Source: Phycisphaerales bacterium
GTDB lineage: Bacteria; Planctomycetota; Phycisphaerae; Phycisphaerales; UBA1924
DNA length: 64,000 nt
Assembly: GCA_020849105.1 (NCBI GenBank)
Contig: JADLGW010000045.1
Coordinates: 1 to 64,000 of the forward strand
Direction: 5' to 3'
The notes under the pieces were generated by a model. The model was given only the letters and a program-made list of their open reading frames with translations. It ran no database searches and was not told the DNA's origin. The translations under genes were made by a program, and so were the position numbers. This document shows positions 1 through 64,000 of this stretch, piece by piece; positions within the stretch are counted from its first letter, which is position 1, and every line of letters begins with the position of its first letter.

Positions 1-84
1 AGGCCGCCGCAACTCGCGTAAACGTCGGGATTTGTGCGCTCCTGGGCAACCCGTGTCATCGGCTGCCAACGCGGAGGTTTCAAG

Positions 85-158
<74 letters not shown>

Positions 159-384
159 GGCTGCGCGACGCACGGCTCGCCGTCCGACGCGGGGGAAATG
201 TATCGGCGCGGGGGCGAGTGTCAAGCCGCGGCTGCCAAGTGGCTCGCAATCGCCAATCCCCGTGCAAAGAGCGACGGGCCGCGGGGCTCAGGACGGGCGA
301 TGAAGAGGCGCCGGTGAAGACCGCCGCAGATGGGGCCCTGCCGACGAAATGCGGTCGGCGCGCGGCCGCGGGACGGCCGCCGGT

Positions 385-594
385 CTACTTCGCGGCCCTG
401 GCCAGTTTGATCGCGCCCGCCGTCTGCAGGCCCAGCGGGTTGCCGTCCGTCCCCACCTTGACCGCCGCGAAGTACATGACCCCGCACGCGACCGCCAGGG
501 CCACCACGGAGGCAAAGAGCAGCCCCGTGTAGATGTTCATCGACGCCGCACGCCGGCCCCGTCCGCCCGGCATCGCCATTCCGAACTGTGTCAT
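385..594 (-). CDS. small single-pass membrane protein, 69 aa, unknown function
   Basis: Short hypothetical protein. The N-terminal 18 residues are basic and Gly/Arg rich (MPGGRGRRAAS), followed by one hydrophobic helix at about residues 20-45 (LLFASVVALAVACGVMYFAA) and a 20-residue tail. I chose the start at 594 because AAGGAG lies 9 bases upstream; an in-frame ATG at 540 would begin directly at the membrane helix. It follows the coiled-coil membrane protein by 32 bases in the same direction, so the two are probably co-transcribed and may work together at the inner membrane. No family is recognised. Confidence 0.7.
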   Translation of the reverse strand: MTQFGMAMPGGRGRRAASMNIYTGLLFASVVALAVACGVMYFAAVKVGTDGNPLGLQTAGAIKLARAAK

Positions 595-626
595 CCTCGC
601 GCTCCTTGGCTCGGTGCAGGTTGGGG

Positions 627-1484
627 CTACTTCAGGGTGCTCGTCACCTTGTCGTCCACGCGCACGTCGACGGCCCGACCGTAGGTCATGATCTTCCCGA
701 CGGATTCGCGCTGGTCGGCCTTCACAATGATGATGTCGGCCAGGTACTGCCCGTTGCGGACGATGAACAGCCGCATGTTGTCCTTGAGCTGGTTGTTCGT
801 CCCCAGGTTGATCTGCGCCAGCGTGTCTCCGTTGACCGCGCTCTTCTCCACCCGCGTCACCCGTCCGTCCAGTTGGATGCTCGGGACCCGCGGCGTCGTG
901 TCGCGGGCGGTCGGGCTCACGATGCCCGCGGCCGTCGCCTGCTGGTTCTCCTGGGCCGCGGTCAGTTGCTCCTGCAGGGCCCGGGTGTTCTGCTCCAGCA
1001 CCTCGTTCTGGCTGGACAGGTCCGCGATCCGGTCCGACAACTGGATCTGCTCGCGCCGGTAGCGCAGTTCGTTGTCCCGCAGGGACGTGACCTCGTTGCT
1101 GTAGTTCTCGATGATCTTGGCCTGGGTCTGGTTCGTCGCCGCCAGTTGCGAAATCTTGTCCGTCACCGAGGCCTGCTGGGTCTCGGCCCGCATCGCCCGG
1201 GAGACCAGTTCCGTCTTCTCCCCGGCCAGGCGGCGGTTCTCGGTCAGGAGCTGCGCGATCTGCGTGTTCGCCGCGCTCAACTGGTCCTCCTTGGTCTGGA
1301 GTTCCACGCGCTGCCGCGCGGCGTCGTTCGTCGCCGCCAGTTCGGCCTGGGCCCTGCGGGTGGACTCCGCCTGGTAGTCCGCGGTGATCCGGTCCGCGTT
1401 CACGGCGTAGGCCATCGTCAGGGCCGAGAGCACCACGCACAGGATGGCGGCGAAGACAACAAGAACCTTGGTGACGGTGTGCAC
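627..1484 (-). CDS. membrane-anchored coiled-coil protein, 285 aa, unknown function
   Basis: An N-terminal transmembrane helix (residues about 5-28) is followed by a long Gln/Ala/Glu-rich heptad region (about 35-185) that should form a coiled coil. The C-terminal domain (about 200-285) is a compact beta-rich module with the segment NGDTLAQINLGTNNQL and ends in a putative strand pattern RLFIVRNGQYLADIIIV. The start is GTG at 1484 with AGGAG 6 bases upstream. This layout (anchor, coiled coil, small beta domain) suggests a periplasmic scaffold or spacer protein, somewhat like MreC in outline, but no motif identifies a family. It is the first gene of a two-gene unit with the 69-residue membrane protein. 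The 244 bases upstream (1485-1728) carry no gene and probably its promoter. Confidence 0.8.
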   Translation of the reverse strand: MHTVTKVLVVFAAILCVVLSALTMAYAVNADRITADYQAESTRRAQAELAATNDAARQRVELQTKEDQLSAANTQIAQLLTENRRLAGEKTELVSRAMRAETQQASVTDKISQLAATNQTQAKIIENYSNEVTSLRDNELRYRREQIQLSDRIADLSSQNEVLEQNTRALQEQLTAAQENQQATAAGIVSPTARDTTPRVPSIQLDGRVTRVEKSAVNGDTLAQINLGTNNQLKDNMRLFIVRNGQYLADIIIVKADQRESVGKIMTYGRAVDVRVDDKVTSTLK

Positions 1485-1728
1485 AATCGACTCCTGCGTT
1501 GGGCGGCGTCAGTGCCGCCAAGGGGTTCAATCCGTGTCTGGGCAGACTTCCCGCCGCGATCCCTCACGGGGCGGCCCCGCCTCACGGCGCGGGGGTACCC
1601 GCGCCCGGGAACGTTGCCAACCCAGATTGATACCGCATGAGCCGTCCGCGTGTCAACCCCGGACGGTTCCCGGAGGGCCAGGAATCGCTCCCCAATGGCC
1701 GGGATAGGGTGAGTCGGATGCCCCCCTG

Positions 1729-2769
1729 TCAGTCGGCCGTCGCGTGGATAATGGCGGTGGCGGCCGAAACACGAACAATGGCGGAGGGGTCATCCAGCAT
1801 CGCCGCGAGTTTGTCCAGATTCTCGCGCAGGCCCAGGTCCCCATAGACGGACGCCGCCTGGGCCCGGACGGCCGGCCTCTCGTTCTGCCGGTACTCATCG
1901 GCGATGTACGTCCCGTTGGGCTGCCCAAGCCGGGCCAGGGCAGTGGCCGCCGCCAGCCGGACCTCCGCCGGCATCCGGTTGCCCTCCGGGTCTTTGTATT
2001 CGACGAGGTTGATCAGGTCGCCGGTTGCCGACTTGTCCCGCAACTGGCCGACGATCTGGGTGGCCAGGGCCGTCGCCTCCAGTTCGTTCGCCTGGGACGG
2101 GTACAGGGCCGCGTGCAGCACCTCCCGCTGGTCGTCAGCCCCGAGTTTGACCAGCGCCTCGGCGACCTGCAACTGGAACAGCCGCGCCTCCCCCTCGTGC
2201 CCGCTCGGCACCGGGGTGTTCACCGATTCCGCGATCATCGCCGCCGCGCTGCCGTTGCCCAGTTCTCCAAGGACGTAGACGACCTGCGCCTTCACCCTGT
2301 ACCTCGTGCTCCGCCGCAGGAGCCCGGCCAGCGGCGAGACATCGGGGTTGGTGCCGATCCGGGCTCCCGCATAGACCGCCGCCGCTCGAACGTAGGGCGA
2401 CGGGTCCGACCGCAGGGCCGCGATCTCCGCCGCGTGCCCGGAGAGCCCGAGCCGGCCGACGATCATGGCCGCGACCGTCCGCACACCCTCGTTCGAGTCG
2501 TGCAGAGCCGCGGGCAGCAGCGTGTCCACGCGGGCGCCCGCGGCCGACAGCCCTTCGAGAGCGTTGGCCCGGATCGCCGGGGCCTCCGCCCCTGCGGCCT
2601 TTGTGAGCATCGCGATCGCCCGCTCGCGCAGGTCGGATACGGCCACCACGTCGCGGTACGGCCCCGGGCCGGCGGCTCCGGCGGCGTGTCCGCCGGACGG
2701 CTTGCCGTTCCCGGCACAGGAGGCCAGGGCGAGAAGCCCCGCGAGGGCGGCGGCGAGGGTGCGGTGCAT
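1729..2769 (-). CDS. HEAT-repeat lipoprotein, 346 aa
   Basis: The N-terminus is a lipoprotein signal with lipobox LASC at residues 15-18, so the mature protein should be lipid-anchored. The rest is alpha-helical and built of HEAT-like repeats of about 30-35 residues; examples are the segments around AIRANALEGLSAAGA, VRTVAAMIVGRLGL, YVRAAAVYAGARIG, VRLAAATALARLG and VRAQAASVYGDLGL. Such proteins usually mediate protein-protein contacts; no catalytic residues are visible. The start lies 3 bases after the lnt stop codon, so the gene is almost certainly in the lnt-accD operon. It is also a natural client of Lnt, which acylates lipoproteins. Confidence 0.85.
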   Translation of the reverse strand: MHRTLAAALAGLLALASCAGNGKPSGGHAAGAAGPGPYRDVVAVSDLRERAIAMLTKAAGAEAPAIRANALEGLSAAGARVDTLLPAALHDSNEGVRTVAAMIVGRLGLSGHAAEIAALRSDPSPYVRAAAVYAGARIGTNPDVSPLAGLLRRSTRYRVKAQVVYVLGELGNGSAAAMIAESVNTPVPSGHEGEARLFQLQVAEALVKLGADDQREVLHAALYPSQANELEATALATQIVGQLRDKSATGDLINLVEYKDPEGNRMPAEVRLAAATALARLGQPNGTYIADEYRQNERPAVRAQAASVYGDLGLRENLDKLAAMLDDPSAIVRVSAATAIIHATAD

Positions 2770-2772
2770 GGA

Positions 2773-4527
2773 TCAGGCTCCTTCCGGTGAAGTTACCGCG
2801 CGGCGGCGCGGGGTGACAACCAGCCCCAGGGTGGCGATCAGGGATGCCCAGCCGACTACGTCGCCGACAACCCGGTAGATCGTGCGGATGTTCGTCAACC
2901 CGACGCCGGCTGACATCGTCCCGTCCACCCGGTACTCCCCGGCGGAAGTCCCCCGAACGGTGACCCGCCCCCCGGCATCGATCGCGCACGAAACCCCCGT
3001 GTTGGCCGCGCGGACCATGGGCACCCCCAGTTCCACGCACCGCCAGCGGGCGGCCAGCAGGTGCTGGTCCCGCGCCGGGTCAAATCCGCTGAACCAGCCG
3101 TCATTGGTCAGGTTGATGATGACCACCGGCCCCGGGCCGGCCGCATTCACCAGTCGCCGGCAGAGGCGGCCGCGGGTTGCCTCAAAGCAGATCGGCGTCA
3201 CGGCGTGATACCGGGCGCCATCCGCCGTTGTCAGCGAGAAGACGGTCTCGTGCCGCCCGGGCGTAAGGTCAAAGAGCATCCCGGCAGCCCCCAGATTGTC
3301 CCTTCCCCACTCGCGCAGCCACGCCCAGGACCCGAAGTAGGGCAGCACCTCGCCGAACGGCGTCAGTTCAATCTTGTCGTAGCGGTGGGGGTCCACGGCT
3401 CCCCGTTCCACCAGCAGGGCGCTGTTGTACTTGGCGTCCGATGTGTCGCGGATGCCCGATGCATCCTCGTGAAACCGCACGTTGTCGCCCGCCACGCCGC
3501 CGACGAGCATGGGGAGCCCGATCTCCCGCTGGAGCGCCAGCAGACGGTCCATGAACACCGTACTCGGGACACGGTGCTCGTTGCCGTTCTCGTCCTTGAC
3601 GTTCATCGCGATCCCGAAGTCGCGCTCGGCCTGCGACGACACCGGGTCCAGGTACCAGCCAGGGAACATCGTCTCCGGCCAGACGACCAGGTCCGGGCGG
3701 GGCGATGCGCCCGCCAGTGACCGCGTGAGATCCTCGAACCGCGTCATGTCCGCCAGGCGCTGCGCCGGGCTCCAGAACGTCTTGTTGTCCTGGGCCAGGT
3801 TGGTCTGCACGACGCCGATGGTCACCGGCGTCGTCTGCCCATCCTCCAGCCGCGGCAGGAGGCCAAGCCACGCCGCACCCGCCCACACCAGGGCGATGCA
3901 CACGATGGACGCGACCGCGGCCCGGTAGCGCTTCGCCATCGCGGCCGCCAGGGCCCCGCCCACCGCCGCGACCAGGCCGCTGACGAAGTACGCGCCGAGC
4001 ACCGCGGCGGGGGCCGCGAGCCACCCGACCTCGACCAGCGGATGCCCCAGCAGCATCCACCCGAAGCCCGTGCAGGCGATGTCGCCGCGGAAGAACTCGA
4101 CGCCGACCCACACGACCCCCGCGGCAAGCGCCAGGGGCACCCGCGGCCAGCGGCGGCGCACCCGCGCCAGCGCCCACGCGAACACCCCGTAGAACAGAGC
4201 CATGATGACCGCCATCGGCAGGTACCCGAACGCGGAGATCGGGATCACCCACTGCAACTCGTACAGCCACAGGGGAAGCACCCCGAGCGAGACAGCCAGC
4301 ACGAAGCCCAGTGATCGTGCTACCGACGTCCGCCTCGGGCGCCCATGCTCGGTACCCGCCGGGGTCGCGGGACCGGCTTCGATGGCACGGCGGTCCGCGC
4401 ACGCGATCAGCGGCACCGGCGCCAGGAACGCCAGCCACCAGAAATGCCCGAACGGAGGAAAGGACAGCCAGGTGAGCAGGGCAAAGAAGAGCCCTGCAAG
4501 GAGGGCGGAGGGTATGGGGCGGCTCAT
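2773..4527 (-). CDS. lnt: apolipoprotein N-acyltransferase
   Basis: Lnt transfers the third acyl chain to the N-terminal cysteine of lipoproteins in the inner membrane. The protein (584 aa) has several N-terminal membrane helices (about residues 5-225), beginning with the family-typical segment LSFPPFGHFWWLAFLAPVPL, then a nitrilase-type domain facing the periplasm (about 235-545), then a last helix (about 548-572). The expected catalytic triad is present: Glu285 in VVWPETMFPG, Lys385 in YDKIELTPFGEVLP and Cys447 in PICFE. The length fits the family (500-600). It sits 18 bases after accD and 3 bases before the HEAT lipoprotein, in one transcription unit. Confidence 0.97.
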   Translation of the reverse strand: MSRPIPSALLAGLFFALLTWLSFPPFGHFWWLAFLAPVPLIACADRRAIEAGPATPAGTEHGRPRRTSVARSLGFVLAVSLGVLPLWLYELQWVIPISAFGYLPMAVIMALFYGVFAWALARVRRRWPRVPLALAAGVVWVGVEFFRGDIACTGFGWMLLGHPLVEVGWLAAPAAVLGAYFVSGLVAAVGGALAAAMAKRYRAAVASIVCIALVWAGAAWLGLLPRLEDGQTTPVTIGVVQTNLAQDNKTFWSPAQRLADMTRFEDLTRSLAGASPRPDLVVWPETMFPGWYLDPVSSQAERDFGIAMNVKDENGNEHRVPSTVFMDRLLALQREIGLPMLVGGVAGDNVRFHEDASGIRDTSDAKYNSALLVERGAVDPHRYDKIELTPFGEVLPYFGSWAWLREWGRDNLGAAGMLFDLTPGRHETVFSLTTADGARYHAVTPICFEATRGRLCRRLVNAAGPGPVVIINLTNDGWFSGFDPARDQHLLAARWRCVELGVPMVRAANTGVSCAIDAGGRVTVRGTSAGEYRVDGTMSAGVGLTNIRTIYRVVGDVVGWASLIATLGLVVTPRRRAVTSPEGA

Positions 4528-4545
4528 GGCGTCAAGGCGCCCGGC

Positions 4546-5388
4546 TCACTTCCCGGCGTAGTCGATGATGCGGGCGATCTCGCTCCGCAGGTCGTGCCGC
4601 TTGACCACCCGGTCCACCATGCCGCTCTGCATCAGGAACTCGGACCGCTGGAAGCCCTCCGGCAGTTCCTGCCGGATCGTCTGCTGGATCACGCGCGGCC
4701 CAGCAAAGCCGATCAGGGCCTTGGGTTCCGCCAGGATCACGTCGCCCAGCATGGCAAAGGAAGCGGTCACGCCGCCGGTGGTCGGGTCGGTCAGGACGGA
4801 GATGAACAGGCCCCCGGCGTCGTCGAGCCGCGCCAGGGCTGCGGAGGTCTTCGCCATCTGCATCAGCGACAGCCCGGATTCCTGCATCCGCGCCCCGCCC
4901 GAGCAACTGACGATGACCAGGGGCGTGCCGGCCGCGGTGGCGTGCTCGATAGATCGCGTAATGGTCTCGCCGACCACACTGCCCATGGAGCCCATCATGA
5001 AGGTGAGGTCAAGGCAGCAGAGCAGCGCCGAGCGGCCCTTGACGAACGCCGTTCCCGCCAGCACCGCGTCGGTCTGCCCGGTCTTGATCTGTTCGGCCAG
5101 AAGCCGCTCGGCGTAGGGCTTCAGGTCCGTGAACCGCAAGGGGTCCGTGGATGACAGGCCGCCGAAGAGCGGCTGGAATGACGCTGGGTCGGCCAGTTGC
5201 CGGATTCGTTCGGCCGCACCGATCCGGTAGTGGTGGTTGCACTCCGGGCAGACATGGAGGTTCGTCTCCATCTGCTTCCGGTAGATCATCTGGGCGCACC
5301 CCGGGCAGCGCAGCCACAGCCCCTCGGGGATCGCGGACTTCCGGGTGGGCCGAACTTCGGTCCAGGTCCGGGTCTGCACCTGCGTCAT
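4546..5388 (-). CDS. accD: acetyl-CoA carboxylase carboxyltransferase subunit beta
   Basis: This is the beta half of the carboxyltransferase that makes malonyl-CoA from carboxybiotin and acetyl-CoA, the first step of fatty acid synthesis. The 280-residue protein carries the four-cysteine zinc finger at the N-terminus (Cys28, Cys31, Cys47, Cys50; CPGC and CPEC) and the crotonase-fold core, with the family-typical stretches FMMGSMGSVVGE, SCSGGARMQES and TDPTTGGVTASFAMLGD. The length is normal. It lies directly upstream of lnt (18 bases), linking fatty acid supply with lipoprotein acylation in one operon. The accA partner is not in this window. Confidence 0.97.
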   Translation of the reverse strand: MTQVQTRTWTEVRPTRKSAIPEGLWLRCPGCAQMIYRKQMETNLHVCPECNHHYRIGAAERIRQLADPASFQPLFGGLSSTDPLRFTDLKPYAERLLAEQIKTGQTDAVLAGTAFVKGRSALLCCLDLTFMMGSMGSVVGETITRSIEHATAAGTPLVIVSCSGGARMQESGLSLMQMAKTSAALARLDDAGGLFISVLTDPTTGGVTASFAMLGDVILAEPKALIGFAGPRVIQQTIRQELPEGFQRSEFLMQSGMVDRVVKRHDLRSEIARIIDYAGK

Positions 5389-5469
5389 GTCGAGTCGTCC
5401 TTGATACCGGCGGGGCTCAACTACACGCCCTCACACCGGTCAGACTACCGGGCTTCTCAGACTTCCGCA

Positions 5470-6096
5470 CTAGACTTCCGCTCGCGGCCGACGGGCGCTG
5501 GATCGCAGCAGTTCCCGGCGCAATGTCCGCCAGATCGGCCCCCTCGCCCCATCCACCATCGGCCAGACTGTACGGATTTCCGCACCGTCGATCCAGCACA
5601 GGGCCAGCCCCAACGCGATCGGCCGGAGAACCACGGCCATGGCTCCATCGCCGGCGGACCGGGATAGTGCCTTTCTAAGTGCCGTAGCCACACGGTCTTG
5701 CGCTTCCACGAAGGTCTCGCCCTCCGGGACGATGACCGCCCCCGGATCTTCCTTCCATTGCCGGCACACGGACGGGCACTTTCGGCTCAGTTCGGTGCGC
5801 AGTTGTCCTTCCCAAAGGCCAAGGCAGATCTCCGAGAGTTCCACGATGGGTTTGATCTTCGGGCTGCCACCGGCAGCCCTCGCGACCATCCCGGCCGTCA
5901 CGCGGCTTGCCTCGTCAGGGCCGCACAGGACCGTCGACAGCGTCGCAGGGCCCAGGGCATTGGCGTCGGCATCGACCTCAGACAGCCCGACCGCGGCCAG
6001 AGGGAGGTCGGTCGAGCCGGCGATCCGGCCCTCGACATCCCAGTCGGTGCGCCCGCTCCGGAAAAATACGACGCGAACTTGGTCTGGTTTAGCCAT
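5470..6096 (-). CDS. histidine-phosphatase-fold protein lacking both catalytic histidines
   Basis: The 208-residue sequence follows the phosphoglycerate-mutase/histidine-phosphatase pattern: an N-terminal strand and loop (RVVFFRSGRTDW), the CGPDEASRVTA segment matching the usual S-P-L-x-R-x-x-x-T-A helix, an LxExxxGxWEG motif (residues about 87-97), a conserved PEGETFVEAQDRV helix and a final VVLRPIAL strand. The nucleophile His of the RHG motif is Ser14 here, and the second catalytic His is Arg158. Active members form a phospho-histidine intermediate, so this protein is unlikely to be a phosphatase by that mechanism. It may bind a phosphorylated ligand or regulate a partner. It lies between rpe and accD in the same direction. 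The fold assignment is by motif spacing, not by a search. Confidence 0.8.
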   Translation of the reverse strand: MAKPDQVRVVFFRSGRTDWDVEGRIAGSTDLPLAAVGLSEVDADANALGPATLSTVLCGPDEASRVTAGMVARAAGGSPKIKPIVELSEICLGLWEGQLRTELSRKCPSVCRQWKEDPGAVIVPEGETFVEAQDRVATALRKALSRSAGDGAMAVVLRPIALGLALCWIDGAEIRTVWPMVDGARGPIWRTLRRELLRSSARRPRAEV

Positions 6097-6209
6097 GAAT
6101 GTTGCCGGTCTCCGCCGGCTTCCCGACCGCTCGGTCCGCTCGGGACCCCCCCGGGCGAAGCGCAGTCTAGCACCCCCTTAGGGTCGGACCAAGGGGGCAA
6201 CCTCCCCGT

Positions 6210-6959
6210 TCACGGGCACTCATGTCCGGTTGTTGTACGGGCGACCTGGGCCGGATGTGCCATGCCCGGATTCTCGGACCCGCTCCGGAGGGCAGCAATG
6301 GCGTTTTTCCGATCGGCCGGTACGTCCCCAAAGATCGACGTTCCCGCCACGATCACGTCACAGCCGGCCTCCCGGACCGCCGCGGCGTTCGCCCGGTCGA
6401 TGCCGCCATCCATTTCCAGGCGCTGATCGGGGCGAAGGAGCGGCCGGATGGTGCGGGTCTTTGAGAGCACCTCGGCGATGAACTTCTGCCCGCCGAAACC
6501 GGGGTTCACGGACATCACCAGCACCAGGTCAAACGCATCGATCACCGGCAGCATGCGCCCGACCGGTGTGGGTGGGTTGATGGCGATCCCGGCCGTCGCC
6601 CCGAGCGCGCGGACCCGGTTCGCCAGAGACCGGAGGCCCTGTTCGTCCAGGACTTCAACGTGGAACGTCACATGGTTCGCGCCGGCCTTGATGAAGGGTT
6701 CGGCGAACCGACCCGGGTCGGTCACCATCAGGTGGGTGTCGAGGAACACCCCGGGCAGCACGCGCCGGAGGCCCTTGACCACGTCCGGCCCCATCGTCAG
6801 GTTGGGGACGAAGTGACCGTCCATGATGTCCACATGCAGGAGGTCAGCCCCGGCGCCCAGCACCTGCAGGCAGTCCTCGCCGATCCGGGCAAAGTCGCCG
6901 GCGAGCACCGACGGGGCGATGAGCGGGACTCTCGGCGGGGTGCGGAAGAGGGAGGACAT
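6210..6959 (-). CDS. rpe: ribulose-phosphate 3-epimerase
   Basis: This cytoplasmic enzyme interconverts ribulose 5-phosphate and xylulose 5-phosphate in the pentose phosphate pathway. The 249-residue TIM barrel has the signature blocks IAPSVLAGDFARIGED near the N-terminus, HVDIMDGHFVPNLTMGP (metal-binding His and catalytic Asp), HLMVTDP, MSVNPGFGGQKF and the second catalytic Asp in EMDGGI. The phosphate-binding end GTSIFG is present. About 20 extra residues follow the usual C-terminus (ending TTTGHECP). It is the first gene of the leftward run at the window start and is divergent from the nucleotidyltransferase gene across a repeat-bearing spacer. Confidence 0.96.
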   Translation of the reverse strand: MSSLFRTPPRVPLIAPSVLAGDFARIGEDCLQVLGAGADLLHVDIMDGHFVPNLTMGPDVVKGLRRVLPGVFLDTHLMVTDPGRFAEPFIKAGANHVTFHVEVLDEQGLRSLANRVRALGATAGIAINPPTPVGRMLPVIDAFDLVLVMSVNPGFGGQKFIAEVLSKTRTIRPLLRPDQRLEMDGGIDRANAAAVREAGCDVIVAGTSIFGDVPADRKNAIAALRSGSENPGMAHPAQVARTTTGHECP

Positions 6960-6998
6960 GAGGGCAGTCTATTCTTGACGCGGACGAACGCGAAGTTC

Positions 6999-7123
6999 GC
7001 GAAGAACGCGAAGAAGGGCAGCACGGAGGTCACGGCGGCCCACGGAGTGAAACCGGAAGAGTCATGTCCGTGCTCTCGTGAACCCCGTGTTTCAAACGCT
7101 TCTTCTTCCTTCGCGTTCTTCGC
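6999..7123. repeat. intergenic nested inverted repeat
   Basis: The arms GCGAAGAACGCGAAG (6999-7013) and CTTCGCGTTCTTCGC (7109-7123) are a perfect 15-base inverted repeat. Inside them a second, imperfect pair exists: CACGGAGGTCACGG (7022-7035) against a segment near 7066-7080 (CCGTGCTCTCGTG). The element lies between the divergent rpe and UDP-sugar pyrophosphorylase genes. From general knowledge, GCGAAGAACGCGAAG-type repeats translated as 'NAKFAKNAK' recur in planctomycete and related genomes as dispersed non-coding elements. It could act as a bidirectional structured spacer. Any reading of it as protein is a frame accident. Confidence 0.7.
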
Positions 7124-7151
7124 GTTGCACATGCTTCATGGGGAACGAGAG

Positions 7152-8564
7152 ATGCCGGCGCCGACCAACGTGCTGGAACGGTTGAAGATCGCGGGGCAGG
7201 AGCACCTGGTCCGCTTCTGGGATGAACTGGGCGAGGCCGAGCAGGCCGCGCTCGCGGCCCAGATCGCATCGATCGATGTCGCCGCCCTGCCGCGGCTGGT
7301 CGAGGAGTACGTCCACCGCAAGCCGGCCTTCGAGTTGCCGCGCGATGTCGAGCCGGCGCCGTACTACCCGGCCAGCGGCCGGGGCTGGGACCGCGCGAGG
7401 TTCCGGGCTGCGGGCGAGGGGATGCTGCGGGCCGGGCAGGTCGCGGCGTTTACGGTCGCGGGCGGGCAGGGGTCGAGGCTCGGGTTCGACGGGCCGAAGG
7501 GGTGCTACCCGGCGGGGGCGGTCACGGGGCGGACGCTGTTCCAGTTCTTCGCGGAGGGGCTGCTCGCGGCGGGGCGGAAGTACGGTCGGCCGGTGCCGTG
7601 GTATGTGATGACCAGCCCGCAGAATCATGCCGCGACGCTGGAGTATTTCGAGGGGAACCGGTGGCTGGGGCTGGACCGCGAGCAGGTGATGTTCTTTCCG
7701 CAGGGTGTGATGCCGACGCTGGACATGGCGAGCGGGAGGGTGCTCCTGGCCGGAAAGGGCGAGGTCGCCACCAACCCGGACGGGCACGGCGGTTCGATCC
7801 GCGCGCTGCACGAGTCGGGGGCCCTGGCGGACATGCAGCGCCGGGGCGTGCGGCAGATCAGTTACTTCCAGGTGGACAACCCGACCGTGCGGGTCGTGGA
7901 CCCGGTGTTCCTCGGGCTGCACGCCGGTGCGGCGGATTCTTCGGGCGAGATGTCGAGCAAGATGGTGCCGAAGATCGCGCCCGAAGAACGAGTCGGCATG
8001 TTCTGCAGGGCCGGGGGCCGGGTGCAGGTCATCGAGTACTCCGACCTGCCCATGGAGTTGCAGCGGCAGCGTCTGGCGGACGGCTCGCTGCGGTTCCTGG
8101 CGGGGTCGATCGCCGTGCACGCGATGTCCGTGGAGTTCGTGCGGCGCCTGGCAACCGACCCGGCGTTCTCACTGCCGTACCACCGGGCGGACAAGAAGGT
8201 GCCGCATGTGGACCCGGAGGGGCTGCGCGTTGATCCCGACGGGCCCAACGGCGTCAAACTCGAGCGCTTCGTGTTCGACGCCCTGCCCCTGTGCGGCTCG
8301 TCCATTGTCCTGGAGACCGACCGTGTGGAGGAGTTTGCCCCGATCAAGAACGCACGAGGGCCGGACAGCCCGGAGAGCAGCGCGGGGCTCCAGACCAGGC
8401 GCGCCGCGCGGTGGCTTCTCGCGGCCGGCGCCTTTGTTCCGATGCGGGGGCCCGACGATCCTGATTGCACCATTGAACTCAGCCCCCTCACCGCGAGCGA
8501 GCCGGACGACCTGCGCGGGAGACGCCTCGCGCCGATCGGGCCGGGTGCGCGGGTCGTGGTCTGA
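7152..8564 (+). CDS. UDP-N-acetylhexosamine pyrophosphorylase-like nucleotidyltransferase (UDPGP family)
   Basis: Predicted to form a UDP-sugar from UTP and a sugar 1-phosphate in the cytoplasm. The 470-residue protein matches the eukaryotic-type UAP1 family rather than bacterial GlmU. It has the nucleotide-binding loop VAGGQGSRLGFDGPKG (residues about 101-116), then GRTLFQFF, the PWYVMTSPQN segment, the substrate region MFFPQGVMPTLD, NPDGHGG and the VDNPTVRVVDP strand. The late Lys-containing FAPIKNARG motif is also present. I place the start at 7152; an in-frame ATG at 7131 would add seven residues. The exact sugar (GlcNAc, GalNAc or glucose) cannot be read from sequence. Confidence 0.88.
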   Translation: MPAPTNVLERLKIAGQEHLVRFWDELGEAEQAALAAQIASIDVAALPRLVEEYVHRKPAFELPRDVEPAPYYPASGRGWDRARFRAAGEGMLRAGQVAAFTVAGGQGSRLGFDGPKGCYPAGAVTGRTLFQFFAEGLLAAGRKYGRPVPWYVMTSPQNHAATLEYFEGNRWLGLDREQVMFFPQGVMPTLDMASGRVLLAGKGEVATNPDGHGGSIRALHESGALADMQRRGVRQISYFQVDNPTVRVVDPVFLGLHAGAADSSGEMSSKMVPKIAPEERVGMFCRAGGRVQVIEYSDLPMELQRQRLADGSLRFLAGSIAVHAMSVEFVRRLATDPAFSLPYHRADKKVPHVDPEGLRVDPDGPNGVKLERFVFDALPLCGSSIVLETDRVEEFAPIKNARGPDSPESSAGLQTRRAARWLLAAGAFVPMRGPDDPDCTIELSPLTASEPDDLRGRRLAPIGPGARVVV

Positions 8565-8726
8565 ACGAGCCCGAAGCGGACGCGCTCGCGATGGCAAGGC
8601 CGGGCGGGCCGCCACCCGTCCGGAGGGTTCGGGGTGCTGCGCACCCGGGCGGCGGGCGGTGAGAAGCGCATCGCGGCGCCATGGGCCGGTGGCACCCACG
8701 CAACCGCACGCGGTACCCTGCGGCGC

Positions 8727-10169
8727 ATGGCGATCCCCACCCGCACCGTCATCATCCACGGCTGGAGCGACTGCTCCGACTCGTTCAAGGACATCAAGAA
8801 GTACCTGGCGCGGGCCGGGCTCGGGCCGGTGGACACGATCTACTTCGCCGATTACGAGTCGCGCGAGGACGACATTACTTACGACGACGTGGCGGACGGC
8901 CTCAACGACCGGTTCGTTGACCGCGGCTTCATCTCCCGGGATGGTGAGCCGCTGTGCGACCTGAACGTCATCGTCCACTCCACCGGGGGCCTGGTGATCC
9001 GGCACTGGATCACCCGCTACTACCTGCGCCGCGAGCGCGACCCGGCCGCGGAGCACAGGGCAACTCCCGCCTGCCCCGTACGCCGCATCGTGATGCTGGC
9101 CCCCGCCAACTTCGGCTCGCCCCTGGCGCACCGCGGCAGGTCCTTCCTCGGGCAACTGGTCAAGGGCCGCTGGGGCTGGGGCGATTTCCTGGAGGTCGGC
9201 CAGAAAATCCTGGATGGGCTGGAACTCGGCAGCCCGTTCCAGTGGCGCCTGGCCCACGGCGACCTGGTCGGGCGGCGAGCGTCGCCGTACTCGGCCGCGG
9301 GGATCCAGGTCACGGTGCTGGTCGGCGCCGACGACTTCGACGGCATGCGGGGCTGGGTGAACAAGGCGGGGACTGACGGCGTCGTCGTCATCGCCGGGGC
9401 GTCACTCGACACGATGAAACTCACGCTCGACTGCACGAAGGCGGTCGGGTCGCCCGCGGACACGCCCTACCAGTGGAGCACGCGGAAGGCGGTCGCGGAG
9501 TTCGCGTTTGGCGTGCTCCAGGGGCTCGACCACGGCTCGATCGTGGAGGGGGCGTCCGACGAGCGGGTCGGCGCGACGCTCCGCCGCGCCCTCACCTGCG
9601 GGCCCGACGAGTTCAAGGAACTGATGAAGGACATGGAGGCGGTGACGGCGGAGACGTACCGCGCGACAGCCAAGCGGCAGTACCAGCAGTTCCTCGTGCA
9701 CGCGATCGACGACCTGGGCAACCCGATCCCGGACTACACGCTGGAGTTCTTCGTGCAGCGCGGCGCGAAGACCTCGGGGGCCGTCGTGAACACCAGCACG
9801 CTGAGCAAGGCCGAGCGCGACCTGTCCGTGCGGGCGGCCGAGGCGCTCACGCGCGAGGGGCACGAGCACTCGGCGGACGCGAGCCACCGGCGGTTCCTGG
9901 TGGACGTGCGGGAGATCGCGGCGGTGCTTGCGGACGCGCGGACGCGACTGGGGGACGACGCTGTGCTCTCCATGCGCGTCTATGTGCCCGACGTGGACGA
10001 CGGCATCTCCTACGACGTGAAGAACCTCCAGAACATCGTGCTCCAGCGGGCGGCCCCGGAGGGCGGCCGGCCGACCTTCATCTTCCCCGACACCACGACG
10101 CTGCTGGAACTGCGGATCAACCGGTGCTGCGACCTGGTGACCGTGGAACGCGAGCCGCGGAAGCACTGA
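8727..10169 (+). CDS. alpha/beta hydrolase (lipase/esterase-like) with a long C-terminal extension
   Basis: The 480-residue protein begins with an alpha/beta-hydrolase core: an oxyanion-type HGWSD loop at residues 11-15 and a nucleophile elbow VHSTGGLV with Ser85 (a G-x-S-x-G variant, as in many lipases and PGAP1-like proteins). MLAPANFGSP follows, a feature of triacylglycerol-lipase-like members. No signal peptide is visible, so it is probably cytoplasmic. The last 180 or so residues (from about 300) do not resemble the hydrolase core and include a beta-rich section around DDLGNPIPDYTLEFFV that may bind a substrate or partner. The start at 8727 is chosen because the hydrolase strand begins at once; an upstream in-frame extension looks non-coding. 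The gene is convergent with its downstream neighbour. Confidence 0.82.
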   Translation: MAIPTRTVIIHGWSDCSDSFKDIKKYLARAGLGPVDTIYFADYESREDDITYDDVADGLNDRFVDRGFISRDGEPLCDLNVIVHSTGGLVIRHWITRYYLRRERDPAAEHRATPACPVRRIVMLAPANFGSPLAHRGRSFLGQLVKGRWGWGDFLEVGQKILDGLELGSPFQWRLAHGDLVGRRASPYSAAGIQVTVLVGADDFDGMRGWVNKAGTDGVVVIAGASLDTMKLTLDCTKAVGSPADTPYQWSTRKAVAEFAFGVLQGLDHGSIVEGASDERVGATLRRALTCGPDEFKELMKDMEAVTAETYRATAKRQYQQFLVHAIDDLGNPIPDYTLEFFVQRGAKTSGAVVNTSTLSKAERDLSVRAAEALTREGHEHSADASHRRFLVDVREIAAVLADARTRLGDDAVLSMRVYVPDVDDGISYDVKNLQNIVLQRAAPEGGRPTFIFPDTTTLLELRINRCCDLVTVEREPRKH

Positions 10170-10233
10170 CACGCGCCCGCGAGGGGGCTCGTGGCACGAG
10201 GCACGCGCCCACGGCCCTCGCGCTCCGGCCTCG

Positions 10234-12354
10234 TCAGTCCACGCTCAGGTTCCGCACATAATCATCGAACGCCGCCTTGGCCGCGTCCGCGGCGGCCTGG
10301 GCGCCGGCACGCTCCCCCACCAGTTGTTCCAGGCGCGTCTCCTGCTCGCTCAGTTTCGTCGTGTACCGCTTGTACAACTCCGTGTCGCGGGAAACGGACT
10401 GCATGTTCTGCCGGATGCGGGCCTGGTCCTGGTCGATCGTCTGCCGCTCCTGGTCCAGCCGGGCCACCGCCTGCACCGCGTCCGCGTGAGCGGCCTGAAG
10501 GCGGGCCGCCTCCCGCACCGCATCCACCACCTTCTGCGATGCCTTGCCCTGCCGCGCATACGCCAGGATCGTGTTCAGGTCGAACGTCCCGACCGCCAGG
10601 TACTGCCGCTCCACATGCTCCTGCACCACCGGCAGCGACGCGCCCTTGCCCGCATCCACCTCGATCTCAAACCGGTACAGGGTGGCCGTCTGGTCGCTGG
10701 GCTTCTCGGGCTTCTTGAGGTCCCACCCGTCGCTCCTGGGCTGCTCAACGAGGATGGTGCGCCCGCGCTTCGGGTCCTTGTTCGTGAACTCGTAGGTGAT
10801 GGTCGCCTGCTGCTTGGTCGTGACCTCGACCGACCCGCGGACGATGCGGGCGGACTGGAGGACGTTGGTGCTCTCGTCGCGCGTCGCCGCGACCACGTCC
10901 AGGTCCACGGCGTAGGCAAGCAGGCGTTTGTCGCCCGTGGTGACGTGCCCGATCTGCGCATCGCCCGCGTACGCCGGGCCGTCGAACACGCTCATCGGGC
11001 CGGGCATCAGTTGCAGGCCGGTCGTGTTGGTCAGTTCCACGCCGCGCATCGGGTGCTCCGGGGTGTCACTTCGGTTGTAGATGCTGACCCGCCGCCCGTC
11101 GATCGGCTGCGCGATGATCGGCAGCATCGCGGAGCGCTGCCGCTCCAGAGTGACCGGGTTCTCCAGCGTGTACTGGAACACCTCGCCCACGTCGCCGCCG
11201 GTGGCCCGGGCCTGCGCCGAGTATTCGGCGAACTCCACCGCGGAGAGATCGCCCAGCGACTGCCGGAGCGCCTCCGGCTTCTCTCCGGCGAAGCGCCCGC
11301 GGGCGACCGATTTGGCTGCCTCCGGGGGCGGGGCCGCCGCGGGGCGGCCGGGAGCGGCGTCGTCCAGGTCGCCGCGATAGGACGACACGCGCTCGCCGTA
11401 CACCCGCGCGATCACGCCGGGCACCATCGGCACGGGCAGGGTCGGCCGCGCGACGTGCAGCGGCTGGTACAGGTCCATCTGGAAACTGACCGGCCGTCCC
11501 GCGGCCAGGGACAGCCGCACGTCGTGCCAGTCCTCGTCCGTCGTGTTCTCAACGATGGCCCAGGCCTGGAGGAACGGGCGCACGCCGTCGGGCTTCCCTC
11601 CGTCCCGGGCGGCACGGGGTTTCTCGGCGTCGGGCAGGACCAGCCGGTAACTCGTCTTCCACATCGGCATCTCGTGGACGTACGCCACCGCCACCGTCCG
11701 CTCCCCGTTGCCGGAAAGCGAGATGTCCACCGTCTTGACGCGGTCGGCGTGGTGCTCGGCAATGGCGGAGAGCGCTTTGCCCAGTTCGCGGGTCAGCGCC
11801 GGGTCGTCGAACCGGGTTGAAGCCACCTGGGTCAGGTTGACCGAGCGGATGCCCTCGGCCCCGGCGATGTTGATGAACGGAACCTCGACAGGCTCGTTCA
11901 CCTCGCCCATCGGCACGGGGCGCATCTCGGTCCCCACGATGGACCCGCCCACGGCCGTGCCGTCCTGGAGCGTGAACAGGACGCCGGAGCCGCGAAGGCC
12001 GCCCAGCAGCGCGCCCAGGGTCGGGTTGCCGGACAGGTCCACCCCGAAACTCGATAACCGCCGGTCCAGCGACTCCTTGGACCCGTAGTTCACCGCGTCC
12101 ACGCGGCCCCCGGACAGGTCCAGCACGACCATGGACTTCAGGATGTCGTTGATCTGGTCCGTCGCGAATCGCAGTTGCACCGTCTGGTCGCCCTGCACCT
12201 CCGCCCGCCTCTCGAAGTACCCCACGCCGGACCGGTAGAGCGTCAGGCTCGTGATCGGGAGACGCGGATCATCCGTCTTGTCCTGCGCCAGCACCCCCGC
12301 GGCAAGGCCGGCAACAACGAGCAGCGAGCGGACGGCGAGGGCACGGGTCGGCAT
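10234..12354 (-). CDS. large exported DUF4139-like protein, 706 aa
   Basis: A cleavable signal peptide (residues 1-23, ending VLAQ) precedes a beta-rich body that starts LPITSLTLYRSGVGYFERR. That opening resembles the N-terminus of DUF4139/mucoidy-inhibitor-A-type proteins, in which a small beta domain precedes a coiled coil and a C-terminal beta domain. The section MPMWKTSYRLVLPD (about 240-255) fits the conserved W-x-x-x-Y-x-L motif of that family. The C-terminal 110 residues (about 595-706) are a strongly charged coiled coil (QAVARLDQERQTIDQDQARI). Function is unknown; it probably acts in the periplasm or outer membrane. The assignment to DUF4139 is tentative. Confidence 0.7.
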   Translation of the reverse strand: MPTRALAVRSLLVVAGLAAGVLAQDKTDDPRLPITSLTLYRSGVGYFERRAEVQGDQTVQLRFATDQINDILKSMVVLDLSGGRVDAVNYGSKESLDRRLSSFGVDLSGNPTLGALLGGLRGSGVLFTLQDGTAVGGSIVGTEMRPVPMGEVNEPVEVPFINIAGAEGIRSVNLTQVASTRFDDPALTRELGKALSAIAEHHADRVKTVDISLSGNGERTVAVAYVHEMPMWKTSYRLVLPDAEKPRAARDGGKPDGVRPFLQAWAIVENTTDEDWHDVRLSLAAGRPVSFQMDLYQPLHVARPTLPVPMVPGVIARVYGERVSSYRGDLDDAAPGRPAAAPPPEAAKSVARGRFAGEKPEALRQSLGDLSAVEFAEYSAQARATGGDVGEVFQYTLENPVTLERQRSAMLPIIAQPIDGRRVSIYNRSDTPEHPMRGVELTNTTGLQLMPGPMSVFDGPAYAGDAQIGHVTTGDKRLLAYAVDLDVVAATRDESTNVLQSARIVRGSVEVTTKQQATITYEFTNKDPKRGRTILVEQPRSDGWDLKKPEKPSDQTATLYRFEIEVDAGKGASLPVVQEHVERQYLAVGTFDLNTILAYARQGKASQKVVDAVREAARLQAAHADAVQAVARLDQERQTIDQDQARIRQNMQSVSRDTELYKRYTTKLSEQETRLEQLVGERAGAQAAADAAKAAFDDYVRNLSVD

Positions 12355-12470
12355 GAATGGGCTCCTGTGGTGCAGGGCTAGACGCGGCGGGGGCGTCGGT
12401 GGTTCCCGTATCGGCTCCGCGTGTTACGCGGCTGTGACAATGGTCCGGACACGCCGGGCGCCCCGGAGAC

Positions 12471-13724
12471 TCAGCAACCCGTCCCCTCCGCGGCCGCGAC
12501 CCCGGCGACGTGCCCGCTGGCCCAGGCCCACTGGAAGTTGTAGCCGCCGATCCGGCCGTCCACATCGCACAGTTCGCCGCACACATGCAGCCCCGGGCAG
12601 ATCCGCGACTCCATGGACTCCAGGTGCAGTTCCGCCAGCGGCACGCCGCCGGCCGTCACCTCCGCGTAGGTGTAGCCCCGGTCGCCGGTGATGGGGAGCA
12701 CCAGGTCGGTCATCGCCCGGGCCAACCCGCGCCGTCGCTCCCGCGTCAGCGTGTGGGCCGGGGCGCCGGCCTCCACGGCCGCGTGCCCGCACAGCGCCCG
12801 CACCAGCCGCTCCGGCAGGCGGCGCGCAAGGAACCGCGCCGGTGACTCGCCGCCCAGGGCCGCCAGTTCCGCGTCCAGTTGCTCAGCCGACACGCCCGGC
12901 AGCCAGTTCATCGCCAGCGTGGAACCGGTCGGCGCATCCAGCCAGTACCGGCTGATGTCCAGCACGCCCGGCCCCGAGAGGCCGAAGTGCGTGCATAGCG
13001 TCGAATCCGTGAAGGAAACGCCCCGCCTGCCCGTCGGCCCGCGGAGTTCCAGCGTCGCAGGCGCCGCCAGCCCGCTCAGGGCGCACAAGAAATGGTCACG
13101 CGGCAGCGTCAGCGGCACCAGCCCCGGGAACGTCCGCGTCACCGTGTGGCCAAGTGACCGGGCGATCTCGTACCCGTGCCCGTCGGAGCCCGACCTGGGG
13201 AGCGATTTTCCGCCGGTTGCCAGGATCACGCGCCGGGCAGCGACCATCTCCGGCGTGCCGCCCCGCTCAGGGGCACTGACCACCTCGAACCCGCGCCCGC
13301 TCCGGCGCACGCTCTGCACCCGCCACGGGTGCCGCAGCCGCACACCCGCGTCCCGCGCGGCCGCCGTCAGGGCATCCAGCACGTCCCGCGCGCGGTCCGT
13401 CGTCGGGAACAACTTGCCCGTGGCCTCGCGCTTCAGGTCCACGCCCAGCCCGTGGAAGAACTCGACCGTCCGTCCGACCGTGAAGCGTCCCAGCACCCGG
13501 CGCACCGCGTTCCGCGGCGAGCCCGCGTACGCCGCCTCCGTCACCACGTCGTGCGTCACGTTGCACCGCCCGCCGCCGGCGACCAGGATCTTCGCCCCCA
13601 GCAGCCGCGCGCCGTCGAACGCCACCACCGCCGCCCCGGGACGCGCCCGCCCCGCGGCGATCGCACCCATCAGCCCCGCGGCCCCCGCCCCGATGACGGC
13701 GACATCAATCGTGTCGTCGGCCAA
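12471..13724 (-). CDS. BaiN/HI0933-type NAD(P)/FAD-dependent oxidoreductase
   Basis: A cytoplasmic flavoprotein of the HI0933/YhiN/BaiN family (417 aa, a normal length). The FAD-binding Rossmann motif GAGAAGLMGAIAAG lies at residues 11-24. The family-typical GAKILVAGGGRCNVTH follows at about 43-58, then LFPTTDRARDVLDAL, the second dinucleotide motif ILATGGKSLPRSGSDGHGY, and C-terminal TAGGVPLAELHLESMES with the closing GRIGGYNFQWAWASG. The physiological substrate of the family is mostly unknown, though some members act on bile acid intermediates. Its start overlaps the end of the small membrane protein gene by 20 bases, so the two are probably translationally coupled. Confidence 0.93.
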   Translation of the reverse strand: MADDTIDVAVIGAGAAGLMGAIAAGRARPGAAVVAFDGARLLGAKILVAGGGRCNVTHDVVTEAAYAGSPRNAVRRVLGRFTVGRTVEFFHGLGVDLKREATGKLFPTTDRARDVLDALTAAARDAGVRLRHPWRVQSVRRSGRGFEVVSAPERGGTPEMVAARRVILATGGKSLPRSGSDGHGYEIARSLGHTVTRTFPGLVPLTLPRDHFLCALSGLAAPATLELRGPTGRRGVSFTDSTLCTHFGLSGPGVLDISRYWLDAPTGSTLAMNWLPGVSAEQLDAELAALGGESPARFLARRLPERLVRALCGHAAVEAGAPAHTLTRERRRGLARAMTDLVLPITGDRGYTYAEVTAGGVPLAELHLESMESRICPGLHVCGELCDVDGRIGGYNFQWAWASGHVAGVAAAEGTGC

Positions 13725-13890
13725 GCAGCACCATGAGAACGCCCAGACCCACCAGCCCGCCGCGGATCGCCCATCCCACGTTCGACCCCCAGTTGTCGAT
13801 CCAGTACAGCACGATGAAGTAGATGCCCAGGTAGTTCAGCACCATCGATCCGAGCCCGAGGATGATCAGCGTCACTCCGAGGCTGCGCAT
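13705..13890 (-). CDS. small two-helix membrane protein, 61 aa
   Basis: Two hydrophobic helices (about residues 5-28 and 39-57) are separated by a short polar loop (YWIDNWGSNVGW), and the protein ends GRRHD. The reading frame overlaps the start of the flavoprotein gene by 20 bases in the same direction, which argues that it is a real, co-expressed gene and not chance. No family is recognised; it may anchor or regulate a membrane partner. Confidence 0.7.
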   Translation of the reverse strand: MRSLGVTLIILGLGSMVLNYLGIYFIVLYWIDNWGSNVGWAIRGGLVGLGVLMVLLGRRHD

Positions 13891-13947
13891 GGCGTGCTCC
13901 TTTGCCCTGCGATCATCGCATCACACCGCCCGTCGTGCAAACCGGCG

Positions 13948-14652
13948 TCAGAACGGCACCGGACTCGTGAACCCCATCCGGGCCCCGCCGCCGGGCGGCC
14001 GGAAACTGAGCCCGGAGGCGTGCAGCATCAGCCGGTCTCCGGGCCGCCCATCCCCATACAGAACATCTCCGATGATCGGGCAGCCCAGACCTCCCCCGGC
14101 GGCCGCGGCGTGTACCCGCAACTGGTGCGTGCGACCGGTGACCGGCAGGAACCAGATCCGCGTGCGGTCAGTCTCGCGGACCAGAACGCGGTACCGCGTC
14201 ACCGCCGCCCGCCCGTGGATGCGGTCCACGACCTGGAACGGGCGATGGGACACATCCGCCCGCAGCGGCAGGCTGATCTCCCCTTCATCGCGTCCGGGGC
14301 TGCCCCGCACCAACGCCGTGTACGACTTCTCCACGTCCCGCGACTCGAACTGCCGGGACAACTCGCGCTGGGCTCCCGTCGTCAGCCCGAGCACCATGAG
14401 CCCCGAGGTCTCCATGTCCAGCCGGTGCACGATCAGAGGGCCGCACGCCGCGGGGAACGCGGCCCTGACCCTCGCGGCCACGCAGTCCGCCTTGTCCGGC
14501 CCCTTGCCGGGGACGGACAGCAGCCCCGGGGGCTTGTCCACCACGACAATCTCCGCCGTTGCGTGCACGATCCGCAGTTGGTCCACGGGTCCGGGTTCCA
14601 CGGCGTACCCTATCACTCGGAGCGCCGGGCCCGTCGCCCGAGTCCGATTCAC
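13948..14652 (-). CDS. RluA-family RNA pseudouridine synthase
   Basis: Converts uridine to pseudouridine in rRNA or tRNA. The 234-residue protein carries the catalytic motif HRLDMETSG with Asp79, the upstream VVDKPPGLLSVPG loop, the SYTALVRG segment and the C-terminal TGRTHQLRVHAAAAG block followed by IIGDVLYG. No S4 RNA-binding domain is present and the length is short, as in RluA/TruC-like members, so the target nucleotide cannot be assigned. The start at 14652 is only 11 bases from the start of the divergent PD40 gene, so both promoters must lie within or across the opposite coding region. Confidence 0.93.
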   Translation of the reverse strand: MNRTRATGPALRVIGYAVEPGPVDQLRIVHATAEIVVVDKPPGLLSVPGKGPDKADCVAARVRAAFPAACGPLIVHRLDMETSGLMVLGLTTGAQRELSRQFESRDVEKSYTALVRGSPGRDEGEISLPLRADVSHRPFQVVDRIHGRAAVTRYRVLVRETDRTRIWFLPVTGRTHQLRVHAAAAGGGLGCPIIGDVLYGDGRPGDRLMLHASGLSFRPPGGGARMGFTSPVPF

Positions 14653-14663
14653 GGGATCTCTCC

Positions 14664-15920
14664 ATGCGAACCACTGCGACCGCCGTCCTTGCCGCCCTGG
14701 CCCTTTCCCACGCCGCGACCGCCCAGACCGGCACCGCGCTCCAGCCGAAGGCCGAGCCCAAGGCCCCCGCCAGTGCCCCGCCCGCGGATGACCTCAACTG
14801 GCGCACCGCGGAGGCCCCGTTCCTCTCGCACCACGTCGAACTGACGAAGCGGGACGACTTTGTCAAGGCCGGGGAGGCGTACTTCAACCGCGGCATGACC
14901 TGGATTGTCTTCCAGGCGATCCCGGTGCCCGCCGCGGGACAAGCCGCCGATGACTTCTACTCGATCTACGCCGCCAAACTTGTCAAGAGCGACGCCGGGG
15001 ACATCACCGGCATCGAGAAGCCGATCCTCCTGAGCCCACCCGGCAGTTGGAACTCCTGCGGCTGGTTCAACCCGAAGACGCCGTGGGAGGTCATGTTCAG
15101 TTCGACCCTGACCCGGCCCAAGGAGCACCAGAAGGCGGGGTTCAACGTCGGCAGCCGGAAGTACACCTGGCTCTTCCCGGAAGAGGCCGACATCGTCGGC
15201 GTCGTCGTCCCGGAGATCTTTTCCGACATCTCCCACAAGCCCGTCCCGGGAACAAGGAACGGGCCTGTGGCGATGCGCCCGCCGCAGACGATGCTCTCCC
15301 TGCCCGACTACCAGGCGGAGTGCTCGCTCTCCCCCGATGGGCGGTTCCTCCTGTACGCCGGGGCGCGCAAGGACTCCGGCGGCCGCGAGGACATCGATAT
15401 CTACGTCCACGACCTCCGCGATGGCGGCACCCACCTGCTCGTGGGTGCGCCGGGGTACGACGGCGGGCCCTTCTTCTCCGCGGACGGCAAGAAGATCTGC
15501 TACCGCTCCGACCGCCACGGCGACGACCTGCTCCAGATCTACACCGCCGACCTCAGGTTCGACAAGGACGGCGTGCCCGTCGGCATCACCCGGGAAATCC
15601 AGCTCACCGACAACGGCGCGGTGAACTGGGCGCCCTACTGGCACCCCAGGGGCGACTACCTCGTCTACGGCAGCAGCGAGATGGGCCACCAGAACTACGA
15701 GATCTACGCGGTCGAGACCGACCCGGACAAGTCGGTCACGGACCGGCGCCGAGTCCGCGTGACCCGGGCCGCCGGGGCCGACGTGCTCCCCGTGTTCAGT
15801 GCCGACGGGTCCTACATGATGTGGACCGCGCAGCGCGGTCCGCTGGGCGGCGGCGACGAGAAGCCCTCCAGCCAACTCTGGGCCGCCCGCGTGACAGGCT
15901 CGCCGTTCGACCACAGGTAG
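14664..15920 (+). CDS. exported PD40/TolB-type beta-propeller protein, 418 aa
   Basis: A signal peptide (residues 1-20, ending ATAQ) is followed by a Pro/Ala-rich linker and a beta-propeller of TolB/WD40-like (PD40) blades. Clear blade signatures are CSLSPDGRFLLYAGARKDS, GGPFFSADGKKICYRSDRHG, WAPYWHPRGDYLVYGS and VLPVFSADGSYMMWTA, each with the typical F-S-x-D-G turn. Such proteins usually bind partners or act near secreted peptidases; no enzymatic domain is seen. The ATG at 14664 is chosen because it begins the signal peptide directly. The gene end faces the lemA relic. Confidence 0.85.
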   Translation: MRTTATAVLAALALSHAATAQTGTALQPKAEPKAPASAPPADDLNWRTAEAPFLSHHVELTKRDDFVKAGEAYFNRGMTWIVFQAIPVPAAGQAADDFYSIYAAKLVKSDAGDITGIEKPILLSPPGSWNSCGWFNPKTPWEVMFSSTLTRPKEHQKAGFNVGSRKYTWLFPEEADIVGVVVPEIFSDISHKPVPGTRNGPVAMRPPQTMLSLPDYQAECSLSPDGRFLLYAGARKDSGGREDIDIYVHDLRDGGTHLLVGAPGYDGGPFFSADGKKICYRSDRHGDDLLQIYTADLRFDKDGVPVGITREIQLTDNGAVNWAPYWHPRGDYLVYGSSEMGHQNYEIYAVETDPDKSVTDRRRVRVTRAAGADVLPVFSADGSYMMWTAQRGPLGGGDEKPSSQLWAARVTGSPFDHR

Positions 15921-15937
15921 GGCGCGACCCCACCCGC

Positions 15938-15984
15938 GGCACCACCCGCTCCGCATCGCTCGCCAGTTCGAAGAGTGTTTCCGG
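15938..15984 (-). pseudogene. relic of a lemA 3' end
   Basis: Read on the minus strand, these 47 bases encode PETLFELASDAERVVP, almost the same as PETFFELASDAERVVP at the end of intact lemA (18309-18355). The two copies share 42 of 47 bases, and four of the five differences are synonymous third-position changes, which suggests that both were once under protein-level selection. Sequence upstream in this frame is not lemA-like and there is no start or complete domain, so this is a vestige of a second lemA copy. It lies between the PD40 gene and the first cassette. Confidence 0.75.
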
Positions 15985-16040
15985 AAGTGGGCCGGGTATC
16001 GCCGGCTTCCGCCCCGATCCGGTGAAGTCGATATCGCGTG

Positions 16041-16484
16041 TCACCGTCGAATCGGCCACGCCAAGAGCGCCATCATCGCCACGTTCCGGGCGATCCCGAA
16101 CATCGCTTCGTGCCGAGCCGAGTCAAAGACGCGGAGCCGTCCAAGGCAATGGCACGTCGGGGGGTTGTCCGATGCGAGGATTACGAGCAGCACGCACGTG
16201 AGCGCAGCGAAGAGACCGACCGCCGCGCGCCTTATCAATAGTTCCGATCCTATCAGAAAGAGCCAGGCTCCCATCGCGCTCTCGGCACCTACGGTGGCAA
16301 CGACGCCGGGCACTATCCAGCCGCCAAAGATCCCAAGTTGGCCCAGCGTTTCCGCGGGGCCTGCGGGGTCCGCGGTCTTGGTCAACGCAGCAACCAGCAG
16401 GAGAGTTGCAGGAACCCACAATCGTGCGCGGGTGTACCAAGAACATGCGCGCCGGGCATCCGTCGATCGTTGTGCATGATCCAT
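16041..16484 (-). CDS. MauE/DoxX-like redox-associated membrane protein (cassette 1)
   Basis: The 147-residue protein has four membrane helices (about residues 21-40, 55-78, 84-104 and 122-140) and a C-x-C pair in the loop before the last helix (CHCLGRL). MauE family members carry a comparable C-x-C-F/L-G motif and are associated with disulfide formation in Cys-rich exported subunits. The start (MDHAQ) lies 2 bases after the stop of the upstream gene, indicating translational coupling. The other cassette holds a paralogue at 21034-21441 with CPCFG. The family call rests on topology, length and this motif. Confidence 0.75.
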   Translation of the reverse strand: MDHAQRSTDARRACSWYTRARLWVPATLLLVAALTKTADPAGPAETLGQLGIFGGWIVPGVVATVGAESAMGAWLFLIGSELLIRRAAVGLFAALTCVLLVILASDNPPTCHCLGRLRVFDSARHEAMFGIARNVAMMALLAWPIRR

Positions 16485-16486
16485 CG

Positions 16487-17158
16487 TCAGCCGCCCGGGT
16501 GGTCCTGCTTCGCCAGCGCCGCCCACGCTTCAAAGCGCTGCGTCGCCTGGGATCGCACATAATCGTTCTTCATCAGTTGATCCAGAAGCCGCTGGCTTTC
16601 CGGTGGAAACGGCTCAGCCCCCGGCTTGTCCTTGATGGCAAGCAGCATGAGCGCAAGGGCCGACTGAACGAAGACGTCCGGGTGATTTCCGCACCGGCTT
16701 CCGAGATGAAGGAGGCGCGGCCGCAGGGCGCCGAGAGGCCCCGAGTGAATCCAGGCGTCCGCGACGGCGTTCAGACTGATGACCACGCGGCTGACCTCGC
16801 GCGAGATCGATCGGTCCTCCGCCTCGGTCTGGGTCACCGTGGTCCGACACTGCCCGAGAACCTTCAGGTATGGGGCCAAGCGCCCTTCATCACCGTCGTG
16901 CGCGGACCCGGCGGGCGACATGGAATACACGACGAACGCCCAGTGTTCGGGGTCATCAATCTTGTCTGCAAGTGCCTGCGCCTCGGGCGATAGTTGCGTG
17001 TACTGCCCGAGAGACTCGTGTGAAACCCCTGCCGGAGCGCCATGATGGCCGGAACCGGGTGGCGGCGCAGACCGCATCCACGCGATCACTCCGAGCACAA
17101 TCGCGACTGCGGCGCCGATCAAGAGCCCGGTGCGCATGCTGAAACCTCTGGCTGTCAC
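16487..17158 (-). CDS. membrane-anchored helical protein, 223 aa (cassette 1)
   Basis: An N-terminal membrane anchor (about residues 9-27) is followed by a His-rich linker (GSGHHGAP) and an alpha-helical periplasmic or extracellular domain. The C-terminal part (VFVQSALALMLLAIKD, NDYVRSQATQRFEAWAAL) has a HEAT/ARM-like look. I use the GTG start at 17158 because GGGAGG lies 6 bases upstream; an ATG at 17137 is an alternative. It occupies the same place in the cassette as the 182-residue protein at 20247-20795, although direct similarity is weak. Function is unknown. It is coupled to the downstream MauE-like gene. Confidence 0.7.
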   Translation of the reverse strand: MTARGFSMRTGLLIGAAVAIVLGVIAWMRSAPPPGSGHHGAPAGVSHESLGQYTQLSPEAQALADKIDDPEHWAFVVYSMSPAGSAHDGDEGRLAPYLKVLGQCRTTVTQTEAEDRSISREVSRVVISLNAVADAWIHSGPLGALRPRLLHLGSRCGNHPDVFVQSALALMLLAIKDKPGAEPFPPESQRLLDQLMKNDYVRSQATQRFEAWAALAKQDHPGG

Positions 17159-17177
17159 TCACGGCCTCCCGCGGATG

Positions 17178-17422
17178 TCATGGGCAGTTCGGACAGTTCG
17201 CCGGAACGTCGTCGCAGGAGTTGATGCAGAAGGTCAGTTGCGCCGGCTTCAGACCCGGGAAGCCGTTGCACACGAGAGGCACCAACTCTTGCACTCTTCG
17301 ACCGTGCTGCAGAGCGAATAGTTCGCCACGGTGCGTCCGCAGATATCCGTGTAGGCCAAGGCGGCAGTCCCCAGCGCGAGAGTTCCGAGGAGGAATGAGG
17401 CCCCGCGAGCGGTGATCTTCAT
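17178..17422 (-). pseudogene. exported Cys-rich peptide gene with an apparent 1-base frameshift (cassette 1)
   Basis: From ATG 17422 (AAAGGAG about 8 bases upstream) the frame encodes a signal peptide ending TAALA, then five cysteines, and stops early as a 57-residue product ending CATASRV. A neighbouring frame continues to a stop at 17178 and adds five cysteines (CNGFPG, FCINSC, NCPNCP). Joining the frames near 17255 would restore about 80 residues, ten Cys and a C-L-S-C-C-N motif that matches C-Y-A-C-C-D in the paralogue at 20819-21037. Either the gene is broken by a recent deletion or the sequence has a base error. The mature peptide would be about 57 residues, disulfide-rich and exported. 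Confidence 0.6.
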
Positions 17423-17507
17423 GCGCGACTCCTTTGGCGCGAGCATACGTCACCCCCCCCCTTTGTCAAGCCTTGCCCGGATCTCGGGCCGCGTGTATGA
17501 TGCGGCC

Positions 17508-18299
17508 ATGCGGCGGGCGTTCAGCCTGGTCGAGTGCCTTGTGGTGATGAGTGTTGTCGCTCTGCTTCTCGGCATCGCGCTTCCGTTGCTCGGACACGCC
17601 CGTCGAACAGCCACGGCATTGAAGTGCCTGTCGCACCTCCGGACGTGCGGCCAGGCGTTCGAGGCCTACACGGCCGATTATTCGCAGTGCCTCCCGTTCT
17701 TTGCGCGCCGCACGGCGGGCGCCGCATTCTCAAACGGTGGAATTCCGATTGGGTACACGCTCCAGACGCTCCACTGGCCCGTCGCTCTTCGGGGCTATCT
17801 GAGCGAGAATCAGGCCGAGCCGGCGCGGCTCTGTCCAGCCAACCCGCTCGCGCGCGAGCTGTTCGGCGCCGGCGGCGGATACGAGGAGTTCTTCTCGACT
17901 CTTTCCAGCAGTTACATGCTGCCCGCGGATTATTGGATGACGTACGCGGCCATCACCGATCCGTCCACCTGGCGACCCGGAGGGGACATCAATGATCCCC
18001 GCTTCTATCGCCCGGTATTTGTGAGCGAGGTGGTGTTTCCTTCGCGCAAGGGCCTGCTGCTCGAGCCCCGTGCCTTCCACCTGGGCGGCGAGGCGTTTGA
18101 CCGTGGGACGGCGACCGTTTCGATCTTCTACGAGTTGGGGTGGGACAAGCCCTACCACGTCTCCTTCGCGGATGGCCACTGTGAGAACGTTCGGTATTCC
18201 GATCTGACTCCGGGCTTCGGGGGTAACGGCCTTGGTTCGATGCGTGCGGCACCCGTGCTTGCCACGCCGGACGGAGTTCGGGGTGTCGACATTCGTTAG
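17508..18299 (+). CDS. type II pseudopilin-like protein, 263 aa (cassette 1)
   Basis: The N-terminus MRRAFSLVECLVVMSVVALLLG is a prepilin signal: a short basic leader, Phe at +1, Glu at +5 and a hydrophobic helix. The body (about residues 30-263) has the length and ending of planctomycete DUF1559-type pseudopilins, including YHVSFADGHCENV near the C-terminus. It would be processed by a prepilin peptidase and assembled or held at the inner membrane. It is divergent from the Cys-rich peptide gene across 85 bases. Its stop codon overlaps the lemA stop tail-to-tail by 4 bases. The ATG at 17508 is the only start that puts the signal at the N-terminus. Confidence 0.88.
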   Translation: MRRAFSLVECLVVMSVVALLLGIALPLLGHARRTATALKCLSHLRTCGQAFEAYTADYSQCLPFFARRTAGAAFSNGGIPIGYTLQTLHWPVALRGYLSENQAEPARLCPANPLARELFGAGGGYEEFFSTLSSSYMLPADYWMTYAAITDPSTWRPGGDINDPRFYRPVFVSEVVFPSRKGLLLEPRAFHLGGEAFDRGTATVSIFYELGWDKPYHVSFADGHCENVRYSDLTPGFGGNGLGSMRAAPVLATPDGVRGVDIR

Positions 18300-18862
18300 G
18301 TGATGGAGGGCACGACCCGTTCCGCATCACTCGCCAGTTCGAAGAATGTCTCCGGCTTCACACCGAACATGGACGCCACGAGACTGGTCGGGAACGTCGC
18401 GGCCAGTTGGTTCAGGTCGCGGACGTTGCCGTTGAAGAACCGCCGGGCGGCGGCGATGCGGTCCTCGGTGTCCGAGAGTTCACGCTGCAGGCGCAGGAAG
18501 TGGGCGTCGGCCTTCAGGTCCGGGTACGACTCGGCCACCGCGAAGAGTCTCCCGACGCCGCGCATCAGCGCGGACTCATCCGCGGCCTGCGTCGCGTACG
18601 CCCCGGTGCTGGCCGCGGCCTTGTTGCGGAGGTCCACGACCATCTGGAGCGTGTCCTGCTCGTGCGCGGCGTAGCCCTTCACCGTGGCGACGAGGTTGGG
18701 GATCAGGTCGTACCGGCGCTTCAGTTCCACGTCGATGTCCGACCACGACTCGCGGATGTACTGCCGCAGGTGGACGAACCGGTTGTAGGTGGCGACCACC
18801 CAGGCCAGCGGCACCAGGACCGCCACCGCCGCGATGATCAGGGCGACCATCCCCGTTTCCAT
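18296..18862 (-). CDS. lemA: LemA family protein
   Basis: A single N-terminal membrane helix (about residues 5-25) is followed by the conserved LemA block beginning YNRFVHLRQYIRESWSDIDV and continuing RRYDLIPNLVATVKGYAAHE. The helical body carries AESYPDLKADAHFLRLQ and the EDRIAAARRFFNGNVRDLN region. The length (188 aa) is typical. LemA proteins are membrane-anchored, helical and of uncertain function, often next to a peptidase or a large membrane partner. The start overlaps the stop of the upstream gene as TGATG, so translation is coupled. A relic of another lemA copy lies at 15938-15984. Confidence 0.96.
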   Translation of the reverse strand: METGMVALIIAAVAVLVPLAWVVATYNRFVHLRQYIRESWSDIDVELKRRYDLIPNLVATVKGYAAHEQDTLQMVVDLRNKAAASTGAYATQAADESALMRGVGRLFAVAESYPDLKADAHFLRLQRELSDTEDRIAAARRFFNGNVRDLNQLAATFPTSLVASMFGVKPETFFELASDAERVVPSIT

Positions 18863-19587
18863 CAGGCTTGTCCTTCGGGAGCGCTCGCTTCGAGTTGCTT
18901 CGTCAGGTGCTCCGGCCACAGGTCCAGGAACCGCCGGGCCCAGTCCAGGTGGGCCCGAAACTGCTCCGCCCGCCACGTCCGCGACCCGTCGGTCAGGCAG
19001 AACGCCCCGCCGCGCAGGTCGATCCCCGGAAACTCCTCCGCCATCAGGAACTCCATCATCCGCGGGTGGATCACGCCGTACGCGAACCGCTTGTCCGCGC
19101 TCTTCACGCTGAACCGCCGGCTGAACTCGGCGGACTCGAAGTCGATGTCGTCGAAGCCGACCGCCTGCGCGATCTTGTCCATGAACCCCTCACGGCGGAC
19201 CGAAAGGTCCGGCGTCCGCGGGAACGGCAGCACCACGACCAGGTAACTGAACGTGTGCGTCGTGGTCGTGGTGGTCTTGCCCGTCTGCCGCGTCACCTTG
19301 TAGGTGTAGTCGCCCATGCGGCACGCGCACGACCGCCCGTCCGCCTCCAGGGCCCCCGACAGCGAGTTGTACGCGGCCCGCGAGTGCCCGCGGGTGAAGC
19401 ACCCGAACTGCCCGAACCGCTCGTCGTGCCCGGGGTCATTCTCGGGGTCGAACGACCAGCCCAGCGAGACGCCCAGCGCCGCCATCTCCTCCCGCCGCTT
19501 CCGCGCCGCCGCGGCCCCGTACACCAGCGCCGCGATGATCGCCGCCGTCACCGCGAGCACAAGTACTATGGCGGTCGCCCCGTTCAT
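18862..19587 (-). CDS. membrane-anchored LemA-partner protein, 241 aa (DUF3137-like)
   Basis: An N-terminal membrane helix (about residues 5-27) and a basic stop-transfer (AAARKRRE) lead into a cytoplasmic alpha/beta domain. Features include LGWSFDPENDPG, a run of six Thr (TTTTTT, about 110-115), the segment FESAEFSRRFSVKSADKRFA and the Met-rich HPRMMEFLMAEEF. The F-x-x-x-F-x-V-x-S-x-D pattern recalls DUF3137 domains, which often sit beside lemA. The coupling to lemA (TGATG) strongly suggests that the two act together. No catalytic motif is visible. Confidence 0.72.
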   Translation of the reverse strand: MNGATAIVLVLAVTAAIIAALVYGAAAARKRREEMAALGVSLGWSFDPENDPGHDERFGQFGCFTRGHSRAAYNSLSGALEADGRSCACRMGDYTYKVTRQTGKTTTTTTHTFSYLVVVLPFPRTPDLSVRREGFMDKIAQAVGFDDIDFESAEFSRRFSVKSADKRFAYGVIHPRMMEFLMAEEFPGIDLRGGAFCLTDGSRTWRAEQFRAHLDWARRFLDLWPEHLTKQLEASAPEGQA

Positions 19588-19632
19588 CCGTGGGGGCCAG
19601 CGTACACACTCCGACCGGTTCGCGCGGCCCGG

Positions 19633-20247
19633 TCATGGCGTGATGTTCTTGTAGGCTGGATCGGGCTGAGCCCAATCCGTGTGTCCGTCCATATAGGTCG
19701 CGTTGATGCCCCGCTCCATGTAGGGGTTGCCCGGGTGAACATCGAGGGCGTCCACGATCAGCCAGCCGTAGGTCGGAAACGCCTCCAGATCAAGGGTGAC
19801 GGGGTGCGCTTCACGCGGGTCGGGCGAGCCCGAGTTCCAGACCGGCGCCATGTAGAGCCCGGCCATGTAACTGTAACTGAAGCCATACTTCGGACGCAGT
19901 TCGTGGTCGGCCGGGCAGGAGTACGGCTCCACCGCGGGGTATTCCGGGCCGCCGCCACGGTCAGGCCACCCCGAGTCCAGGTACGGCCGGATGATCGGGA
20001 AAAACTCAACGTAATCGGTGTTCTGCTCGTGGGGGTCATACCCCGGTGCAACCGGCAGGTACCCGCGATTGGCGGTATCACAGTACGACCGCAGGGCCGC
20101 GCCCATCTGCCGAAGGTTGTTCAGGCACTTTGAGCGCCGGGCGCTGATAACCGATGAGTGGAGCGCGGGAATCAAGAGCCCGATCAGGAATCCAACCAGA
20201 GCGACGACCACGAGCAGCTCGATCATTGTGAAGCCACGGCGACGCAT
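19633..20247 (-). CDS. type II pseudopilin-like protein, 204 aa (cassette 2)
   Basis: The N-terminus MRRRGFTMIELLVVVALVGF is a canonical prepilin signal (Gly before Phe, Glu at +5) followed by a hydrophobic helix that ends at LIPALH. Residues RSKCLNNLRQMGAALRSYCD match the conserved start of planctomycete DUF1559-type pseudopilins. The C-terminus carries INATYMDGHTDWAQ, the counterpart of the usual F-x-D-G-H ending. The start overlaps the stop of the upstream gene as TGATG. It is the last gene of the four-gene cassette 2 operon. Confidence 0.9.
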   Translation of the reverse strand: MRRRGFTMIELLVVVALVGFLIGLLIPALHSSVISARRSKCLNNLRQMGAALRSYCDTANRGYLPVAPGYDPHEQNTDYVEFFPIIRPYLDSGWPDRGGGPEYPAVEPYSCPADHELRPKYGFSYSYMAGLYMAPVWNSGSPDPREAHPVTLDLEAFPTYGWLIVDALDVHPGNPYMERGINATYMDGHTDWAQPDPAYKNITP

Positions 20248-20795
20248 CACCCCTCCCCGCCGCCGGTGTGGATCGGGCTTCGCGCGGCGCGTTCGGCCAC
20301 CCGCGGCGTACCGTCCCTGCGCAGTTCCTCGATCTTTGAGACGAACTCTGGTCGCGATGTCAGCCCCGCCTGTTCGGTGCACGCGATCGCGCAGATCGCG
20401 ATTCGGTCGTTCGTGCTTGCAAGCGCCGCAAACACCGCCTGTTCCATCCGCGTCCGAACCGCGGGAGGCAACGCCGTGTCGGTGTGAAGGTGATCGGCCA
20501 TGCAGGCGAGCGCCCATCGTTGCACCTTTACCTCGGTCCCCTGCTGGGCTGAACGGACGAGGTAATCCACATCCTCCCGGCTCAGGCTGGCCTGGTGCGC
20601 GAGGGTATTGGCGATGTGATCAATGGCCCTGTTTCCGGCATCGCTCACGTCCGTTGCTGGTTGGACCGGCGGCGGGAGCCTGGCGCCGCATGTGGCACAG
20701 TTGGCACGATACACGACGTAACCAAGCGATGCGGCCGATACCAGGAGAGCGGCGGCCGCGATCACGCGGACAGTTCGGTTCACTCCGGTTTCCAT
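20247..20795 (-). CDS. membrane-anchored helical protein with C-x-x-C, 182 aa (cassette 2)
   Basis: An N-terminal helix (about residues 9-28) anchors a short exported domain that opens with a C-x-x-C pair (ANCATCGARL, Cys33 and Cys36) and a Pro-rich linker. The remainder is alpha-helical with HEAT-like periodicity (VKVQRWALACMADHL, DRIAICAIACTEQAGL). The C-x-x-C next to the membrane could be a redox centre, in keeping with the MauE-like neighbour. It is translationally coupled to the pseudopilin gene and follows the Cys-rich peptide gene by 23 bases. No family is recognised. Confidence 0.75.
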   Translation of the reverse strand: METGVNRTVRVIAAAALLVSAASLGYVVYRANCATCGARLPPPVQPATDVSDAGNRAIDHIANTLAHQASLSREDVDYLVRSAQQGTEVKVQRWALACMADHLHTDTALPPAVRTRMEQAVFAALASTNDRIAICAIACTEQAGLTSRPEFVSKIEELRRDGTPRVAERAARSPIHTGGGEG

Positions 20796-20818
20796 GGTCG
20801 AGTCTCCGCGTATGCCCG

Positions 20819-21037
20819 TCAGGGCCAGACGACCTGATCGCAGCAGTCTTGGCAGTCCGTGGCCCCACTCAGGCATTCCGCATCGCAGCACGCGTAGCAG
20901 TGAATCAGGCTGATGGTGCCGCAGTTGTGGGTCCGGAAACACTTGCACTTATCAACCCGCGCAAGCGCCGCCGCGGTGATACCGAGGGCAGCCGCAAGGA
21001 ACGAGGTCACAAAGACGGAAGTACGCCGCGTTTTCAT
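20819..21037 (-). CDS. exported Cys-rich peptide, 72 aa, ten cysteines (cassette 2)
   Basis: A signal peptide (residues 1-27, ending TAAALA) precedes a mature peptide of about 45 residues holding ten cysteines: CKC, C39, C47, the cluster CYACC, C55, C62 and the cluster CQDCC. An even number of cysteines with closely spaced pairs suggests five disulfides or a metal cluster. A good ribosome site (AGAGGAG, 6 bases) supports the start at 21037. The gene overlaps the upstream MauE-like gene by 4 bases (ATGA). I do not recognise the peptide family. It is too short for a firm name, but the position, signal and conserved cysteines argue that it is real. Confidence 0.78.
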   Translation of the reverse strand: MKTRRTSVFVTSFLAAALGITAAALARVDKCKCFRTHNCGTISLIHCYACCDAECLSGATDCQDCCDQVVWP

Positions 21038-21441
21038 GCGATTCTCCTCTGGGGCGGGTGGTGGACGAGACAGGCATTCACGAGCGAGAGAGCGATGCAC
21101 GACGCGGTCATCCAATACTCGGCGAGCGTGCTGAACGAGTTGGAGATCGCTCCGAAGCAAGGGCAGCCCGGATTCTCAAAAATCATGAACCCAACGTGGA
21201 CGCAGGCGAAAATCGCGAACAGGACGAGCGCGGGGAGTGCGACACGCTGCGGCAAGAACAACCCGACGCCTCCGACCGCGAGTTCTATCATCACCACGGC
21301 GGCGAGCACGCCGGCGGCGGACCTTGGGGACATCCATTCACCGAGCCAGCGCAACATAGGAGCGAGACTCATGACCTTAGCGATTGCGCTCAGAACGAGA
21401 AGGCCTGAGCCCATTCGCGCGATGAAGGTCATCGGCCGCAT
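21034..21441 (-). CDS. MauE/DoxX-like redox-associated membrane protein (cassette 2)
   Basis: A 135-residue protein with four hydrophobic helices (about residues 8-27, 44-64, 67-87 and 107-127). CPCFG lies in the loop before the last helix, the hallmark that also marks the cassette 1 paralogue (CHCLG). MauE-type proteins assist maturation of disulfide-rich exported proteins, which fits the directly following Cys-rich peptide gene, overlapped by 4 bases (ATGA). It is the first gene of a leftward operon ending with the pseudopilin and is divergent from smpB. Confidence 0.82.
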   Translation of the reverse strand: MRPMTFIARMGSGLLVLSAIAKVMSLAPMLRWLGEWMSPRSAAGVLAAVVMIELAVGGVGLFLPQRVALPALVLFAIFACVHVGFMIFENPGCPCFGAISNSFSTLAEYWMTASCIALSLVNACLVHHPPQRRIA

Positions 21442-21509
21442 GCTTCGTCACGCTACGTCCTTCCCCTCCCCCAAGTCAATCCTTGTTCGATGAAAAAGGT
21501 CGCCAGAAA

Positions 21510-21995
21510 ATGGGCATGAGGAAAGAACCCTCGACAACGACCCCAACGATCGAGAACCGGCGGGCGCGGTTCGACTACTCCATCGGCGACACGCTGGAGG
21601 TGGGGATCGTGCTCGCCGGGCCCGAGGTCAAGAGCGTCCGTGACTCGAAGATATCGCTGGCCGAGGGCTACGTGCGGGTGGAGGAGGCCACGCTCTCGCT
21701 GTGGCTGCACGGTGCGACGATCATGGAGTACGGGCCGGCGGCGGGGGCGGCGAGAAGGCCCAAGACGGACCGGGCGCGGAAACTGCTCGCGCACCGGCGC
21801 GAGATCGCCAAACTCGCACGACAGGTGGACCAGAAGGGCATGACCATCGTCCCGCTGAAACTCTACTTCAAGAACGGCTACGCCAAACTGCTCATCGGCG
21901 TCGGCAAGGGGCGGAGCAAGTCGGACAAGCGCTCCGTGATCGGCCAGCGAGAGGCGAAGCGCGACATCGACCGCGCGATGAGCCGGAGGGCGTGA
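21510..21995 (+). CDS. smpB: SsrA-binding protein SmpB
   Basis: SmpB binds tmRNA and rescues stalled ribosomes in trans-translation. The 161-residue protein has the conserved opening NRRARFDYSI, then the beta-barrel with GIVLAGPEVKSVRDSKISL and LKLYFKNGYAKLLIGVGKGR, and the basic C-terminal tail KRDIDRAMSRR that enters the decoding site. AAAGG lies about 10 bases before ATG 21510; an ATG at 21516 and a TTG at 21483 are less likely. The gene ends in a hairpin-rich stretch. No tmRNA gene was noticed nearby. Confidence 0.96.
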   Translation: MGMRKEPSTTTPTIENRRARFDYSIGDTLEVGIVLAGPEVKSVRDSKISLAEGYVRVEEATLSLWLHGATIMEYGPAAGAARRPKTDRARKLLAHRREIAKLARQVDQKGMTIVPLKLYFKNGYAKLLIGVGKGRSKSDKRSVIGQREAKRDIDRAMSRRA

Positions 21996-21998
21996 CAG

Positions 21999-22047
21999 CC
22001 CCGAGCGCGAGCGCGGGGTTTTCAGAGCCCCACGCGGGAGCGTGGGG
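21999..22047 (+). terminator. two tandem hairpins after smpB
   Basis: The first hairpin (21999-22018, CCCCGAGCGC.../...GCGCGGGG, one mismatch) is followed by TTTT. The second (22028-22047) is perfect: CCCCACGC, loop GGGA, GCGTGGGG. Both share the outline AGCCCC...GAGCG...GGGGTT, so they look like two copies of one dispersed palindrome. They lie just after the smpB stop and before hscB on the other strand, a good place for a bidirectional terminator. Confidence 0.6.
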
Positions 22048-22056
22048 TTAGGTCCG

Positions 22057-22250
22057 TCGCTGGCGCGCCGGGCTCTTCAGGTGAGTCGCGGAAATGAGGA
22101 GGCGGGGTAGAACACAGGCGGGACGCCTGTGCCACAAGACGTGGTAGGGGATCCCATCGCTGGCGCGCCGGGCTCTTCAGGTGAGTCGCGGAAATGAGGA
22201 GGCGGGGTAGAACACAGGCGGGACGCCTGTGCCACAAGACGTGGTAGGGG
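22057..22250. repeat. two tandem copies of a 100-base repeat
   Basis: The unit starts TCGCTGGCGCGCCGGG and has a period of 100 bases (22057 and 22157); the copies are nearly identical. Each contains the perfect palindrome CACAGGCG-GGA-CGCCTGTG. The repeat type (ACAGGCGGGACGCCTGTGCC) recurs between genes in planctomycetes as far as I know. No transposase or coding content is present. Confidence 0.85.
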
Positions 22251-22253
22251 ACC

Positions 22254-22379
22254 CGTCGCTGGCGCTCCGGGCTCTGTCAATCACCCGTCGCTGGCGCTCC
22301 GGGCTCTGTCAATCACCCGTCGCTGGCGCTCCGGGCTCTGTCAATCACCCGTCGCTGGCGCTCCGGGCTCTGTCAATCA
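22254..22379. repeat. four tandem copies of a 32-base repeat
   Basis: The unit is CGTCGCTGGCGCTCCGGGCT plus 12 more bases (CTGTCAATCACC), starting at 22254, 22286, 22318 and 22350; the last copy is cut short. There are no spacers between the copies, so it is not a CRISPR array. Its first 20 bases resemble the start of the neighbouring 100-base unit. The stop codon of hscB (22373-22375) lies inside the last copy. Confidence 0.9.
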
Positions 22380-22879
22380 AAGTCCGCGCGGGCAGGGTCG
22401 TAGTCGGGGTCCAGTTGCTCGATCAGCCGCTCGATGTACCGCCAGGCATTGAGCGTCATCCGGACCCGCGCGGGCACCCCGGTTTCGGCGTAGCGCAAGA
22501 AAAGCCCCGCCACATTCGCCTGGTACTCCCGCCTGCGCTCCGCGGCCCACGCCTCCCAGCGCGCCCGTTCCTCCGGGCCCCGGGCGGCCTCGATGTGCTC
22601 CCGCGTCTCCATGATTTCCATCAGGAACCCGGGCGGGAGCGAACGGTCCTCCTTGCCGGGACCGCCCAGCAACGCGAGCAGCGCCCGCGCCCGCCGCTCC
22701 GGGTCCTCCAGCACCCGTTTCGCGTGGTTCAGGGCCGCGGCCTTGCGGGCCGCATCGTCATCCCCCGCCGCGACGTCCGGGTGGACCGCGCCCGCCCGCT
22801 CCAGGTAGGCCCGGTCCACCTCCGACGGGTCCAGGTCGAACCCCCGCGGCAGGCCCAGCATGGCGAACGGATCGTCCAC
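22373..22879 (-). CDS. hscB: HscB-type J-domain co-chaperone
   Basis: HscB delivers iron-sulfur scaffold proteins to the Hsp70 HscA. The N-terminal J-domain (about residues 3-65) has the MLGLPRGFDLDPSEV opening, the HPD motif in GAVHPDV and the LNHAKRVLEDPERRA helix. The C-terminal helical domain shows the family hallmark LPPGFLMEIMETREHIE. I use the GTG at 22879 (MDDPFAMLGLP, 168 aa), which gives the usual length; a longer start would overlap the divergent gene. No hscA or isc genes are next to it. Confidence 0.88.
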   Translation of the reverse strand: MDDPFAMLGLPRGFDLDPSEVDRAYLERAGAVHPDVAAGDDDAARKAAALNHAKRVLEDPERRARALLALLGGPGKEDRSLPPGFLMEIMETREHIEAARGPEERARWEAWAAERRREYQANVAGLFLRYAETGVPARVRMTLNAWRYIERLIEQLDPDYDPARADFD

Positions 22880-22937
22880 GCCGGACTGTAGTGGGGGTCC
22901 TGCGCCGCCTGCCCGCCGCGCGGTTATCCTCCCCATC

Positions 22938-23627
22938 GTGCCCAAGCACATAGGCATCGTCGCCGTCAGTCCGGAAGGGGCGGCGCTGTTCTACCGGCAG
23001 ATGTCGCGCCATGCGGCGGATACACCCGGCGCCCAAGTCCCGAGGGTCACGATGCACGCGGAGCCCTTCGCCGGGTACCTGAGGGCGCTCGCGGACCAGG
23101 ACTGGCACGCCGTGGGGGAGTTGCTCCGCCGCTCCGCCGAGGCGCTGGCCCGGGCCGGGGCCGAGTTCTGCCTGACACCCGACAACGCCGTCCAGCACGG
23201 CGTGCAACTGGCCGAGGCCGGTTCGCCCATCCCCTGGCTCGGGATACCCGACCTTGTCGCGGCCGAGGCCGTCAAGGACCACCGGCGGGTTGTTGGGCTG
23301 ATCGGCACCCGCATGGTCACCACGGGCTCCACCTACCAGACGCTCCTGGGCCTGAAGGGCATCCAGGTGCTCCCCCCGACCCCGGCGGAGATCGAGGAGA
23401 TGAATCGCATTATCTTCGAGGAACTGATCTACGGGAAGATAAAGGTGTCGTCCCAGCGGACCGTCCTGGGCATTATCGAGTCCCTGGCCGCCCAGGGCTG
23501 CGACGGGGTGATCCTGGCCTGCTCGGAGGCCCCCCTGCTCGTGACCCGGGAGAACAGCCGCCTCCCCGTCTACGACGCCGCGGATTTGCTGGCGACCGGG
23601 GCTTTACAAAGGGCCGGCGTGCAGTAG
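22938..23627 (+). CDS. aspartate/glutamate racemase family protein
   Basis: The 229-residue sequence has the two-domain racemase layout, with a GIVAVSPEGAALFYRQM opening and the conserved late motif ILACSEAPLL containing the second catalytic Cys. The first catalytic motif is altered: where the family has C-N-T-A-H, this protein reads LTPDNAVQHG, so the first Cys is replaced. Some family members work with one cysteine, but racemase activity is uncertain. The GTG start at 22938 is the likely one. The gene is divergent from hscB across 58 bases. Confidence 0.78.
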   Translation: MPKHIGIVAVSPEGAALFYRQMSRHAADTPGAQVPRVTMHAEPFAGYLRALADQDWHAVGELLRRSAEALARAGAEFCLTPDNAVQHGVQLAEAGSPIPWLGIPDLVAAEAVKDHRRVVGLIGTRMVTTGSTYQTLLGLKGIQVLPPTPAEIEEMNRIIFEELIYGKIKVSSQRTVLGIIESLAAQGCDGVILACSEAPLLVTRENSRLPVYDAADLLATGALQRAGVQ

Positions 23628-23982
23628 ACTATTCATGCACGCTCGCCGTCGGAGCGGCGGAACCACCGCCGCCCGACCGACGAAAGGATGCGCCAGCGGG
23701 GCGCTCCGGGCGCCAGCCCGGATCTCTCCGCCGGGAGCAGGACCGACGACCCGGGTGCATGCCCGGGCCGTGCCCGCTGGATACGGGCCCCCGCTTCGGT
23801 TATGCTCCCAAGCCCGGCGTTCTCAGGCCTGAGAGGATGCCGTACATGACCCCGGATTGCCCGCTCAAGGGCCCCGGACTCCACGGAGAGTGATCGCCCC
23901 AGGGACGGAGGGGAGTGCGCACGGCCTCGCGGACCACACGCACCAGAGCCCCCGGACCGCACAGGACTGGATGGAGAACGCC
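23628..23982 (+). other. 355-base leader region without a gene
   Basis: No coding feature is supported here. The segment is GC-rich with several short inverted stretches (for example CCGGATCTCTCCGCCGG near 23717) and leads into the giant surface protein gene. It probably holds that gene's promoter and a long leader. Confidence 0.5.
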
Positions 23983-26900
23983 ATGATGCTCTCGGACACG
24001 TCGCCCACCCGCCCGTCCCGGATCGCCTCCCTGCTCCGCCGCTGCGGCCTCGCACCCGGACGCCGGATGCCGGAGTTCAGCGGGATGGAGGCCCTGGAGA
24101 ACCGCGTCCTCCTGGCCGACGACCACCCGAACTTCGGCCAGGTCTTCAACACCCTGAACCCAGCGCCGGTCGAGAACATCGTCCTCAACGGGAGCGGGGC
24201 CGGCTCGGCCAGCGGCATCATCGAGGCCGCCGGTGACAACGACATGTTCCGGTTCACGGCCCCCACCACGGACTTCGTCCGGATCTGGGCGGACACGATC
24301 AACGCCGAGAGCGGCAGCAGCACCCTTGACACCCACGTCCAGATCTGGCGCCGGAACCCGGATACCTCGGGGTCGATCATCGGCGGCGGCGCGGACAACG
24401 GCCTCCTCACCGGCGGATTCTTCACCGACGGCTGGGCGGGCTTCATCGCCCAGGCCGGCCAGGAATACTTCATCCGCGTCCTTTCCAACAAGACCAGCGG
24501 CGTGGGCTCCACCGGCGACTATGTCGTCCGCGTCAACGCGCTCTCGACCACCCTTGCGCCCAACGGCGCCACCGGTGTCGCATCCGGCGGCGGCACCATC
24601 GTCCTGCCCGGCTCCGACACCATGTTCAAGGTCACCGGTGACGCCGACCAGATCTTCGACAGCCTGGCGACCGTCTACGCCCAGGAAGACGGCTCGACCA
24701 TCGACACCCGCGTGGACGCCTACAACGCCAACGGCGTGAAGATCATCGGCGACAGCGACTCCGGCAACCTCTCCAACTCGTTCACCGCCTTCCGCTCCGG
24801 ACAGAACAAGACCTTCTACATCCGCGTCCGTTCCGACAAGTTCAAGAACCCGCAGTCTCCCAACTCGACCGGCGCCTTCAAGGTGGCCGTGGACATGGCC
24901 GCGGACGACATCGCCGTGGACCCCGTGACCCGCCTGGCGGGGGCCAGCGGCAACCTGGCCGACCAGAAGTCCCACGGCCTCTTTGAGTTCCAGGCGCAGG
25001 GCACCGGGCTCACCTTCGTGACCATGTTCCCGGCCCCACCCCCCGGCCAGGTCACCGACTCCGCCCTTCACATCTACGACAACACCGGCGCCCTGATCGG
25101 GTTCAACGAACTGCCCGGCGCCTCTTCGGAAATCCAGATCTACCTCAACGGCGGCGAGCGTTACTGGGTCGTCGCGGAGACCTTCGACGCCACGCAGGGC
25201 GGCAACTACATCATGGAGATCGAGGCCCATCACACCTGGGACGACGACCCGGTGATCGACGACCACGAGAGCACCCCCGACACGCTCGGCCAGTCGCCGC
25301 CGGTCTTCGGATCCCCGACCTACGAGGCGATCCGGCGCGACTTTGAACTCGCCACGCCCATCGTCTGGGGCGACGCCGAGGACGCCCCGGACCCGATCCA
25401 CGGCGGCACCATCGCCGACCGTGGCAAGGTGGTCCGCGGCTACGCCCACGGCCGCATCCACACCGCGGCCGACACCGACCTCTTCCAGTTCGTCCCGCCC
25501 ATGGACATGCAGGGGCAGTACCCCGGCCGCAAGGATCCGCGCATCCAGGACCCCACGCCGCCCGAGTGGGCGCCCGACTATCGCCCCGGCTCGCGCATGC
25601 AGTTGTACCTGGAGCCCTCTGCCAGCGGGATGCTCGGAACCCCGCAGGTCCGGGTTCTGGACTCCAACTTCAGGGTCGTGTACGACTCCAACACCCAGCT
25701 CCTGCAGGGGCTGGTGCCGCCGGTGATGAACAGCGGCGGGGCGCCCGCCGCCGGCATGTACGACCCGTCTTCCTGGTCGCCGGAAGTCACGTTCCAGTAC
25801 TATCCCTTCGCCCTCGTCGATACCGCCAAGGGCATCCAACTCTGGGGCGGCGAGGTCTACTACATCGAAATCTCCAGCGCCGGCGGCGCCGGACGCTACG
25901 ACCTGGAAGTCCAGGTCGACGCCTACGAGGACACCTACTCCTCGATCCTCGACCCCGTCACCACCGCCGGCGACTGGGCCAACGCCTACGAACTCCCCAT
26001 CAACAGCACCACCGGCGATTCGTCCAACTACACCAACGCGGCCGGCGCCCAGACGGTCGGACAGGATCCGTTCACCGTCGCGGGCGGCATGATCAAGCGC
26101 GCCTGGGCCGGGAACTTCGTCGTTCCGCCCACGGACCCGATCGGCAACGGCACCGGCGCCTCCCCCAGCGTCGGCGGCATCCCGGCCTTCGCCACCCCCG
26201 GCACCCGCGGCCGCATCTGGCTCCAGGCCGGCGACTTCAACAACCTCATGCACGCCGATGACGTGGACCTCTACCAGTTCCGCGCCACCTACACCGGCAC
26301 GGCCGAGGTCCGCATCAACACCACCAACATCACCGACGAGTTCTGGGAGCAGATGACCGAGACCGAGGACGGCGACCCCATGACCCCGCCGGTCATGGAG
26401 GAGCCGTACACCGCCACCAAACTGCTCCAGAGCCCGCTGGACTCGGCCCTCCGCATCTTCGACAACGACCATATCCAGCTCGTCTACAACAACGACAACC
26501 CCGCGCTCGACGGCGAGTTCGGCGACTTCCAGATGGGCACCCACGGCAACCGCCGGTACTACCAGCGCGACGCCCGGGCCGTGTTCCATGTCGAGGAGGG
26601 CAAGACCTACTTCGTCCAGGTGGAGAGCGGCCAGAAGGCCGCCTTCGAGGGCGGCAACGGCAGCGACGTGGACTGGCGCCACGCCACCGGCACCTATGAA
26701 CTCCTCATCAACGCCATGCCCAACCTCAACTTCATCGACGACCATGTGAACGCCGAGGACCCCCAGTCGGCCCCCAAGTCCACCCTGATCCCGATCAGCG
26801 AGGCGGGGTCCGGCTCCGTCCACGGCCAGATCGCCAACGTCCCCGTCTTCAACCCGGTCGACAACGACGCCTTCCAGTTCATCGCCCCGACGAGCGGCAA

Positions 26901-29900
26901 CGCAACCGTCACCGTGACCCCCGGCCCGGGATCGCTGCGGCCGAACGTGACCGCGTTCCGCAACGGCAACGTCATCGCCGCCGGCACCGCCGGCGGCGTC
27001 TCCGCGGTCGCCGTCAACTTCGTCGTCACCAAGGGCGACGTGGTCTTCGTCGTCGTTGCCGGCGCCGGCAACAGCCAGGGCGAGTACGACGTTTCTGTCT
27101 CCAACCTCCCGAACACCGACGACCACGCCTCCCTGTATCAGTGGCACAACGCCACCGTCATCGAGTCCAACACCTACGACTACGACGGCACGGAGACCCT
27201 CAGCGGCACCATCGAGAACGCCGGTGACACCGACATCTTCCGCTTCGCCGCCATCGGCTTCGACTTCGCCAGGGTCACCGTGACCGCCCAGGGACAGTTC
27301 GATTCCTTCCTCGAGATCTACGAGGTCGGAGAGGACTTCCAGGGCAACCCCATCCTCCAGCGCGTCACCTACAACGACGACATCGTCCCCGTCACCAACC
27401 GCAGTTCCCAGGCCTTCGTCTCCCTCACGTCGCCGCCCCGCACCAGCGGTGTCAGCGGTCTGACCCTCAACGACTACTACATCGTCGTCCGCGGCTTCGA
27501 CCCGGAGACCACCCGCGGCTCCTACACCCTCACCCTCGACGTCAAGAAGACCGACGACCACCCGGACGCCGGGCAGTTCAGCGTCGCCACGCCGATCCCG
27601 CTGGCGATCCCCACCGGCCTCGGCAACGGCCACGGCGTCATCGAACTGTCGGGCGACACGGATATCTTTACCTTTACCGCGGGCGCCCAGGGCAGCGCCA
27701 CCGTCGTCATCACCTCGCCCACCAGCAGTTCGCTCCGCCAGGGCGTCAGGGTCTTTGACCAGGACTTCAACCCCGTCGTGGACCTCATCAGCGGCGGCAC
27801 CCTGGTCCTGGGCCTCGACAGCCCCAACTCGATCGCCACCTTCCGCTTCACCGCCCAGCGCAACCATGCCTACTACGTCGTCGTCCAGGGCGGTCCGCTC
27901 AACGGCGCATTCGTCAACAAGACCGCCGACACCGGCACATACACCGTCGGCGTCACCAGCCCCGTCCTGGACGACCACGCCAACGAGACCGAGTTCGACT
28001 TCGCCACGAGCGTCCCGCTCTCCATCGTGAACGGCGACGGCGCCGCCACCGGCCGCCTGGAGATCAACACCGATTCGGACATGTTCCGCACCCAGGCGAT
28101 CGCCAACGGCAACCTGGTCTTCACCTTCGACACCCCCAACAGTTTCTTCACCCCGGTCTTCCGTCTCTATCGCGCCGATCAGTCGGAGATCGGCACCGCG
28201 GTGGTCGACGGCGGCGCCGGCGATGAGGACGGCCAGGTGAACGGCGCCGTCACGCGCACCGTCGCCAATGCCCAGATCGGCGACACCTTCTACGCCCTGG
28301 TCAACTCCGACCCCGGCGGGTTCTCTCTCACCGGCCCGTACACCCTGGCCATCCAGGGCAACGAACCGCCCCGCAACCCCGACGACGACTACCCGGACGC
28401 CGGCCAGTTCGGCATCGCTCAGGACATCACCCTCGAACCGCTCAACGGGGACGGCTCCATCACCGGCGGCGTCCAGTTCGCCGGCGACACCGACCTCTTC
28501 CACATCACCACGCTCAACGCCGGCCGCTTCGTCGTCAACGTTCTCACCGCCTCCGGCGAGACCCTCGACGCCAAGGTCACCATCTTCGGGCCCAAGCAGG
28601 GCATCGTCACCTCCGACACGAACGGCTACCCCGGCGTGAACGCCGCGGCCGGTGCCAACGCCGGCGCCGCGGGGCTCGACTACTGGATCCTGGTGGAGGG
28701 CGTCGGCGGCACCACGGGCAACTACACGGTCAAGGTGGACTCCGCCCCGGCCGTCTACTCGCTCTTCTATCCGGAGGGCTTCGCCAGCCGCAGCATCCGC
28801 GAGTTCGTCGCCATCGAGAATCCGAACAGCACCGCCGTCAACTACACCATCCGACTCCGCTACGAGGACCCGGCCCTGCCGGAGGTCGTTGTCGCCCAGA
28901 ATGTGCGCATCAACCCGCACAGCCGCGACGGCGCGACCCTCAGCAACGGCGGAGCCACCCCGCTCCACGGCATCACCTTCGGCAAGCCCTACGCCATCAT
29001 CATCGAGTCCACCGGACAACTCGCCGCATCGCTCTCGCACTACGACTTCGACTCCTCGCTCGGTGAGAACTTCACCGAGGCCACCAGCAGCACCTGGACC
29101 TTTGCTCGCGGCGAGAAGTTCTCCGGCTCCGTCCGAGACTTCGTCCTCTTCTACAACCCCAACCCCACCGCCGTCGTGGTCACCCTCACCGCCTACGGCC
29201 AGGACGGCAGCACCACCATCCTGACCCAGACGGTCCAGGGCAACCGCCGCAGCGGCTGGGCCTTCAACAAGGTTGCCTCCCTGCCGATCGGGGCCTTCGC
29301 CTTCACCGTCACCTCAGCCCCCGTGAACTCCGGCGATCACCACGTCGGCATCGTCGCCTCCCTCAGCCACTACGACCTCATCAACCGTTCCGGCGACGCT
29401 GTCCTGGGCGATCCGAACGGCGGCGGCACCAGCGGCGCGATCCCCGGCGTCGTCAGCGGCGGCAACACCCAGGCCCAGTTCACGTTCTACAACCCGACCG
29501 CCACCGCCACCACAGTCACCATCGACGGCGACTACTTCAACTCCGGACTCCCCAACTTCACCCGCTTCATCGACGTTGGCGCCCACAGCAGCATCACCCT
29601 CAGCGGGGAGCAACTCGGCCTCATCGCCAGCCAGCCCGTGGGGCTCCGCTACACCTCCAGCCAGGACCTGACCGTCCTGACCCGCACCCTGGAGTTCGGT
29701 GACGGCACCGGCACCCAGGCCCCGACGGAAGCCGCCCTCGGCTTCTTCTTCGGTGACGGCTTCATCAACACCAGTCGTGCCGGCATCCAGTACCTGGAGA
29801 ACCTCTACCTCTACAACCCGGCCGCCGCCTCGGTCCAGGCCGACGTCCGCATCCTCTTCACCAACGGGGACGAGTTTACGACGTCCGTCTCCCTCGGCGC

Positions 29901-30102
29901 CCAGGGCTTCTCAAACGTCAAACTCCACGAACTCAGCGCCATCCTCTCCCGCGGCGGCAACCAGTACTTCTCGATTGAGGTTACGGCCGCAACCCCCATC
30001 GTCGCCACGATGGAGCACTTTGACCTCTTCCTGGCCGGCGGCTGGAGCAGCAAGGGCGCGACCATCGGCCTGGTCACCCCGATCTCGTCGATGAACTCGT
30101 AA
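23983..30102 (+). CDS. giant PPC-repeat surface protein, 2039 aa
   Basis: The N-terminus is basic and carries the planctomycete surface-protein motif MEALENRVLLA at about residues 35-45. The body is a series of beta-sandwich units of the bacterial pre-peptidase C-terminal (PPC) type: seven units start with a D-D-H/Y turn (DDHPNFGQ, DDHESTPD, DDHVNAED, DDHASLYQ, DDHPDAGQ, DDHANETE, DDYPDAGQ) and contain GDTDIFRF-like strands. The last 450 residues (from about 1589) are a different module of four repeats, each ending in a line like AASLSHYD, VASLSHYD, TRTLEF or VATMEHFD. No peptidase domain or membrane anchor is visible. GGAG lies 6 bases before ATG 23983; an in-frame ATG at 23971 is an alternative. 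It ends in a strong terminator. Confidence 0.92.
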   Translation: MMLSDTSPTRPSRIASLLRRCGLAPGRRMPEFSGMEALENRVLLADDHPNFGQVFNTLNPAPVENIVLNGSGAGSASGIIEAAGDNDMFRFTAPTTDFVRIWADTINAESGSSTLDTHVQIWRRNPDTSGSIIGGGADNGLLTGGFFTDGWAGFIAQAGQEYFIRVLSNKTSGVGSTGDYVVRVNALSTTLAPNGATGVASGGGTIVLPGSDTMFKVTGDADQIFDSLATVYAQEDGSTIDTRVDAYNANGVKIIGDSDSGNLSNSFTAFRSGQNKTFYIRVRSDKFKNPQSPNSTGAFKVAVDMAADDIAVDPVTRLAGASGNLADQKSHGLFEFQAQGTGLTFVTMFPAPPPGQVTDSALHIYDNTGALIGFNELPGASSEIQIYLNGGERYWVVAETFDATQGGNYIMEIEAHHTWDDDPVIDDHESTPDTLGQSPPVFGSPTYEAIRRDFELATPIVWGDAEDAPDPIHGGTIADRGKVVRGYAHGRIHTAADTDLFQFVPPMDMQGQYPGRKDPRIQDPTPPEWAPDYRPGSRMQLYLEPSASGMLGTPQVRVLDSNFRVVYDSNTQLLQGLVPPVMNSGGAPAAGMYDPSSWSPEVTFQYYPFALVDTAKGIQLWGGEVYYIEISSAGGAGRYDLEVQVDAYEDTYSSILDPVTTAGDWANAYELPINSTTGDSSNYTNAAGAQTVGQDPFTVAGGMIKRAWAGNFVVPPTDPIGNGTGASPSVGGIPAFATPGTRGRIWLQAGDFNNLMHADDVDLYQFRATYTGTAEVRINTTNITDEFWEQMTETEDGDPMTPPVMEEPYTATKLLQSPLDSALRIFDNDHIQLVYNNDNPALDGEFGDFQMGTHGNRRYYQRDARAVFHVEEGKTYFVQVESGQKAAFEGGNGSDVDWRHATGTYELLINAMPNLNFIDDHVNAEDPQSAPKSTLIPISEAGSGSVHGQIANVPVFNPVDNDAFQFIAPTSGNATVTVTPGPGSLRPNVTAFRNGNVIAAGTAGGVSAVAVNFVVTKGDVVFVVVAGAGNSQGEYDVSVSNLPNTDDHASLYQWHNATVIESNTYDYDGTETLSGTIENAGDTDIFRFAAIGFDFARVTVTAQGQFDSFLEIYEVGEDFQGNPILQRVTYNDDIVPVTNRSSQAFVSLTSPPRTSGVSGLTLNDYYIVVRGFDPETTRGSYTLTLDVKKTDDHPDAGQFSVATPIPLAIPTGLGNGHGVIELSGDTDIFTFTAGAQGSATVVITSPTSSSLRQGVRVFDQDFNPVVDLISGGTLVLGLDSPNSIATFRFTAQRNHAYYVVVQGGPLNGAFVNKTADTGTYTVGVTSPVLDDHANETEFDFATSVPLSIVNGDGAATGRLEINTDSDMFRTQAIANGNLVFTFDTPNSFFTPVFRLYRADQSEIGTAVVDGGAGDEDGQVNGAVTRTVANAQIGDTFYALVNSDPGGFSLTGPYTLAIQGNEPPRNPDDDYPDAGQFGIAQDITLEPLNGDGSITGGVQFAGDTDLFHITTLNAGRFVVNVLTASGETLDAKVTIFGPKQGIVTSDTNGYPGVNAAAGANAGAAGLDYWILVEGVGGTTGNYTVKVDSAPAVYSLFYPEGFASRSIREFVAIENPNSTAVNYTIRLRYEDPALPEVVVAQNVRINPHSRDGATLSNGGATPLHGITFGKPYAIIIESTGQLAASLSHYDFDSSLGENFTEATSSTWTFARGEKFSGSVRDFVLFYNPNPTAVVVTLTAYGQDGSTTILTQTVQGNRRSGWAFNKVASLPIGAFAFTVTSAPVNSGDHHVGIVASLSHYDLINRSGDAVLGDPNGGGTSGAIPGVVSGGNTQAQFTFYNPTATATTVTIDGDYFNSGLPNFTRFIDVGAHSSITLSGEQLGLIASQPVGLRYTSSQDLTVLTRTLEFGDGTGTQAPTEAALGFFFGDGFINTSRAGIQYLENLYLYNPAAASVQADVRILFTNGDEFTTSVSLGAQGFSNVKLHELSAILSRGGNQYFSIEVTAATPIVATMEHFDLFLAGGWSSKGATIGLVTPISSMNS

Positions 30103-30125
30103 GGGGCGGTACAGACCAAAGACAA

Positions 30126-30157
30126 GGGGCGGGCCCGCCGGGGTCCGCCCCCTTTTT
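30126..30157 (+). terminator. rho-independent terminator of the giant surface protein gene
   Basis: An 11-bp stem (GGGGCGGGCCC against GGGTCCGCCCC, one G-T pair) with a four-base loop is followed by TTTTT. It lies 24 bases after the stop codon and separates the gene from the convergent Gfo/Idh gene. Confidence 0.9.
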
Positions 30158-30194
30158 CATGGTTCGTCCGGGCCGGCTCCGCGGGGGCCCCCGT

Positions 30195-31484
30195 TCACAG
30201 CAGCGGCGTCCGCCCCGGCACCGCGACTTCCGCCACCGGCAGCGGCCCGAACTCGTACGCCGGCGGGGACAGGTCCAGCGCCGACTCGGACGCCTGCTCC
30301 CACGTCACCGCTTTCCCGGTGTAGGCGGACATCCGCCCCATGACCGCCGTCAGCGTGGACGCCGCCACCGCCGCCGCTCCGTTCACCGCCGTCCCCAACC
30401 GGATCGCCGCGTGCAGGTCCGCGTGCTCCTGCACATACGGGTTGTGCGGCCCCGCGGCCTCGTACAGCCACGGCGCCTTTCCCTCGATCCGCGCAGCGCC
30501 CGGGCTGGTCGTGCACACCCCGTCCGTGCCGTAGATGGTCTCGTCGACTCGGCCCGAGCACCCGTCGATCTGCCGGCACTGGCTCGAGACCAGCACGCCG
30601 CCGGGGTACTCGAACTCCGTCGCGAAGTGGTCAAAGACGCACCCGTACGCCGGGGACGTCCGGCACTGCCGCCCCCCCAGCGAGCCGCACCGCACCGGCG
30701 CTGCGCCCAGCGCCCAGTTCACCACGTCCAGGTTGTGCACATGCTGCTCAACGATGTGGTCCCCGCTGAGCCACGTGAAGTACAGCCAGTTGCGCAGTTG
30801 CCACTCCATGTCGGTCCACTCGGGGGCCCGTTCGTGCATCCACAGCCCGCCCTGGTTCCAGGAGCACCGGGCCGCCACCACCCGTCCGATCGCCCCGTCA
30901 TGCACCCGCTGCATCGCCTCGGTGTAACTGCGTTCGTGCCGCCGCTGCGTGCCCGCCACGATCGAAAGCCCCTTCGATTTCGCCGCCTCACCGGACGCGA
31001 TCACGGCGCGGACGCCCGCGGGGTCCACCGCCACCGGTTTCTCGGCAAAGACGTGCTTCCCCGCGTCCACCGCCGCGGCAAGGTGGATCGGGCGGAAGTG
31101 AGGCGGCGTCGCCAGGATCACCAGGTCCACGCCCGCCGCCAGCACCCGCCTGTACGCGTCGAAGCCCAGGAAACAGGCGTCCTCCGCCACCGCGCCGCGC
31201 CCGCCGAACCCGTCGCCCAGCGACGCCAGTTGCGAGCGGCACCCCGACAGGTGCTCCGGGAACACGTCGCCGAGCGCCACGATCCGCGCATCGGGCGACG
31301 CCTCCAGCGCGTTGGCCGCGGCTCCCGTGCCCCGCCCGCCGCACCCGATGACACCGATCCGCAGGCCCGTGTCCCGCCGCGCGTGGGCGGGAGCCGCCCA
31401 CGACGGGAGCGCCGCGGCTCCCGTGGCAAGGGCGGCGGTCTTGAGAAACGTGCGACGGGACGGCGCGGCGCTCCGGTTTGTCAT
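30195..31484 (-). CDS. Tat-exported Gfo/Idh/MocA family oxidoreductase, 429 aa
   Basis: A twin-arginine signal (SRRTFLKTAALATGAAAL) is followed by the NAD(P)-binding motif IGVIGCGGRGTGA, LATPPHF and the family EKP motif (AEKPVAVDP), and by a C-terminal alpha/beta domain with FTWLSGDHIVEQHVHNLD. Such proteins use sugars or other polyols as substrates; which one cannot be told. The AGGAGGAG site 7 bases before ATG 31484 decides the start. It follows a paralogous gene by 54 bases in the same direction. Confidence 0.92.
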   Translation of the reverse strand: MTNRSAAPSRRTFLKTAALATGAAALPSWAAPAHARRDTGLRIGVIGCGGRGTGAAANALEASPDARIVALGDVFPEHLSGCRSQLASLGDGFGGRGAVAEDACFLGFDAYRRVLAAGVDLVILATPPHFRPIHLAAAVDAGKHVFAEKPVAVDPAGVRAVIASGEAAKSKGLSIVAGTQRRHERSYTEAMQRVHDGAIGRVVAARCSWNQGGLWMHERAPEWTDMEWQLRNWLYFTWLSGDHIVEQHVHNLDVVNWALGAAPVRCGSLGGRQCRTSPAYGCVFDHFATEFEYPGGVLVSSQCRQIDGCSGRVDETIYGTDGVCTTSPGAARIEGKAPWLYEAAGPHNPYVQEHADLHAAIRLGTAVNGAAAVAASTLTAVMGRMSAYTGKAVTWEQASESALDLSPPAYEFGPLPVAEVAVPGRTPLL

Positions 31485-31538
31485 CGTGCACTCCTCCTGG
31501 GTACCACGCCACCCCCGCGGCGATGCGCTCACAATCGC

Positions 31539-32870
31539 TCAGGTCAGTTTCGTCCTGCCGGGGATCGCCACCGGCGGCACGGGCAGCGAGACCCATCCGT
31601 ATTCCGGAGGCGAGAGGTCCTGAGTCGAGTTCATCGCCTGTTCCCACGTCACTGTCTGTCCGGTGTACGCGGCCATGCGGCCCATGATCGCCATCAGGTT
31701 GCTGCGGCACATCCGATCGCCGTCGTTGTGCGCCGATCCGTCACGGATCGACCTGAACAGCACGTCGTGCTCGTTCTGGTACATGTCGCGGCGGGGGCCC
31801 TCGTAGGACCACACCGTCTTGCCCGCAAGGTCCTTGACGACATGCAGAGGCGTCCACCCGTTGACGGTGCACGACCCGCGCGTGCCGTAGATGTAGTCCG
31901 TGTTGTCGCTCGGGCACCCGTCGATCTGCCGGCAGGTGTGGAAGGCCCGTGTCCCGTCGGCGTATTCGTACACCACGGCGAAGTGGTCGTAGACGTACCC
32001 CGACTCCGCCCCGGTCCGCGCCTGTCGCCCGCCCAGGGCGGTGGCCCGCACCGGGTCTCGGTCGCCCGTCGCCCACGCCAGCCGGTCGATGCTGTGCACC
32101 GCCTGCTCGACGATGTGGTCACCGCTCAGCCAGGTGAAGTGCCACCAGTTCCGCAGTTGCCACTCCATGTCGGACCACTCGGGCTGTCGCGGACGCTGCG
32201 ACAGCGTGCCCGTGTGGTAGGTGGTATGGACCGTCACGATGTCGCCGACGGCGCCGCCGTTCACCTGATCGAAAGCCGCCCGCTCCGCGTCGCCGTAGCG
32301 CCAGCAGAACCCGGCCACAAGGGACAGGCCCTTCTCCTTGGCCGCCGCCGCGGACGCCACGACTGACCGCAGGCCCGGCGAATCCACCGCCATGGGCTTC
32401 TCGCAGAAGATGTGCTTGCCCGCCCCGACCGCGGCCTCCAGGTGGATCGGGCGGAAGTGGGGCGGCGTGGTGAGCAGCACCACGTCCACGCCGCTGGCGA
32501 TGACCTTCTGGTACGCGTCAAAGCCGAGGAACCGGCGGTCGTCGTCCACCTTGACTTTCGATGATGCGTTGTCGCCCATCTCGCCGCGGATGCCGCGGAG
32601 GCTGGACTCGATGCGCTCGGGGAACACGTCGCCCACCGCGTGCAGCACGCACCCCGGATCGGCGTTCAGCGCCTGCACGGCCGCCCCAGTCCCGCGACCC
32701 CCGCAGCCGATCAGCCCGATCTTGATTTCGTCACTCCCGAAGGGCCTGCCGAGGGTCCGCGGCAGCGGCGCGGCGGCTCGCGCCGAGCGCACAGGCGCGA
32801 GCGCCGCCGGTACCACCAGCCCCGCCGCGGCTGCCTGCACGAACTGACGCCGTGTCACCCGGTCGTTCAT
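31539..32870 (-). CDS. Tat-exported Gfo/Idh/MocA family oxidoreductase, 443 aa
   Basis: Paralogue of the following gene: the signal (TRRQFVQAAAAGLVVPA) has twin Arg, and then come IGLIGCGGRGTGAAV, TTPPHFRPIHLEAA, the EKP motif CEKPMAVDS and FTWLSGDHIVEQAVHSIDRL. The two share the ordered blocks over their full length and probably arose by duplication. GGGAGG lies 7 bases upstream of ATG 32870. The gene overlaps the stop of the FGE-like gene as ATGA, so the three form one operon. Confidence 0.92.
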   Translation of the reverse strand: MNDRVTRRQFVQAAAAGLVVPAALAPVRSARAAAPLPRTLGRPFGSDEIKIGLIGCGGRGTGAAVQALNADPGCVLHAVGDVFPERIESSLRGIRGEMGDNASSKVKVDDDRRFLGFDAYQKVIASGVDVVLLTTPPHFRPIHLEAAVGAGKHIFCEKPMAVDSPGLRSVVASAAAAKEKGLSLVAGFCWRYGDAERAAFDQVNGGAVGDIVTVHTTYHTGTLSQRPRQPEWSDMEWQLRNWWHFTWLSGDHIVEQAVHSIDRLAWATGDRDPVRATALGGRQARTGAESGYVYDHFAVVYEYADGTRAFHTCRQIDGCPSDNTDYIYGTRGSCTVNGWTPLHVVKDLAGKTVWSYEGPRRDMYQNEHDVLFRSIRDGSAHNDGDRMCRSNLMAIMGRMAAYTGQTVTWEQAMNSTQDLSPPEYGWVSLPVPPVAIPGRTKLT

Positions 32871-33721
32871 TTCTCGCCTCCCTTCACCTCCGCCGGCCCC
32901 TCGCACACCACGCGGAAGCCGACGAACGGTCCATCGGACAACCACCATGTGCTCTTGGGCACCTGCGGGTCGCTGGAGTTCCAGGCCTTGTCAACCGGCT
33001 GCCGGGCGTCCACCGTGAGCGCCGCCGCCGCATCGCGGTACGACCCCCCTTTGAGCACCGGCTGCCCATCCCGCCCCGTCACCCATTCGGCCACGTTGCC
33101 CTGCACGTCCACCAGGCCGTACCCGCCCGGGAGTTTCCTTCCGACCGGGTGCGGCGTCCCATTCGCGTTGTCCTTGAACCACGCGTAATCCCCCAGCCGG
33201 TCCGGATTGTCCACAAAGCCGTACGTCCCCTTCGTCCCCGCGCGGCACGCGGCCTCCCACTCGGCCTCCGTGGGCAGGCGGTACTTCCGCCCGGACCGGG
33301 CCGAGAGCCAGTCGCAGAACCCCTGCGCGTTCTTGTACGACATCGAGATGGCCGCGTATCCCTCGTGACCGAACCCACGGTCCGGCGGCAGGTAGGGCTT
33401 GGTGGGCCGCGTGACCGCGTCGGCGCCGCCCCGGCCGGCGTCACCCTCGTCCAGCCTGTAGACGTAGACGTCGAAGGCCTCCCAGGTGAGTTCCGTCCGC
33501 CCGATCCAGAACGGCTTGACGCCCGCGTCGGGGTCGCCCGGGACCGGCACCATCTCAAACCTGAACGCGGCGGGCGGGACATCCTGCCAGAACGGCTTCT
33601 CCGGTTCGTGACGCGTCGCCAGCATCGCCAGGTGCACGCCGCCGATGAAGATGCCGGGGCCGCAGCCGAAGAGGGGGGCCGATAGGCTGGCCCACATGAT
33701 CGCACGGATCGAGATTCTCAT
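32867..33721 (-). CDS. SUMF1/FGE-fold lipoprotein, 284 aa
   Basis: A lipoprotein signal with lipobox LFGC (about residues 17-20) precedes a SUMF1-type (formylglycine-generating-enzyme sulfatase) fold. Signatures are ELTWEAFDVYVY, the central RLPTEAEWEAACRAG, YGLVDVQGNVAEW, LKGGSY and the end GFRVVCEG. The active-site cysteine pair of true formylglycine-generating enzymes is not seen, so it is more likely a carbohydrate- or protein-binding relative. AGGAG sits 10 bases before ATG 33721. Its start overlaps the start of apbE by 26 bases. It is the first gene of the FGE-Gfo-Gfo operon. Confidence 0.85.
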   Translation of the reverse strand: MRISIRAIMWASLSAPLFGCGPGIFIGGVHLAMLATRHEPEKPFWQDVPPAAFRFEMVPVPGDPDAGVKPFWIGRTELTWEAFDVYVYRLDEGDAGRGGADAVTRPTKPYLPPDRGFGHEGYAAISMSYKNAQGFCDWLSARSGRKYRLPTEAEWEAACRAGTKGTYGFVDNPDRLGDYAWFKDNANGTPHPVGRKLPGGYGLVDVQGNVAEWVTGRDGQPVLKGGSYRDAAAALTVDARQPVDKAWNSSDPQVPKSTWWLSDGPFVGFRVVCEGPAEVKGGEK

Positions 33722-34694
33722 ATTGGCCGCACTCCTGGGCGGGTGCGCCGGGCCACCCCCGGAGCGCCACGAGTTTACTCGGGTTTGCATGGGCGTGCGG
33801 ACCCGGATCGTCGTCTACGCCCCGGCTGCGGCAGCCGCGGAAGCCGGGGCCGCCGCGGCCTACGAGGAGATCGGCCGCCTGGAACAGGTGATGAGCGACT
33901 ACCGCCCGGACAGCGAGGTATCTCGGCTCTCCGCGGGCTCGGGCGGGCCGCCGGTGCGCATCAGCCAGGACCTGTTTGTCGTGCTGGAGGCCGCCCAGCG
34001 CCCGGCCGCCGAGACCGGCGGGGCGTTCGACGTGACGGCCGGGCCGCTGGTGCGCCTGTGGCGCGAAGCGCGACGGACCGGCGTGATGCCGGCCGCGCCG
34101 GATGTGGCCGAAGCACGCAAACGGGTGGGATACGGCAAGGTGGTGCTGGATCCGGCCGCGCGCACGGCAAGGCTCACGACCCCCGGCATGCAACTCGACC
34201 TTGGCGGCATCGGCAAGGGCTACGCCGCCCAGGCGGCCGTCAATGTGCTCCGGCAGCGCGGGCTGCCGCGGTGCCTGGTGGCTCTCGCCGGGGATATCGT
34301 CGTCGGCGACGCCCCTCCAGGCGAGCACGGGTGGGCCATCGATACGCCGCTGCTGCCCGGCGGTCGCGTCGTCCTGGCGGACGCCGCCGTCTCGACGAGC
34401 GGCGACACCGAGCAGTTCGTGGAGATCGGCGGCGTGCGGTACTCGCACATCGTGGACCCGCGCACGGGACTCGGGCTGACCACGCGCGCCGCTGTGACGG
34501 TCATTGCGCCCGACGGGACGACGGCAGATTCCTTCGCCACGGCGATCTGCGTGGCGGGTGCCGAGAAAGGTTTCGACCTTGTGCGGGAACACCCGGGTGT
34601 CGCGATGATCTTCGCGGACGCGGGCGGCCGCGTGGTGGTCGTCGATCCGGGCGGGCGTATCCGCTCCCCGGCAGATGGGCACCTCCCGCGTTAG
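33696..34694 (+). CDS. apbE: FAD:protein FMN transferase (ApbE-like lipoprotein)
   Basis: ApbE attaches FMN covalently to Thr residues of redox proteins such as NqrB/RnfG and is usually a periplasmic lipoprotein. The 332-residue sequence has a lipobox (LLGGC AG, Cys at about 17), CMGVRTRI, the region RLEQVMSDYRPDSEVSRL, GGAFDVTAGPLVRLW, then LDLGGIGKGYAAQ, the AGDIVVGDAPPGEHGWAI strand and YSHIVDPRTGLGL. The metal- and FAD-binding residues of the family lie in these blocks. No nqr or rnf genes are in this window. The gene is divergent from, and overlaps, the FGE-like gene at its start. Confidence 0.93.
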   Translation: MIARIEILILAALLGGCAGPPPERHEFTRVCMGVRTRIVVYAPAAAAAEAGAAAAYEEIGRLEQVMSDYRPDSEVSRLSAGSGGPPVRISQDLFVVLEAAQRPAAETGGAFDVTAGPLVRLWREARRTGVMPAAPDVAEARKRVGYGKVVLDPAARTARLTTPGMQLDLGGIGKGYAAQAAVNVLRQRGLPRCLVALAGDIVVGDAPPGEHGWAIDTPLLPGGRVVLADAAVSTSGDTEQFVEIGGVRYSHIVDPRTGLGLTTRAAVTVIAPDGTTADSFATAICVAGAEKGFDLVREHPGVAMIFADAGGRVVVVDPGGRIRSPADGHLPR

Positions 34695-34745
34695 ACTGCC
34701 CGCCGCACCGGGTGGAGCACACCCTCACCACCCACGGGGTCAGTC

Positions 34746-36014
34746 ATGATCACAAGCCCGAGCACCCAACCCGCCTCCAGCGCCGGCGTCCGCCTGGGCG
34801 TCATGATGTTCCTGGAGTTCTTCGTCTGGGGGGCCTGGTACGTCTCCATGACGGGGTTCATCAACAAGGCCGGGATGAGCGGGCTCACCGCGGCCGCGTA
34901 CACCGTCGGCCCGATCGCGGCCATCGTGTCGCCGTTCTTTCTGGGGCTCATCGCCGACCGGTTCTTCGCGACCCAGAAGGTTCTTGCGGTGATGCACATC
35001 CTGGGCGGGGTGCTGCTGGCGGCCGCCCCGTCGTTCGCGTCGCCCTACGACGGCGCGGGCAGCGCGTTCCTGCACCCGTTCACGCTCATCCTGCTGCTCC
35101 ACATGCTCTGCTACATGCCGACGCTCGGGCTGACCAGCAGCATCTCCTTCCACAACCTGTCCAACGGTGAGAAGTGGTTCCCGATCGTCCGTGTCCTGGG
35201 CACCATCGGCTGGATCGTCGGCAATCTCATCGTCAGCCAACTGCCGGAGAAGGACGCCTCGGCGAGCCAGTTCTACGTCGCCGGCGGGGGCGGGGTGCTG
35301 CTGGGGCTTTACGCGCTCACGCTCCCCAACACGCCGCCGCCCCTGGCGGGGAAGCGGCCCACGGCCGGGCAGATCCTCGGGCTCGACGCGCTGGTCCTCC
35401 TGAAGAACCCGTCGTTCGCGGTGTTCATCGCGTGCTCGTTCCTGCTCTGCATCCCGCTGGCGGGCTACTACCAGCAGGCCCGCAACTTCGTGGAGGCCAC
35501 GGGCGCGGTCGTCAGCGGCTCCGCGGTGTTCACCATGTCGTTCGGCCAGATGTCGGAGATCTTCTTCATGCTTGTCATGCCGCTCTGCTTCGCGCGCCTG
35601 GGCGTGAAGTGGATGCTCGCCGTGGGCATGGCGGCGTGGGTCGCGCGGTACGGGCTGTTCGCGGCCGCCGCGGACCACCACGTCATGTGGATGGTGCTGG
35701 GCGGTGTGCTGCTGCACGGCGTGTGCTACGACTTCTTCTTCGTGACCGGGATGATCTATGTCGACAAGGCCGCGCCGCCCACGATCCGCGGCCAGGCCCA
35801 GGGTTTTCTCGTGCTCGTGACGCAGGGGCTGGGGATGCTCCTCGGCGCCCAGGCATTCGGCGACCTGGTGAGCCGGTACACCACGACCTCGGCGGGCGCC
35901 GCCGTTGTCGATTGGCGCATGATCTGGCTGATCCCGTGCGCGATGGCCGCCGTCATCCTGCTCGTGTTCCTGGCGCTCTTCCGGGCGAAGCGGGACGCCC
36001 GGCCCGGGGTGTAG
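34746..36014 (+). CDS. MFS transporter, nucleoside:H+ symporter (NupG/XapB) family
   Basis: A 422-residue integral membrane protein with about twelve helices. The opening FLEFFVWGAWYVSMTGFI and the block ISFHNLSNGEKWFPIVRVLGTIGWI are typical of the nucleoside:H+ symporter branch. MIYVDKAAPPTIRGQAQGFL corresponds to the late conserved loop. It probably imports nucleosides or a related sugar compound. The 3' end overlaps the convergent isomerase gene by 62 bases. It follows apbE by about 50 bases on the same strand. Confidence 0.92.
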   Translation: MITSPSTQPASSAGVRLGVMMFLEFFVWGAWYVSMTGFINKAGMSGLTAAAYTVGPIAAIVSPFFLGLIADRFFATQKVLAVMHILGGVLLAAAPSFASPYDGAGSAFLHPFTLILLLHMLCYMPTLGLTSSISFHNLSNGEKWFPIVRVLGTIGWIVGNLIVSQLPEKDASASQFYVAGGGGVLLGLYALTLPNTPPPLAGKRPTAGQILGLDALVLLKNPSFAVFIACSFLLCIPLAGYYQQARNFVEATGAVVSGSAVFTMSFGQMSEIFFMLVMPLCFARLGVKWMLAVGMAAWVARYGLFAAAADHHVMWMVLGGVLLHGVCYDFFFVTGMIYVDKAAPPTIRGQAQGFLVLVTQGLGMLLGAQAFGDLVSRYTTTSAGAAVVDWRMIWLIPCAMAAVILLVFLALFRAKRDARPGV

Positions 36015-36813
36015 CACGGATCAGTTCAGCCGCCGCGATGATATCGGCCGTTGTCCCCATGCACGCCTCGCGTTCGATGAACAGGTCCACGCCGGGGCAT
36101 CGCTCGCCGAGCAGGGCGAAGAACGCCGGCCAATCCACGGCCCCCGTGCCGGCGCGGACCTCGGTGCCCCACCGGCCGGGAGTCGCCGCGGGCACGGCGT
36201 CCTTGACATGGACCTGCCGGACCCAGGGTGCGAGTGCGCGCAGCGCGTCGACCGGGTCCCCCATGCCGTAGAGGATCATGTTGCCGGGATCGAAGTTGAC
36301 CCCGACGCCCGGGTGATCTACCTCACGCAGGACGCCCACGAGTGTGTCCGCCGTTTCCTGCCCGGTCTCCAGGCCAACCCTGACTCCGTGCCGCGCGAGC
36401 ACGTCGGCGATGCGCCGCAGCCGCTCGATCATCGTCCGGCGCTCCGCGCCGGCCCCGTGCGGCAGGAACCCGGCGTGGAAGGTGACGAGGTTGATCCCGA
36501 GTCGCCGCGCCAGCGCCGCGTCCTCCGCGGCCGCGGCAAGGTTCTCCTCCCAGTGCTCGCCCGGCCGGAGGCCGCCGGTCCGTCGTATGGAATCCAGCGT
36601 CGAATAGTCCTCGCCCCGCGTCGCCATCATGCCCGAGCGCAGATCAATCCCGGCGTCGCGGAGCACGGCGACGGTGAGGCGCTCGTCCCAATCACCCGTG
36701 CGCAGCGGGTCCAGCGCCAGTTGCACCGCATCCAGCCCGCACGCCCGGACCCTCTGGGCCAGGTCCGCGGGTCCGTTCGGTCGCAGCGACCATGAGCACA
36801 CGCCGATCTGCAT
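35953..36813 (-). CDS. sugar phosphate isomerase/epimerase (TIM barrel)
   Basis: The 286-residue protein belongs to the AP-endonuclease-2-type TIM barrel family. It has the strand motif IGVCSWSLRPNG, NLVTFHAGFLPHG (metal-binding His), VGLETGQET (metal-binding Glu), GVNFDPGNM (Asp) and QVHVKDAVP (His), which is the ordered metal-ligand set of the family. Substrate unknown, probably a sugar or inositol derivative. Its last 20 residues lie in the overlap with the MFS gene. It starts 76 bases from the divergent glycosyltransferase gene. Confidence 0.88.
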   Translation of the reverse strand: MQIGVCSWSLRPNGPADLAQRVRACGLDAVQLALDPLRTGDWDERLTVAVLRDAGIDLRSGMMATRGEDYSTLDSIRRTGGLRPGEHWEENLAAAAEDAALARRLGINLVTFHAGFLPHGAGAERRTMIERLRRIADVLARHGVRVGLETGQETADTLVGVLREVDHPGVGVNFDPGNMILYGMGDPVDALRALAPWVRQVHVKDAVPAATPGRWGTEVRAGTGAVDWPAFFALLGERCPGVDLFIEREACMGTTADIIAAAELIRATPRAGRPASPGRAPGTRAG

Positions 36814-36889
36814 GGCGCCAAGGATACGCGGAAATCGCCGGGAACCGGGCCGGGAGGCGCGGAGATGGAACGCACTTATACTCGGGCCC

Positions 36890-37579
36890 ATGACGCTCAC
36901 CGTCGTCATCCCGGCCTACAACGAGTGCGCGACGATCCGGCAGGTGGTGGAGTCCGTGCGGGCCGTCCCCATCGTCACCGGGATCGTTGTCGTGGACGAT
37001 GCCTCCACCGACGGCACGGCTGCGGTCCTGGCGGAACTGGCGGAACATGACCCCGCGCTGAAGGTGCTCACGCACGCGCGGAACCGCGGCAAGGGAGCCG
37101 CCCTCCGCACCGGCTTTGCGGCCGCGACGGGTGACGTCGTCGTGGTGCACGACGCCGACCTGGAGTACGACCCGCGCGAGTTTCCCCGCCTGATGCAGCC
37201 CATCGCCGAGGGCCGGGCCGACGTGGTGCTGGGCTCCCGCTTCGCCGGCGGGGAGTCGCACCGTGTGCTGTACTTCTGGCACACCGTGGGCAACCGCGTG
37301 CTCACGCTGCTGTCCAACATGATGACGAACCTGAACCTTACCGACATGGAGGCGTGCCCGAAGATGTTCCGGCGGGAGGTGCTCCAGGGCATCCGCCTCG
37401 AGGAGAGCCGTTTCGGCTTCGAGCCCGAGGTAGTTGCGAAGGTCGCGCGACTGGGCTGCCGCATCTACGAGGTCGGGGTTGCCTACCACGGCCGCACCTA
37501 CGCCGAGGGCAAGAAGATCCAGTGGCACGACGGCCTGGCCGCGCTCTGGTGCATCTTCAAGTACAACCTCCTGAGGTAG
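36890..37579 (+). CDS. family 2 glycosyltransferase (dolichol-phosphate-mannose-synthase-like)
   Basis: A 229-residue GT-A glycosyltransferase: VVIPAYNECATIRQVV at the N-terminus, VVDDASTDGTAAVL, the conserved HARNRGKGAALRTGFAAA, the DxD-type motif HDADLEYDP and the acceptor-binding stretch MEACPKMFRREVL. No membrane helices, so it is a soluble, DPM1-like enzyme working at the cytoplasmic face of the membrane. Start at ATG 36890. The likely product is a polyprenyl-phosphate sugar. Confidence 0.93.
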   Translation: MTLTVVIPAYNECATIRQVVESVRAVPIVTGIVVVDDASTDGTAAVLAELAEHDPALKVLTHARNRGKGAALRTGFAAATGDVVVVHDADLEYDPREFPRLMQPIAEGRADVVLGSRFAGGESHRVLYFWHTVGNRVLTLLSNMMTNLNLTDMEACPKMFRREVLQGIRLEESRFGFEPEVVAKVARLGCRIYEVGVAYHGRTYAEGKKIQWHDGLAALWCIFKYNLLR

Positions 37580-37613
37580 CCGATCCCTCCCGACCCATGT
37601 CCACCCTCCCTCG

Positions 37614-38837
37614 TCATGCGGCGGGAAGGAGGCGGCCGATGGTGGTGGGTTCGGGCGGGAACTCCGCGGCGAGGGCGGCGAGGTCGGCGCGGGTGACGGC
37701 GGTGATGCGGGCGAGTTCCTCTTCGAGTGTGGCGTACCTGCCGAGGTAGGTCCAGTAGCGTCCGATGCGCTGCATGCAGTCGGAGGGACGTTCGGCGCCG
37801 AGGGTGACGGCTGTGGCGAGCTTGTTGCGGAGGCGGATCAGGTCGTCCTCCGTGATCGAGTCGACAAGGCCCGAGATCTCGCGTCGGATGACCGACCAGA
37901 CCTCGTCCACCCGCTCCGGGTCGCACGCGGCGAAGGCGAAGAAGTCTCCGGCGCCGTCGTGCGGGTCGTATCCGGCGGCGGCCTCTTCCGCCAGGCCGGT
38001 CTCGATGAGGGCCCAGTGCAGGCGGCTGTTGTCGCTGGCCCCGAGCACCTGCGAGAGGAGCATGGCGGCGTAGCGGCGCGGATCCTCCATCCCCGGGCCG
38101 GGCCAGAGGCCCAGGACATACGCCCGACTGACCTTCGCGTCGCGCATCTCGAAGGGCCCGGCGCCGGTGGCGGGGCGGACGGATTGGCGCTGGGCGCGCG
38201 TCGGCGTCCAGGAGCCGCACCAGCGGCCGACCGCGCTGACGGCGGCGGCAAAGTCGAGGCGGCCGGCGAAGGCGACCACGGTGTTGTCCGCGGAGTACCT
38301 CTGCTCAAAGTAGTCCTTCATCTGCTGCGCGGTCATCGCCTGGATGGTCTCCGGCAGGCCCAGCACGCGGTAGCCCAGCGGGTGGCCCCGGTAATGGCGG
38401 TCCACCGCCTCCTCGGACAGAACCCAGTTCGGCTCGTCCTTGTACATCGCGATCTCTTCGAGGATCACCTGTTTCTCGCGGCCGAAGTCCTCCTCCCGCA
38501 GGGCCGGGCGCATCATGCGGCCCAGGAGTTCCACGGCCGCGGGGAGCCGCTCCGGCAGGACGTGGGCGTAGAAGCAGGTCATCTCCCCGCTGGTATAGGC
38601 GTTGTTGCGGGCGCCCATCTGGTCGAAACGCCGGTTCAGGTCCTCCGCGGTGATGTCCGCCGTCCCCTTGAACATCATGTGCTCGAGGAAATGGCTGACG
38701 CCCATCAGGGCGCGGGCCTCGTCCCGGGCCCCCGTCTTCACGAAGAAGCCGCAGGCCGCGGAGTCCGCGTCCGGGTCCACCTCCGCGATGATCGTTAAGC
38801 CGCTGGGGAGGGTTGAGTGCTGGAAGGTGACGGGCAT
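37614..38837 (-). CDS. M16 family zinc peptidase
   Basis: Insulinase-type metallopeptidase (407 aa). The inverted zinc motif is HFLEH (His49, Glu52, His53) and the downstream acidic ligand lies in the EEIAMYKDEP segment (about residues 127-128). The C-terminal half has the inactive-domain fold with GLWPGPGMEDPRRYAA and ending GRLLPA. No signal peptide is seen. It lies in the same direction downstream of the HExxH peptidase gene, separated by 156 bases. Confidence 0.94.
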   Translation of the reverse strand: MPVTFQHSTLPSGLTIIAEVDPDADSAACGFFVKTGARDEARALMGVSHFLEHMMFKGTADITAEDLNRRFDQMGARNNAYTSGEMTCFYAHVLPERLPAAVELLGRMMRPALREEDFGREKQVILEEIAMYKDEPNWVLSEEAVDRHYRGHPLGYRVLGLPETIQAMTAQQMKDYFEQRYSADNTVVAFAGRLDFAAAVSAVGRWCGSWTPTRAQRQSVRPATGAGPFEMRDAKVSRAYVLGLWPGPGMEDPRRYAAMLLSQVLGASDNSRLHWALIETGLAEEAAAGYDPHDGAGDFFAFAACDPERVDEVWSVIRREISGLVDSITEDDLIRLRNKLATAVTLGAERPSDCMQRIGRYWTYLGRYATLEEELARITAVTRADLAALAAEFPPEPTTIGRLLPAA

Positions 38838-38993
38838 GGGGAGGAGTCTAAGGGCACCGGGCTCAAACCGGCGAAGGCCCTTGTCATGAGTCGTTCGGCC
38901 CGGCGCCGCCGGATTCGCGCGGCGGGGAGAGATCACACCTGTTGAGGCCCCCTGGCGACAGGCACGGCGCCGCGGCGAGTTGGCCGATTCTCA

Positions 38994-40130
38994 CTACTTC
39001 TCACCGGCCGGGGTCGCGAGCGAGGCACGCCAGTCGCGGTCCAGGTCGGCGAAGGGAAGCCCCAGGACCTCGCGTGTCGCGGCGTCAGGGGTGGCGCCGC
39101 GGCACATGGCGCGGACCCACCCGTTGCGTTCCGCATCGCCCCAGTGCCCGGTCACATACAGCATGAGCGAGTTGCCCTGCAAGTAGGCCATGGCCTTGAC
39201 CTTTTGCTTCGCGGTCACATAGTCCGTGATGTCCTCCCAGGGCGTGAGTTCGCCGGCCCTCGCCAGGTTCCGGAATCGCTTGTCCAGTTGCTCGGTGTAG
39301 CCCGGGCGGAAGACCGCGGCCGCCTGCTCGGCGATGCCCTCGGAGGTCCACCACGGGATGGCGGACGCCTGCGGGCCCATGGCCCAGGTGCAGACGTGGC
39401 CGTACTCGTGGGCGTAGGCGTTCTTCCATTCGGGGATGCTGTGGGCGTACGACGTGAGGAACTTGATCGATTCGCCGGATTCGCTCCATCCGCCCAGGTA
39501 CGAATCGGGCATGTTGAGGTAGACCGTCGCCTTCAGGTGGTCCATCGACGTATACAACTTCAGGATCTGCGGGCCGGGGTCCAGGCCGAAGAAGGCGTTG
39601 TCGTGCTCGCGGGCAACGGGAAAGGCCGCGAGCACGTCGCGGGCGACCTTCTCCGCGTTTCCACCGGGGATGTAACGGACGATGAAACCCTGGCCGCGGA
39701 TCTCCGTCCAGTCCTCGCCGTGCAAGAGCCAGCGGGCGGGGAGCGGGCCGTCGCCGTCGGGGTCCTCCCTGAGGAAGACGACGGGCGGGAAGGCCACGTC
39801 GCGCGGCTTGCCGCCGGCGCCCCAGGATTCCTCCGGACCCTTGTTGATCGTCCAGGTCATCCGCAGCGGAACCACGGCGCGGGTGTCTCCGAACGTCGCG
39901 TCGCCCTCACCGATGGTCATGGCGAAGGCATCGGGCTTCCAGTCCCTGAGTTGCGCCGCCCAGTGGCGCCACTCGGTGGCGAACTCGGGTTCGGACTGGT
40001 CGATGGACGCGAGGAATGCGGGCTGGTCAGCCGCCAGGACGGCGCGGGTCATGTTGGCGAGGGCGGCCTCGATTTCGGCGCGGGCGGGTTGCGGGTCGGC
40101 GTGCAGGGCCAGCAGCAGGGGGAGCAGCAT
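38994..40130 (-). CDS. exported HExxH metallopeptidase (peptidase MA-like)
   Basis: The 378-residue protein starts with a very short hydrophobic segment (MLLPLLLALHA) that acts as a signal peptide. The zinc motif HEYGH is at 241-245, with a second ligand region WTSEGIAEQ (Glu264), the layout of peptidase MA-like proteins (gluzincins). The N-terminal 160 residues form a separate domain with no known catalytic motif. It probably acts in the periplasm. It follows phoU by about 75 bases. Confidence 0.85.
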   Translation of the reverse strand: MLLPLLLALHADPQPARAEIEAALANMTRAVLAADQPAFLASIDQSEPEFATEWRHWAAQLRDWKPDAFAMTIGEGDATFGDTRAVVPLRMTWTINKGPEESWGAGGKPRDVAFPPVVFLREDPDGDGPLPARWLLHGEDWTEIRGQGFIVRYIPGGNAEKVARDVLAAFPVAREHDNAFFGLDPGPQILKLYTSMDHLKATVYLNMPDSYLGGWSESGESIKFLTSYAHSIPEWKNAYAHEYGHVCTWAMGPQASAIPWWTSEGIAEQAAAVFRPGYTEQLDKRFRNLARAGELTPWEDITDYVTAKQKVKAMAYLQGNSLMLYVTGHWGDAERNGWVRAMCRGATPDAATREVLGLPFADLDRDWRASLATPAGEK

Positions 40131-40205
40131 GGGGACAGCCTAGCGGCACCGCCGGCTGCCGTGATCGTGGGGTGTTGACCCGGGTGGCGGCACCCGGTGC
40201 CACTG

Positions 40206-40907
40206 TCAGGAGGCGACGCGGGGTGTTTCGACCCAGTTGCCCTCGGTGTGGCGGACGATGGCGCCGGTCACGGAGTAGATGACCTGCTCGGCGATGTTGG
40301 TGCAGTGGTCGGCCATGCGTTCGGCCTGGTTGGCGACCTCGTGCAGGGCGAAGGCAAAGTCGACGGACATGCCGCCCTGGGCGATGCGTTCCTCGGCATC
40401 CCGGAGGATCGCGGCCTTGAAGGATTCGACGGCGTTCTCGCTCTGGAGGACGACACGGGCGAGCGTGGCGTCGGAGCGGTCGTAGGCGCGGACGGCGTCG
40501 CGGAGGATCCCGACGACGCTGTTGGCCATCACGCGGAAGGTCTCCGGGATGTCGCCGCGGACGGCGATGAAGTCGTCCACGCGCTCGGCGATGCGGCATC
40601 CGGCGTCGGCCACCCGTTCGAGTTCGTTGTTCACCTTGACGATGGTCAGGACGGCCCGGAGTTGCCCCTCGGAGAGTTCCTCGCCCTCGTTCGTCGCCTC
40701 GTTGAGCAGGTTGACGCAGGCTTTCTCGATCTCCACGTCCACCCGGTCGATCGCGTCGTCCTGGGCGATGGCCCGGTCCGCCAGCCCCTCGTTGCGCGCG
40801 AAGGCGGCGTCGAACGCGGCCTCCAGCAGGGCGCCGACGCGGCGGCCCTGTTCGACCAGGTCGGAGTGCAGCCGGGCGAGGCGTTTGTCAAAGCCGTGCG
40901 TGGGCAT
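40206..40907 (-). CDS. phoU: PhoU-like phosphate regulator
   Basis: PhoU proteins are two-domain helical bundles that tune phosphate transport and signalling. The 233-residue sequence has repeated E-x-x-x-D helical blocks: IAQDDAIDRVDVEIEKACVN, and ERVADAGCRIAERVDDF followed by ERMADHCTNIAEQVIY, which correspond to the two metal-binding motifs. Length is normal. No pst genes are adjacent, so its partner transporter is elsewhere. It is divergent from eno across 148 bases. Confidence 0.92.
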   Translation of the reverse strand: MPTHGFDKRLARLHSDLVEQGRRVGALLEAAFDAAFARNEGLADRAIAQDDAIDRVDVEIEKACVNLLNEATNEGEELSEGQLRAVLTIVKVNNELERVADAGCRIAERVDDFIAVRGDIPETFRVMANSVVGILRDAVRAYDRSDATLARVVLQSENAVESFKAAILRDAEERIAQGGMSVDFAFALHEVANQAERMADHCTNIAEQVIYSVTGAIVRHTEGNWVETPRVAS

Positions 40908-40992
40908 CCGTGGCTCGCTCGTGTTCCGGGCCCGAGCGGCCCGGCAACCATCCCTTCGCGGGCGCCACGGGGGTGTTCCACACGTCCATTGA

Positions 40993-42354
<1,362 letters not shown>

Positions 42355-42392
42355 GCGCCACCCGGTGAAGTGGACTCGTATTATTCCGTCTC

Positions 42393-43694
42393 ATGCCCCA
42401 CGACCCCATCACCGACGCTGTGCTTGACCTCATCGCCCGCCAGGATCCGGACGTGGCCGGGCTGATCCGCAAGGAGGGCCAGCGGCAGGCGACGACGATC
42501 GAACTGATCGCCAGCGAGAACCACGTCTCACCGGCGGTCATGCACGCGATGGGCACCTGCCTGACGAACAAGTACGCCGAGGGGTACCCGGGGGCGCGGT
42601 ACTACGGCGGGTGCGTGTTCCACGACCAGGTCGAGGACATCGCGCGGGAACGGGCGAAGAAACTCTTCGGATGCCGCTTCGCCAACGTGCAGCCGCACTC
42701 CGGGGCGCAGGCCAACATGGCCGCCATGATGGCCCTGATGGAGCCGGGCGACACGTTCGCGTCGCTGGTGCTCAAGGACGGCGGGCACCTGTCGCACGGG
42801 ATGAAGATCAACTTCTCCGGGCGGTTCTTCAGGCCCGTGCACTACCCGCTGCACTACCCGCCGGGGCACCCGGAGCACGAGCGGATCGACTACGACGCGG
42901 TGAAGGCCCTGTGCCGCGAGCAGAGGCCGAAGGTGCTGATGTGCGGCTACTCGGCGTACCCGCGTGTGATCGACTTCAAGCGGTTCCGGGAGGCGGCCGA
43001 CCAATGCGGGGCGGTGCTGGTGGCGGATATCGCCCACATCGCCGGGCTGGTTGCGGCCGGGGTGCACCCGTCGCCCTTCCCGCACGCCCATGTGGTGACG
43101 ACGACGACGCACAAGACGCTGCGGGGCCCCCGGGGCGGGCTGATCCTGACGGACGACGAGGACCTGGCCAAGAAGATCGACAAGGCGCTCTTCCCGGGGA
43201 CCCAGGGGGGGCCCCTGATGCACGTCATCGGGGCCAAGGCGGTGGCGTTCGGCGAGGCGCTGCGGCCGGAGTTCAAGGACTACGCGCGGCAGGTGGTGGC
43301 GAACGCGCGGGCGCTGGCGGCGGCGCTGATGACGCGGCGCTACCGGATCACCAGCGGCGGGACGGACAACCACCTGATGCTGGTGGACCTGCGCGGGCGC
43401 GACGCGAACCTGACCGGGGCCGATGCGGAGCAGTGGCTGGAAGCCGCGGGGATCGTGACGAACAAGAACGGCATCCCCGACGACCCCCGCCCACCGCGGG
43501 TGACCAGCGGCGTGAGGCTCGGGACCGCGGCGGTCACGACGCGCGGGATGCGCGAGCCGCAGATGGAGCGGATTGCCGGCTGGATCGACCGGGTGCTCGC
43601 GGCGGGGCTTCAGTCGCCCGGTGAACGCGAATCGACATCGAGAGGGGTGCGCGGTGAGGTGCGCGACCTGTGCGGACAGTTCTCGCTCCCGTGA
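42393..43694 (+). CDS. glyA: serine hydroxymethyltransferase
   Basis: PLP enzyme that makes glycine and 5,10-methylene-THF from serine. The 433-residue protein shows the expected [41 protein letters not shown], the PLP lysine in [14 protein letters not shown] and the C-terminal [15 protein letters not shown]. The C-terminal 20 residues (after about 413) are less conserved. It is 38 bases downstream of eno and likely co-transcribed. There is no room for a glycine riboswitch before it. Confidence 0.98.
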
Positions 43695-43855
43695 TGGAAC
43701 AGCACGGCGCGGGCTGTTGCATCCGGTGGACCATTCCCGCACCATCACGGCCGGGCCCGCATACCGAGCGACGCCTGTCCGGCATCCCGGCGCGAGACCC
43801 GCCGCCGTCTGCGCCCAGCCGGGTGCAGCCCTTGTCCGTCCTCTCTCGGCAGGTT

Positions 43856-45328
43856 CTACAGCCGCGCCGCGGCCAGGCTCGCCAGTTCGCTCCGCTCGCT
43901 CCTGGCGAGCGTGACGTGCCCGAAGAGCGACAGGCCCTTCATCTTCTCGGCCGCGTATGACAGGCCGTTCGAGGACGAGTCGAGGTACGGGTTGTCGATC
44001 TGCTCGATGTCGCCGGTCAGCACGAGTTTGGTCCCGTCACCGACGCGGCTGGCGATGGTCTTGACCTCGTGGGGGGTGAGGTTCTGGGCCTCGTCCACGA
44101 TCATGAACTGGTGCGGGATCGACCGCCCGCGGATGTAGGTCAGCGGCTCCAGCACGACCTTGCCATCGGCCAGGAGTTTCTGGATGCGCTGCTCGCTGGT
44201 GTGGCTCTCGGCGTTCTGCAGGTGTGAGCCCCGGGTGGAGAGCAGGTAGGTGAGGTTGTCGAAGACCGGCTGCATCCAGGCGGTGAGTTTCTCGTCCTTG
44301 TCCCCGGGCAGGTAGCCGATGTCGCGTCCCATGGGCATGATCGGCCGGGCGACGAGCAGTTTGTCGTAGCGTTCCTCGTTGAAGACCTTGGTCATTCCCG
44401 CGGCAAGCGCCAGGAGCGTCTTTCCGGTGCCGGCCGAGCCGAGGAGGGTGACAAACTTGATCTCGTCGTCCAGCAGCAGGTCCAGGGCCATGGTTTGCTG
44501 GACGTTGCGGGCCAGGATGCCGAAGGTGGGCTTGCGCGGCCCGGTGATCGGGATGACGTGGTCGGTGTCCGCGAGGCGGCGGGCCAGCCCGGTGTGGGCC
44601 GCGTCCCCGGTGTCGCGCAGCGACACGAACTGGTTCGGGATCAGGTCGCGCCGGAAGGGCCGCCCTTCCGCGTCCTTGCCCGCCAGGGCGTGCTCGAGCC
44701 TGGCGGTTGCGAGCATCCGTTCGCGGTAGAGTTCGTCGATCAGGTCGCCGTCCACGTCGGCCGTCAGGTAGCCGGTGTAGAGGTGCTCCGCATCGACCTT
44801 CTGGTTCTCGAAGTCCTCGGTGGCGATCCCCAGCGCGTCGCTCTTGATGCGCGCGGAAAGATCCTTGGACACGAACACCGCGCGCTTCCCCTCCCGGTGC
44901 AGGCCCCACGCGACCGCGATGATCCGGTTGTCCGGGCTGTCCTCCTGGAGCACGCCGGGACGCTCGTGATCCAGCACGTCGATCCGGATCGTTCCTGTCT
45001 GCCCGTTCGACCCCACACTGGCCGCGGCGGTCGCCGATGGGCTGAAGTGCCCCCACTCCACGCCCTCGGTCAGGCGGCCGCGGGAGCGGAGGCGGTCCAG
45101 GTGGCGGATGCACTCGCGGGCGTTGCGTCCGATGTCGGTCTCCAGCCTCTTCATCTTGTCGAGTTCCTCGACCACGGTGAAGGGGATGATGACGTGGTGC
45201 TCCTTGAACACGAAGAGCGCGTTGGGGTTGTGGAGCAGCACGTTGGTGTCAAGCACAAAGTGTTTGGTGCCCTGGCTCTGATCCCGCCGGGGTGCGGGCG
45301 GGGTGGGGGCTGGCTTGCGGCTGGTCAT
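43856..45328 (-). CDS. PIN-domain / PhoH-family ATPase
   Basis: Two domains: an N-terminal PIN-like nuclease domain (about residues 20-155, with FVLDTNVLLHNP, an acidic Asp-rich site and NRIIAVAWGLHREGKRAVFVS) and a C-terminal PhoH ATPase (about 250-490) with Walker A GSAGTGKT, ARPIMPMGRDIGYLPGD and Walker B FMIVDEAQN. The family is thought to link RNA cleavage with ATP-driven unwinding. The stop lies 161 bases from the convergent glyA stop. It is the last gene of the 86aa-267aa-DUF456-PhoH run. Confidence 0.94.
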   Translation of the reverse strand: MTSRKPAPTPPAPRRDQSQGTKHFVLDTNVLLHNPNALFVFKEHHVIIPFTVVEELDKMKRLETDIGRNARECIRHLDRLRSRGRLTEGVEWGHFSPSATAAASVGSNGQTGTIRIDVLDHERPGVLQEDSPDNRIIAVAWGLHREGKRAVFVSKDLSARIKSDALGIATEDFENQKVDAEHLYTGYLTADVDGDLIDELYRERMLATARLEHALAGKDAEGRPFRRDLIPNQFVSLRDTGDAAHTGLARRLADTDHVIPITGPRKPTFGILARNVQQTMALDLLLDDEIKFVTLLGSAGTGKTLLALAAGMTKVFNEERYDKLLVARPIMPMGRDIGYLPGDKDEKLTAWMQPVFDNLTYLLSTRGSHLQNAESHTSEQRIQKLLADGKVVLEPLTYIRGRSIPHQFMIVDEAQNLTPHEVKTIASRVGDGTKLVLTGDIEQIDNPYLDSSSNGLSYAAEKMKGLSLFGHVTLARSERSELASLAAARL

Positions 45329-45399
45329 GGGCGTAACTTCCGTGTCACGGGTTCCCTCTCCGCGGCAGGCGGGCCGCCTGCCCCGCGGCTGGAGGATAC

Positions 45400-45906
45400 C
45401 TAGGGGAGGAAGGCGGCGACGCAGAGGGCGATCCCTGTCGCCAGCGTCAGCAGCGTCTTCACGACGACAGCCACGAAACGGCCGACCGCCGCGCCCCGGC
45501 CGACCCTCACCGAGTGAGACCAGGACCTTCCGGCGATGGCGCGTTCTCCCGCGGCCGCGCCCAGCCCGGCGCCCAGGACACCGCCGACGATCGAACCGAT
45601 GATCGGGACGACGAAGGTTCCGGCGATGGCACCCGCCAGGGCCCCGATCACGGCGGACCAGGCGCCGGCGCGCCCGCCGCCGGCCCGTTTGGCCCCGGCG
45701 CCGGACGCGGCCAGTTCGATGACCTCGCCCAGCAGGCCGAGCACCAGGCCGGCGCCGAGTGTCCACCACGAGAATGTCCCCGGTTGCCACCACTGGAGCC
45801 CGAGCGCAACGAGCAGGATGAACCAGAGGCCCGGGAGAGTGATCAGCGTGAGCAGCGTGCCCAGCACGGTTGCCAGCGCCAGGATCGAGCCTGCCAGGAT
45901 CGTCAA
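45400..45906 (-). CDS. DUF456 membrane protein
   Basis: The 168-residue protein has the typical DUF456 pattern: hydrophobic helices at 5-25 and 27-44, LGLLGEVIELAASGAGAKR (a conserved E-x-x-x-x-x-G pattern), and a Gly-rich central section (GALAGAIAGTFVVPIIGS, GGVLGAGLGAAAGE), with a last helix at the end. Function is unknown. It lies between the 267-residue gene and PIN-PhoH, all on the minus strand. Confidence 0.9.
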   Translation of the reverse strand: MTILAGSILALATVLGTLLTLITLPGLWFILLVALGLQWWQPGTFSWWTLGAGLVLGLLGEVIELAASGAGAKRAGGGRAGAWSAVIGALAGAIAGTFVVPIIGSIVGGVLGAGLGAAAGERAIAGRSWSHSVRVGRGAAVGRFVAVVVKTLLTLATGIALCVAAFLP

Positions 45907-45937
45907 AGCCCTCTCCGCCCCGCGCCCGCGGCCTCTC

Positions 45938-46741
45938 TCACGATCCTTGCGGCGCCGGCACGGTATTGGCTGTGGGGGCCGCGCGTTCCGGGAACGCGGT
46001 GCGTTCCATCGCCAGGACCCACTCTTCGAGCGGGTGGTGCCTGTAGAGGTCGAGTTTGATCTCCTGCCCGCCGTGCCTGGTGTGGCCGGGGCGGACCTTG
46101 AGGAAGATCAGGAACTTATCCCAGCGCCGCTTGTCGAAGTCCTCGACCTCCGCCGGGACCAGGGTTGATCCATCGGGCAGCGTGAGGCGCTGCTCCGCCG
46201 CGTCCCATCTGTATTTGCGGCGCGCCACCAGCAGGAGGAGCGCGGCCAGGTAGAGAGCGATCAGGGTGCAGGCGGCGAACAGCACCCACTGGACGGGGAT
46301 GTCGTACCAGGACAGGGGCGCGACGGACGGGGCCTTGCCATTGGCCTGGAGCCAGACTTTGGAGAGCGCCTCCCAGGACCCGCGCGGGTCCTGCCGAAGG
46401 GCATCCACCTCGGCCCTGAGTTCCGGAGAATCCAGCCGGCCCAGGACTGCTGACTGCTCGAGCCACGTCCGTTTCGGGGCATCGGCGCCGGAGACGCCCG
46501 GCAGGGCCCGCAGGCGCCGCAGTTCGGCCCGCGGCTCGAAGGCATCGATGGTCGCGTACGTCCTGCCCTGTTCCGTCAGCGCATCCAGGAAGTTGAACTT
46601 CGCCAGCGAGGCCGCGGCGATGGCCCGGTTCGGATAGGCGACCATGGCGTCGTAGAGCGAATAGGCGGCGAAGCCGGCGCACAGGACAATGAAGAGCGTC
46701 ATCCGTACCAGCCAGCGCTTGCCGAGCGTCGTCTGCATCAT
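45938..46741 (-). CDS. two-helix membrane protein, 267 aa, unknown
   Basis: One helix near the N-terminus (about residues 10-32), a soluble section of about 120 residues between membranes, a second helix (about 148-173), and a soluble C-terminal domain with the segments AEQRLTLPDGSTLVPAEVEDF and KRRWDKFLIFLKVRPGH. The latter looks like a small beta domain. No family is recognised. It starts within the stop codon of the upstream 86-residue gene (ATGA), and precedes DUF456 by 31 bases. Confidence 0.78.
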   Translation of the reverse strand: MMQTTLGKRWLVRMTLFIVLCAGFAAYSLYDAMVAYPNRAIAAASLAKFNFLDALTEQGRTYATIDAFEPRAELRRLRALPGVSGADAPKRTWLEQSAVLGRLDSPELRAEVDALRQDPRGSWEALSKVWLQANGKAPSVAPLSWYDIPVQWVLFAACTLIALYLAALLLLVARRKYRWDAAEQRLTLPDGSTLVPAEVEDFDKRRWDKFLIFLKVRPGHTRHGGQEIKLDLYRHHPLEEWVLAMERTAFPERAAPTANTVPAPQGS

Positions 46742-46998
46742 GGCGTCTCCGAGTTATCGGCTCCCCGCCCTCCGGGCCCGCCCAGGCGGGAGAGGGCCAT
46801 GTGCCACCACTGCTCGGCCCGGGCTTGCCCGCCTCTGCGGCGGAGTCTATCGAAACCACCATCGGCCACCCGGCGCAGCGGGATGTGCGGAAAGGCCCAC
46901 GGGGTCCGGAGCGCCCGGTCCAGGAACCGCTCATGGCTGCGCCGGAAGGCCGCGGCGCGGTCCGAGAGTTCGTCCCGTCTGGAGTGACGCCAGAGCAT
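46738..46998 (-). CDS. 86-residue hypothetical protein coupled to the following gene
   Basis: A soluble, strongly basic short protein (many Arg, with FRRSHERFLDRALRTPWAF and AEQWWHMALSRLGG). It has no known motif. The stop overlaps the next start (ATGA), which is the main reason to regard it as real, together with a frame that stays open from the first ATG. It is divergent from the GC-dockerin gene. Confidence 0.55.
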   Translation of the reverse strand: MLWRHSRRDELSDRAAAFRRSHERFLDRALRTPWAFPHIPLRRVADGGFDRLRRRGGQARAEQWWHMALSRLGGPGGRGADNSETP

Positions 46999-47086
46999 GA
47001 CCGGGAGTGTAGGGATACCCGCGGCGGAGCCCCGGGCCTTGACGGGTGTGGTAGGGTGGTCTGCCGGGAGGCCGGAGGAGGTGTGC

Positions 47087-47929
47087 ATGGTGAAGTACGT
47101 TGCGTTCGCGGTGTGCGGGCTCGCCGTGGCCGCCGGGGCCGGCGCCGATGAACTGACCTTCAAGGCGGACAAGGACAACACCTTGTACGAGACCGGCGGC
47201 GGGCCGCCTGTGAGCAACGGGGCCGGCGGCCGCATGTTCGCGGGGGTGACGGCGACGGGCCTGAAGCGGCGGGCGGTGGTCGTGTTCGACCTGGCGGAGA
47301 TCCCCGCGGGCTCGACCATCAACAGCGTCACGCTCGAACTGCACATGTCGATGTCCATTTCCGGCAGCGTGCCGATGACGGTGCACCGGGTCCTGGCCGA
47401 CTGGGGCGAGGGGACGTCCGTCGCCGGGCAGGGCCAGGGCGGCGGGGCCCCGGCGACGGCGGGCGATGCGACCTGGGACGACCGCTTCTATCCGGGGCAG
47501 ACCTGGATCACGCCGGGCGGGGAGTATGAGCCCGAGCCCAGCGGTACGACGCAGGTCGGCTCCACGGGTACCTACCAGTGGTCCGGCCCGTCGCTGGTCA
47601 TTGACGTGCAGGGCTGGGTCGATGCGCCGGCGAGTTGTTTCGGCTGGCTGATTGCCGGGGATGAATCGGCGTCGTCCACGGCGAAGGCGTTCGATACGCA
47701 CGAGAACACGGACCCGAACGCAAGGCCGCGACTGATCGTGGACTTCACACCCCCGGGGGCGTGCTACCCGGACTGCAACGGCGACCACGCGCTGAACCTG
47801 TCGGACTTCGGGTGTTTTACGACGAAGTTCGCGCTGGGCGATCCGTACGCGGACTGCAACGGCGACGGGGTGCGGAACCTTTCGGATTTCGGATGCTTCA
47901 CGACGAAGTTCGCACTGGGTTGCCCGTAA
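47087..47929 (+). CDS. DNRLRE-domain protein with two GC-type dockerin repeats, 280 aa
   Basis: A signal peptide (residues 1-20, ending AGAGADE) leads to a DNRLRE-type beta-sandwich (FKADKDNTLYE, MFAGVTATGLKRRAVVVFDL), typical of bacterial carbohydrate-associated proteins. The last 50 residues hold two dockerin-like repeats with DCNGDHALNLSDFGCFTTKF and DCNGDGVRNLSDFGCFTTKF, each with a Ca-binding D-x-N-G-D loop and two Cys, ending in CP. Such GC-type dockerins are characteristic of Phycisphaerae and probably attach the protein to a partner at the cell surface. GGAGGAGG 6 bases upstream fixes the start. Confidence 0.93.
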   Translation: MVKYVAFAVCGLAVAAGAGADELTFKADKDNTLYETGGGPPVSNGAGGRMFAGVTATGLKRRAVVVFDLAEIPAGSTINSVTLELHMSMSISGSVPMTVHRVLADWGEGTSVAGQGQGGGAPATAGDATWDDRFYPGQTWITPGGEYEPEPSGTTQVGSTGTYQWSGPSLVIDVQGWVDAPASCFGWLIAGDESASSTAKAFDTHENTDPNARPRLIVDFTPPGACYPDCNGDHALNLSDFGCFTTKFALGDPYADCNGDGVRNLSDFGCFTTKFALGCP

Positions 47930-47995
47930 GGAAGGGTCGCGACGGCGACTGGGGCATCGCTCCCCCGCCCCGGTCTGACGCCGTACCCCGCGCGT

Positions 47996-48418
47996 TCAGT
48001 GATCGTCGGTGATGTTGACCCAGCGGGGGTCGGAGGCGGCGGCGCTGGCCGCGTCGTCCGGGTCGATCTGCGCGACCTCGTCGTTGTACCGGACCCAGTG
48101 GACGGTCAGCAGGCCCAGGAGGAGCGCCGCGGCCCAGGCGCCCACCTCGGCCTGGCGGGTGCGTCGGTAGAAAAACAGGATGAGGACGGCCAGCAGAACG
48201 GTGGCGCACTTCCACGACACGACGACGGCCGAACTGTTGTAACGCATGATGAGCCTGGCGACGGGGTTGCTCTCGAGCATCCCGATGCCCCGCAGGTGGG
48301 TCAGGGTCATGTAGAGGTCGGTGACGGACAGCAGGACGACGATGCAGAGGAGCGCGGCGACGCGCTGGGCGCGATCGAACTTCCGCACGCCGCGAACGGC
48401 CGTTTTCGGGTGCTCCAT
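47996..48418 (-). CDS. DUF5658-like membrane protein, 140 aa
   Basis: Three hydrophobic helices (about residues 20-42, 67-84 and 91-107) and the family-typical opening VTDLYMTLTHLRGIGMLESN with a conserved Glu-x-Asn-Pro (ESNP). Ends in a charged tail (DPRWVNITDDH). Function is unknown. It is divergent from the PQQ-propeller gene. Confidence 0.75.
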   Translation of the reverse strand: MEHPKTAVRGVRKFDRAQRVAALLCIVVLLSVTDLYMTLTHLRGIGMLESNPVARLIMRYNSSAVVVSWKCATVLLAVLILFFYRRTRQAEVGAWAAALLLGLLTVHWVRYNDEVAQIDPDDAASAAASDPRWVNITDDH

Positions 48419-48555
48419 GACGCCTCTCCGGCTGCATCGGATGGTGCGCGCGTCGCCTCCATGGTCGCGGCCCCCGTAGACTGACCCGGCGCGGAGTTTG
48501 TGCCGATTAGTCGGGCGTGGGGCGGGGGCCCGGCGGCCCGAAGAAGGGGGCGTTC

Positions 48556-51500
48556 TTGGCGCGAGCGTCTTGGTGGGCGGTTGCTGCGGGGCTGGTGCTG
48601 GGGGCTGCCGCGCGCGCCCAGGGCCCGAACCCCGTCTACGCCGACTTCTCCCCGCTCGCGTCGGACACGCTGGCCCATATCGCGGAGTTCACCAGCGCCG
48701 GCAACCTGGGCGAGGCGTCGCGCCAGTGCCAGCGTCTGCTGGATGAGCACGGCGGCCAGGTGGTGCCGGTGCCGGGCGACCCGGACCTGTTTGTAAGCGT
48801 GCGTTCGCGGGTGCACGCGGTGCTGCTGTCGTCGCCGGATCTGCTGGCCCGCTACCGCGAGAACGAGGGTGCGGTGGCGCGGGCGGCCCTGGAGGACGGT
48901 TCGCTCCGATCCGCGCGGCGCGTGGAGGACGTTCGTCTGCTGACGCCGGCCGGGCTGGAGGCGGCGCTGCGGGTTGCGCAGGACCACCTGGAATCGGCAC
49001 GGTTCGAGGCGGCCCGCCTGACGCTGGAGCAACTGGAGCGGCACCCCGATCGTGCGGGTGAGGGGGGCGCCCGGGCGGCGCGGCTGCTGGGAGAGGTCGC
49101 GCGATACCTGGCAGAACCCGGGCGGCACGAGGCGCTCGCCCGGGCGGAGCGCTGGGCGGGAACGGTCGGCCCCGGGGCGCCGCGGGCTGGACCGGCCGAG
49201 GTTCCGCCGTGGATCGGCCTGCCGGTGTACACGCTGGATCGGCCGGCGGCGGAGGTCGAATCGTCCGGGTCCAGCGCTCCGCTGTGGACCGCCAACATTG
49301 ACCCGAGTTGGGAGCCGCCCCCCCCTTCGCCGCAGATGCCCGGGGCTCCGGCGCTGGCTCTTGATGAATCACGGATGTGGGTGGCGCCGGCGGTTTCGGG
49401 CGAGACGCTGTACACCAACGACGGGACGACGATCACCGCCCGGGACCGGTTCACGCTCCAGGCCCGGTGGTCCACGCGTCCATCCGCGGACCGAACGGTG
49501 GACGACCCGGAGGGCGTGCACCAGAACGCCGCGATGCGCGGTGCCGGGCGAGCCCTGGAGGACATGTGCTTCGTCACGGTTGCCGGGCGCGTGGTGCTGG
49601 CGACAACGGGGCTGGCCCGTGACGGCGACCGCGACGGCGACCCGCGCACCCACGCTCTGGACGCGGCGACCGGGCGCGTGCTGTGGTCCGTGTTCGTGCC
49701 GGACCTGGACCCGCAACTGGAGACCGGGAGCGTGCGCGGCCCGGTGCTCGTGGACGGCGACATGGCCGTGGTGGTGGTGCGGAAGGCGGCGCTGGCCCGA
49801 CGGGTGGTGAGCGTGTACCTGGCGGGGCTGTCGCTGCGCACGGGCGCGGTCCGTTGGGTGCGCCTGGTCGGCAGCGCGGGCGCCCTGCCCTACATCCAGC
49901 AGCGGCGGATCGGCGACGCGGCGGTGCTGGATCGGGGCGTGGTGTACGTCCAGGACCAACTCGGCATCATGGGCGCGGTGGAGGCCGCGACCGGCAGGCC
50001 GGTGTGGACGCGGCGGATGGCGGTGCAACGCAACGCCGAACAGGGCACGCTCCCCTGGCGTTTCGGGGAACCGGTGCTGGACGCGACCGGGATGGTGGTG
50101 CTGTCGCCCGACCAGGGCAGCGTGCTGCGGCTGGACCGTGCCACGGGAGCGATCGTGGCGTCGCGTCCGGCCCCGCAACTGGGCGATCCGGGGTACATCC
50201 TGCGGGCCGGTGGCGACGTGGCCTGTGTCGGTGAAACCCGGGTCACGCTGGTCCCGCTCGTGGACATCGGAGCCGGACCGATCCGGGCGACCAAGGCGGT
50301 GCCGAGCAAGATCCGGGGGCGGGTGGTGGTGGCCGGCGACCGCCTGCTGCTGCCGCGGCTGGAGGGCTTCACGCTGGTGGACCTGGGCCATCCGGACGGC
50401 GACGGGGAACTCCACACCCTGGACACCCCGGGGAACGTGCTGCCGGTACCGGGGCAGCTGCTTGTCCTCGACGGCTTGTCGGCGCACAGTTACCTGGACT
50501 GGCCGCTGGCCGACCGGCTGCTTTCGGCGCGCATGGAACACGACCCGGCGGACCCGGCGCCGGCGATCACATACGCCGAACTCGCATTTCGGGCGGGGCA
50601 CCCGGGGGCGATTGCGGCCTCCGCGGACAAGGCACTGGCCGCGCTCGACCGGGGCGGTTCGGCCGTGCTGCGCACCCGACTGTTCGGATCGCTGCGCGAC
50701 ATGGTGGCGGCCAGCCAGGGTCCGGAGCCCGGGCCGCGGGCGCTGCCGCCCGATGTGCTGGCGGCGGTGATCGAACGCCTGGGGCGTGCTGCGCAGACGC
50801 CGGCGGAACGTGTGGTTCACCTGATGGCGCTGGGGCGGCTGGAGGAGACGCGCGACCGGGCGGGCCCCGCGATCGAGGCGTACCAGCGGATCCTTGCCGA
50901 CGCGGCGATGGGCGCCACACTGTGGCAGGGGCCGGGGCTGCGGGTCCGGGCCGGTCTGGAGGCGGCGCGAAGGGTGCGCGGGCTCGTAACGGCCCACGGC
51001 GCGGCGTCCTACGCACCCTTCGATGCGGAGGCCGAGTTTGCCCTGCGCGCCCTGGGGGCAGCGCCGGGCCCCGCGGCGCTGGAACGGATCGCGGCCCAAT
51101 ACCCGGCGTCCGCCCATTCGGCGTCTGTGTGGCTGCGTGCGGCGTCGCTGCACGAACGTGCCGGTCGCGATCACGCGGCGAGCGCTGACCTGCGGGAGGC
51201 GCTGGCCTCCGCTGAACTCGCCCTCACCGCCGGGCAGGCGATCGATCCCGCCGTTCCGGGAGAGATCGCGGGACGCCTGCTGGCCGGATTCCGGGCGGGG
51301 CAGGAGCCGTACGCCGCGTTGCGGCTGGTGCGGCGGCTCGGCTCGGGGACGCCGCCCATCACGCCGACTTCCGCCGGCAAACCGATTGACCTGGCCGCGC
51401 TCGACGCGGAACTCTCCAAGACCCTTTCGGGCGAGAACCGCCTGCCGCGGATCGGGGCCGATCTGGAGGCCGAACCGCAGGCCCTGGTCGGCTGGGCGCT

Positions 51501-52893
51501 CATGGAGCCGATCAGCCGCGAACGTGCCTCCGCCGAGCATGTGATGATGCTGAATCGCTCGGAGTTGAGGGTGGCGCTGTGGGGTGTGCCGATGAGCCGC
51601 GGCGGGCCGGGTGACACCACCGGGCCGACGCGGCTGTCGATGCTGTGGAGCCGGCCGTTCGAGCGCGCCGAGCCGCGCGTGCTGCGGCTGGAGGCCGGCG
51701 CGGTGTACCTGCTGTGGGACCGCGCGGAACAGGGTTTCGCGATCGAGAAGATCGACACGGTGACTGGACTGACGGAATGGAAGACCGATCCGCACGCGGC
51801 GTACTTCGCCGGGGAGTCGTCGTGGACCCAGCGGGCCGCCCTGACCCCGGAGGTCATCGAGACTCCCGTGGACGGGCCGGTAGCGCCCCTGCACGTCCTG
51901 GTGGCGGTGGGCGAGCGGGCGGTGATCCTGGCGGACCGAACGGGGCGGGTGGTCGCGTTTGATCCGGCGACCGGGGCCCCGCTGTGGCACGTCGTGAGTT
52001 CGCTGTGGCACATGCACGACGTCGCCATCCTGGGTGGCATCGTTGCCGTCGGTGGGGTGGCGCCGCCCGCGGACAACCCGGGCGCACTCTCGGGGTGGCA
52101 CTCGGACATCGAGGTCTTTGATGCCCGGACCGGCGCCCCCGGGGCGGGGGTGACGTCGCTTGAAGGGACGCTCCGCTGGCTGCGGATCGCGGACACCGGG
52201 AACGCGGCGGGCCCGGCGATCCTGGCGGCCCTTGACGCCAGCCTTGTCTCCTTTGACGCCGCGACCGGCCGGCGCAACTGGGAGTGGCCCGGTTCCGGCG
52301 GGTTCGAGTCCATCGGTGCCTGGGTGCTCGGGGGCCGCCTGTTCGTCCTGGGCGAGGACCGGGCGCTCTGGATGGTCCCCGTGGATGCGGGGGGCGACGA
52401 CCAGACGCGATCGCTCGACACCTTCAACCGGTTGACCAACAACGGGGTGGTCCACGCGGTGGAGGTTCCGGGGCCCGCGGGTCCGCTCGCGGCCTTCGTC
52501 AGCGGGCGCGGGGTCCTGGTCTACGACCCCGGCCGTGCGGAGCGCCCCGGGCGCAGCGGATCACCCGCAGCGCTCGTCGGTATCGATGCGCTGGTGCCGC
52601 AGGAGAACGTGCTGGACCCGACAGGGGGCACGATGCAACTGGTCACGCCGGTGGTCACGAGGACGCTGTTCGTGGCGCTGGAGCAGTACCCGCAGGTGCT
52701 GGAGGACAAGCGGCAGGTCTACACCCTGCACCTGCTGGATGCACGAAACGGGAAGATGCAGGGCCCGGCCACCAACCTGGTCATGTGGGCCGCTCCTCAG
52801 GCCGTCGCCGCCATCGATGGCCGGATCATCATCACGAGCGGCGACATCCGCGCGGTGACGCTGGTGTACGGGGCGCCGGAGGCTGATCGCTGA
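48556..52893 (+). CDS. exported PQQ-type beta-propeller with a TPR-like middle, 1445 aa
   Basis: The signal peptide (residues 1-22, MARASWWAVAAGLVLGAAAR) starts at a TTG at 48556, preceded by AAGAAGGGGG; a GTG at 48517 would add 13 residues. After an N-terminal helical part (about 25-220), two blocks of PQQ-like beta-propeller repeats appear (about 280-640 and 1000-1440), with lines like LDAATGRVLWSVFVPD, VEAATGRPVWTRRM and FDPATGAPLWHVVS. Between them (about 650-1000) lies a helical TPR-like region. It is probably a periplasmic scaffold or binding protein; no enzyme motif is visible. Two YkgJ-like genes follow within 22 bases. Confidence 0.9.
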   Translation: MARASWWAVAAGLVLGAAARAQGPNPVYADFSPLASDTLAHIAEFTSAGNLGEASRQCQRLLDEHGGQVVPVPGDPDLFVSVRSRVHAVLLSSPDLLARYRENEGAVARAALEDGSLRSARRVEDVRLLTPAGLEAALRVAQDHLESARFEAARLTLEQLERHPDRAGEGGARAARLLGEVARYLAEPGRHEALARAERWAGTVGPGAPRAGPAEVPPWIGLPVYTLDRPAAEVESSGSSAPLWTANIDPSWEPPPPSPQMPGAPALALDESRMWVAPAVSGETLYTNDGTTITARDRFTLQARWSTRPSADRTVDDPEGVHQNAAMRGAGRALEDMCFVTVAGRVVLATTGLARDGDRDGDPRTHALDAATGRVLWSVFVPDLDPQLETGSVRGPVLVDGDMAVVVVRKAALARRVVSVYLAGLSLRTGAVRWVRLVGSAGALPYIQQRRIGDAAVLDRGVVYVQDQLGIMGAVEAATGRPVWTRRMAVQRNAEQGTLPWRFGEPVLDATGMVVLSPDQGSVLRLDRATGAIVASRPAPQLGDPGYILRAGGDVACVGETRVTLVPLVDIGAGPIRATKAVPSKIRGRVVVAGDRLLLPRLEGFTLVDLGHPDGDGELHTLDTPGNVLPVPGQLLVLDGLSAHSYLDWPLADRLLSARMEHDPADPAPAITYAELAFRAGHPGAIAASADKALAALDRGGSAVLRTRLFGSLRDMVAASQGPEPGPRALPPDVLAAVIERLGRAAQTPAERVVHLMALGRLEETRDRAGPAIEAYQRILADAAMGATLWQGPGLRVRAGLEAARRVRGLVTAHGAASYAPFDAEAEFALRALGAAPGPAALERIAAQYPASAHSASVWLRAASLHERAGRDHAASADLREALASAELALTAGQAIDPAVPGEIAGRLLAGFRAGQEPYAALRLVRRLGSGTPPITPTSAGKPIDLAALDAELSKTLSGENRLPRIGADLEAEPQALVGWALMEPISRERASAEHVMMLNRSELRVALWGVPMSRGGPGDTTGPTRLSMLWSRPFERAEPRVLRLEAGAVYLLWDRAEQGFAIEKIDTVTGLTEWKTDPHAAYFAGESSWTQRAALTPEVIETPVDGPVAPLHVLVAVGERAVILADRTGRVVAFDPATGAPLWHVVSSLWHMHDVAILGGIVAVGGVAPPADNPGALSGWHSDIEVFDARTGAPGAGVTSLEGTLRWLRIADTGNAAGPAILAALDASLVSFDAATGRRNWEWPGSGGFESIGAWVLGGRLFVLGEDRALWMVPVDAGGDDQTRSLDTFNRLTNNGVVHAVEVPGPAGPLAAFVSGRGVLVYDPGRAERPGRSGSPAALVGIDALVPQENVLDPTGGTMQLVTPVVTRTLFVALEQYPQVLEDKRQVYTLHLLDARNGKMQGPATNLVMWAAPQAVAAIDGRIIITSGDIRAVTLVYGAPEADR

Positions 52894-52914
52894 CTCCGGC
52901 GCGTACGCTTGCCC

Positions 52915-53382
52915 GTGAGTGACGAGGGGCGTCAGGAAGGGGACTGGTTTGACCCGGTGTCGGGTGAGCGCGGGCTGCGCTTCTCCTGCACCATGTGCGG
53001 GAACTGCTGCACCGGGCCGGAGGGGTTCGTGCTTGTGAGCGCGGAGGAATCACTCCGGCTGGCGGCCAGGCTCGGCCTGGAGCACGCCGAGTTTCTTGGG
53101 CGGTACACGCACGTCACGCGGGAGGGGCGCTCGCTCAGGGAATCGCGGACAACGCACGGATTTGACTGCATCTTCCTCGACCGCACGAGCGTCCCGGGGC
53201 GAGCGGTCTGCGGCGTCTACCAGGACCGCCCCGCGCAGTGCCGTACCTGGCCGTTCTGGAGCACCATCGTCCGCTCGCGGCGGGACTGGGAACATGCCGG
53301 GCGCCGTTGCCCGGGGATCGGCCGGGGCGAACTGATTCCGCCGGAGCGGGTCCGCATCCTCCGCGACACGGTGCCCATGTGA
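52915..53382 (+). CDS. YkgJ-family cysteine cluster protein, 155 aa
   Basis: Putative iron- or zinc-binding protein with the family signature CTMCGNCC (about residues 25-32), then a Cys in FDCIFLD, a further Cys in RAVCGVY, and RPAQCRTWPFW with another Cys-rich turn near RRCPGI. The eight cysteines probably chelate a metal cluster. GTG at 52915 is the likely start; a TTG at 52909 is an alternative. It follows the PQQ protein by 21 bases and overlaps the next gene as GTGA, so the three are one operon. Confidence 0.93.
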   Translation: MSDEGRQEGDWFDPVSGERGLRFSCTMCGNCCTGPEGFVLVSAEESLRLAARLGLEHAEFLGRYTHVTREGRSLRESRTTHGFDCIFLDRTSVPGRAVCGVYQDRPAQCRTWPFWSTIVRSRRDWEHAGRRCPGIGRGELIPPERVRILRDTVPM

Positions 53383-53858
53383 GCGACGCGCACCTGTGGC
53401 TGGAGGCCGCGGCACGGCCGGAAGTCGCGGCGGAACTGGAGGCGGTCTACGCGTACATCGCGGCGGCGGTGGAATCCCGCGGGCCGCGGTGCTGGGTCAG
53501 CGGTCGCTGCTGCAACTTCGGGGCGCACGGGCACCGCCTCTATGTGACGGGCCTGGAGGCGGCGTACACCCTGCTCCGGGCGGAGCGCGATGGCGCACCG
53601 GCGCTGGACACCGGGCTGCTGCACGCGGCTCTAGGGCGCGGCGGGTGTCCCTACCAGGTCGGTGGCCTGTGCGGGGCGCACGGTGTCCGGCCGAGCGGAT
53701 GCAGGGTCTATTTCTGCGATCACACCGCCCAGGACTGGCAGCGCGACCTGTCCGAACGCTCGCTGCGGCTCATCCGTGACCTGCACGACCGCCACGGGGT
53801 GGGGTACCGCTACGCGGAGTGGTCCGGGCTTCTCGGAGAACTGCTCGGGGCGACCTGA
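53379..53858 (+). CDS. second YkgJ-like cysteine cluster protein, 159 aa
   Basis: A divergent relative of the previous gene with CWVSGRCCNF (about residues 35-44), a middle GGCPYQVGGLCGAHG, then PSGCRVYFCD. The spacing of Cys pairs resembles the YkgJ type but the first motif is longer. The start GTG overlaps the preceding stop (GTGA). Its last 49 bases overlap the convergent glycosyltransferase gene. Confidence 0.85.
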   Translation: MSDAHLWLEAAARPEVAAELEAVYAYIAAAVESRGPRCWVSGRCCNFGAHGHRLYVTGLEAAYTLLRAERDGAPALDTGLLHAALGRGGCPYQVGGLCGAHGVRPSGCRVYFCDHTAQDWQRDLSERSLRLIRDLHDRHGVGYRYAEWSGLLGELLGAT

Positions 53859-56134
53859 CCGCGCCGTGCCGCGAGCAGGCGGCGCAGCCCCGAGCCGTCG
53901 TTCTCAAGGTCCGCCGGCAGCGGTGGCGGGGCCCGGAGCAGGCCGCGGAGCACGCCGCCGACCACGCGGGAATGCAGAAGGATCGAGAGCCCGGCGAGCC
54001 GGTGAGCCCAGGCCCAGCCCTTCAGGATGGCGCCGGTCCGTGTCCAACCGCGGCCGTGGCGCCTGCACAGCCACACCCAGTTCCGGGTGGCGAGCGAGAA
54101 CCAGCGGGGTGACTTTCGCGCGGCCGCGGGGCTGTCGTGCCACACGATCCAGGCCGGATCGAAGCGGACGCCGCGACCCGCGGCAAGCAGTTTCAGAGCC
54201 AGATCGGTGTCGTTGCGGTAGAGGAAGTAGGCGGGCTCGTACCCACCCACACGGAGCCAGTCCTGCCGGCGGACAAGATTGCCGCACCCCATGAGCGGCC
54301 AGGCGTCGGTCGCTTCTGCCCGCGGAGCGAAGGCCCACTCGCTGGCGCCGGTCTGCGGGTGGCGCGGGTGCAGCGCGACCGCGGCAAGGTCCGGACGAGC
54401 ATCCAGCAGTGCCGCCGCGGCGGCCACGGCGCCGCGGTCCGGTTGGGCGTCGTCGTCAAGGATCAGGACGTAGTCACCGGCGGATGCCGCGACGGCGCGG
54501 TTGTACGCCTCCACGCCGATGTTCTCTTCGAGCGGGAGCACCGTGACACGGTCCCGCGGCGCGCCCCGGAGCCGGTCCACGGTGCCGTCGGTGGAGGCGT
54601 TGTCGGCGACGACGATGGGCGCACCGGCGAGGTCCGGATCGGCCGCCAACTGGTCGAGGGTGCGTTCCAGCACCGCGGCCCGGTTGTAACTGAGCACGAT
54701 GAGCGCGACCGACCCGCGCGGCACGCCATCGCCATTTTCGGGGGCCAGTGGTTCCCCGGGCACCGGATGCGGCCGGCGCACCGCGAGCCGCCACGCGAGC
54801 CCCAGACCCTTGTTCAGGACTGAGGCGAGCGCCGCCACCCTCCCCCGCCGCCCGATCCGACGGATCGCGTACCCGTCGCGCCAGACGGTGACCAGCACGC
54901 GCCCGGCCATCCAATCGACCGGCCGCCCGCGCGGCGAGACGATCGCCAGGTCGTGCGGCGGCCCGCCGACCAGCCGGCGCAGGGATCGCCTGACCGCGCG
55001 CGACTGCGGACCGGGTTCCTCGCGCACGCGCACCGGGTTCACCGCCAGTTTCCGCATGATCGCCGCGATCCGATCGGCGTCCACGTCCAGCCCGGGGCCC
55101 AGCGCCACCCGCCCGATGCCCCGGGCGCCGACGGCCCCGCGAACGCCGGATTCGAGGGTCTGGAGGGGGTGGGGCGGCTCAACCCGCAGGTCCGGCGGCA
55201 TGGGCCCGCGCACGCCGTCAAGGGCATCGCGCAGCCCGCGCAGGTGCAGGCGGGCCAGGTCGTCGCGCCCGAGCATGACCTGGCACGCCGCGCGCCCGAC
55301 CTCACGCAGCGCCCGACGCAGCCGGCACCGCGCACCGCACCCCGCGGCCGCCAGGGTGCCGAAGGCATTCCGGGCCGCGTAGTACCGCGCCACCGTCCGC
55401 ATTCGATCCGGGCGGGGGTGGAAGGCCCTGGAGCGGGGGACGGCCAGCACATGCCCACCGGTCGCGCGGGCCAGACGAAGGCACCATTCAACGTCGTCCC
55501 CACTGACGAAATACCGGCCCATCAGGCCCGCCCGCTCGACGGCCCACCGTCGCACGAGCAGGCTGCACGCCGCGGCATACTCGACGCGCCGCACCGCGTG
55601 GCCGTTCGGCGCGGGCTGTACATACTCGCCGCTGGAGCGGTCGATGTACCCGCCGGCCTCGAACGGGGGGGAATCCGGCGACTCGTGGAGCGACGACGCG
55701 GCCGCGACGGCAACGGGATCGGCGTCGAGTTCGGCCAGCAAGGCCTCCAGGGCGCCCGGATCGAGCCGGGCATCGCTGTCCAGCAGCCACACGAACTCGC
55801 CCTCGCCGTGGGGAGTTCCGCGGGCCAGGGCGTGGCGCATCCCGGCGTTGAAGCCGCCGCTGCCGCCCGCGTTCCGCGAGAGCCGGACGACCGCGGTCCG
55901 CGGCGAATCCAGCCGGATCGGTGGCTCCGATGCGTTATCAACGACGATCGTGTCCACGGCGACGCCCGCGGGTACACGCAGGGCGGCGACGTCGCCCAGG
56001 AGCAGCCTCAGGTCGCCGGGCCGGTTGTAACAGGGGACGACGGCCGTGACACGGCGCGCCGCCACGGCCGGCACCTCCAGGGGGTGCCCGAGGTGAAGGG
56101 GGGCGAAACGGTCAACGTGGGTCGCCTGTTCCAC
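53810..56134 (-). CDS. glycosyltransferase with two GT2 domains, 774 aa
   Basis: Two complete GT-A modules: the first (about residues 28-300) with TAVVPCYNRPGDLRLL, VVDNASEPP and the DxD motif LLDSDARLDP, the second (about 480-740) with ALIVLSYNRAAVLERTL, VADNASTDGTVDRL and LILDDDAQPDRG. A 180-residue linker (with basic residues and LNKGLGLAWRLAV) joins them. The linker and the C-terminal region may hold membrane-associated helices. The start is GTG at 56134. Probably builds a two-sugar repeat on a lipid or polymer. The 3' end overlaps the second YkgJ gene. Confidence 0.9.
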   Translation of the reverse strand: MEQATHVDRFAPLHLGHPLEVPAVAARRVTAVVPCYNRPGDLRLLLGDVAALRVPAGVAVDTIVVDNASEPPIRLDSPRTAVVRLSRNAGGSGGFNAGMRHALARGTPHGEGEFVWLLDSDARLDPGALEALLAELDADPVAVAAASSLHESPDSPPFEAGGYIDRSSGEYVQPAPNGHAVRRVEYAAACSLLVRRWAVERAGLMGRYFVSGDDVEWCLRLARATGGHVLAVPRSRAFHPRPDRMRTVARYYAARNAFGTLAAAGCGARCRLRRALREVGRAACQVMLGRDDLARLHLRGLRDALDGVRGPMPPDLRVEPPHPLQTLESGVRGAVGARGIGRVALGPGLDVDADRIAAIMRKLAVNPVRVREEPGPQSRAVRRSLRRLVGGPPHDLAIVSPRGRPVDWMAGRVLVTVWRDGYAIRRIGRRGRVAALASVLNKGLGLAWRLAVRRPHPVPGEPLAPENGDGVPRGSVALIVLSYNRAAVLERTLDQLAADPDLAGAPIVVADNASTDGTVDRLRGAPRDRVTVLPLEENIGVEAYNRAVAASAGDYVLILDDDAQPDRGAVAAAAALLDARPDLAAVALHPRHPQTGASEWAFAPRAEATDAWPLMGCGNLVRRQDWLRVGGYEPAYFLYRNDTDLALKLLAAGRGVRFDPAWIVWHDSPAAARKSPRWFSLATRNWVWLCRRHGRGWTRTGAILKGWAWAHRLAGLSILLHSRVVGGVLRGLLRAPPPLPADLENDGSGLRRLLAARRGQVAPSSSPRSPDHSA

Positions 56135-56275
56135 GCGGGGCAGTGTATTCGTCGCGGCGGCGGGGTGGCCCCAGGTTTCGTGCGCAACTCATTGAGAGAT
56201 AAACCCTTGCATGAAAGGGGGCCCGCGCGTATGTTTGATGGATTGACGGAGTGTGACGGCCGGAGGAGACTGCCC

Positions 56276-58438
56276 ATGCCACGCCGATCCCGAAGCGACG
56301 CCCGGAAGCCCCGTGACCTTTTCGAGGCCCTGGAGAGCCGGACGCTCCTGTCGTACACCCACCCGATGATGGCGGCCCTGCCCGGGTTGGACGCGATGGA
56401 GAACCCCGGGAACACGGTCGTCCGGTTCCAGACCAGCCTGGGGAACATCGATATCGAGATGTACGACGCGGTGGCGCCGCACACGGTGGCGAACTTCCTG
56501 CAGTACATCAGGGACGGGGCGTACGACGACATGTTCTTCCACCGGGACGTCCCGGACTTCGTCCTGCAGGGGGGCGGATACAAGTTCGAGGATGGGCAGG
56601 GCAAGCGGAACATCCCGCAGCGGGACGCGATCGCCAACGAGTTCAACCGGCACAACACCGAGGGCACGATCGCCATGGCGCGCCTGCAGGGGCAGCCGGA
56701 CTCGGCGACCAACCAGTTCTACTTCAACCTGAAGGACAACCCGACCCTGGACCTGATCGACGGCGGGTTCACGGTGTTCGGGAAGGTGATCGCCGGATGG
56801 GACAACGTGCTGGCGATCCGCGACCTGAGCACGCGGGACTACGACGTCAAACTCAACGGCGTGGAGGGGCACTTCTTCGATGACGTGCCGGTCATCGGCA
56901 ACCCGGGCCCGTCCACGCCGGTGACGGAGGCGGGGCTGGTGATGACCTGGGACGCGGAGATCATCAAGCCCCGGGGCGCTCCCGATTTCTACACCCAGGC
57001 GGCGTACTACGCCGAGGGGTTCCGCAACGCGAACATCGTGGAGCGCGTCGACGTCGTGAACTCCGACACCGGGCGCAACAACTACTACCAGGTGATCGTG
57101 CGTTACGAGACGGGAGAGCGCGACAAGGTGATCGCGACCGGGCTGCTGACCCCGTTGCAGAGGAGGACCATCAAGATCGTGGACAACGCGGGAGGGTTCA
57201 ACCTCGTCCGCTCGGGCGTGGGCTACGCCATCGAGGTGCGATCCACCCGGGTGCTCGCCGCCTCGCTGAATCACCGCGACTTCGGCGTCACGCTGGGCGA
57301 GTCGTTCATCTCCACCGTCAACCAGCCGGTGAACGGGCTGAAGTTCTGGAACTTCGCGGCCGGGGTCAAGGGCCCCGGCGAGCGCGACTTCATCCTGTGG
57401 GACAACATCACGGACCAGACGGTGACCGTGTACCTGACGCTGTACCCGCAGAGCCAGCCCGCCAAGGAGTTCAGTTTCCAGGTGGAGCGGTACCGGCGCG
57501 GCGGGGTTTCCATCAACACGCTCGCCGGCGTGCCCAACAACCGCGTGTTCTCCGTGCGCCTGGCCTCCACCGGGCCCATCGTCGCCGCGATGAGCCGCTA
57601 CGAGATCAACGGCCTCACGTCCACCACCAACGGCAGCACGGAACTTGGCATCCCGCTGGGGGGCCGGTCCGAGGGGTACCTCGCGGCCGCCCGCGTCGGG
57701 CCGGGGATCACCAGCACCCTCAGCGTGCTGTACACGACCGGGGCGCCCAGTGCGCTGATCGATTTCTACTTCTTCTTTGACGACGGCTCGGTGATCCGCG
57801 GGAAACCCGTGGACCTGACCGGCCTGGTGCGGCGCAAGGACATCAACCTGGCGACGATGGGCCTGACGACCATCCCGGCCGATGAGCCCTTCGCGATCCG
57901 GTACAAGGTGCGGGGGGCCAGCACCGCCGTGGCGGTTGTCTACACCCAGGAGTCCGACGGCGACACGATGTCCACGCCGTTCACGACCGCGTCGGGCAAC
58001 AACCTCTACTTCGGCGACGGGTACATGGACCCGGACGAGGTCGGGTCGACGTACTCCGAGACCATCTCGATCTTCAATCCCTACCAGGACACGCAGGTCT
58101 CGTTCCGTTGGGGGATCCAGTTCCTCTTCTCCGACGGCACGCGGCTCGCCTTCAACGGCGGGACGCTGGCCTCGCTGCGCCGGCTGGACATCCGCCCCAA
58201 CGAGATGCCGGGCTTCATGGCCAAGGTGAACTCGAGCCCCGCGTTCCGCTTCTACTCCGTGGTCCTCGGGTTCACGGAACTGGTGAACGGCCAGCCGTTC
58301 AGCGGCGGAGCCGGGATCGCCCAGATCACGCGCATCCACGCCCAGGCGAACTGGCGTCAGACCATGACCAGCGGACCGATGGTCCACCCCGGCGTGCCGC
58401 TGACGTACATGGACGCGCCGCAGTTCGATCCCCTGTGA
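56276..58438 (+). CDS. surface-motif cyclophilin with a four-repeat C-terminal module, 720 aa
   Basis: The N-terminus is basic and holds the planctomycete motif FEALESRTLLS (about residues 15-25). A complete cyclophilin-type peptidyl-prolyl isomerase domain follows (about 45-205): VRFQTSLGNIDIEMYD, the catalytic Arg in MFFHRDVPDFVLQGGGY, and DSATNQFYFNLKDN. From about residue 240 the protein has the same four-repeat beta module as the C-terminus of the giant protein at 23983-30102 (lines AASLNHRDF, VAAMSRYEI and so on). GGAGGAG about 7 bases upstream of ATG 56276 decides the start. It probably acts outside the cell, folding or holding surface proteins. Confidence 0.92.
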   Translation: MPRRSRSDARKPRDLFEALESRTLLSYTHPMMAALPGLDAMENPGNTVVRFQTSLGNIDIEMYDAVAPHTVANFLQYIRDGAYDDMFFHRDVPDFVLQGGGYKFEDGQGKRNIPQRDAIANEFNRHNTEGTIAMARLQGQPDSATNQFYFNLKDNPTLDLIDGGFTVFGKVIAGWDNVLAIRDLSTRDYDVKLNGVEGHFFDDVPVIGNPGPSTPVTEAGLVMTWDAEIIKPRGAPDFYTQAAYYAEGFRNANIVERVDVVNSDTGRNNYYQVIVRYETGERDKVIATGLLTPLQRRTIKIVDNAGGFNLVRSGVGYAIEVRSTRVLAASLNHRDFGVTLGESFISTVNQPVNGLKFWNFAAGVKGPGERDFILWDNITDQTVTVYLTLYPQSQPAKEFSFQVERYRRGGVSINTLAGVPNNRVFSVRLASTGPIVAAMSRYEINGLTSTTNGSTELGIPLGGRSEGYLAAARVGPGITSTLSVLYTTGAPSALIDFYFFFDDGSVIRGKPVDLTGLVRRKDINLATMGLTTIPADEPFAIRYKVRGASTAVAVVYTQESDGDTMSTPFTTASGNNLYFGDGYMDPDEVGSTYSETISIFNPYQDTQVSFRWGIQFLFSDGTRLAFNGGTLASLRRLDIRPNEMPGFMAKVNSSPAFRFYSVVLGFTELVNGQPFSGGAGIAQITRIHAQANWRQTMTSGPMVHPGVPLTYMDAPQFDPL

Positions 58439-58496
58439 GGCCGGTGTCGCGCGGGCGTCTTGCCCGCCCCTGACCGGGCATGGGCGCCGCGGGCGA

Positions 58497-59486
58497 TCAA
58501 CTCTCGCCGCGGCTGTCTCGGGGTGCTGATGGCGCCGGGGTGTTCGCGGCGGCGCGGGCCCCCGGCAGCACCGCGCGGGCCAGGCGCAGCATCCCCGTCG
58601 CCGCCGCCGCCAGCGGACGCGGCAACGCCCGCACCGCGCGGTGCAGCGCGTGGTGCAGGCGCACCGCGGCCATCGATTCGTACATCTCGCGCTCGGCCCG
58701 CAGCGCGCGCAGGTTGATCGGTTGGCCGTCCTCGTCCACCCAGTGCATCTCCGCGCGCCGCAGCGCCCCCACCGCGCGGGCCAGCAGGTCCTCGGCGTGC
58801 CGATGGTACATCTCGGCGTGGCGGGACATCAGGTCGCGGAACAGGGCCTCGTGCCGGCTCGCGGCCCCAGTCACCATGGTCACCGGGCTGTGCCGGTTCC
58901 AGTTGAAGAGCATCTCCGGCACCCGCACGCCCCGCCACCCGCGCTCGGCGAACTTCAGCCACAGGTCCCAGTCCTCGTACCCCCGGCTCAGCGATTCATC
59001 GAAGCCGCCGACCCGCTCAAAGCACTCCCGCCGGACGAGCGCCGTGACGGGGTGCAGGTTGGTCACCATCAGCAGCAGCGGGTCCCACTCCGGCACACGC
59101 CACTGGCCCTCGTGAAGGCCCACGATCCGCTCGTGGCAATAGGCGTGCGAGGCCCCGGGGGCGCCACCCAGGGCCGCGGCGAGAGCCGTGGCGAACCGCG
59201 GTTCCACCGTATCGTCGGCGTCGAGGAACGCCAGGTAGGGCGAGTCCGCACCGTGGGCGCCGGCGTTTCTGGCCGCGGGCAGGCCCCGGTTCTCCTGCCG
59301 GATGACCCGAACGCGTGGGCCGGCGCACTCGGCGCACCGCCGTGCCGAATCCTCACCAGAGCCGTCATCGACAACCACGACCCGAACATCAGCCCCGGCC
59401 TGGGCCAGGGCCGAACCCACCGCCGCGGCCACGAAGCGGCCGTGGTTGTGGCAGGGAATCACGAAGGTCACGGCGGGAATGGGCAC
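58497..59486 (-). CDS. family 2 glycosyltransferase, 329 aa
   Basis: GT-A glycosyltransferase with VTFVIPCHNHGRFVAAAV, VVVDDGSGEDS, QENRGLPAARNAG and the DxD motif FLDADDTVEP. It has no membrane helix and a basic C-terminal tail (about residues 270-329) rich in Ala and Arg. It faces the cyclophilin gene tail-to-tail (58 bases) and is divergent from the ABC exporter gene (98 bases), which may move the product. Confidence 0.93.
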   Translation of the reverse strand: MPIPAVTFVIPCHNHGRFVAAAVGSALAQAGADVRVVVVDDGSGEDSARRCAECAGPRVRVIRQENRGLPAARNAGAHGADSPYLAFLDADDTVEPRFATALAAALGGAPGASHAYCHERIVGLHEGQWRVPEWDPLLLMVTNLHPVTALVRRECFERVGGFDESLSRGYEDWDLWLKFAERGWRGVRVPEMLFNWNRHSPVTMVTGAASRHEALFRDLMSRHAEMYHRHAEDLLARAVGALRRAEMHWVDEDGQPINLRALRAEREMYESMAAVRLHHALHRAVRALPRPLAAAATGMLRLARAVLPGARAAANTPAPSAPRDSRGES

Positions 59487-59584
59487 GACAGACGGTATCA
59501 GGGCCCGGAGAACAGGGGACGGGGCGCAATGAAACGGGGCCCTGTTTGTCTGGCGGCGTTGGTCCCGTCATACTCCCCGTCCTC

Positions 59585-61417
59585 ATGTCTCCCTTTCGGC
59601 GTTTCGCATGGCGGATGACCCGGTACCGGCTGCTCCTGGCCGGGGCTGTCGCCTGCGCGTTCCTCTCGGCGATCAGCCTGGGGGCCGGGCTGCTGGGCAT
59701 CGCCCCGATCCTGAAGGCCATCCTCAACGAGCATGTGGAACTCCCGGACCTGGCCCGCCGCTTCAACGAGAGCGCACCGGCGCCGCTGCGCCTTCCCGAC
59801 ACATGGATCGCGGCCCTGCCCACGGGCGAGTTCACGGCCGTCGCGTGGGTGTTCGGGGCCCTGGCGGTGCTGACCGTCTTCGGCGGCGTGGCGAACTTCC
59901 TGCACCAGTACCTCTCGCTGACCATCGTGCAGCGCACCGTCGCCAACGTGCGGCGCGACGCCTTCCACAGGGTCATCCGCCTGCCGCTGGCCAGCGTCCT
60001 GCGGGGCGGGTCGAGCGACACCGTCAGCCGCGTCGTGGCGGACACGGCGCAACTCGAGTCCGGTCTGAGCGCCCTGCTCTCGAAGTCCGTCTCGCAGGTC
60101 CTGAAGGGCGTCGCGTCGTTCGCGGCGGCCCTGCTGCTGGCCCCGGTGCTCACGCTGATTGCATCGCTGATCGCGCCCGTGCTCTACACGATCATCCGGC
60201 GGCTGGGGAAGCGCATCCGCCGCGCGTCACGGTCGGCGCTGGCGTCCCAGGCCGGTCTGTACGGGGCGGCGAGCCGCGCCATGCAGGGGCTGCGTGTCGT
60301 GAAGGTCCACACCACGGAACGCCTCGAGGCGGGCCGCTTCCACCGCTACAACAAGGAGGTCATGCGGCAGATGCTGCGTGTGCGCACGGCCCGCGCGCTG
60401 GCCAGCCCGCTGGTCGAGGTTCTGTCCATTCTTGTGCTGGGCGTCCTGTCCATGGCGGCGTCCTGGGCCATCCTCAAGGGCAAACTCGAGCCCACATCGT
60501 TCCTCTCCTCCATGGTCTGCCTGTTTGCCGCCGGTGCTTCGCTCAAGCCGCTGACCGGGCTGATGAACGACATGCAGCAGGCCGAGGGGGCCGCGGGCCG
60601 CCTCGACGAACTGCTCCGCGCGGAGCCTGAGCCCGGGCATGACCCGTCGCTGCCCAGGCTGGCGCGGCACGCCGTGTCCATCGAGTTCCGCGACGTCACG
60701 CTGACCTACGCCGGCGCGGCGACCCCCGCGCTGACGGGCATCAACCTGCTCGTGCGCCACGGTGAGCGGGTCGCCATCGTCGGCCCCAACGGGTGCGGGA
60801 AGACCACGCTCCTGTCCCTTGTGCCGCGCCTCTTCGACCCCTCGGGCGGCTCCGTGCGGATCGACGGGCGCGACGTGCGGGAGGTGTCCGTCCGATCGCT
60901 CCGCCGCCAGATCGGCGTGGTGACGCAGGAGACGGTGCTGTTCCCCGGGACCATCCGCGACAACATCGCCTACGGGGCCGACGATGCGGACGCCGGGCAC
61001 GTCGCGGACGCTGCCCGCCGCGCCCGCGCCGAGGGGTTCATCCTCGCCCTGCCGCGAGGCTACGAGACCGCGGTGGCCGAGCAGGGCGCGACGCTCTCCG
61101 GCGGGCAGCGGCAGCGCCTGGCGATCGCCCGCGCGATCCTGCGCGACCCCGCCATCCTTATCCTGGACGAGGCGACAAGCATGATCGACGCGGACTCCGA
61201 GGCCCGCATCGGCGAGGCCATCGCCGAGTTCACGCGCGGACGCACCTGCCTGATCGTGGCCCACCGGCTCAGCACCGTGCTCAGCGCCGACCGTATCGTC
61301 GTGATGGACGCCGGGCGGATCGTGGACAGCGGGTCACACGCGGACCTGATGGAGCGGTGCCCGACCTACCAACTCATCGCCAGGCGCCAGTTGTTGGGAG
61401 GCGACGGGCACGAATGA
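59585..61417 (+). CDS. ABC exporter with fused membrane and ATPase domains (MsbA-like)
   Basis: A 610-residue half-transporter: six membrane helices in the first about 340 residues (with the intracellular block KSVSQVLKGVASFAAALLL), then a nucleotide-binding domain with Walker A IVGPNGCGKTT, Q-loop GVVTQETVLFPG, signature LSGGQRQRLAIARAI, Walker B ILILDEATS and the His switch VAHRLS. Length fits lipid or polysaccharide exporters such as MsbA. It follows a divergent glycosyltransferase gene, so lipid-linked glycan export is plausible. Substrate is not known. Confidence 0.95.
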   Translation: MSPFRRFAWRMTRYRLLLAGAVACAFLSAISLGAGLLGIAPILKAILNEHVELPDLARRFNESAPAPLRLPDTWIAALPTGEFTAVAWVFGALAVLTVFGGVANFLHQYLSLTIVQRTVANVRRDAFHRVIRLPLASVLRGGSSDTVSRVVADTAQLESGLSALLSKSVSQVLKGVASFAAALLLAPVLTLIASLIAPVLYTIIRRLGKRIRRASRSALASQAGLYGAASRAMQGLRVVKVHTTERLEAGRFHRYNKEVMRQMLRVRTARALASPLVEVLSILVLGVLSMAASWAILKGKLEPTSFLSSMVCLFAAGASLKPLTGLMNDMQQAEGAAGRLDELLRAEPEPGHDPSLPRLARHAVSIEFRDVTLTYAGAATPALTGINLLVRHGERVAIVGPNGCGKTTLLSLVPRLFDPSGGSVRIDGRDVREVSVRSLRRQIGVVTQETVLFPGTIRDNIAYGADDADAGHVADAARRARAEGFILALPRGYETAVAEQGATLSGGQRQRLAIARAILRDPAILILDEATSMIDADSEARIGEAIAEFTRGRTCLIVAHRLSTVLSADRIVVMDAGRIVDSGSHADLMERCPTYQLIARRQLLGGDGHE

Positions 61418-61438
61418 GCGGCCAAGAGTCAGGAGTCC

Positions 61439-62620
61439 TCAGAACATGTCCGGCATGCCCGGTGAACCCGCGGGGAAGACCGTCGCGGCCGCCCGCACCG
61501 CCGCGTCGTCCCCGTACAGACGCCCGGCCTGCCGCAGGCCGCCGGCGCTGATGTACCCGGCATACAGCGCCCCCAGCGCCCCGATATCCAGCCGCACCGA
61601 GCCCTCCCCGCCGCGGACGGCCTCGGCACGCCCACCCTCGGCGTGGACGCGCCAGCGCCCCGCGTTCTCCGGGAACAAGGGGTCGTCAACGTCCAGGTCC
61701 ACGGCGCCGCCGGCGCCGGGCGCATACCCACGGGCCGCGATCGCCCCCGGGACGTCCACGATCCGCACCATCCAGAAGTCCCGCAGCGTCATCGTCCAGC
61801 GCTGCTCCCGCAGCATGAGGAGCACCGGGTGCGTCGGACCGCAGTGCATCACCAGGTCCAGGCCCATCGAGGCGAACCCGGCCAGGAAGCCCAGCACCCG
61901 CCGCCCGCCCGCCGCCGACCGGAACCCGATGTCCATCAGCGTCACGTCGTGCCGAGCGCTCGCCGCGTCCGGGCGCGACTGCTGGAGCACGGCGTAGCCA
62001 TCGATTCCGCCCCCGGCACCCGGGGCGACCCAGCCCAGCGCCGCCTGGCCCCGCGGCATCCAAACCCGGTCCCAGACGTACCGGCCGCGATCCAGCCAGC
62101 CGTCCCAGTGCGACGCCATCCGCTGGTAGCACTCGGCCACGGCGGGTCGGTCCGCCTCGGTCGCCGGGCGCATCTCCGGGCGCGGCTCGCCCCCGAGCCG
62201 GGCAACAGGGATACGGACCTCAAACCGCGACCCGGCCTGTTCGAATCCGACCCGCCGGTACAAGGGCTGTGTGGCCGGGTACAGCGTCGAGATGGGTACG
62301 CCGTCGCCCCTCACCTCGCGCAGGAAACTTGTCATGAGGAACGTAGCGACGCCTCCGCCGCGGCCCTCCGGCGGCACGGCCACGCCCGCAACCCCCACCG
62401 TGGGCACGCTGCGCCCGCCGAAGAACTGGCCCATGGTGGTCCGCAGGAGTTGCCCGGCCACGGCGCCGGCGGCGTCACGCACAACGCGCACGTTCGCCAG
62501 GCCCGATCGCTCGATCCACTTCTTCGAGTCCTCCGGGGCGAACGCGAACGAGAGCCCAGAGATACGGGCGATCGCATCCAGCTCTGAGGTGGTGGCCGTT
62601 GAGTAGGTCCAAGTACCCAT
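61439..62620 (-). CDS. Eis-like GNAT N-acetyltransferase, 393 aa
   Basis: Two GNAT-like folds plus a C-terminal SCP2-type domain, the layout of the Eis family. The acetyl-CoA loop is VAGVAVPPEGRGGGVATFL (about residues 77-95), the second half contains AECYQRMASHWDGWL and GGIDGYAVLQQ, and the C-terminal section ends FPAGSPGMPDMF. Eis proteins acetylate amino groups of various substrates. GGGGAG 6 bases before ATG 62620 fixes the start. It is separated from the ABC exporter stop by 21 bases (convergent). Confidence 0.88.
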   Translation of the reverse strand: MGTWTYSTATTSELDAIARISGLSFAFAPEDSKKWIERSGLANVRVVRDAAGAVAGQLLRTTMGQFFGGRSVPTVGVAGVAVPPEGRGGGVATFLMTSFLREVRGDGVPISTLYPATQPLYRRVGFEQAGSRFEVRIPVARLGGEPRPEMRPATEADRPAVAECYQRMASHWDGWLDRGRYVWDRVWMPRGQAALGWVAPGAGGGIDGYAVLQQSRPDAASARHDVTLMDIGFRSAAGGRRVLGFLAGFASMGLDLVMHCGPTHPVLLMLREQRWTMTLRDFWMVRIVDVPGAIAARGYAPGAGGAVDLDVDDPLFPENAGRWRVHAEGGRAEAVRGGEGSVRLDIGALGALYAGYISAGGLRQAGRLYGDDAAVRAAATVFPAGSPGMPDMF

Positions 62621-62701
62621 CAATCGCTCCCCTTTCCGCTGGGCGCTCAGAGTAGTGGCGGCGGCCGCTCCATACCTTGAACGGCGTCAGTCCTGGGTTT
62701 C

Positions 62702-62737
62702 CAAAAATGAACGGCCCCGGCGCGGAGGCCGGGGCCG
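62702..62737 (-). terminator. rho-independent terminator of the PEP-CTERM gene
   Basis: On the minus strand a 9-bp stem (CGGCCCCGG against CCGGGGCCG, arms 62712-62720 and 62729-62737) is followed after a few bases by ATTTTTG. It lies just after the PEP-CTERM gene stop and before the Eis-like gene. Confidence 0.88.
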
Positions 62738-62761
62738 GTCGGGTTCTGGAACCTGGAAGCG

Positions 62762-63298
62762 TCAGCGACGGCGACGGGTCGCGATCAGCCCGCCGAGGCC
62801 CAGCAGGGCGACGGAGCCCGGCGCGGGAACCTCCGCAAGCGTGATGACCACGTTGTCCCACTGGATGGTGTCACCGACGGCGTTGAACGAGTACCCGTTC
62901 ATGAACGTCACGGTGTACTGCCCGGGGCCGTCGAGCCCCGCGGTGACAAAGTCCATCTCCAGTTGGCCGCCCGCAGACCCGTCCGGCGGCGGGGTGCCGG
63001 TGCCCAGGGCGCCCCAGGCGCCGCCGGGGTTGCCGAAGGTCGGCCCGACCACGAAGGAGCCGTTGGGCCCCGTGATCGTCAGTTGCATGTCGGAGTTGTA
63101 CGCGAAGCCCAGCGTCTCCAGCATGGACGCGGAGAGGTGGAACCCGCTGACGGCGCCGCCGGCGTAGTTGAACACCTGGCTGGCCTGGGCGCCGAAGCCG
63201 TCCAGCGGCCCGGTCGACCCGAAGTTGAACACCTGGGCGCTCGCGGCCCCGGCGACGGTCATGAGCGCGGCGGCCGCGGCAAACGATGCGAACTTCAT
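62762..63298 (-). CDS. PEP-CTERM sorting-domain protein, 178 aa
   Basis: A signal peptide (residues 1-22, ending ASA) precedes a beta-rich body (VFNFGSTGPLDGFGAQ, GPGQYTVTFMNGYSF). The C-terminus carries the exosortase-type sorting signal: EVPAPGSVALLGLGGL followed by IATRRRR. The variant V-P-A-P is the common form in planctomycetes. It should be cut by an exosortase and attached to or released from the envelope. GGAG lies about 9 bases upstream of ATG 63298. Confidence 0.92.
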   Translation of the reverse strand: MKFASFAAAAALMTVAGAASAQVFNFGSTGPLDGFGAQASQVFNYAGGAVSGFHLSASMLETLGFAYNSDMQLTITGPNGSFVVGPTFGNPGGAWGALGTGTPPPDGSAGGQLEMDFVTAGLDGPGQYTVTFMNGYSFNAVGDTIQWDNVVITLAEVPAPGSVALLGLGGLIATRRRR

Positions 63299-63775
63299 GT
63301 CTCTTGTCTCCAGTTTCACGACACGAACGATCACTCGGGTCCGCACATGCGGCCGGTGAAACTCTCCAACATCGCCGATGTCCTGGAGAGGAACCCGGCG
63401 ACTGCCGATCGCGTTTGTCGGATGCGACCGTCTCTCTCTTCTCCCCGCCGCCTTTCGGCCGCGGCACCCCGAAGGGGCGAATGACAGCCCTCAGAATACC
63501 GCGCCGTGCTCGGTTCCACAAGGACAAACACGGAATCGCGCACGAAAAATATGGCGTGGGAAGTCGCGGTAATCTCGGTAATCCAGGGGGTTTTGGAGCG
63601 GGTAAACACACGGGTGCCGCCGCCGCGCGACCCGGCGGACGTGAACCCGGGCTGACCGCGGACGTCGCGGACCAACTCAACTCGCATGTGCGCGGGCAGT
63701 TCGTCGAACCGCCCACTGCGAGGCAGAGGGGCGAACCCCGGCATTTCCGCTTCACCCCGTGAAGTCTGCTGCGGC
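63299..63775. other. 477-base intergenic region, no gene supported
   Basis: Between the PEP-CTERM gene and atpD. A frame on the minus strand runs through 63331-63948 but overlaps the end of atpD in another frame, starts poorly and has no family features; I regard it as accidental. Near 63470-63480 is the hairpin-like CACCCCGAAGGGGCG. The upstream part is likely the promoter of the PEP-CTERM gene. Confidence 0.5.
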
Positions 63776-64000
63776 TTACCCCGCCGCCATCTTCGCGGCC
63801 TTGGCGCGGGCGTCGTCCAGCGTGCCGACGTACATGAACGCGCCCTCGGGCAGGTCGTCGCCCTCGCCGTTGGCGAGGCGCTCGAATGAGTCGATGGTCT
63901 GCTCCAGCGGCGTGTAGATGCCCTTGAACCCGGTGAACTGCTCGGCAACGAAGAACGGCTGCGAGAAGAACCGCTCGATCTTGCGGGCCCGGGCCACCGC
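63776..64000 (-). CDS. atpD: ATP synthase subunit beta, C-terminal end (cut by window edge)
   Basis: The last 74 residues of the F1 beta subunit. The order of blocks is exactly that of the family: [41 protein letters not shown] and [22 protein letters not shown]. The gene continues beyond position 64000, so the start and the catalytic part are outside the window. The usual atpC does not follow downstream: no epsilon-like frame is seen in the next 477 bases before the PEP-CTERM gene. Confidence 0.96.

Follow-up and report, generated by a model that had tools for sequence, protein, structure and literature searches.

Homopolymer-run phase variation is mostly known from host-adapted bacteria, and for promoter phase variation of fetA and porA the studies cited are reportedly those of Carson (2000) and van der Ende (1995). 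In Neisseria, the length of a run between the -10 and -35 elements of fetA (a poly-C run) and porA alters transcription, according to the accessible text of one report (PMC5320596). A presumed role of MauE in making disulphides belongs to the MauE/MauD-dependent maturation of methylamine dehydrogenase, and the available part of the source that states this also describes candidate RiPP families, found by decRiPPter in Streptomyces, in which mauE homologues lie beside putative precursor peptides (PMC7794033). Breaks of reading frame were surveyed with GeneTack, which, in the portion of the paper that is available, deals with singleton frame transitions and pseudogenes in complete genomes (PMC3711429). 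In the literature outside subscription papers, partly accessible sources included, we found nothing relevant on phase variation in Planctomycetes or Phycisphaerae; within the same scope, no work was found on MauE with Cys-rich peptides in Planctomycetes, and MauE with prepilin was found for Streptococcus anginosus only, in a source available in part.

The stretch analyzed here, 64,000 nucleotides from a Phycisphaerales bacterium and referred to as the window herein, holds two cassettes (Table 1). Cassette 1 consists of a Cys-rich exported peptide, which is encoded first, followed by an anchored protein and a MauE protein, together with a divergent prepilin-type protein. Prepilins of the DUF1559/FADGH type are associated with planctomycetes, and those encoded here suggest that the organism is one. 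The export signals of this and other Cys-rich ORFs were judged from hydrophobicity only. As in the methylamine dehydrogenase systems with MauE and MauD, MauE adjoins a Cys-rich exported protein, which is here a predicted substrate. The present loci differ from those systems in that many MauE proteins form one chain with a prepilin and in that the window peptides match no Pfam or NCBIfam model, neither peptide giving a match at E 1, the methylamine dehydrogenase small subunit included. With the decRiPPter families of Streptomyces, as far as the accessible text describes them, the cassettes share a MauE protein beside small putative precursor peptides; they differ in belonging to another phylum and in the signal-peptide-like starts of their peptides, and neither prepilin nor a homopolymer promoter is mentioned in that part of the source.

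Table 1. Features of cassettes 1 and 2, numbered from the first base of the window.
Feature	Position	Strand	Evidence or remarks
Cassette 1: MauE-family membrane protein	16041..16526	(-)	PF07291, 49.9 bits, cut-off 27; CxC motif in TCHCLG
Cassette 1: 223-aa protein, one N-terminal hydrophobic stretch	16487..17158	(-)	no Pfam family over cut-off; relatives beside peptide in G151, G091, G109
Cassette 1: Cys-rich exported peptide gene, frame broken	17178..17422	(-)	translation, profile, codon use
First piece of broken gene	17249-17422	(-)	57 aa (57 residues in frame 0 from ATG 17422), signal-peptide-like start, 5 Cys; stop 17251-17249
Second piece of broken gene	about 17178-17270	(-), -1 frame	5 Cys past the break zone (~17270); open as far as TGA 17180-17178
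Break zone	17268..17272	(-)	at Cys-Cys pair invariant in seven intact homologues
Cassette 1: promoter	17442..17469	(-)	TTGACA 17469-17464, 16-nt spacer, TATGCT 17447-17442
Divergent promoter-like site TTGCCC-17-TATGAT, before prepilin gene	17473..17501	(+)	
Cassette 1: divergent prepilin-type protein	17508..18299	(+)	N_methyl PF07963; FADGH motif at end
Cassette 2: prepilin-type protein	19633..20247	(-)	DUF1559-like N-terminus, 23.2 bits vs cut-off 23.3
Cassette 2: anchored protein, 184 aa	20247..20801	(-)	
Cassette 2: Cys-rich exported peptide, intact	20819..21037	(-)	10 Cys
Cassette 2: MauE-like protein	21034..21441	(-)	25.3 bits, just below Pfam cut-off of 27
Cassette 2: promoter-like site TTGACT-18-TAGCGT	21450..21479	(-)	interrupted G run GGGGGAGGGG in spacer, by eye

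The peptide gene of cassette 1 is spread over two frames. By eye, an AAAGGAG ribosome site precedes its ATG and a signal-peptide-like stretch follows. The first-pass annotation had described a start frame with five Cys followed by a second five-Cys frame ending at 17178, and its coordinates, stops, and Cys counts check out. The split is real at the level of sequence, and as an event it is commonplace. For the 57-residue piece, neither Pfam nor NCBIfam gave a match at E 1. Read-through of the TGA stops was rejected as an explanation, as the resulting translation lacks the Cys-rich tail.

Relatives of the 223-aa neighbor protein were found in 4 of 162 other genomes searched within the same bacterial family, and a small exported Cys-rich ORF adjoins them in three (G151, G091, and G109). 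Searching with the divergent prepilin, which has full-length relatives in G151 (45% identity) and G091 (41%), added two cassettes from G052 and one each from G102 and G094, while a related cassette in G005 has the prepilin and no recognizable peptide. The order in G151 is that of the window: divergent prepilin, intact peptide, neighbor, MauE. In all, seven intact peptides from six related genomes were obtained, each read in a single frame and containing 8 to 11 Cys, and in all seven the Cys-Cys pair and several further Cys are invariant. When a profile of these homologues was run against all six-frame segments of the window, the two pieces of the broken gene ranked first (segment 17252-17449, profile positions 9-56, E 5.6e-6) and second (segment 17181-17465, profile 55-85, E 0.0052), contiguous in the profile, with the third-ranked segment at E 0.55. 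The G151 peptide as a lone query returned the same two pieces, the first at 46% identity (E 1.5e-5) and the second at 52% (E 0.53, genome-wide). The break in the profile falls at the invariant Cys-Cys pair of the family, and the frame favored by codon usage switches there too: ahead of the break, frame 0 has a codon log-odds of +3.0 vs -30.3 and -17.0 for the other frames, and after it frame 2 has +4.5 vs -14.3 and -6.5, with a GC3 of 0.83. Because the profile pieces and the switch of codon frame coincide, the gene as assembled is one base short of the family frame at the Cys-Cys pair, and it encodes only a truncated peptide. The one-base deletion proposed earlier is thus borne out, relative to the family frame, by all seven intact homologues and by the codon-usage switch.

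Comparison with relatives, which had been suggested as a check, found the frame intact in 7/7 homologues, the nearest intact copies being from other genera only. A DNA search with the whole locus against 41 genomes, none of the same genus, returned only the organism's own copy and one 50-base match, and scans of contigs with MauE and with prepilin queries found no relative. Across 400 genomes of the order, eight of the weak matches to the peptide profile, beyond the seven known homologues and the gene's own piece, were read; one of them (G074, L152) resembles a Cys-rich exported peptide. The intact peptide of cassette 2 had been put forward as a paralogue and aligned with the broken one. It does have ten Cys, as claimed, but no kinship with the broken peptide is detectable (BLASTP E 13, no match with the homologue profile), and we rejected it as a comparator.

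What caused the break was judged from the same evidence. At least eight cassette loci occur in this genome, seven of them with a Cys-rich peptide gene, and only the one at 17178-17422 is broken, the other six being intact. Codon bias has not decayed beyond the break, so the lesion is either recent or not real. A recent loss-of-function indel is most likely on the sequence evidence. That the gene is whole in the organism and was broken by sequencing or assembly is a serious possibility that we place below even chance. The genome is a 61-contig draft of 93.8% completeness, the second piece keeps coding GC3 (0.83) and favorable codon use, and there is no second lesion in the gene; moreover, in the accessible part of the GeneTack survey, one class of singleton frame transitions is expected to be sequencing errors rather than indels (PMC3711429). 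Against an error, the gene has no homopolymer of 5 or more and the break sits in none, and a codon-model scan of the genome, although it cannot see genes of the peptide's small size, found just one other clear same-strand frame lesion in 439,007 bases (360 coding segments, 397 kb coding). So few lesions argue for a good assembly, though they give no verdict on a single case. As in the GeneTack singletons, as far as the available text describes them, a frame is broken in one genome while its homologues are intact; that survey used complete genomes, whereas here the genome is a draft with no same-genus relative (PMC3711429). The one other lesion lies at L189:7820-9253 (G000:C58, about 87,820-89,253), in a gene for an exported protein starting MKYSLAVALLVILPGARC, where, near 88,010, the coding signal crosses into a different frame with no start codon. 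In the window itself, the coding model flagged two apparent frame switches, which proved to be a pair of overlapping genes and a weak fragment, and one apparent in-frame stop, which proved to be two genes.

The remaining explanations leave the gene functional as it stands. If the 57-residue form were the working product and the remainder were no longer translated, its good ribosome site and signal-like start (by eye) would be expected, but codon bias and profile similarity continue past the stop, and the short form loses the Cys-Cys pair invariant in 7/7 homologues; we regard this as very improbable. A programmed -1 ribosomal frameshift joining both frames is the least probable of all. Both frames are open through the overlap to 17249 and both pieces are conserved, yet no in-frame XXXYYYZ heptamer occurs up to the frame-0 stop, the downstream RNA fold (98 nt, pseudoknots left out) has z = +0.37 with 116 of 200 shuffles as good, and all seven homologues read in one frame. 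The first-pass annotation had offered a fresh pseudogene, a sequencing error, or a programmed shift; the last finds no backing in heptamer, fold, or homologues, while the first two both stand.

MauE (PF07291) was detected in 98 of 100 genomes of the bacterial family at E 0.01, with copy numbers ranging from 0 to 19 matches per genome and many of the matches in frames of ~400 codons. One such frame in the same genome as the window, C56:1649-2836 (L110), is a single-frame fusion of MauE and a prepilin-type protein; further fusion loci are L191 (same genome, C48:47580-48740) and L111-L139. Searches for relatives of the fusion gave matches in 73 of 163 family genomes, some of them over the prepilin half only; of 343 genomes from the phylum, 2 had a match, and both belong to this family. 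When the best match from each of 30 of the 73 genomes was inspected, a signal-peptide-like Cys-rich ORF lay just upstream on the same strand in 27/30 loci (6-137 nt away) and on the opposite strand in 1, and a 28th locus (L133, a partial fusion match) was recognized by eye. The best general MauE matches had such an upstream ORF in 0 of 30 loci, and the background is 4 signal-peptide-like Cys-rich ORFs in 439 kb of the genome under study. The peptides upstream of the fusions have a common Cys pattern with four invariant Cys (29 aligned).

We then turn to the promoter of cassette 1, TTGACA-16-TATGCT, which carries 10 of 12 consensus bases and a G9 run in its spacer (C9 on the + strand of the window, 17453-17461). 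The corresponding promoters of the homologues have runs of C8 (G151), G9 (G109), C10 (G052, two near-identical copies), G8 (G102), and G12 (G094), and that of G091 has none; those of G052 have no TAnnnT -10 element by rule. A G/C run of 8 to 12 is thus present in 7/8 cassette-1 promoters (this genome plus the seven homologues, including the two near-identical G052 copies). In the same genome, three of the eight cassettes have no run or only an interrupted one. Since these three and the G091 promoter are without an uninterrupted run, the run is not essential. The run-bearing promoter and the site of the divergent prepilin gene stand back to back in the window (17453-17501), which means that the prepilin, too, might respond to the length of the run.

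Across the family, the pattern TTGACAN{0,12}G8 occurred in 71 of 163 genomes vs 13 of 163 for the reversed pattern, and the C8 version in 46/163 vs 10/163. Genes downstream of such sites were read in two sets, over ~4.8 kb where the contig allowed: sixty sites, one per genome and pattern (30 per pattern), followed by 40 further sites among those listed, for which the -10 rule was fixed beforehand. Sites with under 2 kb downstream were left out (7/60 and 5/40). A cassette gene was counted if a Cys-rich ORF or MauE lay on the same strand or a prepilin on either strand. With a stricter -10 rule, the first set gave a weak result, a cassette gene being found at 15/19 promoter-like sites vs 17/34 others (p 0.046); the rule was then loosened to TANNNT 0-8 nt after the run, with which the counts were 30/39 vs 3/14 (p 7.5e-4). 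The second set gave 22/25 vs 4/10 (p 0.0074). By gene, the latter difference was seen for prepilin (21/25 vs 1/10) and MauE (9/25 vs 0/10), with 16/25 vs 3/10 for the Cys-rich ORF (p 0.13). For background, 146 windows of 4.8 kb from the genome under study contained a Cys-rich ORF in 3, MauE in 0, and prepilin in 10. Over both sets, 12 of 64 promoter-like sites had no recognized cassette gene. Most spacers of run-bearing sites measured 16-21 nt, the commonest length being 19, which is a little more than is usual in sigma-70 promoters. Two further features of these sites were seen: 4 of 100 (L272, L301, L338, and L352) lie no more than ~40 nt from the end of a contig, as though the run had stopped the assembly, and one promoter-like site upstream of a Cys-rich ORF (L371, G052:C1 near 1,285,205) has a run of 27 C, far longer than the others.

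Run length differs between related promoters. In orthologous promoters with the same flanks, G118 has nine bases and G091 eleven, and likewise G123 and G124 have nine and G073 eleven; two paralogous promoters of G050 have runs of seventeen and nine. Twenty extra regions, partly picked near known cassettes, were used for run length and for the cassettes of the genome under study and enter no count. Could the runs be a neutral result of high GC in short intergenic regions, with no switching? The GC content of the window is about 64-74%, runs are missing from some cassettes, and the length differences are between species and paralogues only, not within one population. Nevertheless, runs of 8 or more occur in just 13 of 3975 background windows of 110 nt from the same genome vs 7 of 8 cassette-1 promoters, they are placed between -35 and -10 with spacers mostly of 16-21 nt, favoring cassette promoters, and their length is what differs between related promoters, so that we consider neutrality rather unlikely. 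The run-bearing promoters look like phase variation of disulphide-rich surface peptides, a reading drawn from promoter architecture and length differences. Going by the example of fetA and porA, each cassette is probably tuned or switched by its run. Those genes, too, have a homopolymer between -35 and -10, and its length differs among Neisseria strains there, in the accessible text, and among related genomes and paralogues here; fetA and porA encode surface proteins, as the same text has it, while the surface location of the present peptides is predicted (PMC5320596). The present system differs in that a G/C run recurs before many like cassettes across genera of a planctomycete-like family, in an architecture known from sequence alone, and in that no host link is known for the bearers of the cassettes.

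A mechanism that joins these parts would start from a peptide family whose members are small, rich in Cys, and apparently exported by Sec. As bases are gained or lost in the G run of the -35/-10 spacer, promoter strength would shift, as the architecture and the run lengths of relatives suggest, and transcription from the cassette promoter would yield the peptide, the anchored protein, and MauE. MauE, which by its family is a putative quinone-linked thiol oxidant, would form the disulphides of the peptide after export, and the prepilin-type protein may help to place or move the peptide at the cell surface and link it to a pseudopilus. The joint picture for cassette 1, namely a recent indel in an exported Cys-rich peptide whose cassette is under a run-tuned promoter, with disulphides formed by MauE and placement by the prepilin, seems to us, as a whole, slightly more probable than not. 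In a broader reading, each cassette supplies a disulphide-rich exported peptide, anchored partners, and a MauE of its own, which is often joined to a pseudopilin. On this reading, a family with many copies per genome would form a stochastically switched surface system in which the run sets promoter strength and the broken peptide is a silenced member; this we advance tentatively, as a little short of an even chance.

The pattern of promoters and cassettes is a more interesting result than the split gene beside it. If the switched-surface reading is true, promoters with homopolymer runs would be tied, family-wide, to disulphide-rich peptides, a dedicated oxidant, and pilin-like proteins. Existing metagenome reads are a direct test ground for promoter switching. 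Apparently environmental planctomycetes would then vary in surface among the members of a clonal population, possibly as a defense against phages, predators, or competitors.

Follow-up and report, generated by a model that had tools for sequence, protein, structure and literature searches.

A four-repeat ASRAH-type module at the C-termini of different secreted proteins in a family of Phycisphaerales

The window analysed here is a stretch of 64,000 nucleotides (positions 1 to 64,000, forward strand, of contig JADLGW010000045.1, assembly GCA_020849105.1) from a Phycisphaerales bacterium of the GTDB lineage UBA1924. It contains two open reading frames (ORFs), of 2039 and 720 codons' worth of protein, that are present as the preliminary description had them and whose products share a C-terminal region, here termed module A in the larger and module B in the smaller protein. 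The features of the two loci, with their coordinates in the window and strands, are as follows.

22860–23627, +, Asp/Glu racemase directly upstream of the giant protein
23983–30102, +, secreted giant protein (2039 aa) with module A at its C-terminus; an ORF with orthologs in other genera that have the same racemase upstream
24085–24114, +, LEPR-XLL-type motif MEALENRVLL in the N-terminal part of the giant protein; 12.9 bits, the cut-off of 17 not being reached
28750–29085, +, module A repeat 1, ASRAH domain, approximate boundaries; model strands E6-10 to E105-110
29086–29424, +, module A repeat 2, ASRAH domain; conserved module residues W119 and N139
29425–29730, +, module A repeat 3, ASRAH domain; structure 2iia at Z 12.5, rmsd 1.4, 84 residues, model 227-315
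29731–30099, +, module A repeat 4, ASRAH domain, at the protein C-terminus; structure 1nc7 at Z 15.3, rmsd 2.3, 111 residues, model 329-445
53810–56134, −, GT2 glycosyltransferase that has two GT2 domains and lies next to the cyclophilin fusion in divergent orientation
56276–58438, +, cyclophilin fusion (720 aa) with module B; Pro_isomerase E 2.5e-36
56321–56350, +, LEPR-XLL-type motif FEALESRTLL of the cyclophilin fusion, seen in the sequence
56420–56839, +, cyclophilin (peptidyl-prolyl isomerase) domain, PF00160, residues 49-188
56990–57325, +, module B repeat 1, ASRAH domain, approximate boundaries; from alignment and model
57326–57658, +, module B repeat 2, ASRAH domain; 1nc7 at Z 11.7, rmsd 2.0, 108 residues, model 113-223; Pfam ASRT E 3.8e-4
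57659–57988, +, module B repeat 3, ASRAH domain; from alignment, model and repeat tree
57989–58435, +, module B repeat 4, divergent ASRAH domain; from alignment, model and repeat tree
58497–59486, −, second GT2 glycosyltransferase, downstream of the cyclophilin fusion
59315–61417, +, MsbA-like ABC exporter, given as the extent of the ORF, the true start probably lying further in; MsbA model E 2.7e-130, under the equivalog cut-off

The last ~450 residues of the giant protein and the last ~480 residues of the cyclophilin fusion had been reported to match repeat by repeat. The two regions do align (BLASTP E 4e-26, 28% identity over 389 aa), and comparing the four repeat profiles with one another gives 97.9–99.3% (hhalign). 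Both proteins have the opening line reported as Y-x-x-E-G-F, but its exact form is Y-[PA]-E-G-F. The proposed closing line A-A-S-L-x-H-x-D-F...L-G-E-x-F is literal in repeat 1 of both proteins but does not end every repeat: in the giant protein it is degenerate in repeats 2 (IVASLSHYDL) and 4 (IVATMEHFDL) and absent from repeat 3. The earlier label "PPC protein" is not supported for the giant protein of the window, in which a Pfam scan of families up to E 1 found no PPC domain, but one ortholog matches PPC (E 3.6e-7). Only these two copies of the module were found in the 3.29-Mb genome of the window.

The preliminary description did not recognise the module as a known domain. Each repeat is in fact almost certainly an ASRAH domain, a beta-sandwich of the ASRT superfamily (Pfam PF07100/PF18986), a known group of putative bacterial small-molecule binders that was described in 2009 (PMC2739507) and for which there are solved structures. 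The copies in the window lie just under the Pfam cut-offs (21.2 against 26.2 bits for DUF5719; 20.8, in module B repeat 2, against 25 for ASRT). Among the 41 modules of our alignment, where repeats R1–R3 are present in 41 and R4 in 39, Pfam ASRT matches 23 (best 2.8e-21), with relatives scoring up to 56 bits, and DUF5719 likewise matches 23 (best 3.6e-11), over part of the tetrad, some relatives exceeding its gathering cut-off (28.6, 30.2, 38.2 and 38.3 bits). Current Pfam cut-offs thus miss many of the new ASRAH architectures seen here. The profile of the module, searched against the PDB, finds 1nc7 at 2.1e-11 and 2ii7 at 2.6e-7, and in other planctomycetes it recovers single-domain ASRT genes (1.2e-9 to 2.5e-6) that are independently matched by Pfam ASRT. 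Taken singly, the profiles of R1, R2, R3 and R4 match the ASRT alignment at 96.7, 96.9, 96.8 and 98.2% (hhalign), whereas for 26 control segments, cut from the beta-rich N-terminal region of the giant protein and of its orthologs, the values do not exceed 1.1% against ASRT, 8.5% against R1 and 1.8% against R4. An NCBIfam scan gave no family for the module, a search of plasmids and phages with the module gave no match, and the literature library searched yielded no paper on DUF5719 or on a comparable C-terminal module of planctomycetes.

Structure prediction, proposed in the preliminary description, yielded rigid four-domain beta modules in both proteins, with pLDDT 95 and pTM 0.92 for module A and pLDDT 92.4 and pTM 0.92 for module B (AF2). 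Compared with solved structures, module A is closest to 1nc7 (VIA Z 15.3) and 2ii7-2iia (12.3–12.6), the next entry standing at 6.4; module B is closest to 1nc7 (11.7) and further ASRT entries (8.2–8.5), the next again at 6.4. In these predicted models both modules have the ASRT beta-sandwich fold. An Ig-like or Big domain was rejected, ASRT being far ahead in both profile and fold comparison. Among structures of viral proteins, the only matches were long beta proteins with TM <0.25.

The ASRAH superfamily is characterised by a near-invariant Asn and a ligand pocket (De Souza, Iyer and Aravind 2009, PMC2739507). The Asn, at the end of strand 2, is kept in 39, 38, 36 and 40 of 41 modules in R1 to R4. 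The Glu of the SHExxCxxN signature is found in 28/41 copies of R1 and 38/41 of R4, and R2 has Asp in 31/41. At the start of strand 1, R2 has Trp in 38/41; R1 and R4 have other aromatic residues there (Tyr/Phe), and R3 is without a clear equivalent. The pocket His and Cys of ASRT are conserved in none of the four repeats of the 41-module alignment: the His position is mainly R/V/S/N/T/F, the Cys position mainly P/S/V/L/T/R. In its known form the ligand site of ASRT is therefore gone, and the deviation from SHExxCxxN places the repeats within the ASRAH superfamily but outside the single-domain ASRT-like family. The RR-G, N-P and W columns are conserved in a position-specific manner within the tetrad.

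In a tree of 162 single repeats from the 41 modules, the repeats cluster by their position in the module, with support 100/99, 100/97, 98/94 and 93/72 for R1 to R4. Parsimony requires three changes for the four groups, which is the minimum; the tree has few columns, and R4 support is only 93/72. This grouping by position indicates that the tetrad arose once, by duplication, before the present carriers diverged, and that it has since been passed on and moved as a whole.

The profile search of other planctomycete proteomes, which the preliminary description had suggested, did find relatives, but among the planctomycetes sampled full tetrads turned up only in the family of the window. Of 61 genomes searched with a profile built from the two window copies, 19 have the module; these include the window's own and all belong to that family, and no match came from 24 genomes belonging to the order's other families. 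With the 41-row profile, 392 genomes across the phylum were covered, and full tetrads again occurred in the window's own family only. A metagenome-assembled genome labelled Tepidisphaera sp. has a relative at 41% (L032). In a distant planctomycete family, large proteins were also observed that have, close to the N-terminus, some three weak ASRT-like repeats. The repeats are joined to an alpha/beta-hydrolase domain in one of them (L138:3040-6441) and to an M23 peptidase and a PA14 domain in the other (L139:2733-5681); possibly these are separate tandem ASRAH arrangements.

Carrier ORFs span 488–2752 aa and have the tetrad at or near the C-terminus. In most of them about 25 residues or fewer follow the module, in several 44–199. 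The N-terminal partners include cyclophilin, subtilase with P-domain and PPC, M10-like (matrixin-like) and FG-GAP domains and giant PPC proteins, or there is almost none: two secreted-type proteins of 488–500 aa (L044:2119-3618 and L047:482-1945) contain little beyond the tetrad. One relative has two cyclophilin-tetrad genes in tandem (L066:900-5381). N-acetylmuramoyl-L-alanine amidase is absent from 18 scanned relatives and from both window proteins. An N-terminal LE-x-R-x-LL motif is present in 34 of 43 tetrad carriers against 2 of 312 other ORFs of the same stretches, a contrast that is indicative, since the comparison set includes spurious ORFs. The module had been proposed to serve anchoring or assembly in planctomycete surface proteins. 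A mobile C-terminal block, found whole on varied secreted proteins, resembles what such a module would be expected to show and supports that proposal in part, but "planctomycete" is too broad, as only one family among the sampled planctomycetes has full tetrads.

The genomic context differs between carriers. At cyclophilin loci, the order divergent GT2, cyclophilin fusion, GT2, MsbA-like exporter (53810–61417 in the window) recurs across several genera of the family. Among eight such loci, the divergent GT2 gene is kept at six, the second GT2 gene at four and the exporter at six, two of the gaps in these counts falling at contig ends. This conserved block may make and export a surface glycan. 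Neither the GT2 genes nor the exporter were found at 12 loci of giant or subtilase carriers. The window also contains a 1458-aa ORF with a PQQ/BamB-like beta-propeller (48517–52893).

Since the same block is attached to proteases and other enzymes in relatives, it probably serves as a handle that can be reused to keep proteins at the cell surface. We read the tetrad as a surface-retention module, most likely acting via a cell-surface glycan, and give this reading a probability of roughly one half. The four ASRAH domains would pack into one rigid superdomain, which would most likely bind the glycan and so keep the attached isomerase, protease or giant protein at the envelope. The cluster beside the cyclophilin gene, with its glycosyltransferases and MsbA-like exporter, could be what produces this glycan. 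The glycan is favoured because the GT2/exporter block is kept at cyclophilin loci, a context of the same kind as the glycosyltransferase link reported for secreted ASRAH versions (PMC2739507). Against it counts that the cluster adjoins cyclophilin fusions only; the giant protein neighbours the racemase, a pairing kept at 7 of 8 giant-protein loci. The lack of conservation of the pocket His and Cys also counts against glycan binding, and even for ASRAH domains at large sugar binding was inferred from context and pocket, not measured (PMC2739507). A more specific version, in which the tetrad would be an intramolecular copy of the ASRT tetramer forming a pseudo-symmetric cup for the polysaccharide made and exported by the GT2/MsbA-like cluster, seems unlikely to us. 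If true, it would be a hitherto undescribed tag-and-receptor system, specific to the lineage, by which enzymes of unrelated kinds are tethered to the planctomycete envelope without a covalent bond.

Since the pocket residues are lost, a role in protein-protein assembly stays in play: the tetrad, as a single-chain ASRT homotetramer, would dock carriers to each other or to a surface-layer protein without any sugar. ASRT forms a tetramer and the ASRAH domains of secreted proteins occur as dyads or tetrads (PMC2739507), AF2 predicts one confident unit (pTM 0.92), and the structural Asn and Glu columns are kept where the ligand His and Cys are lost. This alternative leaves the glycosyltransferase/exporter neighbourhood unexplained, and no candidate partner protein or conserved interaction patch was identified; we regard it as tentative and somewhat unlikely. 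The C-terminal place of the block on many unrelated secreted proteins would also fit a sorting signal for a secretion system, with a role like that of the T9SS Por_Secre_tail. The tetrad is, however, four folded domains of ~450 aa, and known sorting tails are far smaller. The N-terminal LEPR-type segment may already take care of export, and the residues that come after the module in several carriers likewise speak against a terminal signal, making this role improbable. Equally improbable are passive spacers or stalks without a ligand. Beta-sandwich repeats frequently act as spacers and no catalytic-looking residues are common to the repeats, but the fixed count of four, the position-specific conservation and the position-wise descent are unlike variable-number spacer arrays, and the short carriers of 488–500 aa hold little besides the tetrad. 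DNA looping, reported for ASRT (PMC8660804), is an unlikely role for a secreted module.

The retention of large secreted proteins at the planctomycete envelope is poorly understood. A fixed C-terminal module on isomerases and proteases, in one context accompanied by a probable glycan synthesis and export cluster, offers a handle on this process. The fold and the family are already known; what is new is the arrangement and its lineage-specific spread, which add a set of new architectures to those of the ASRAH superfamily.

With ASRT/ASRAH proteins (PF07100; 1nc7, 2ii7) the module shares the beta-sandwich fold, profile homology in both directions, the strand-2 Asn and the SHExxCxxN Glu in R1 and R4 (Asp in R2). 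Judged by eye, both also open with aromatic-x-[P/G]-[E/D]-G-[Y/F] and have [H/R]-x-D in the last strand. In contrast to the single-domain ASRT-like family, whose members are stand-alone and intracellular, the module is secreted, has four domains in tandem and stands C-terminal to other domains. Most carriers resemble LEPR-XLL proteins (NCBIfam NF012209) in having the N-terminal LE-x-R-x-LL, but LEPR-XLL marks a presumed export or surface class and not the C-terminal module. DUF5719 (PF18986) probably corresponds to the cell-surface ASRAH family of actinobacteria; it matches part of the tetrad and is comparable in its surface location and in the glycosyltransferase neighbour reported for that family. 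The actinobacterial version differs in that it is described as a dyad, with extensions of its own and a lipobox. In the amidase-associated ASRAH tetrads of Chloroflexi (PMC2739507), four ASRAH domains likewise share a secreted chain with an enzyme. By their published description they are set apart by the amidase, whereas the partners found here are cyclophilin, subtilase, M10-like and PPC domains.
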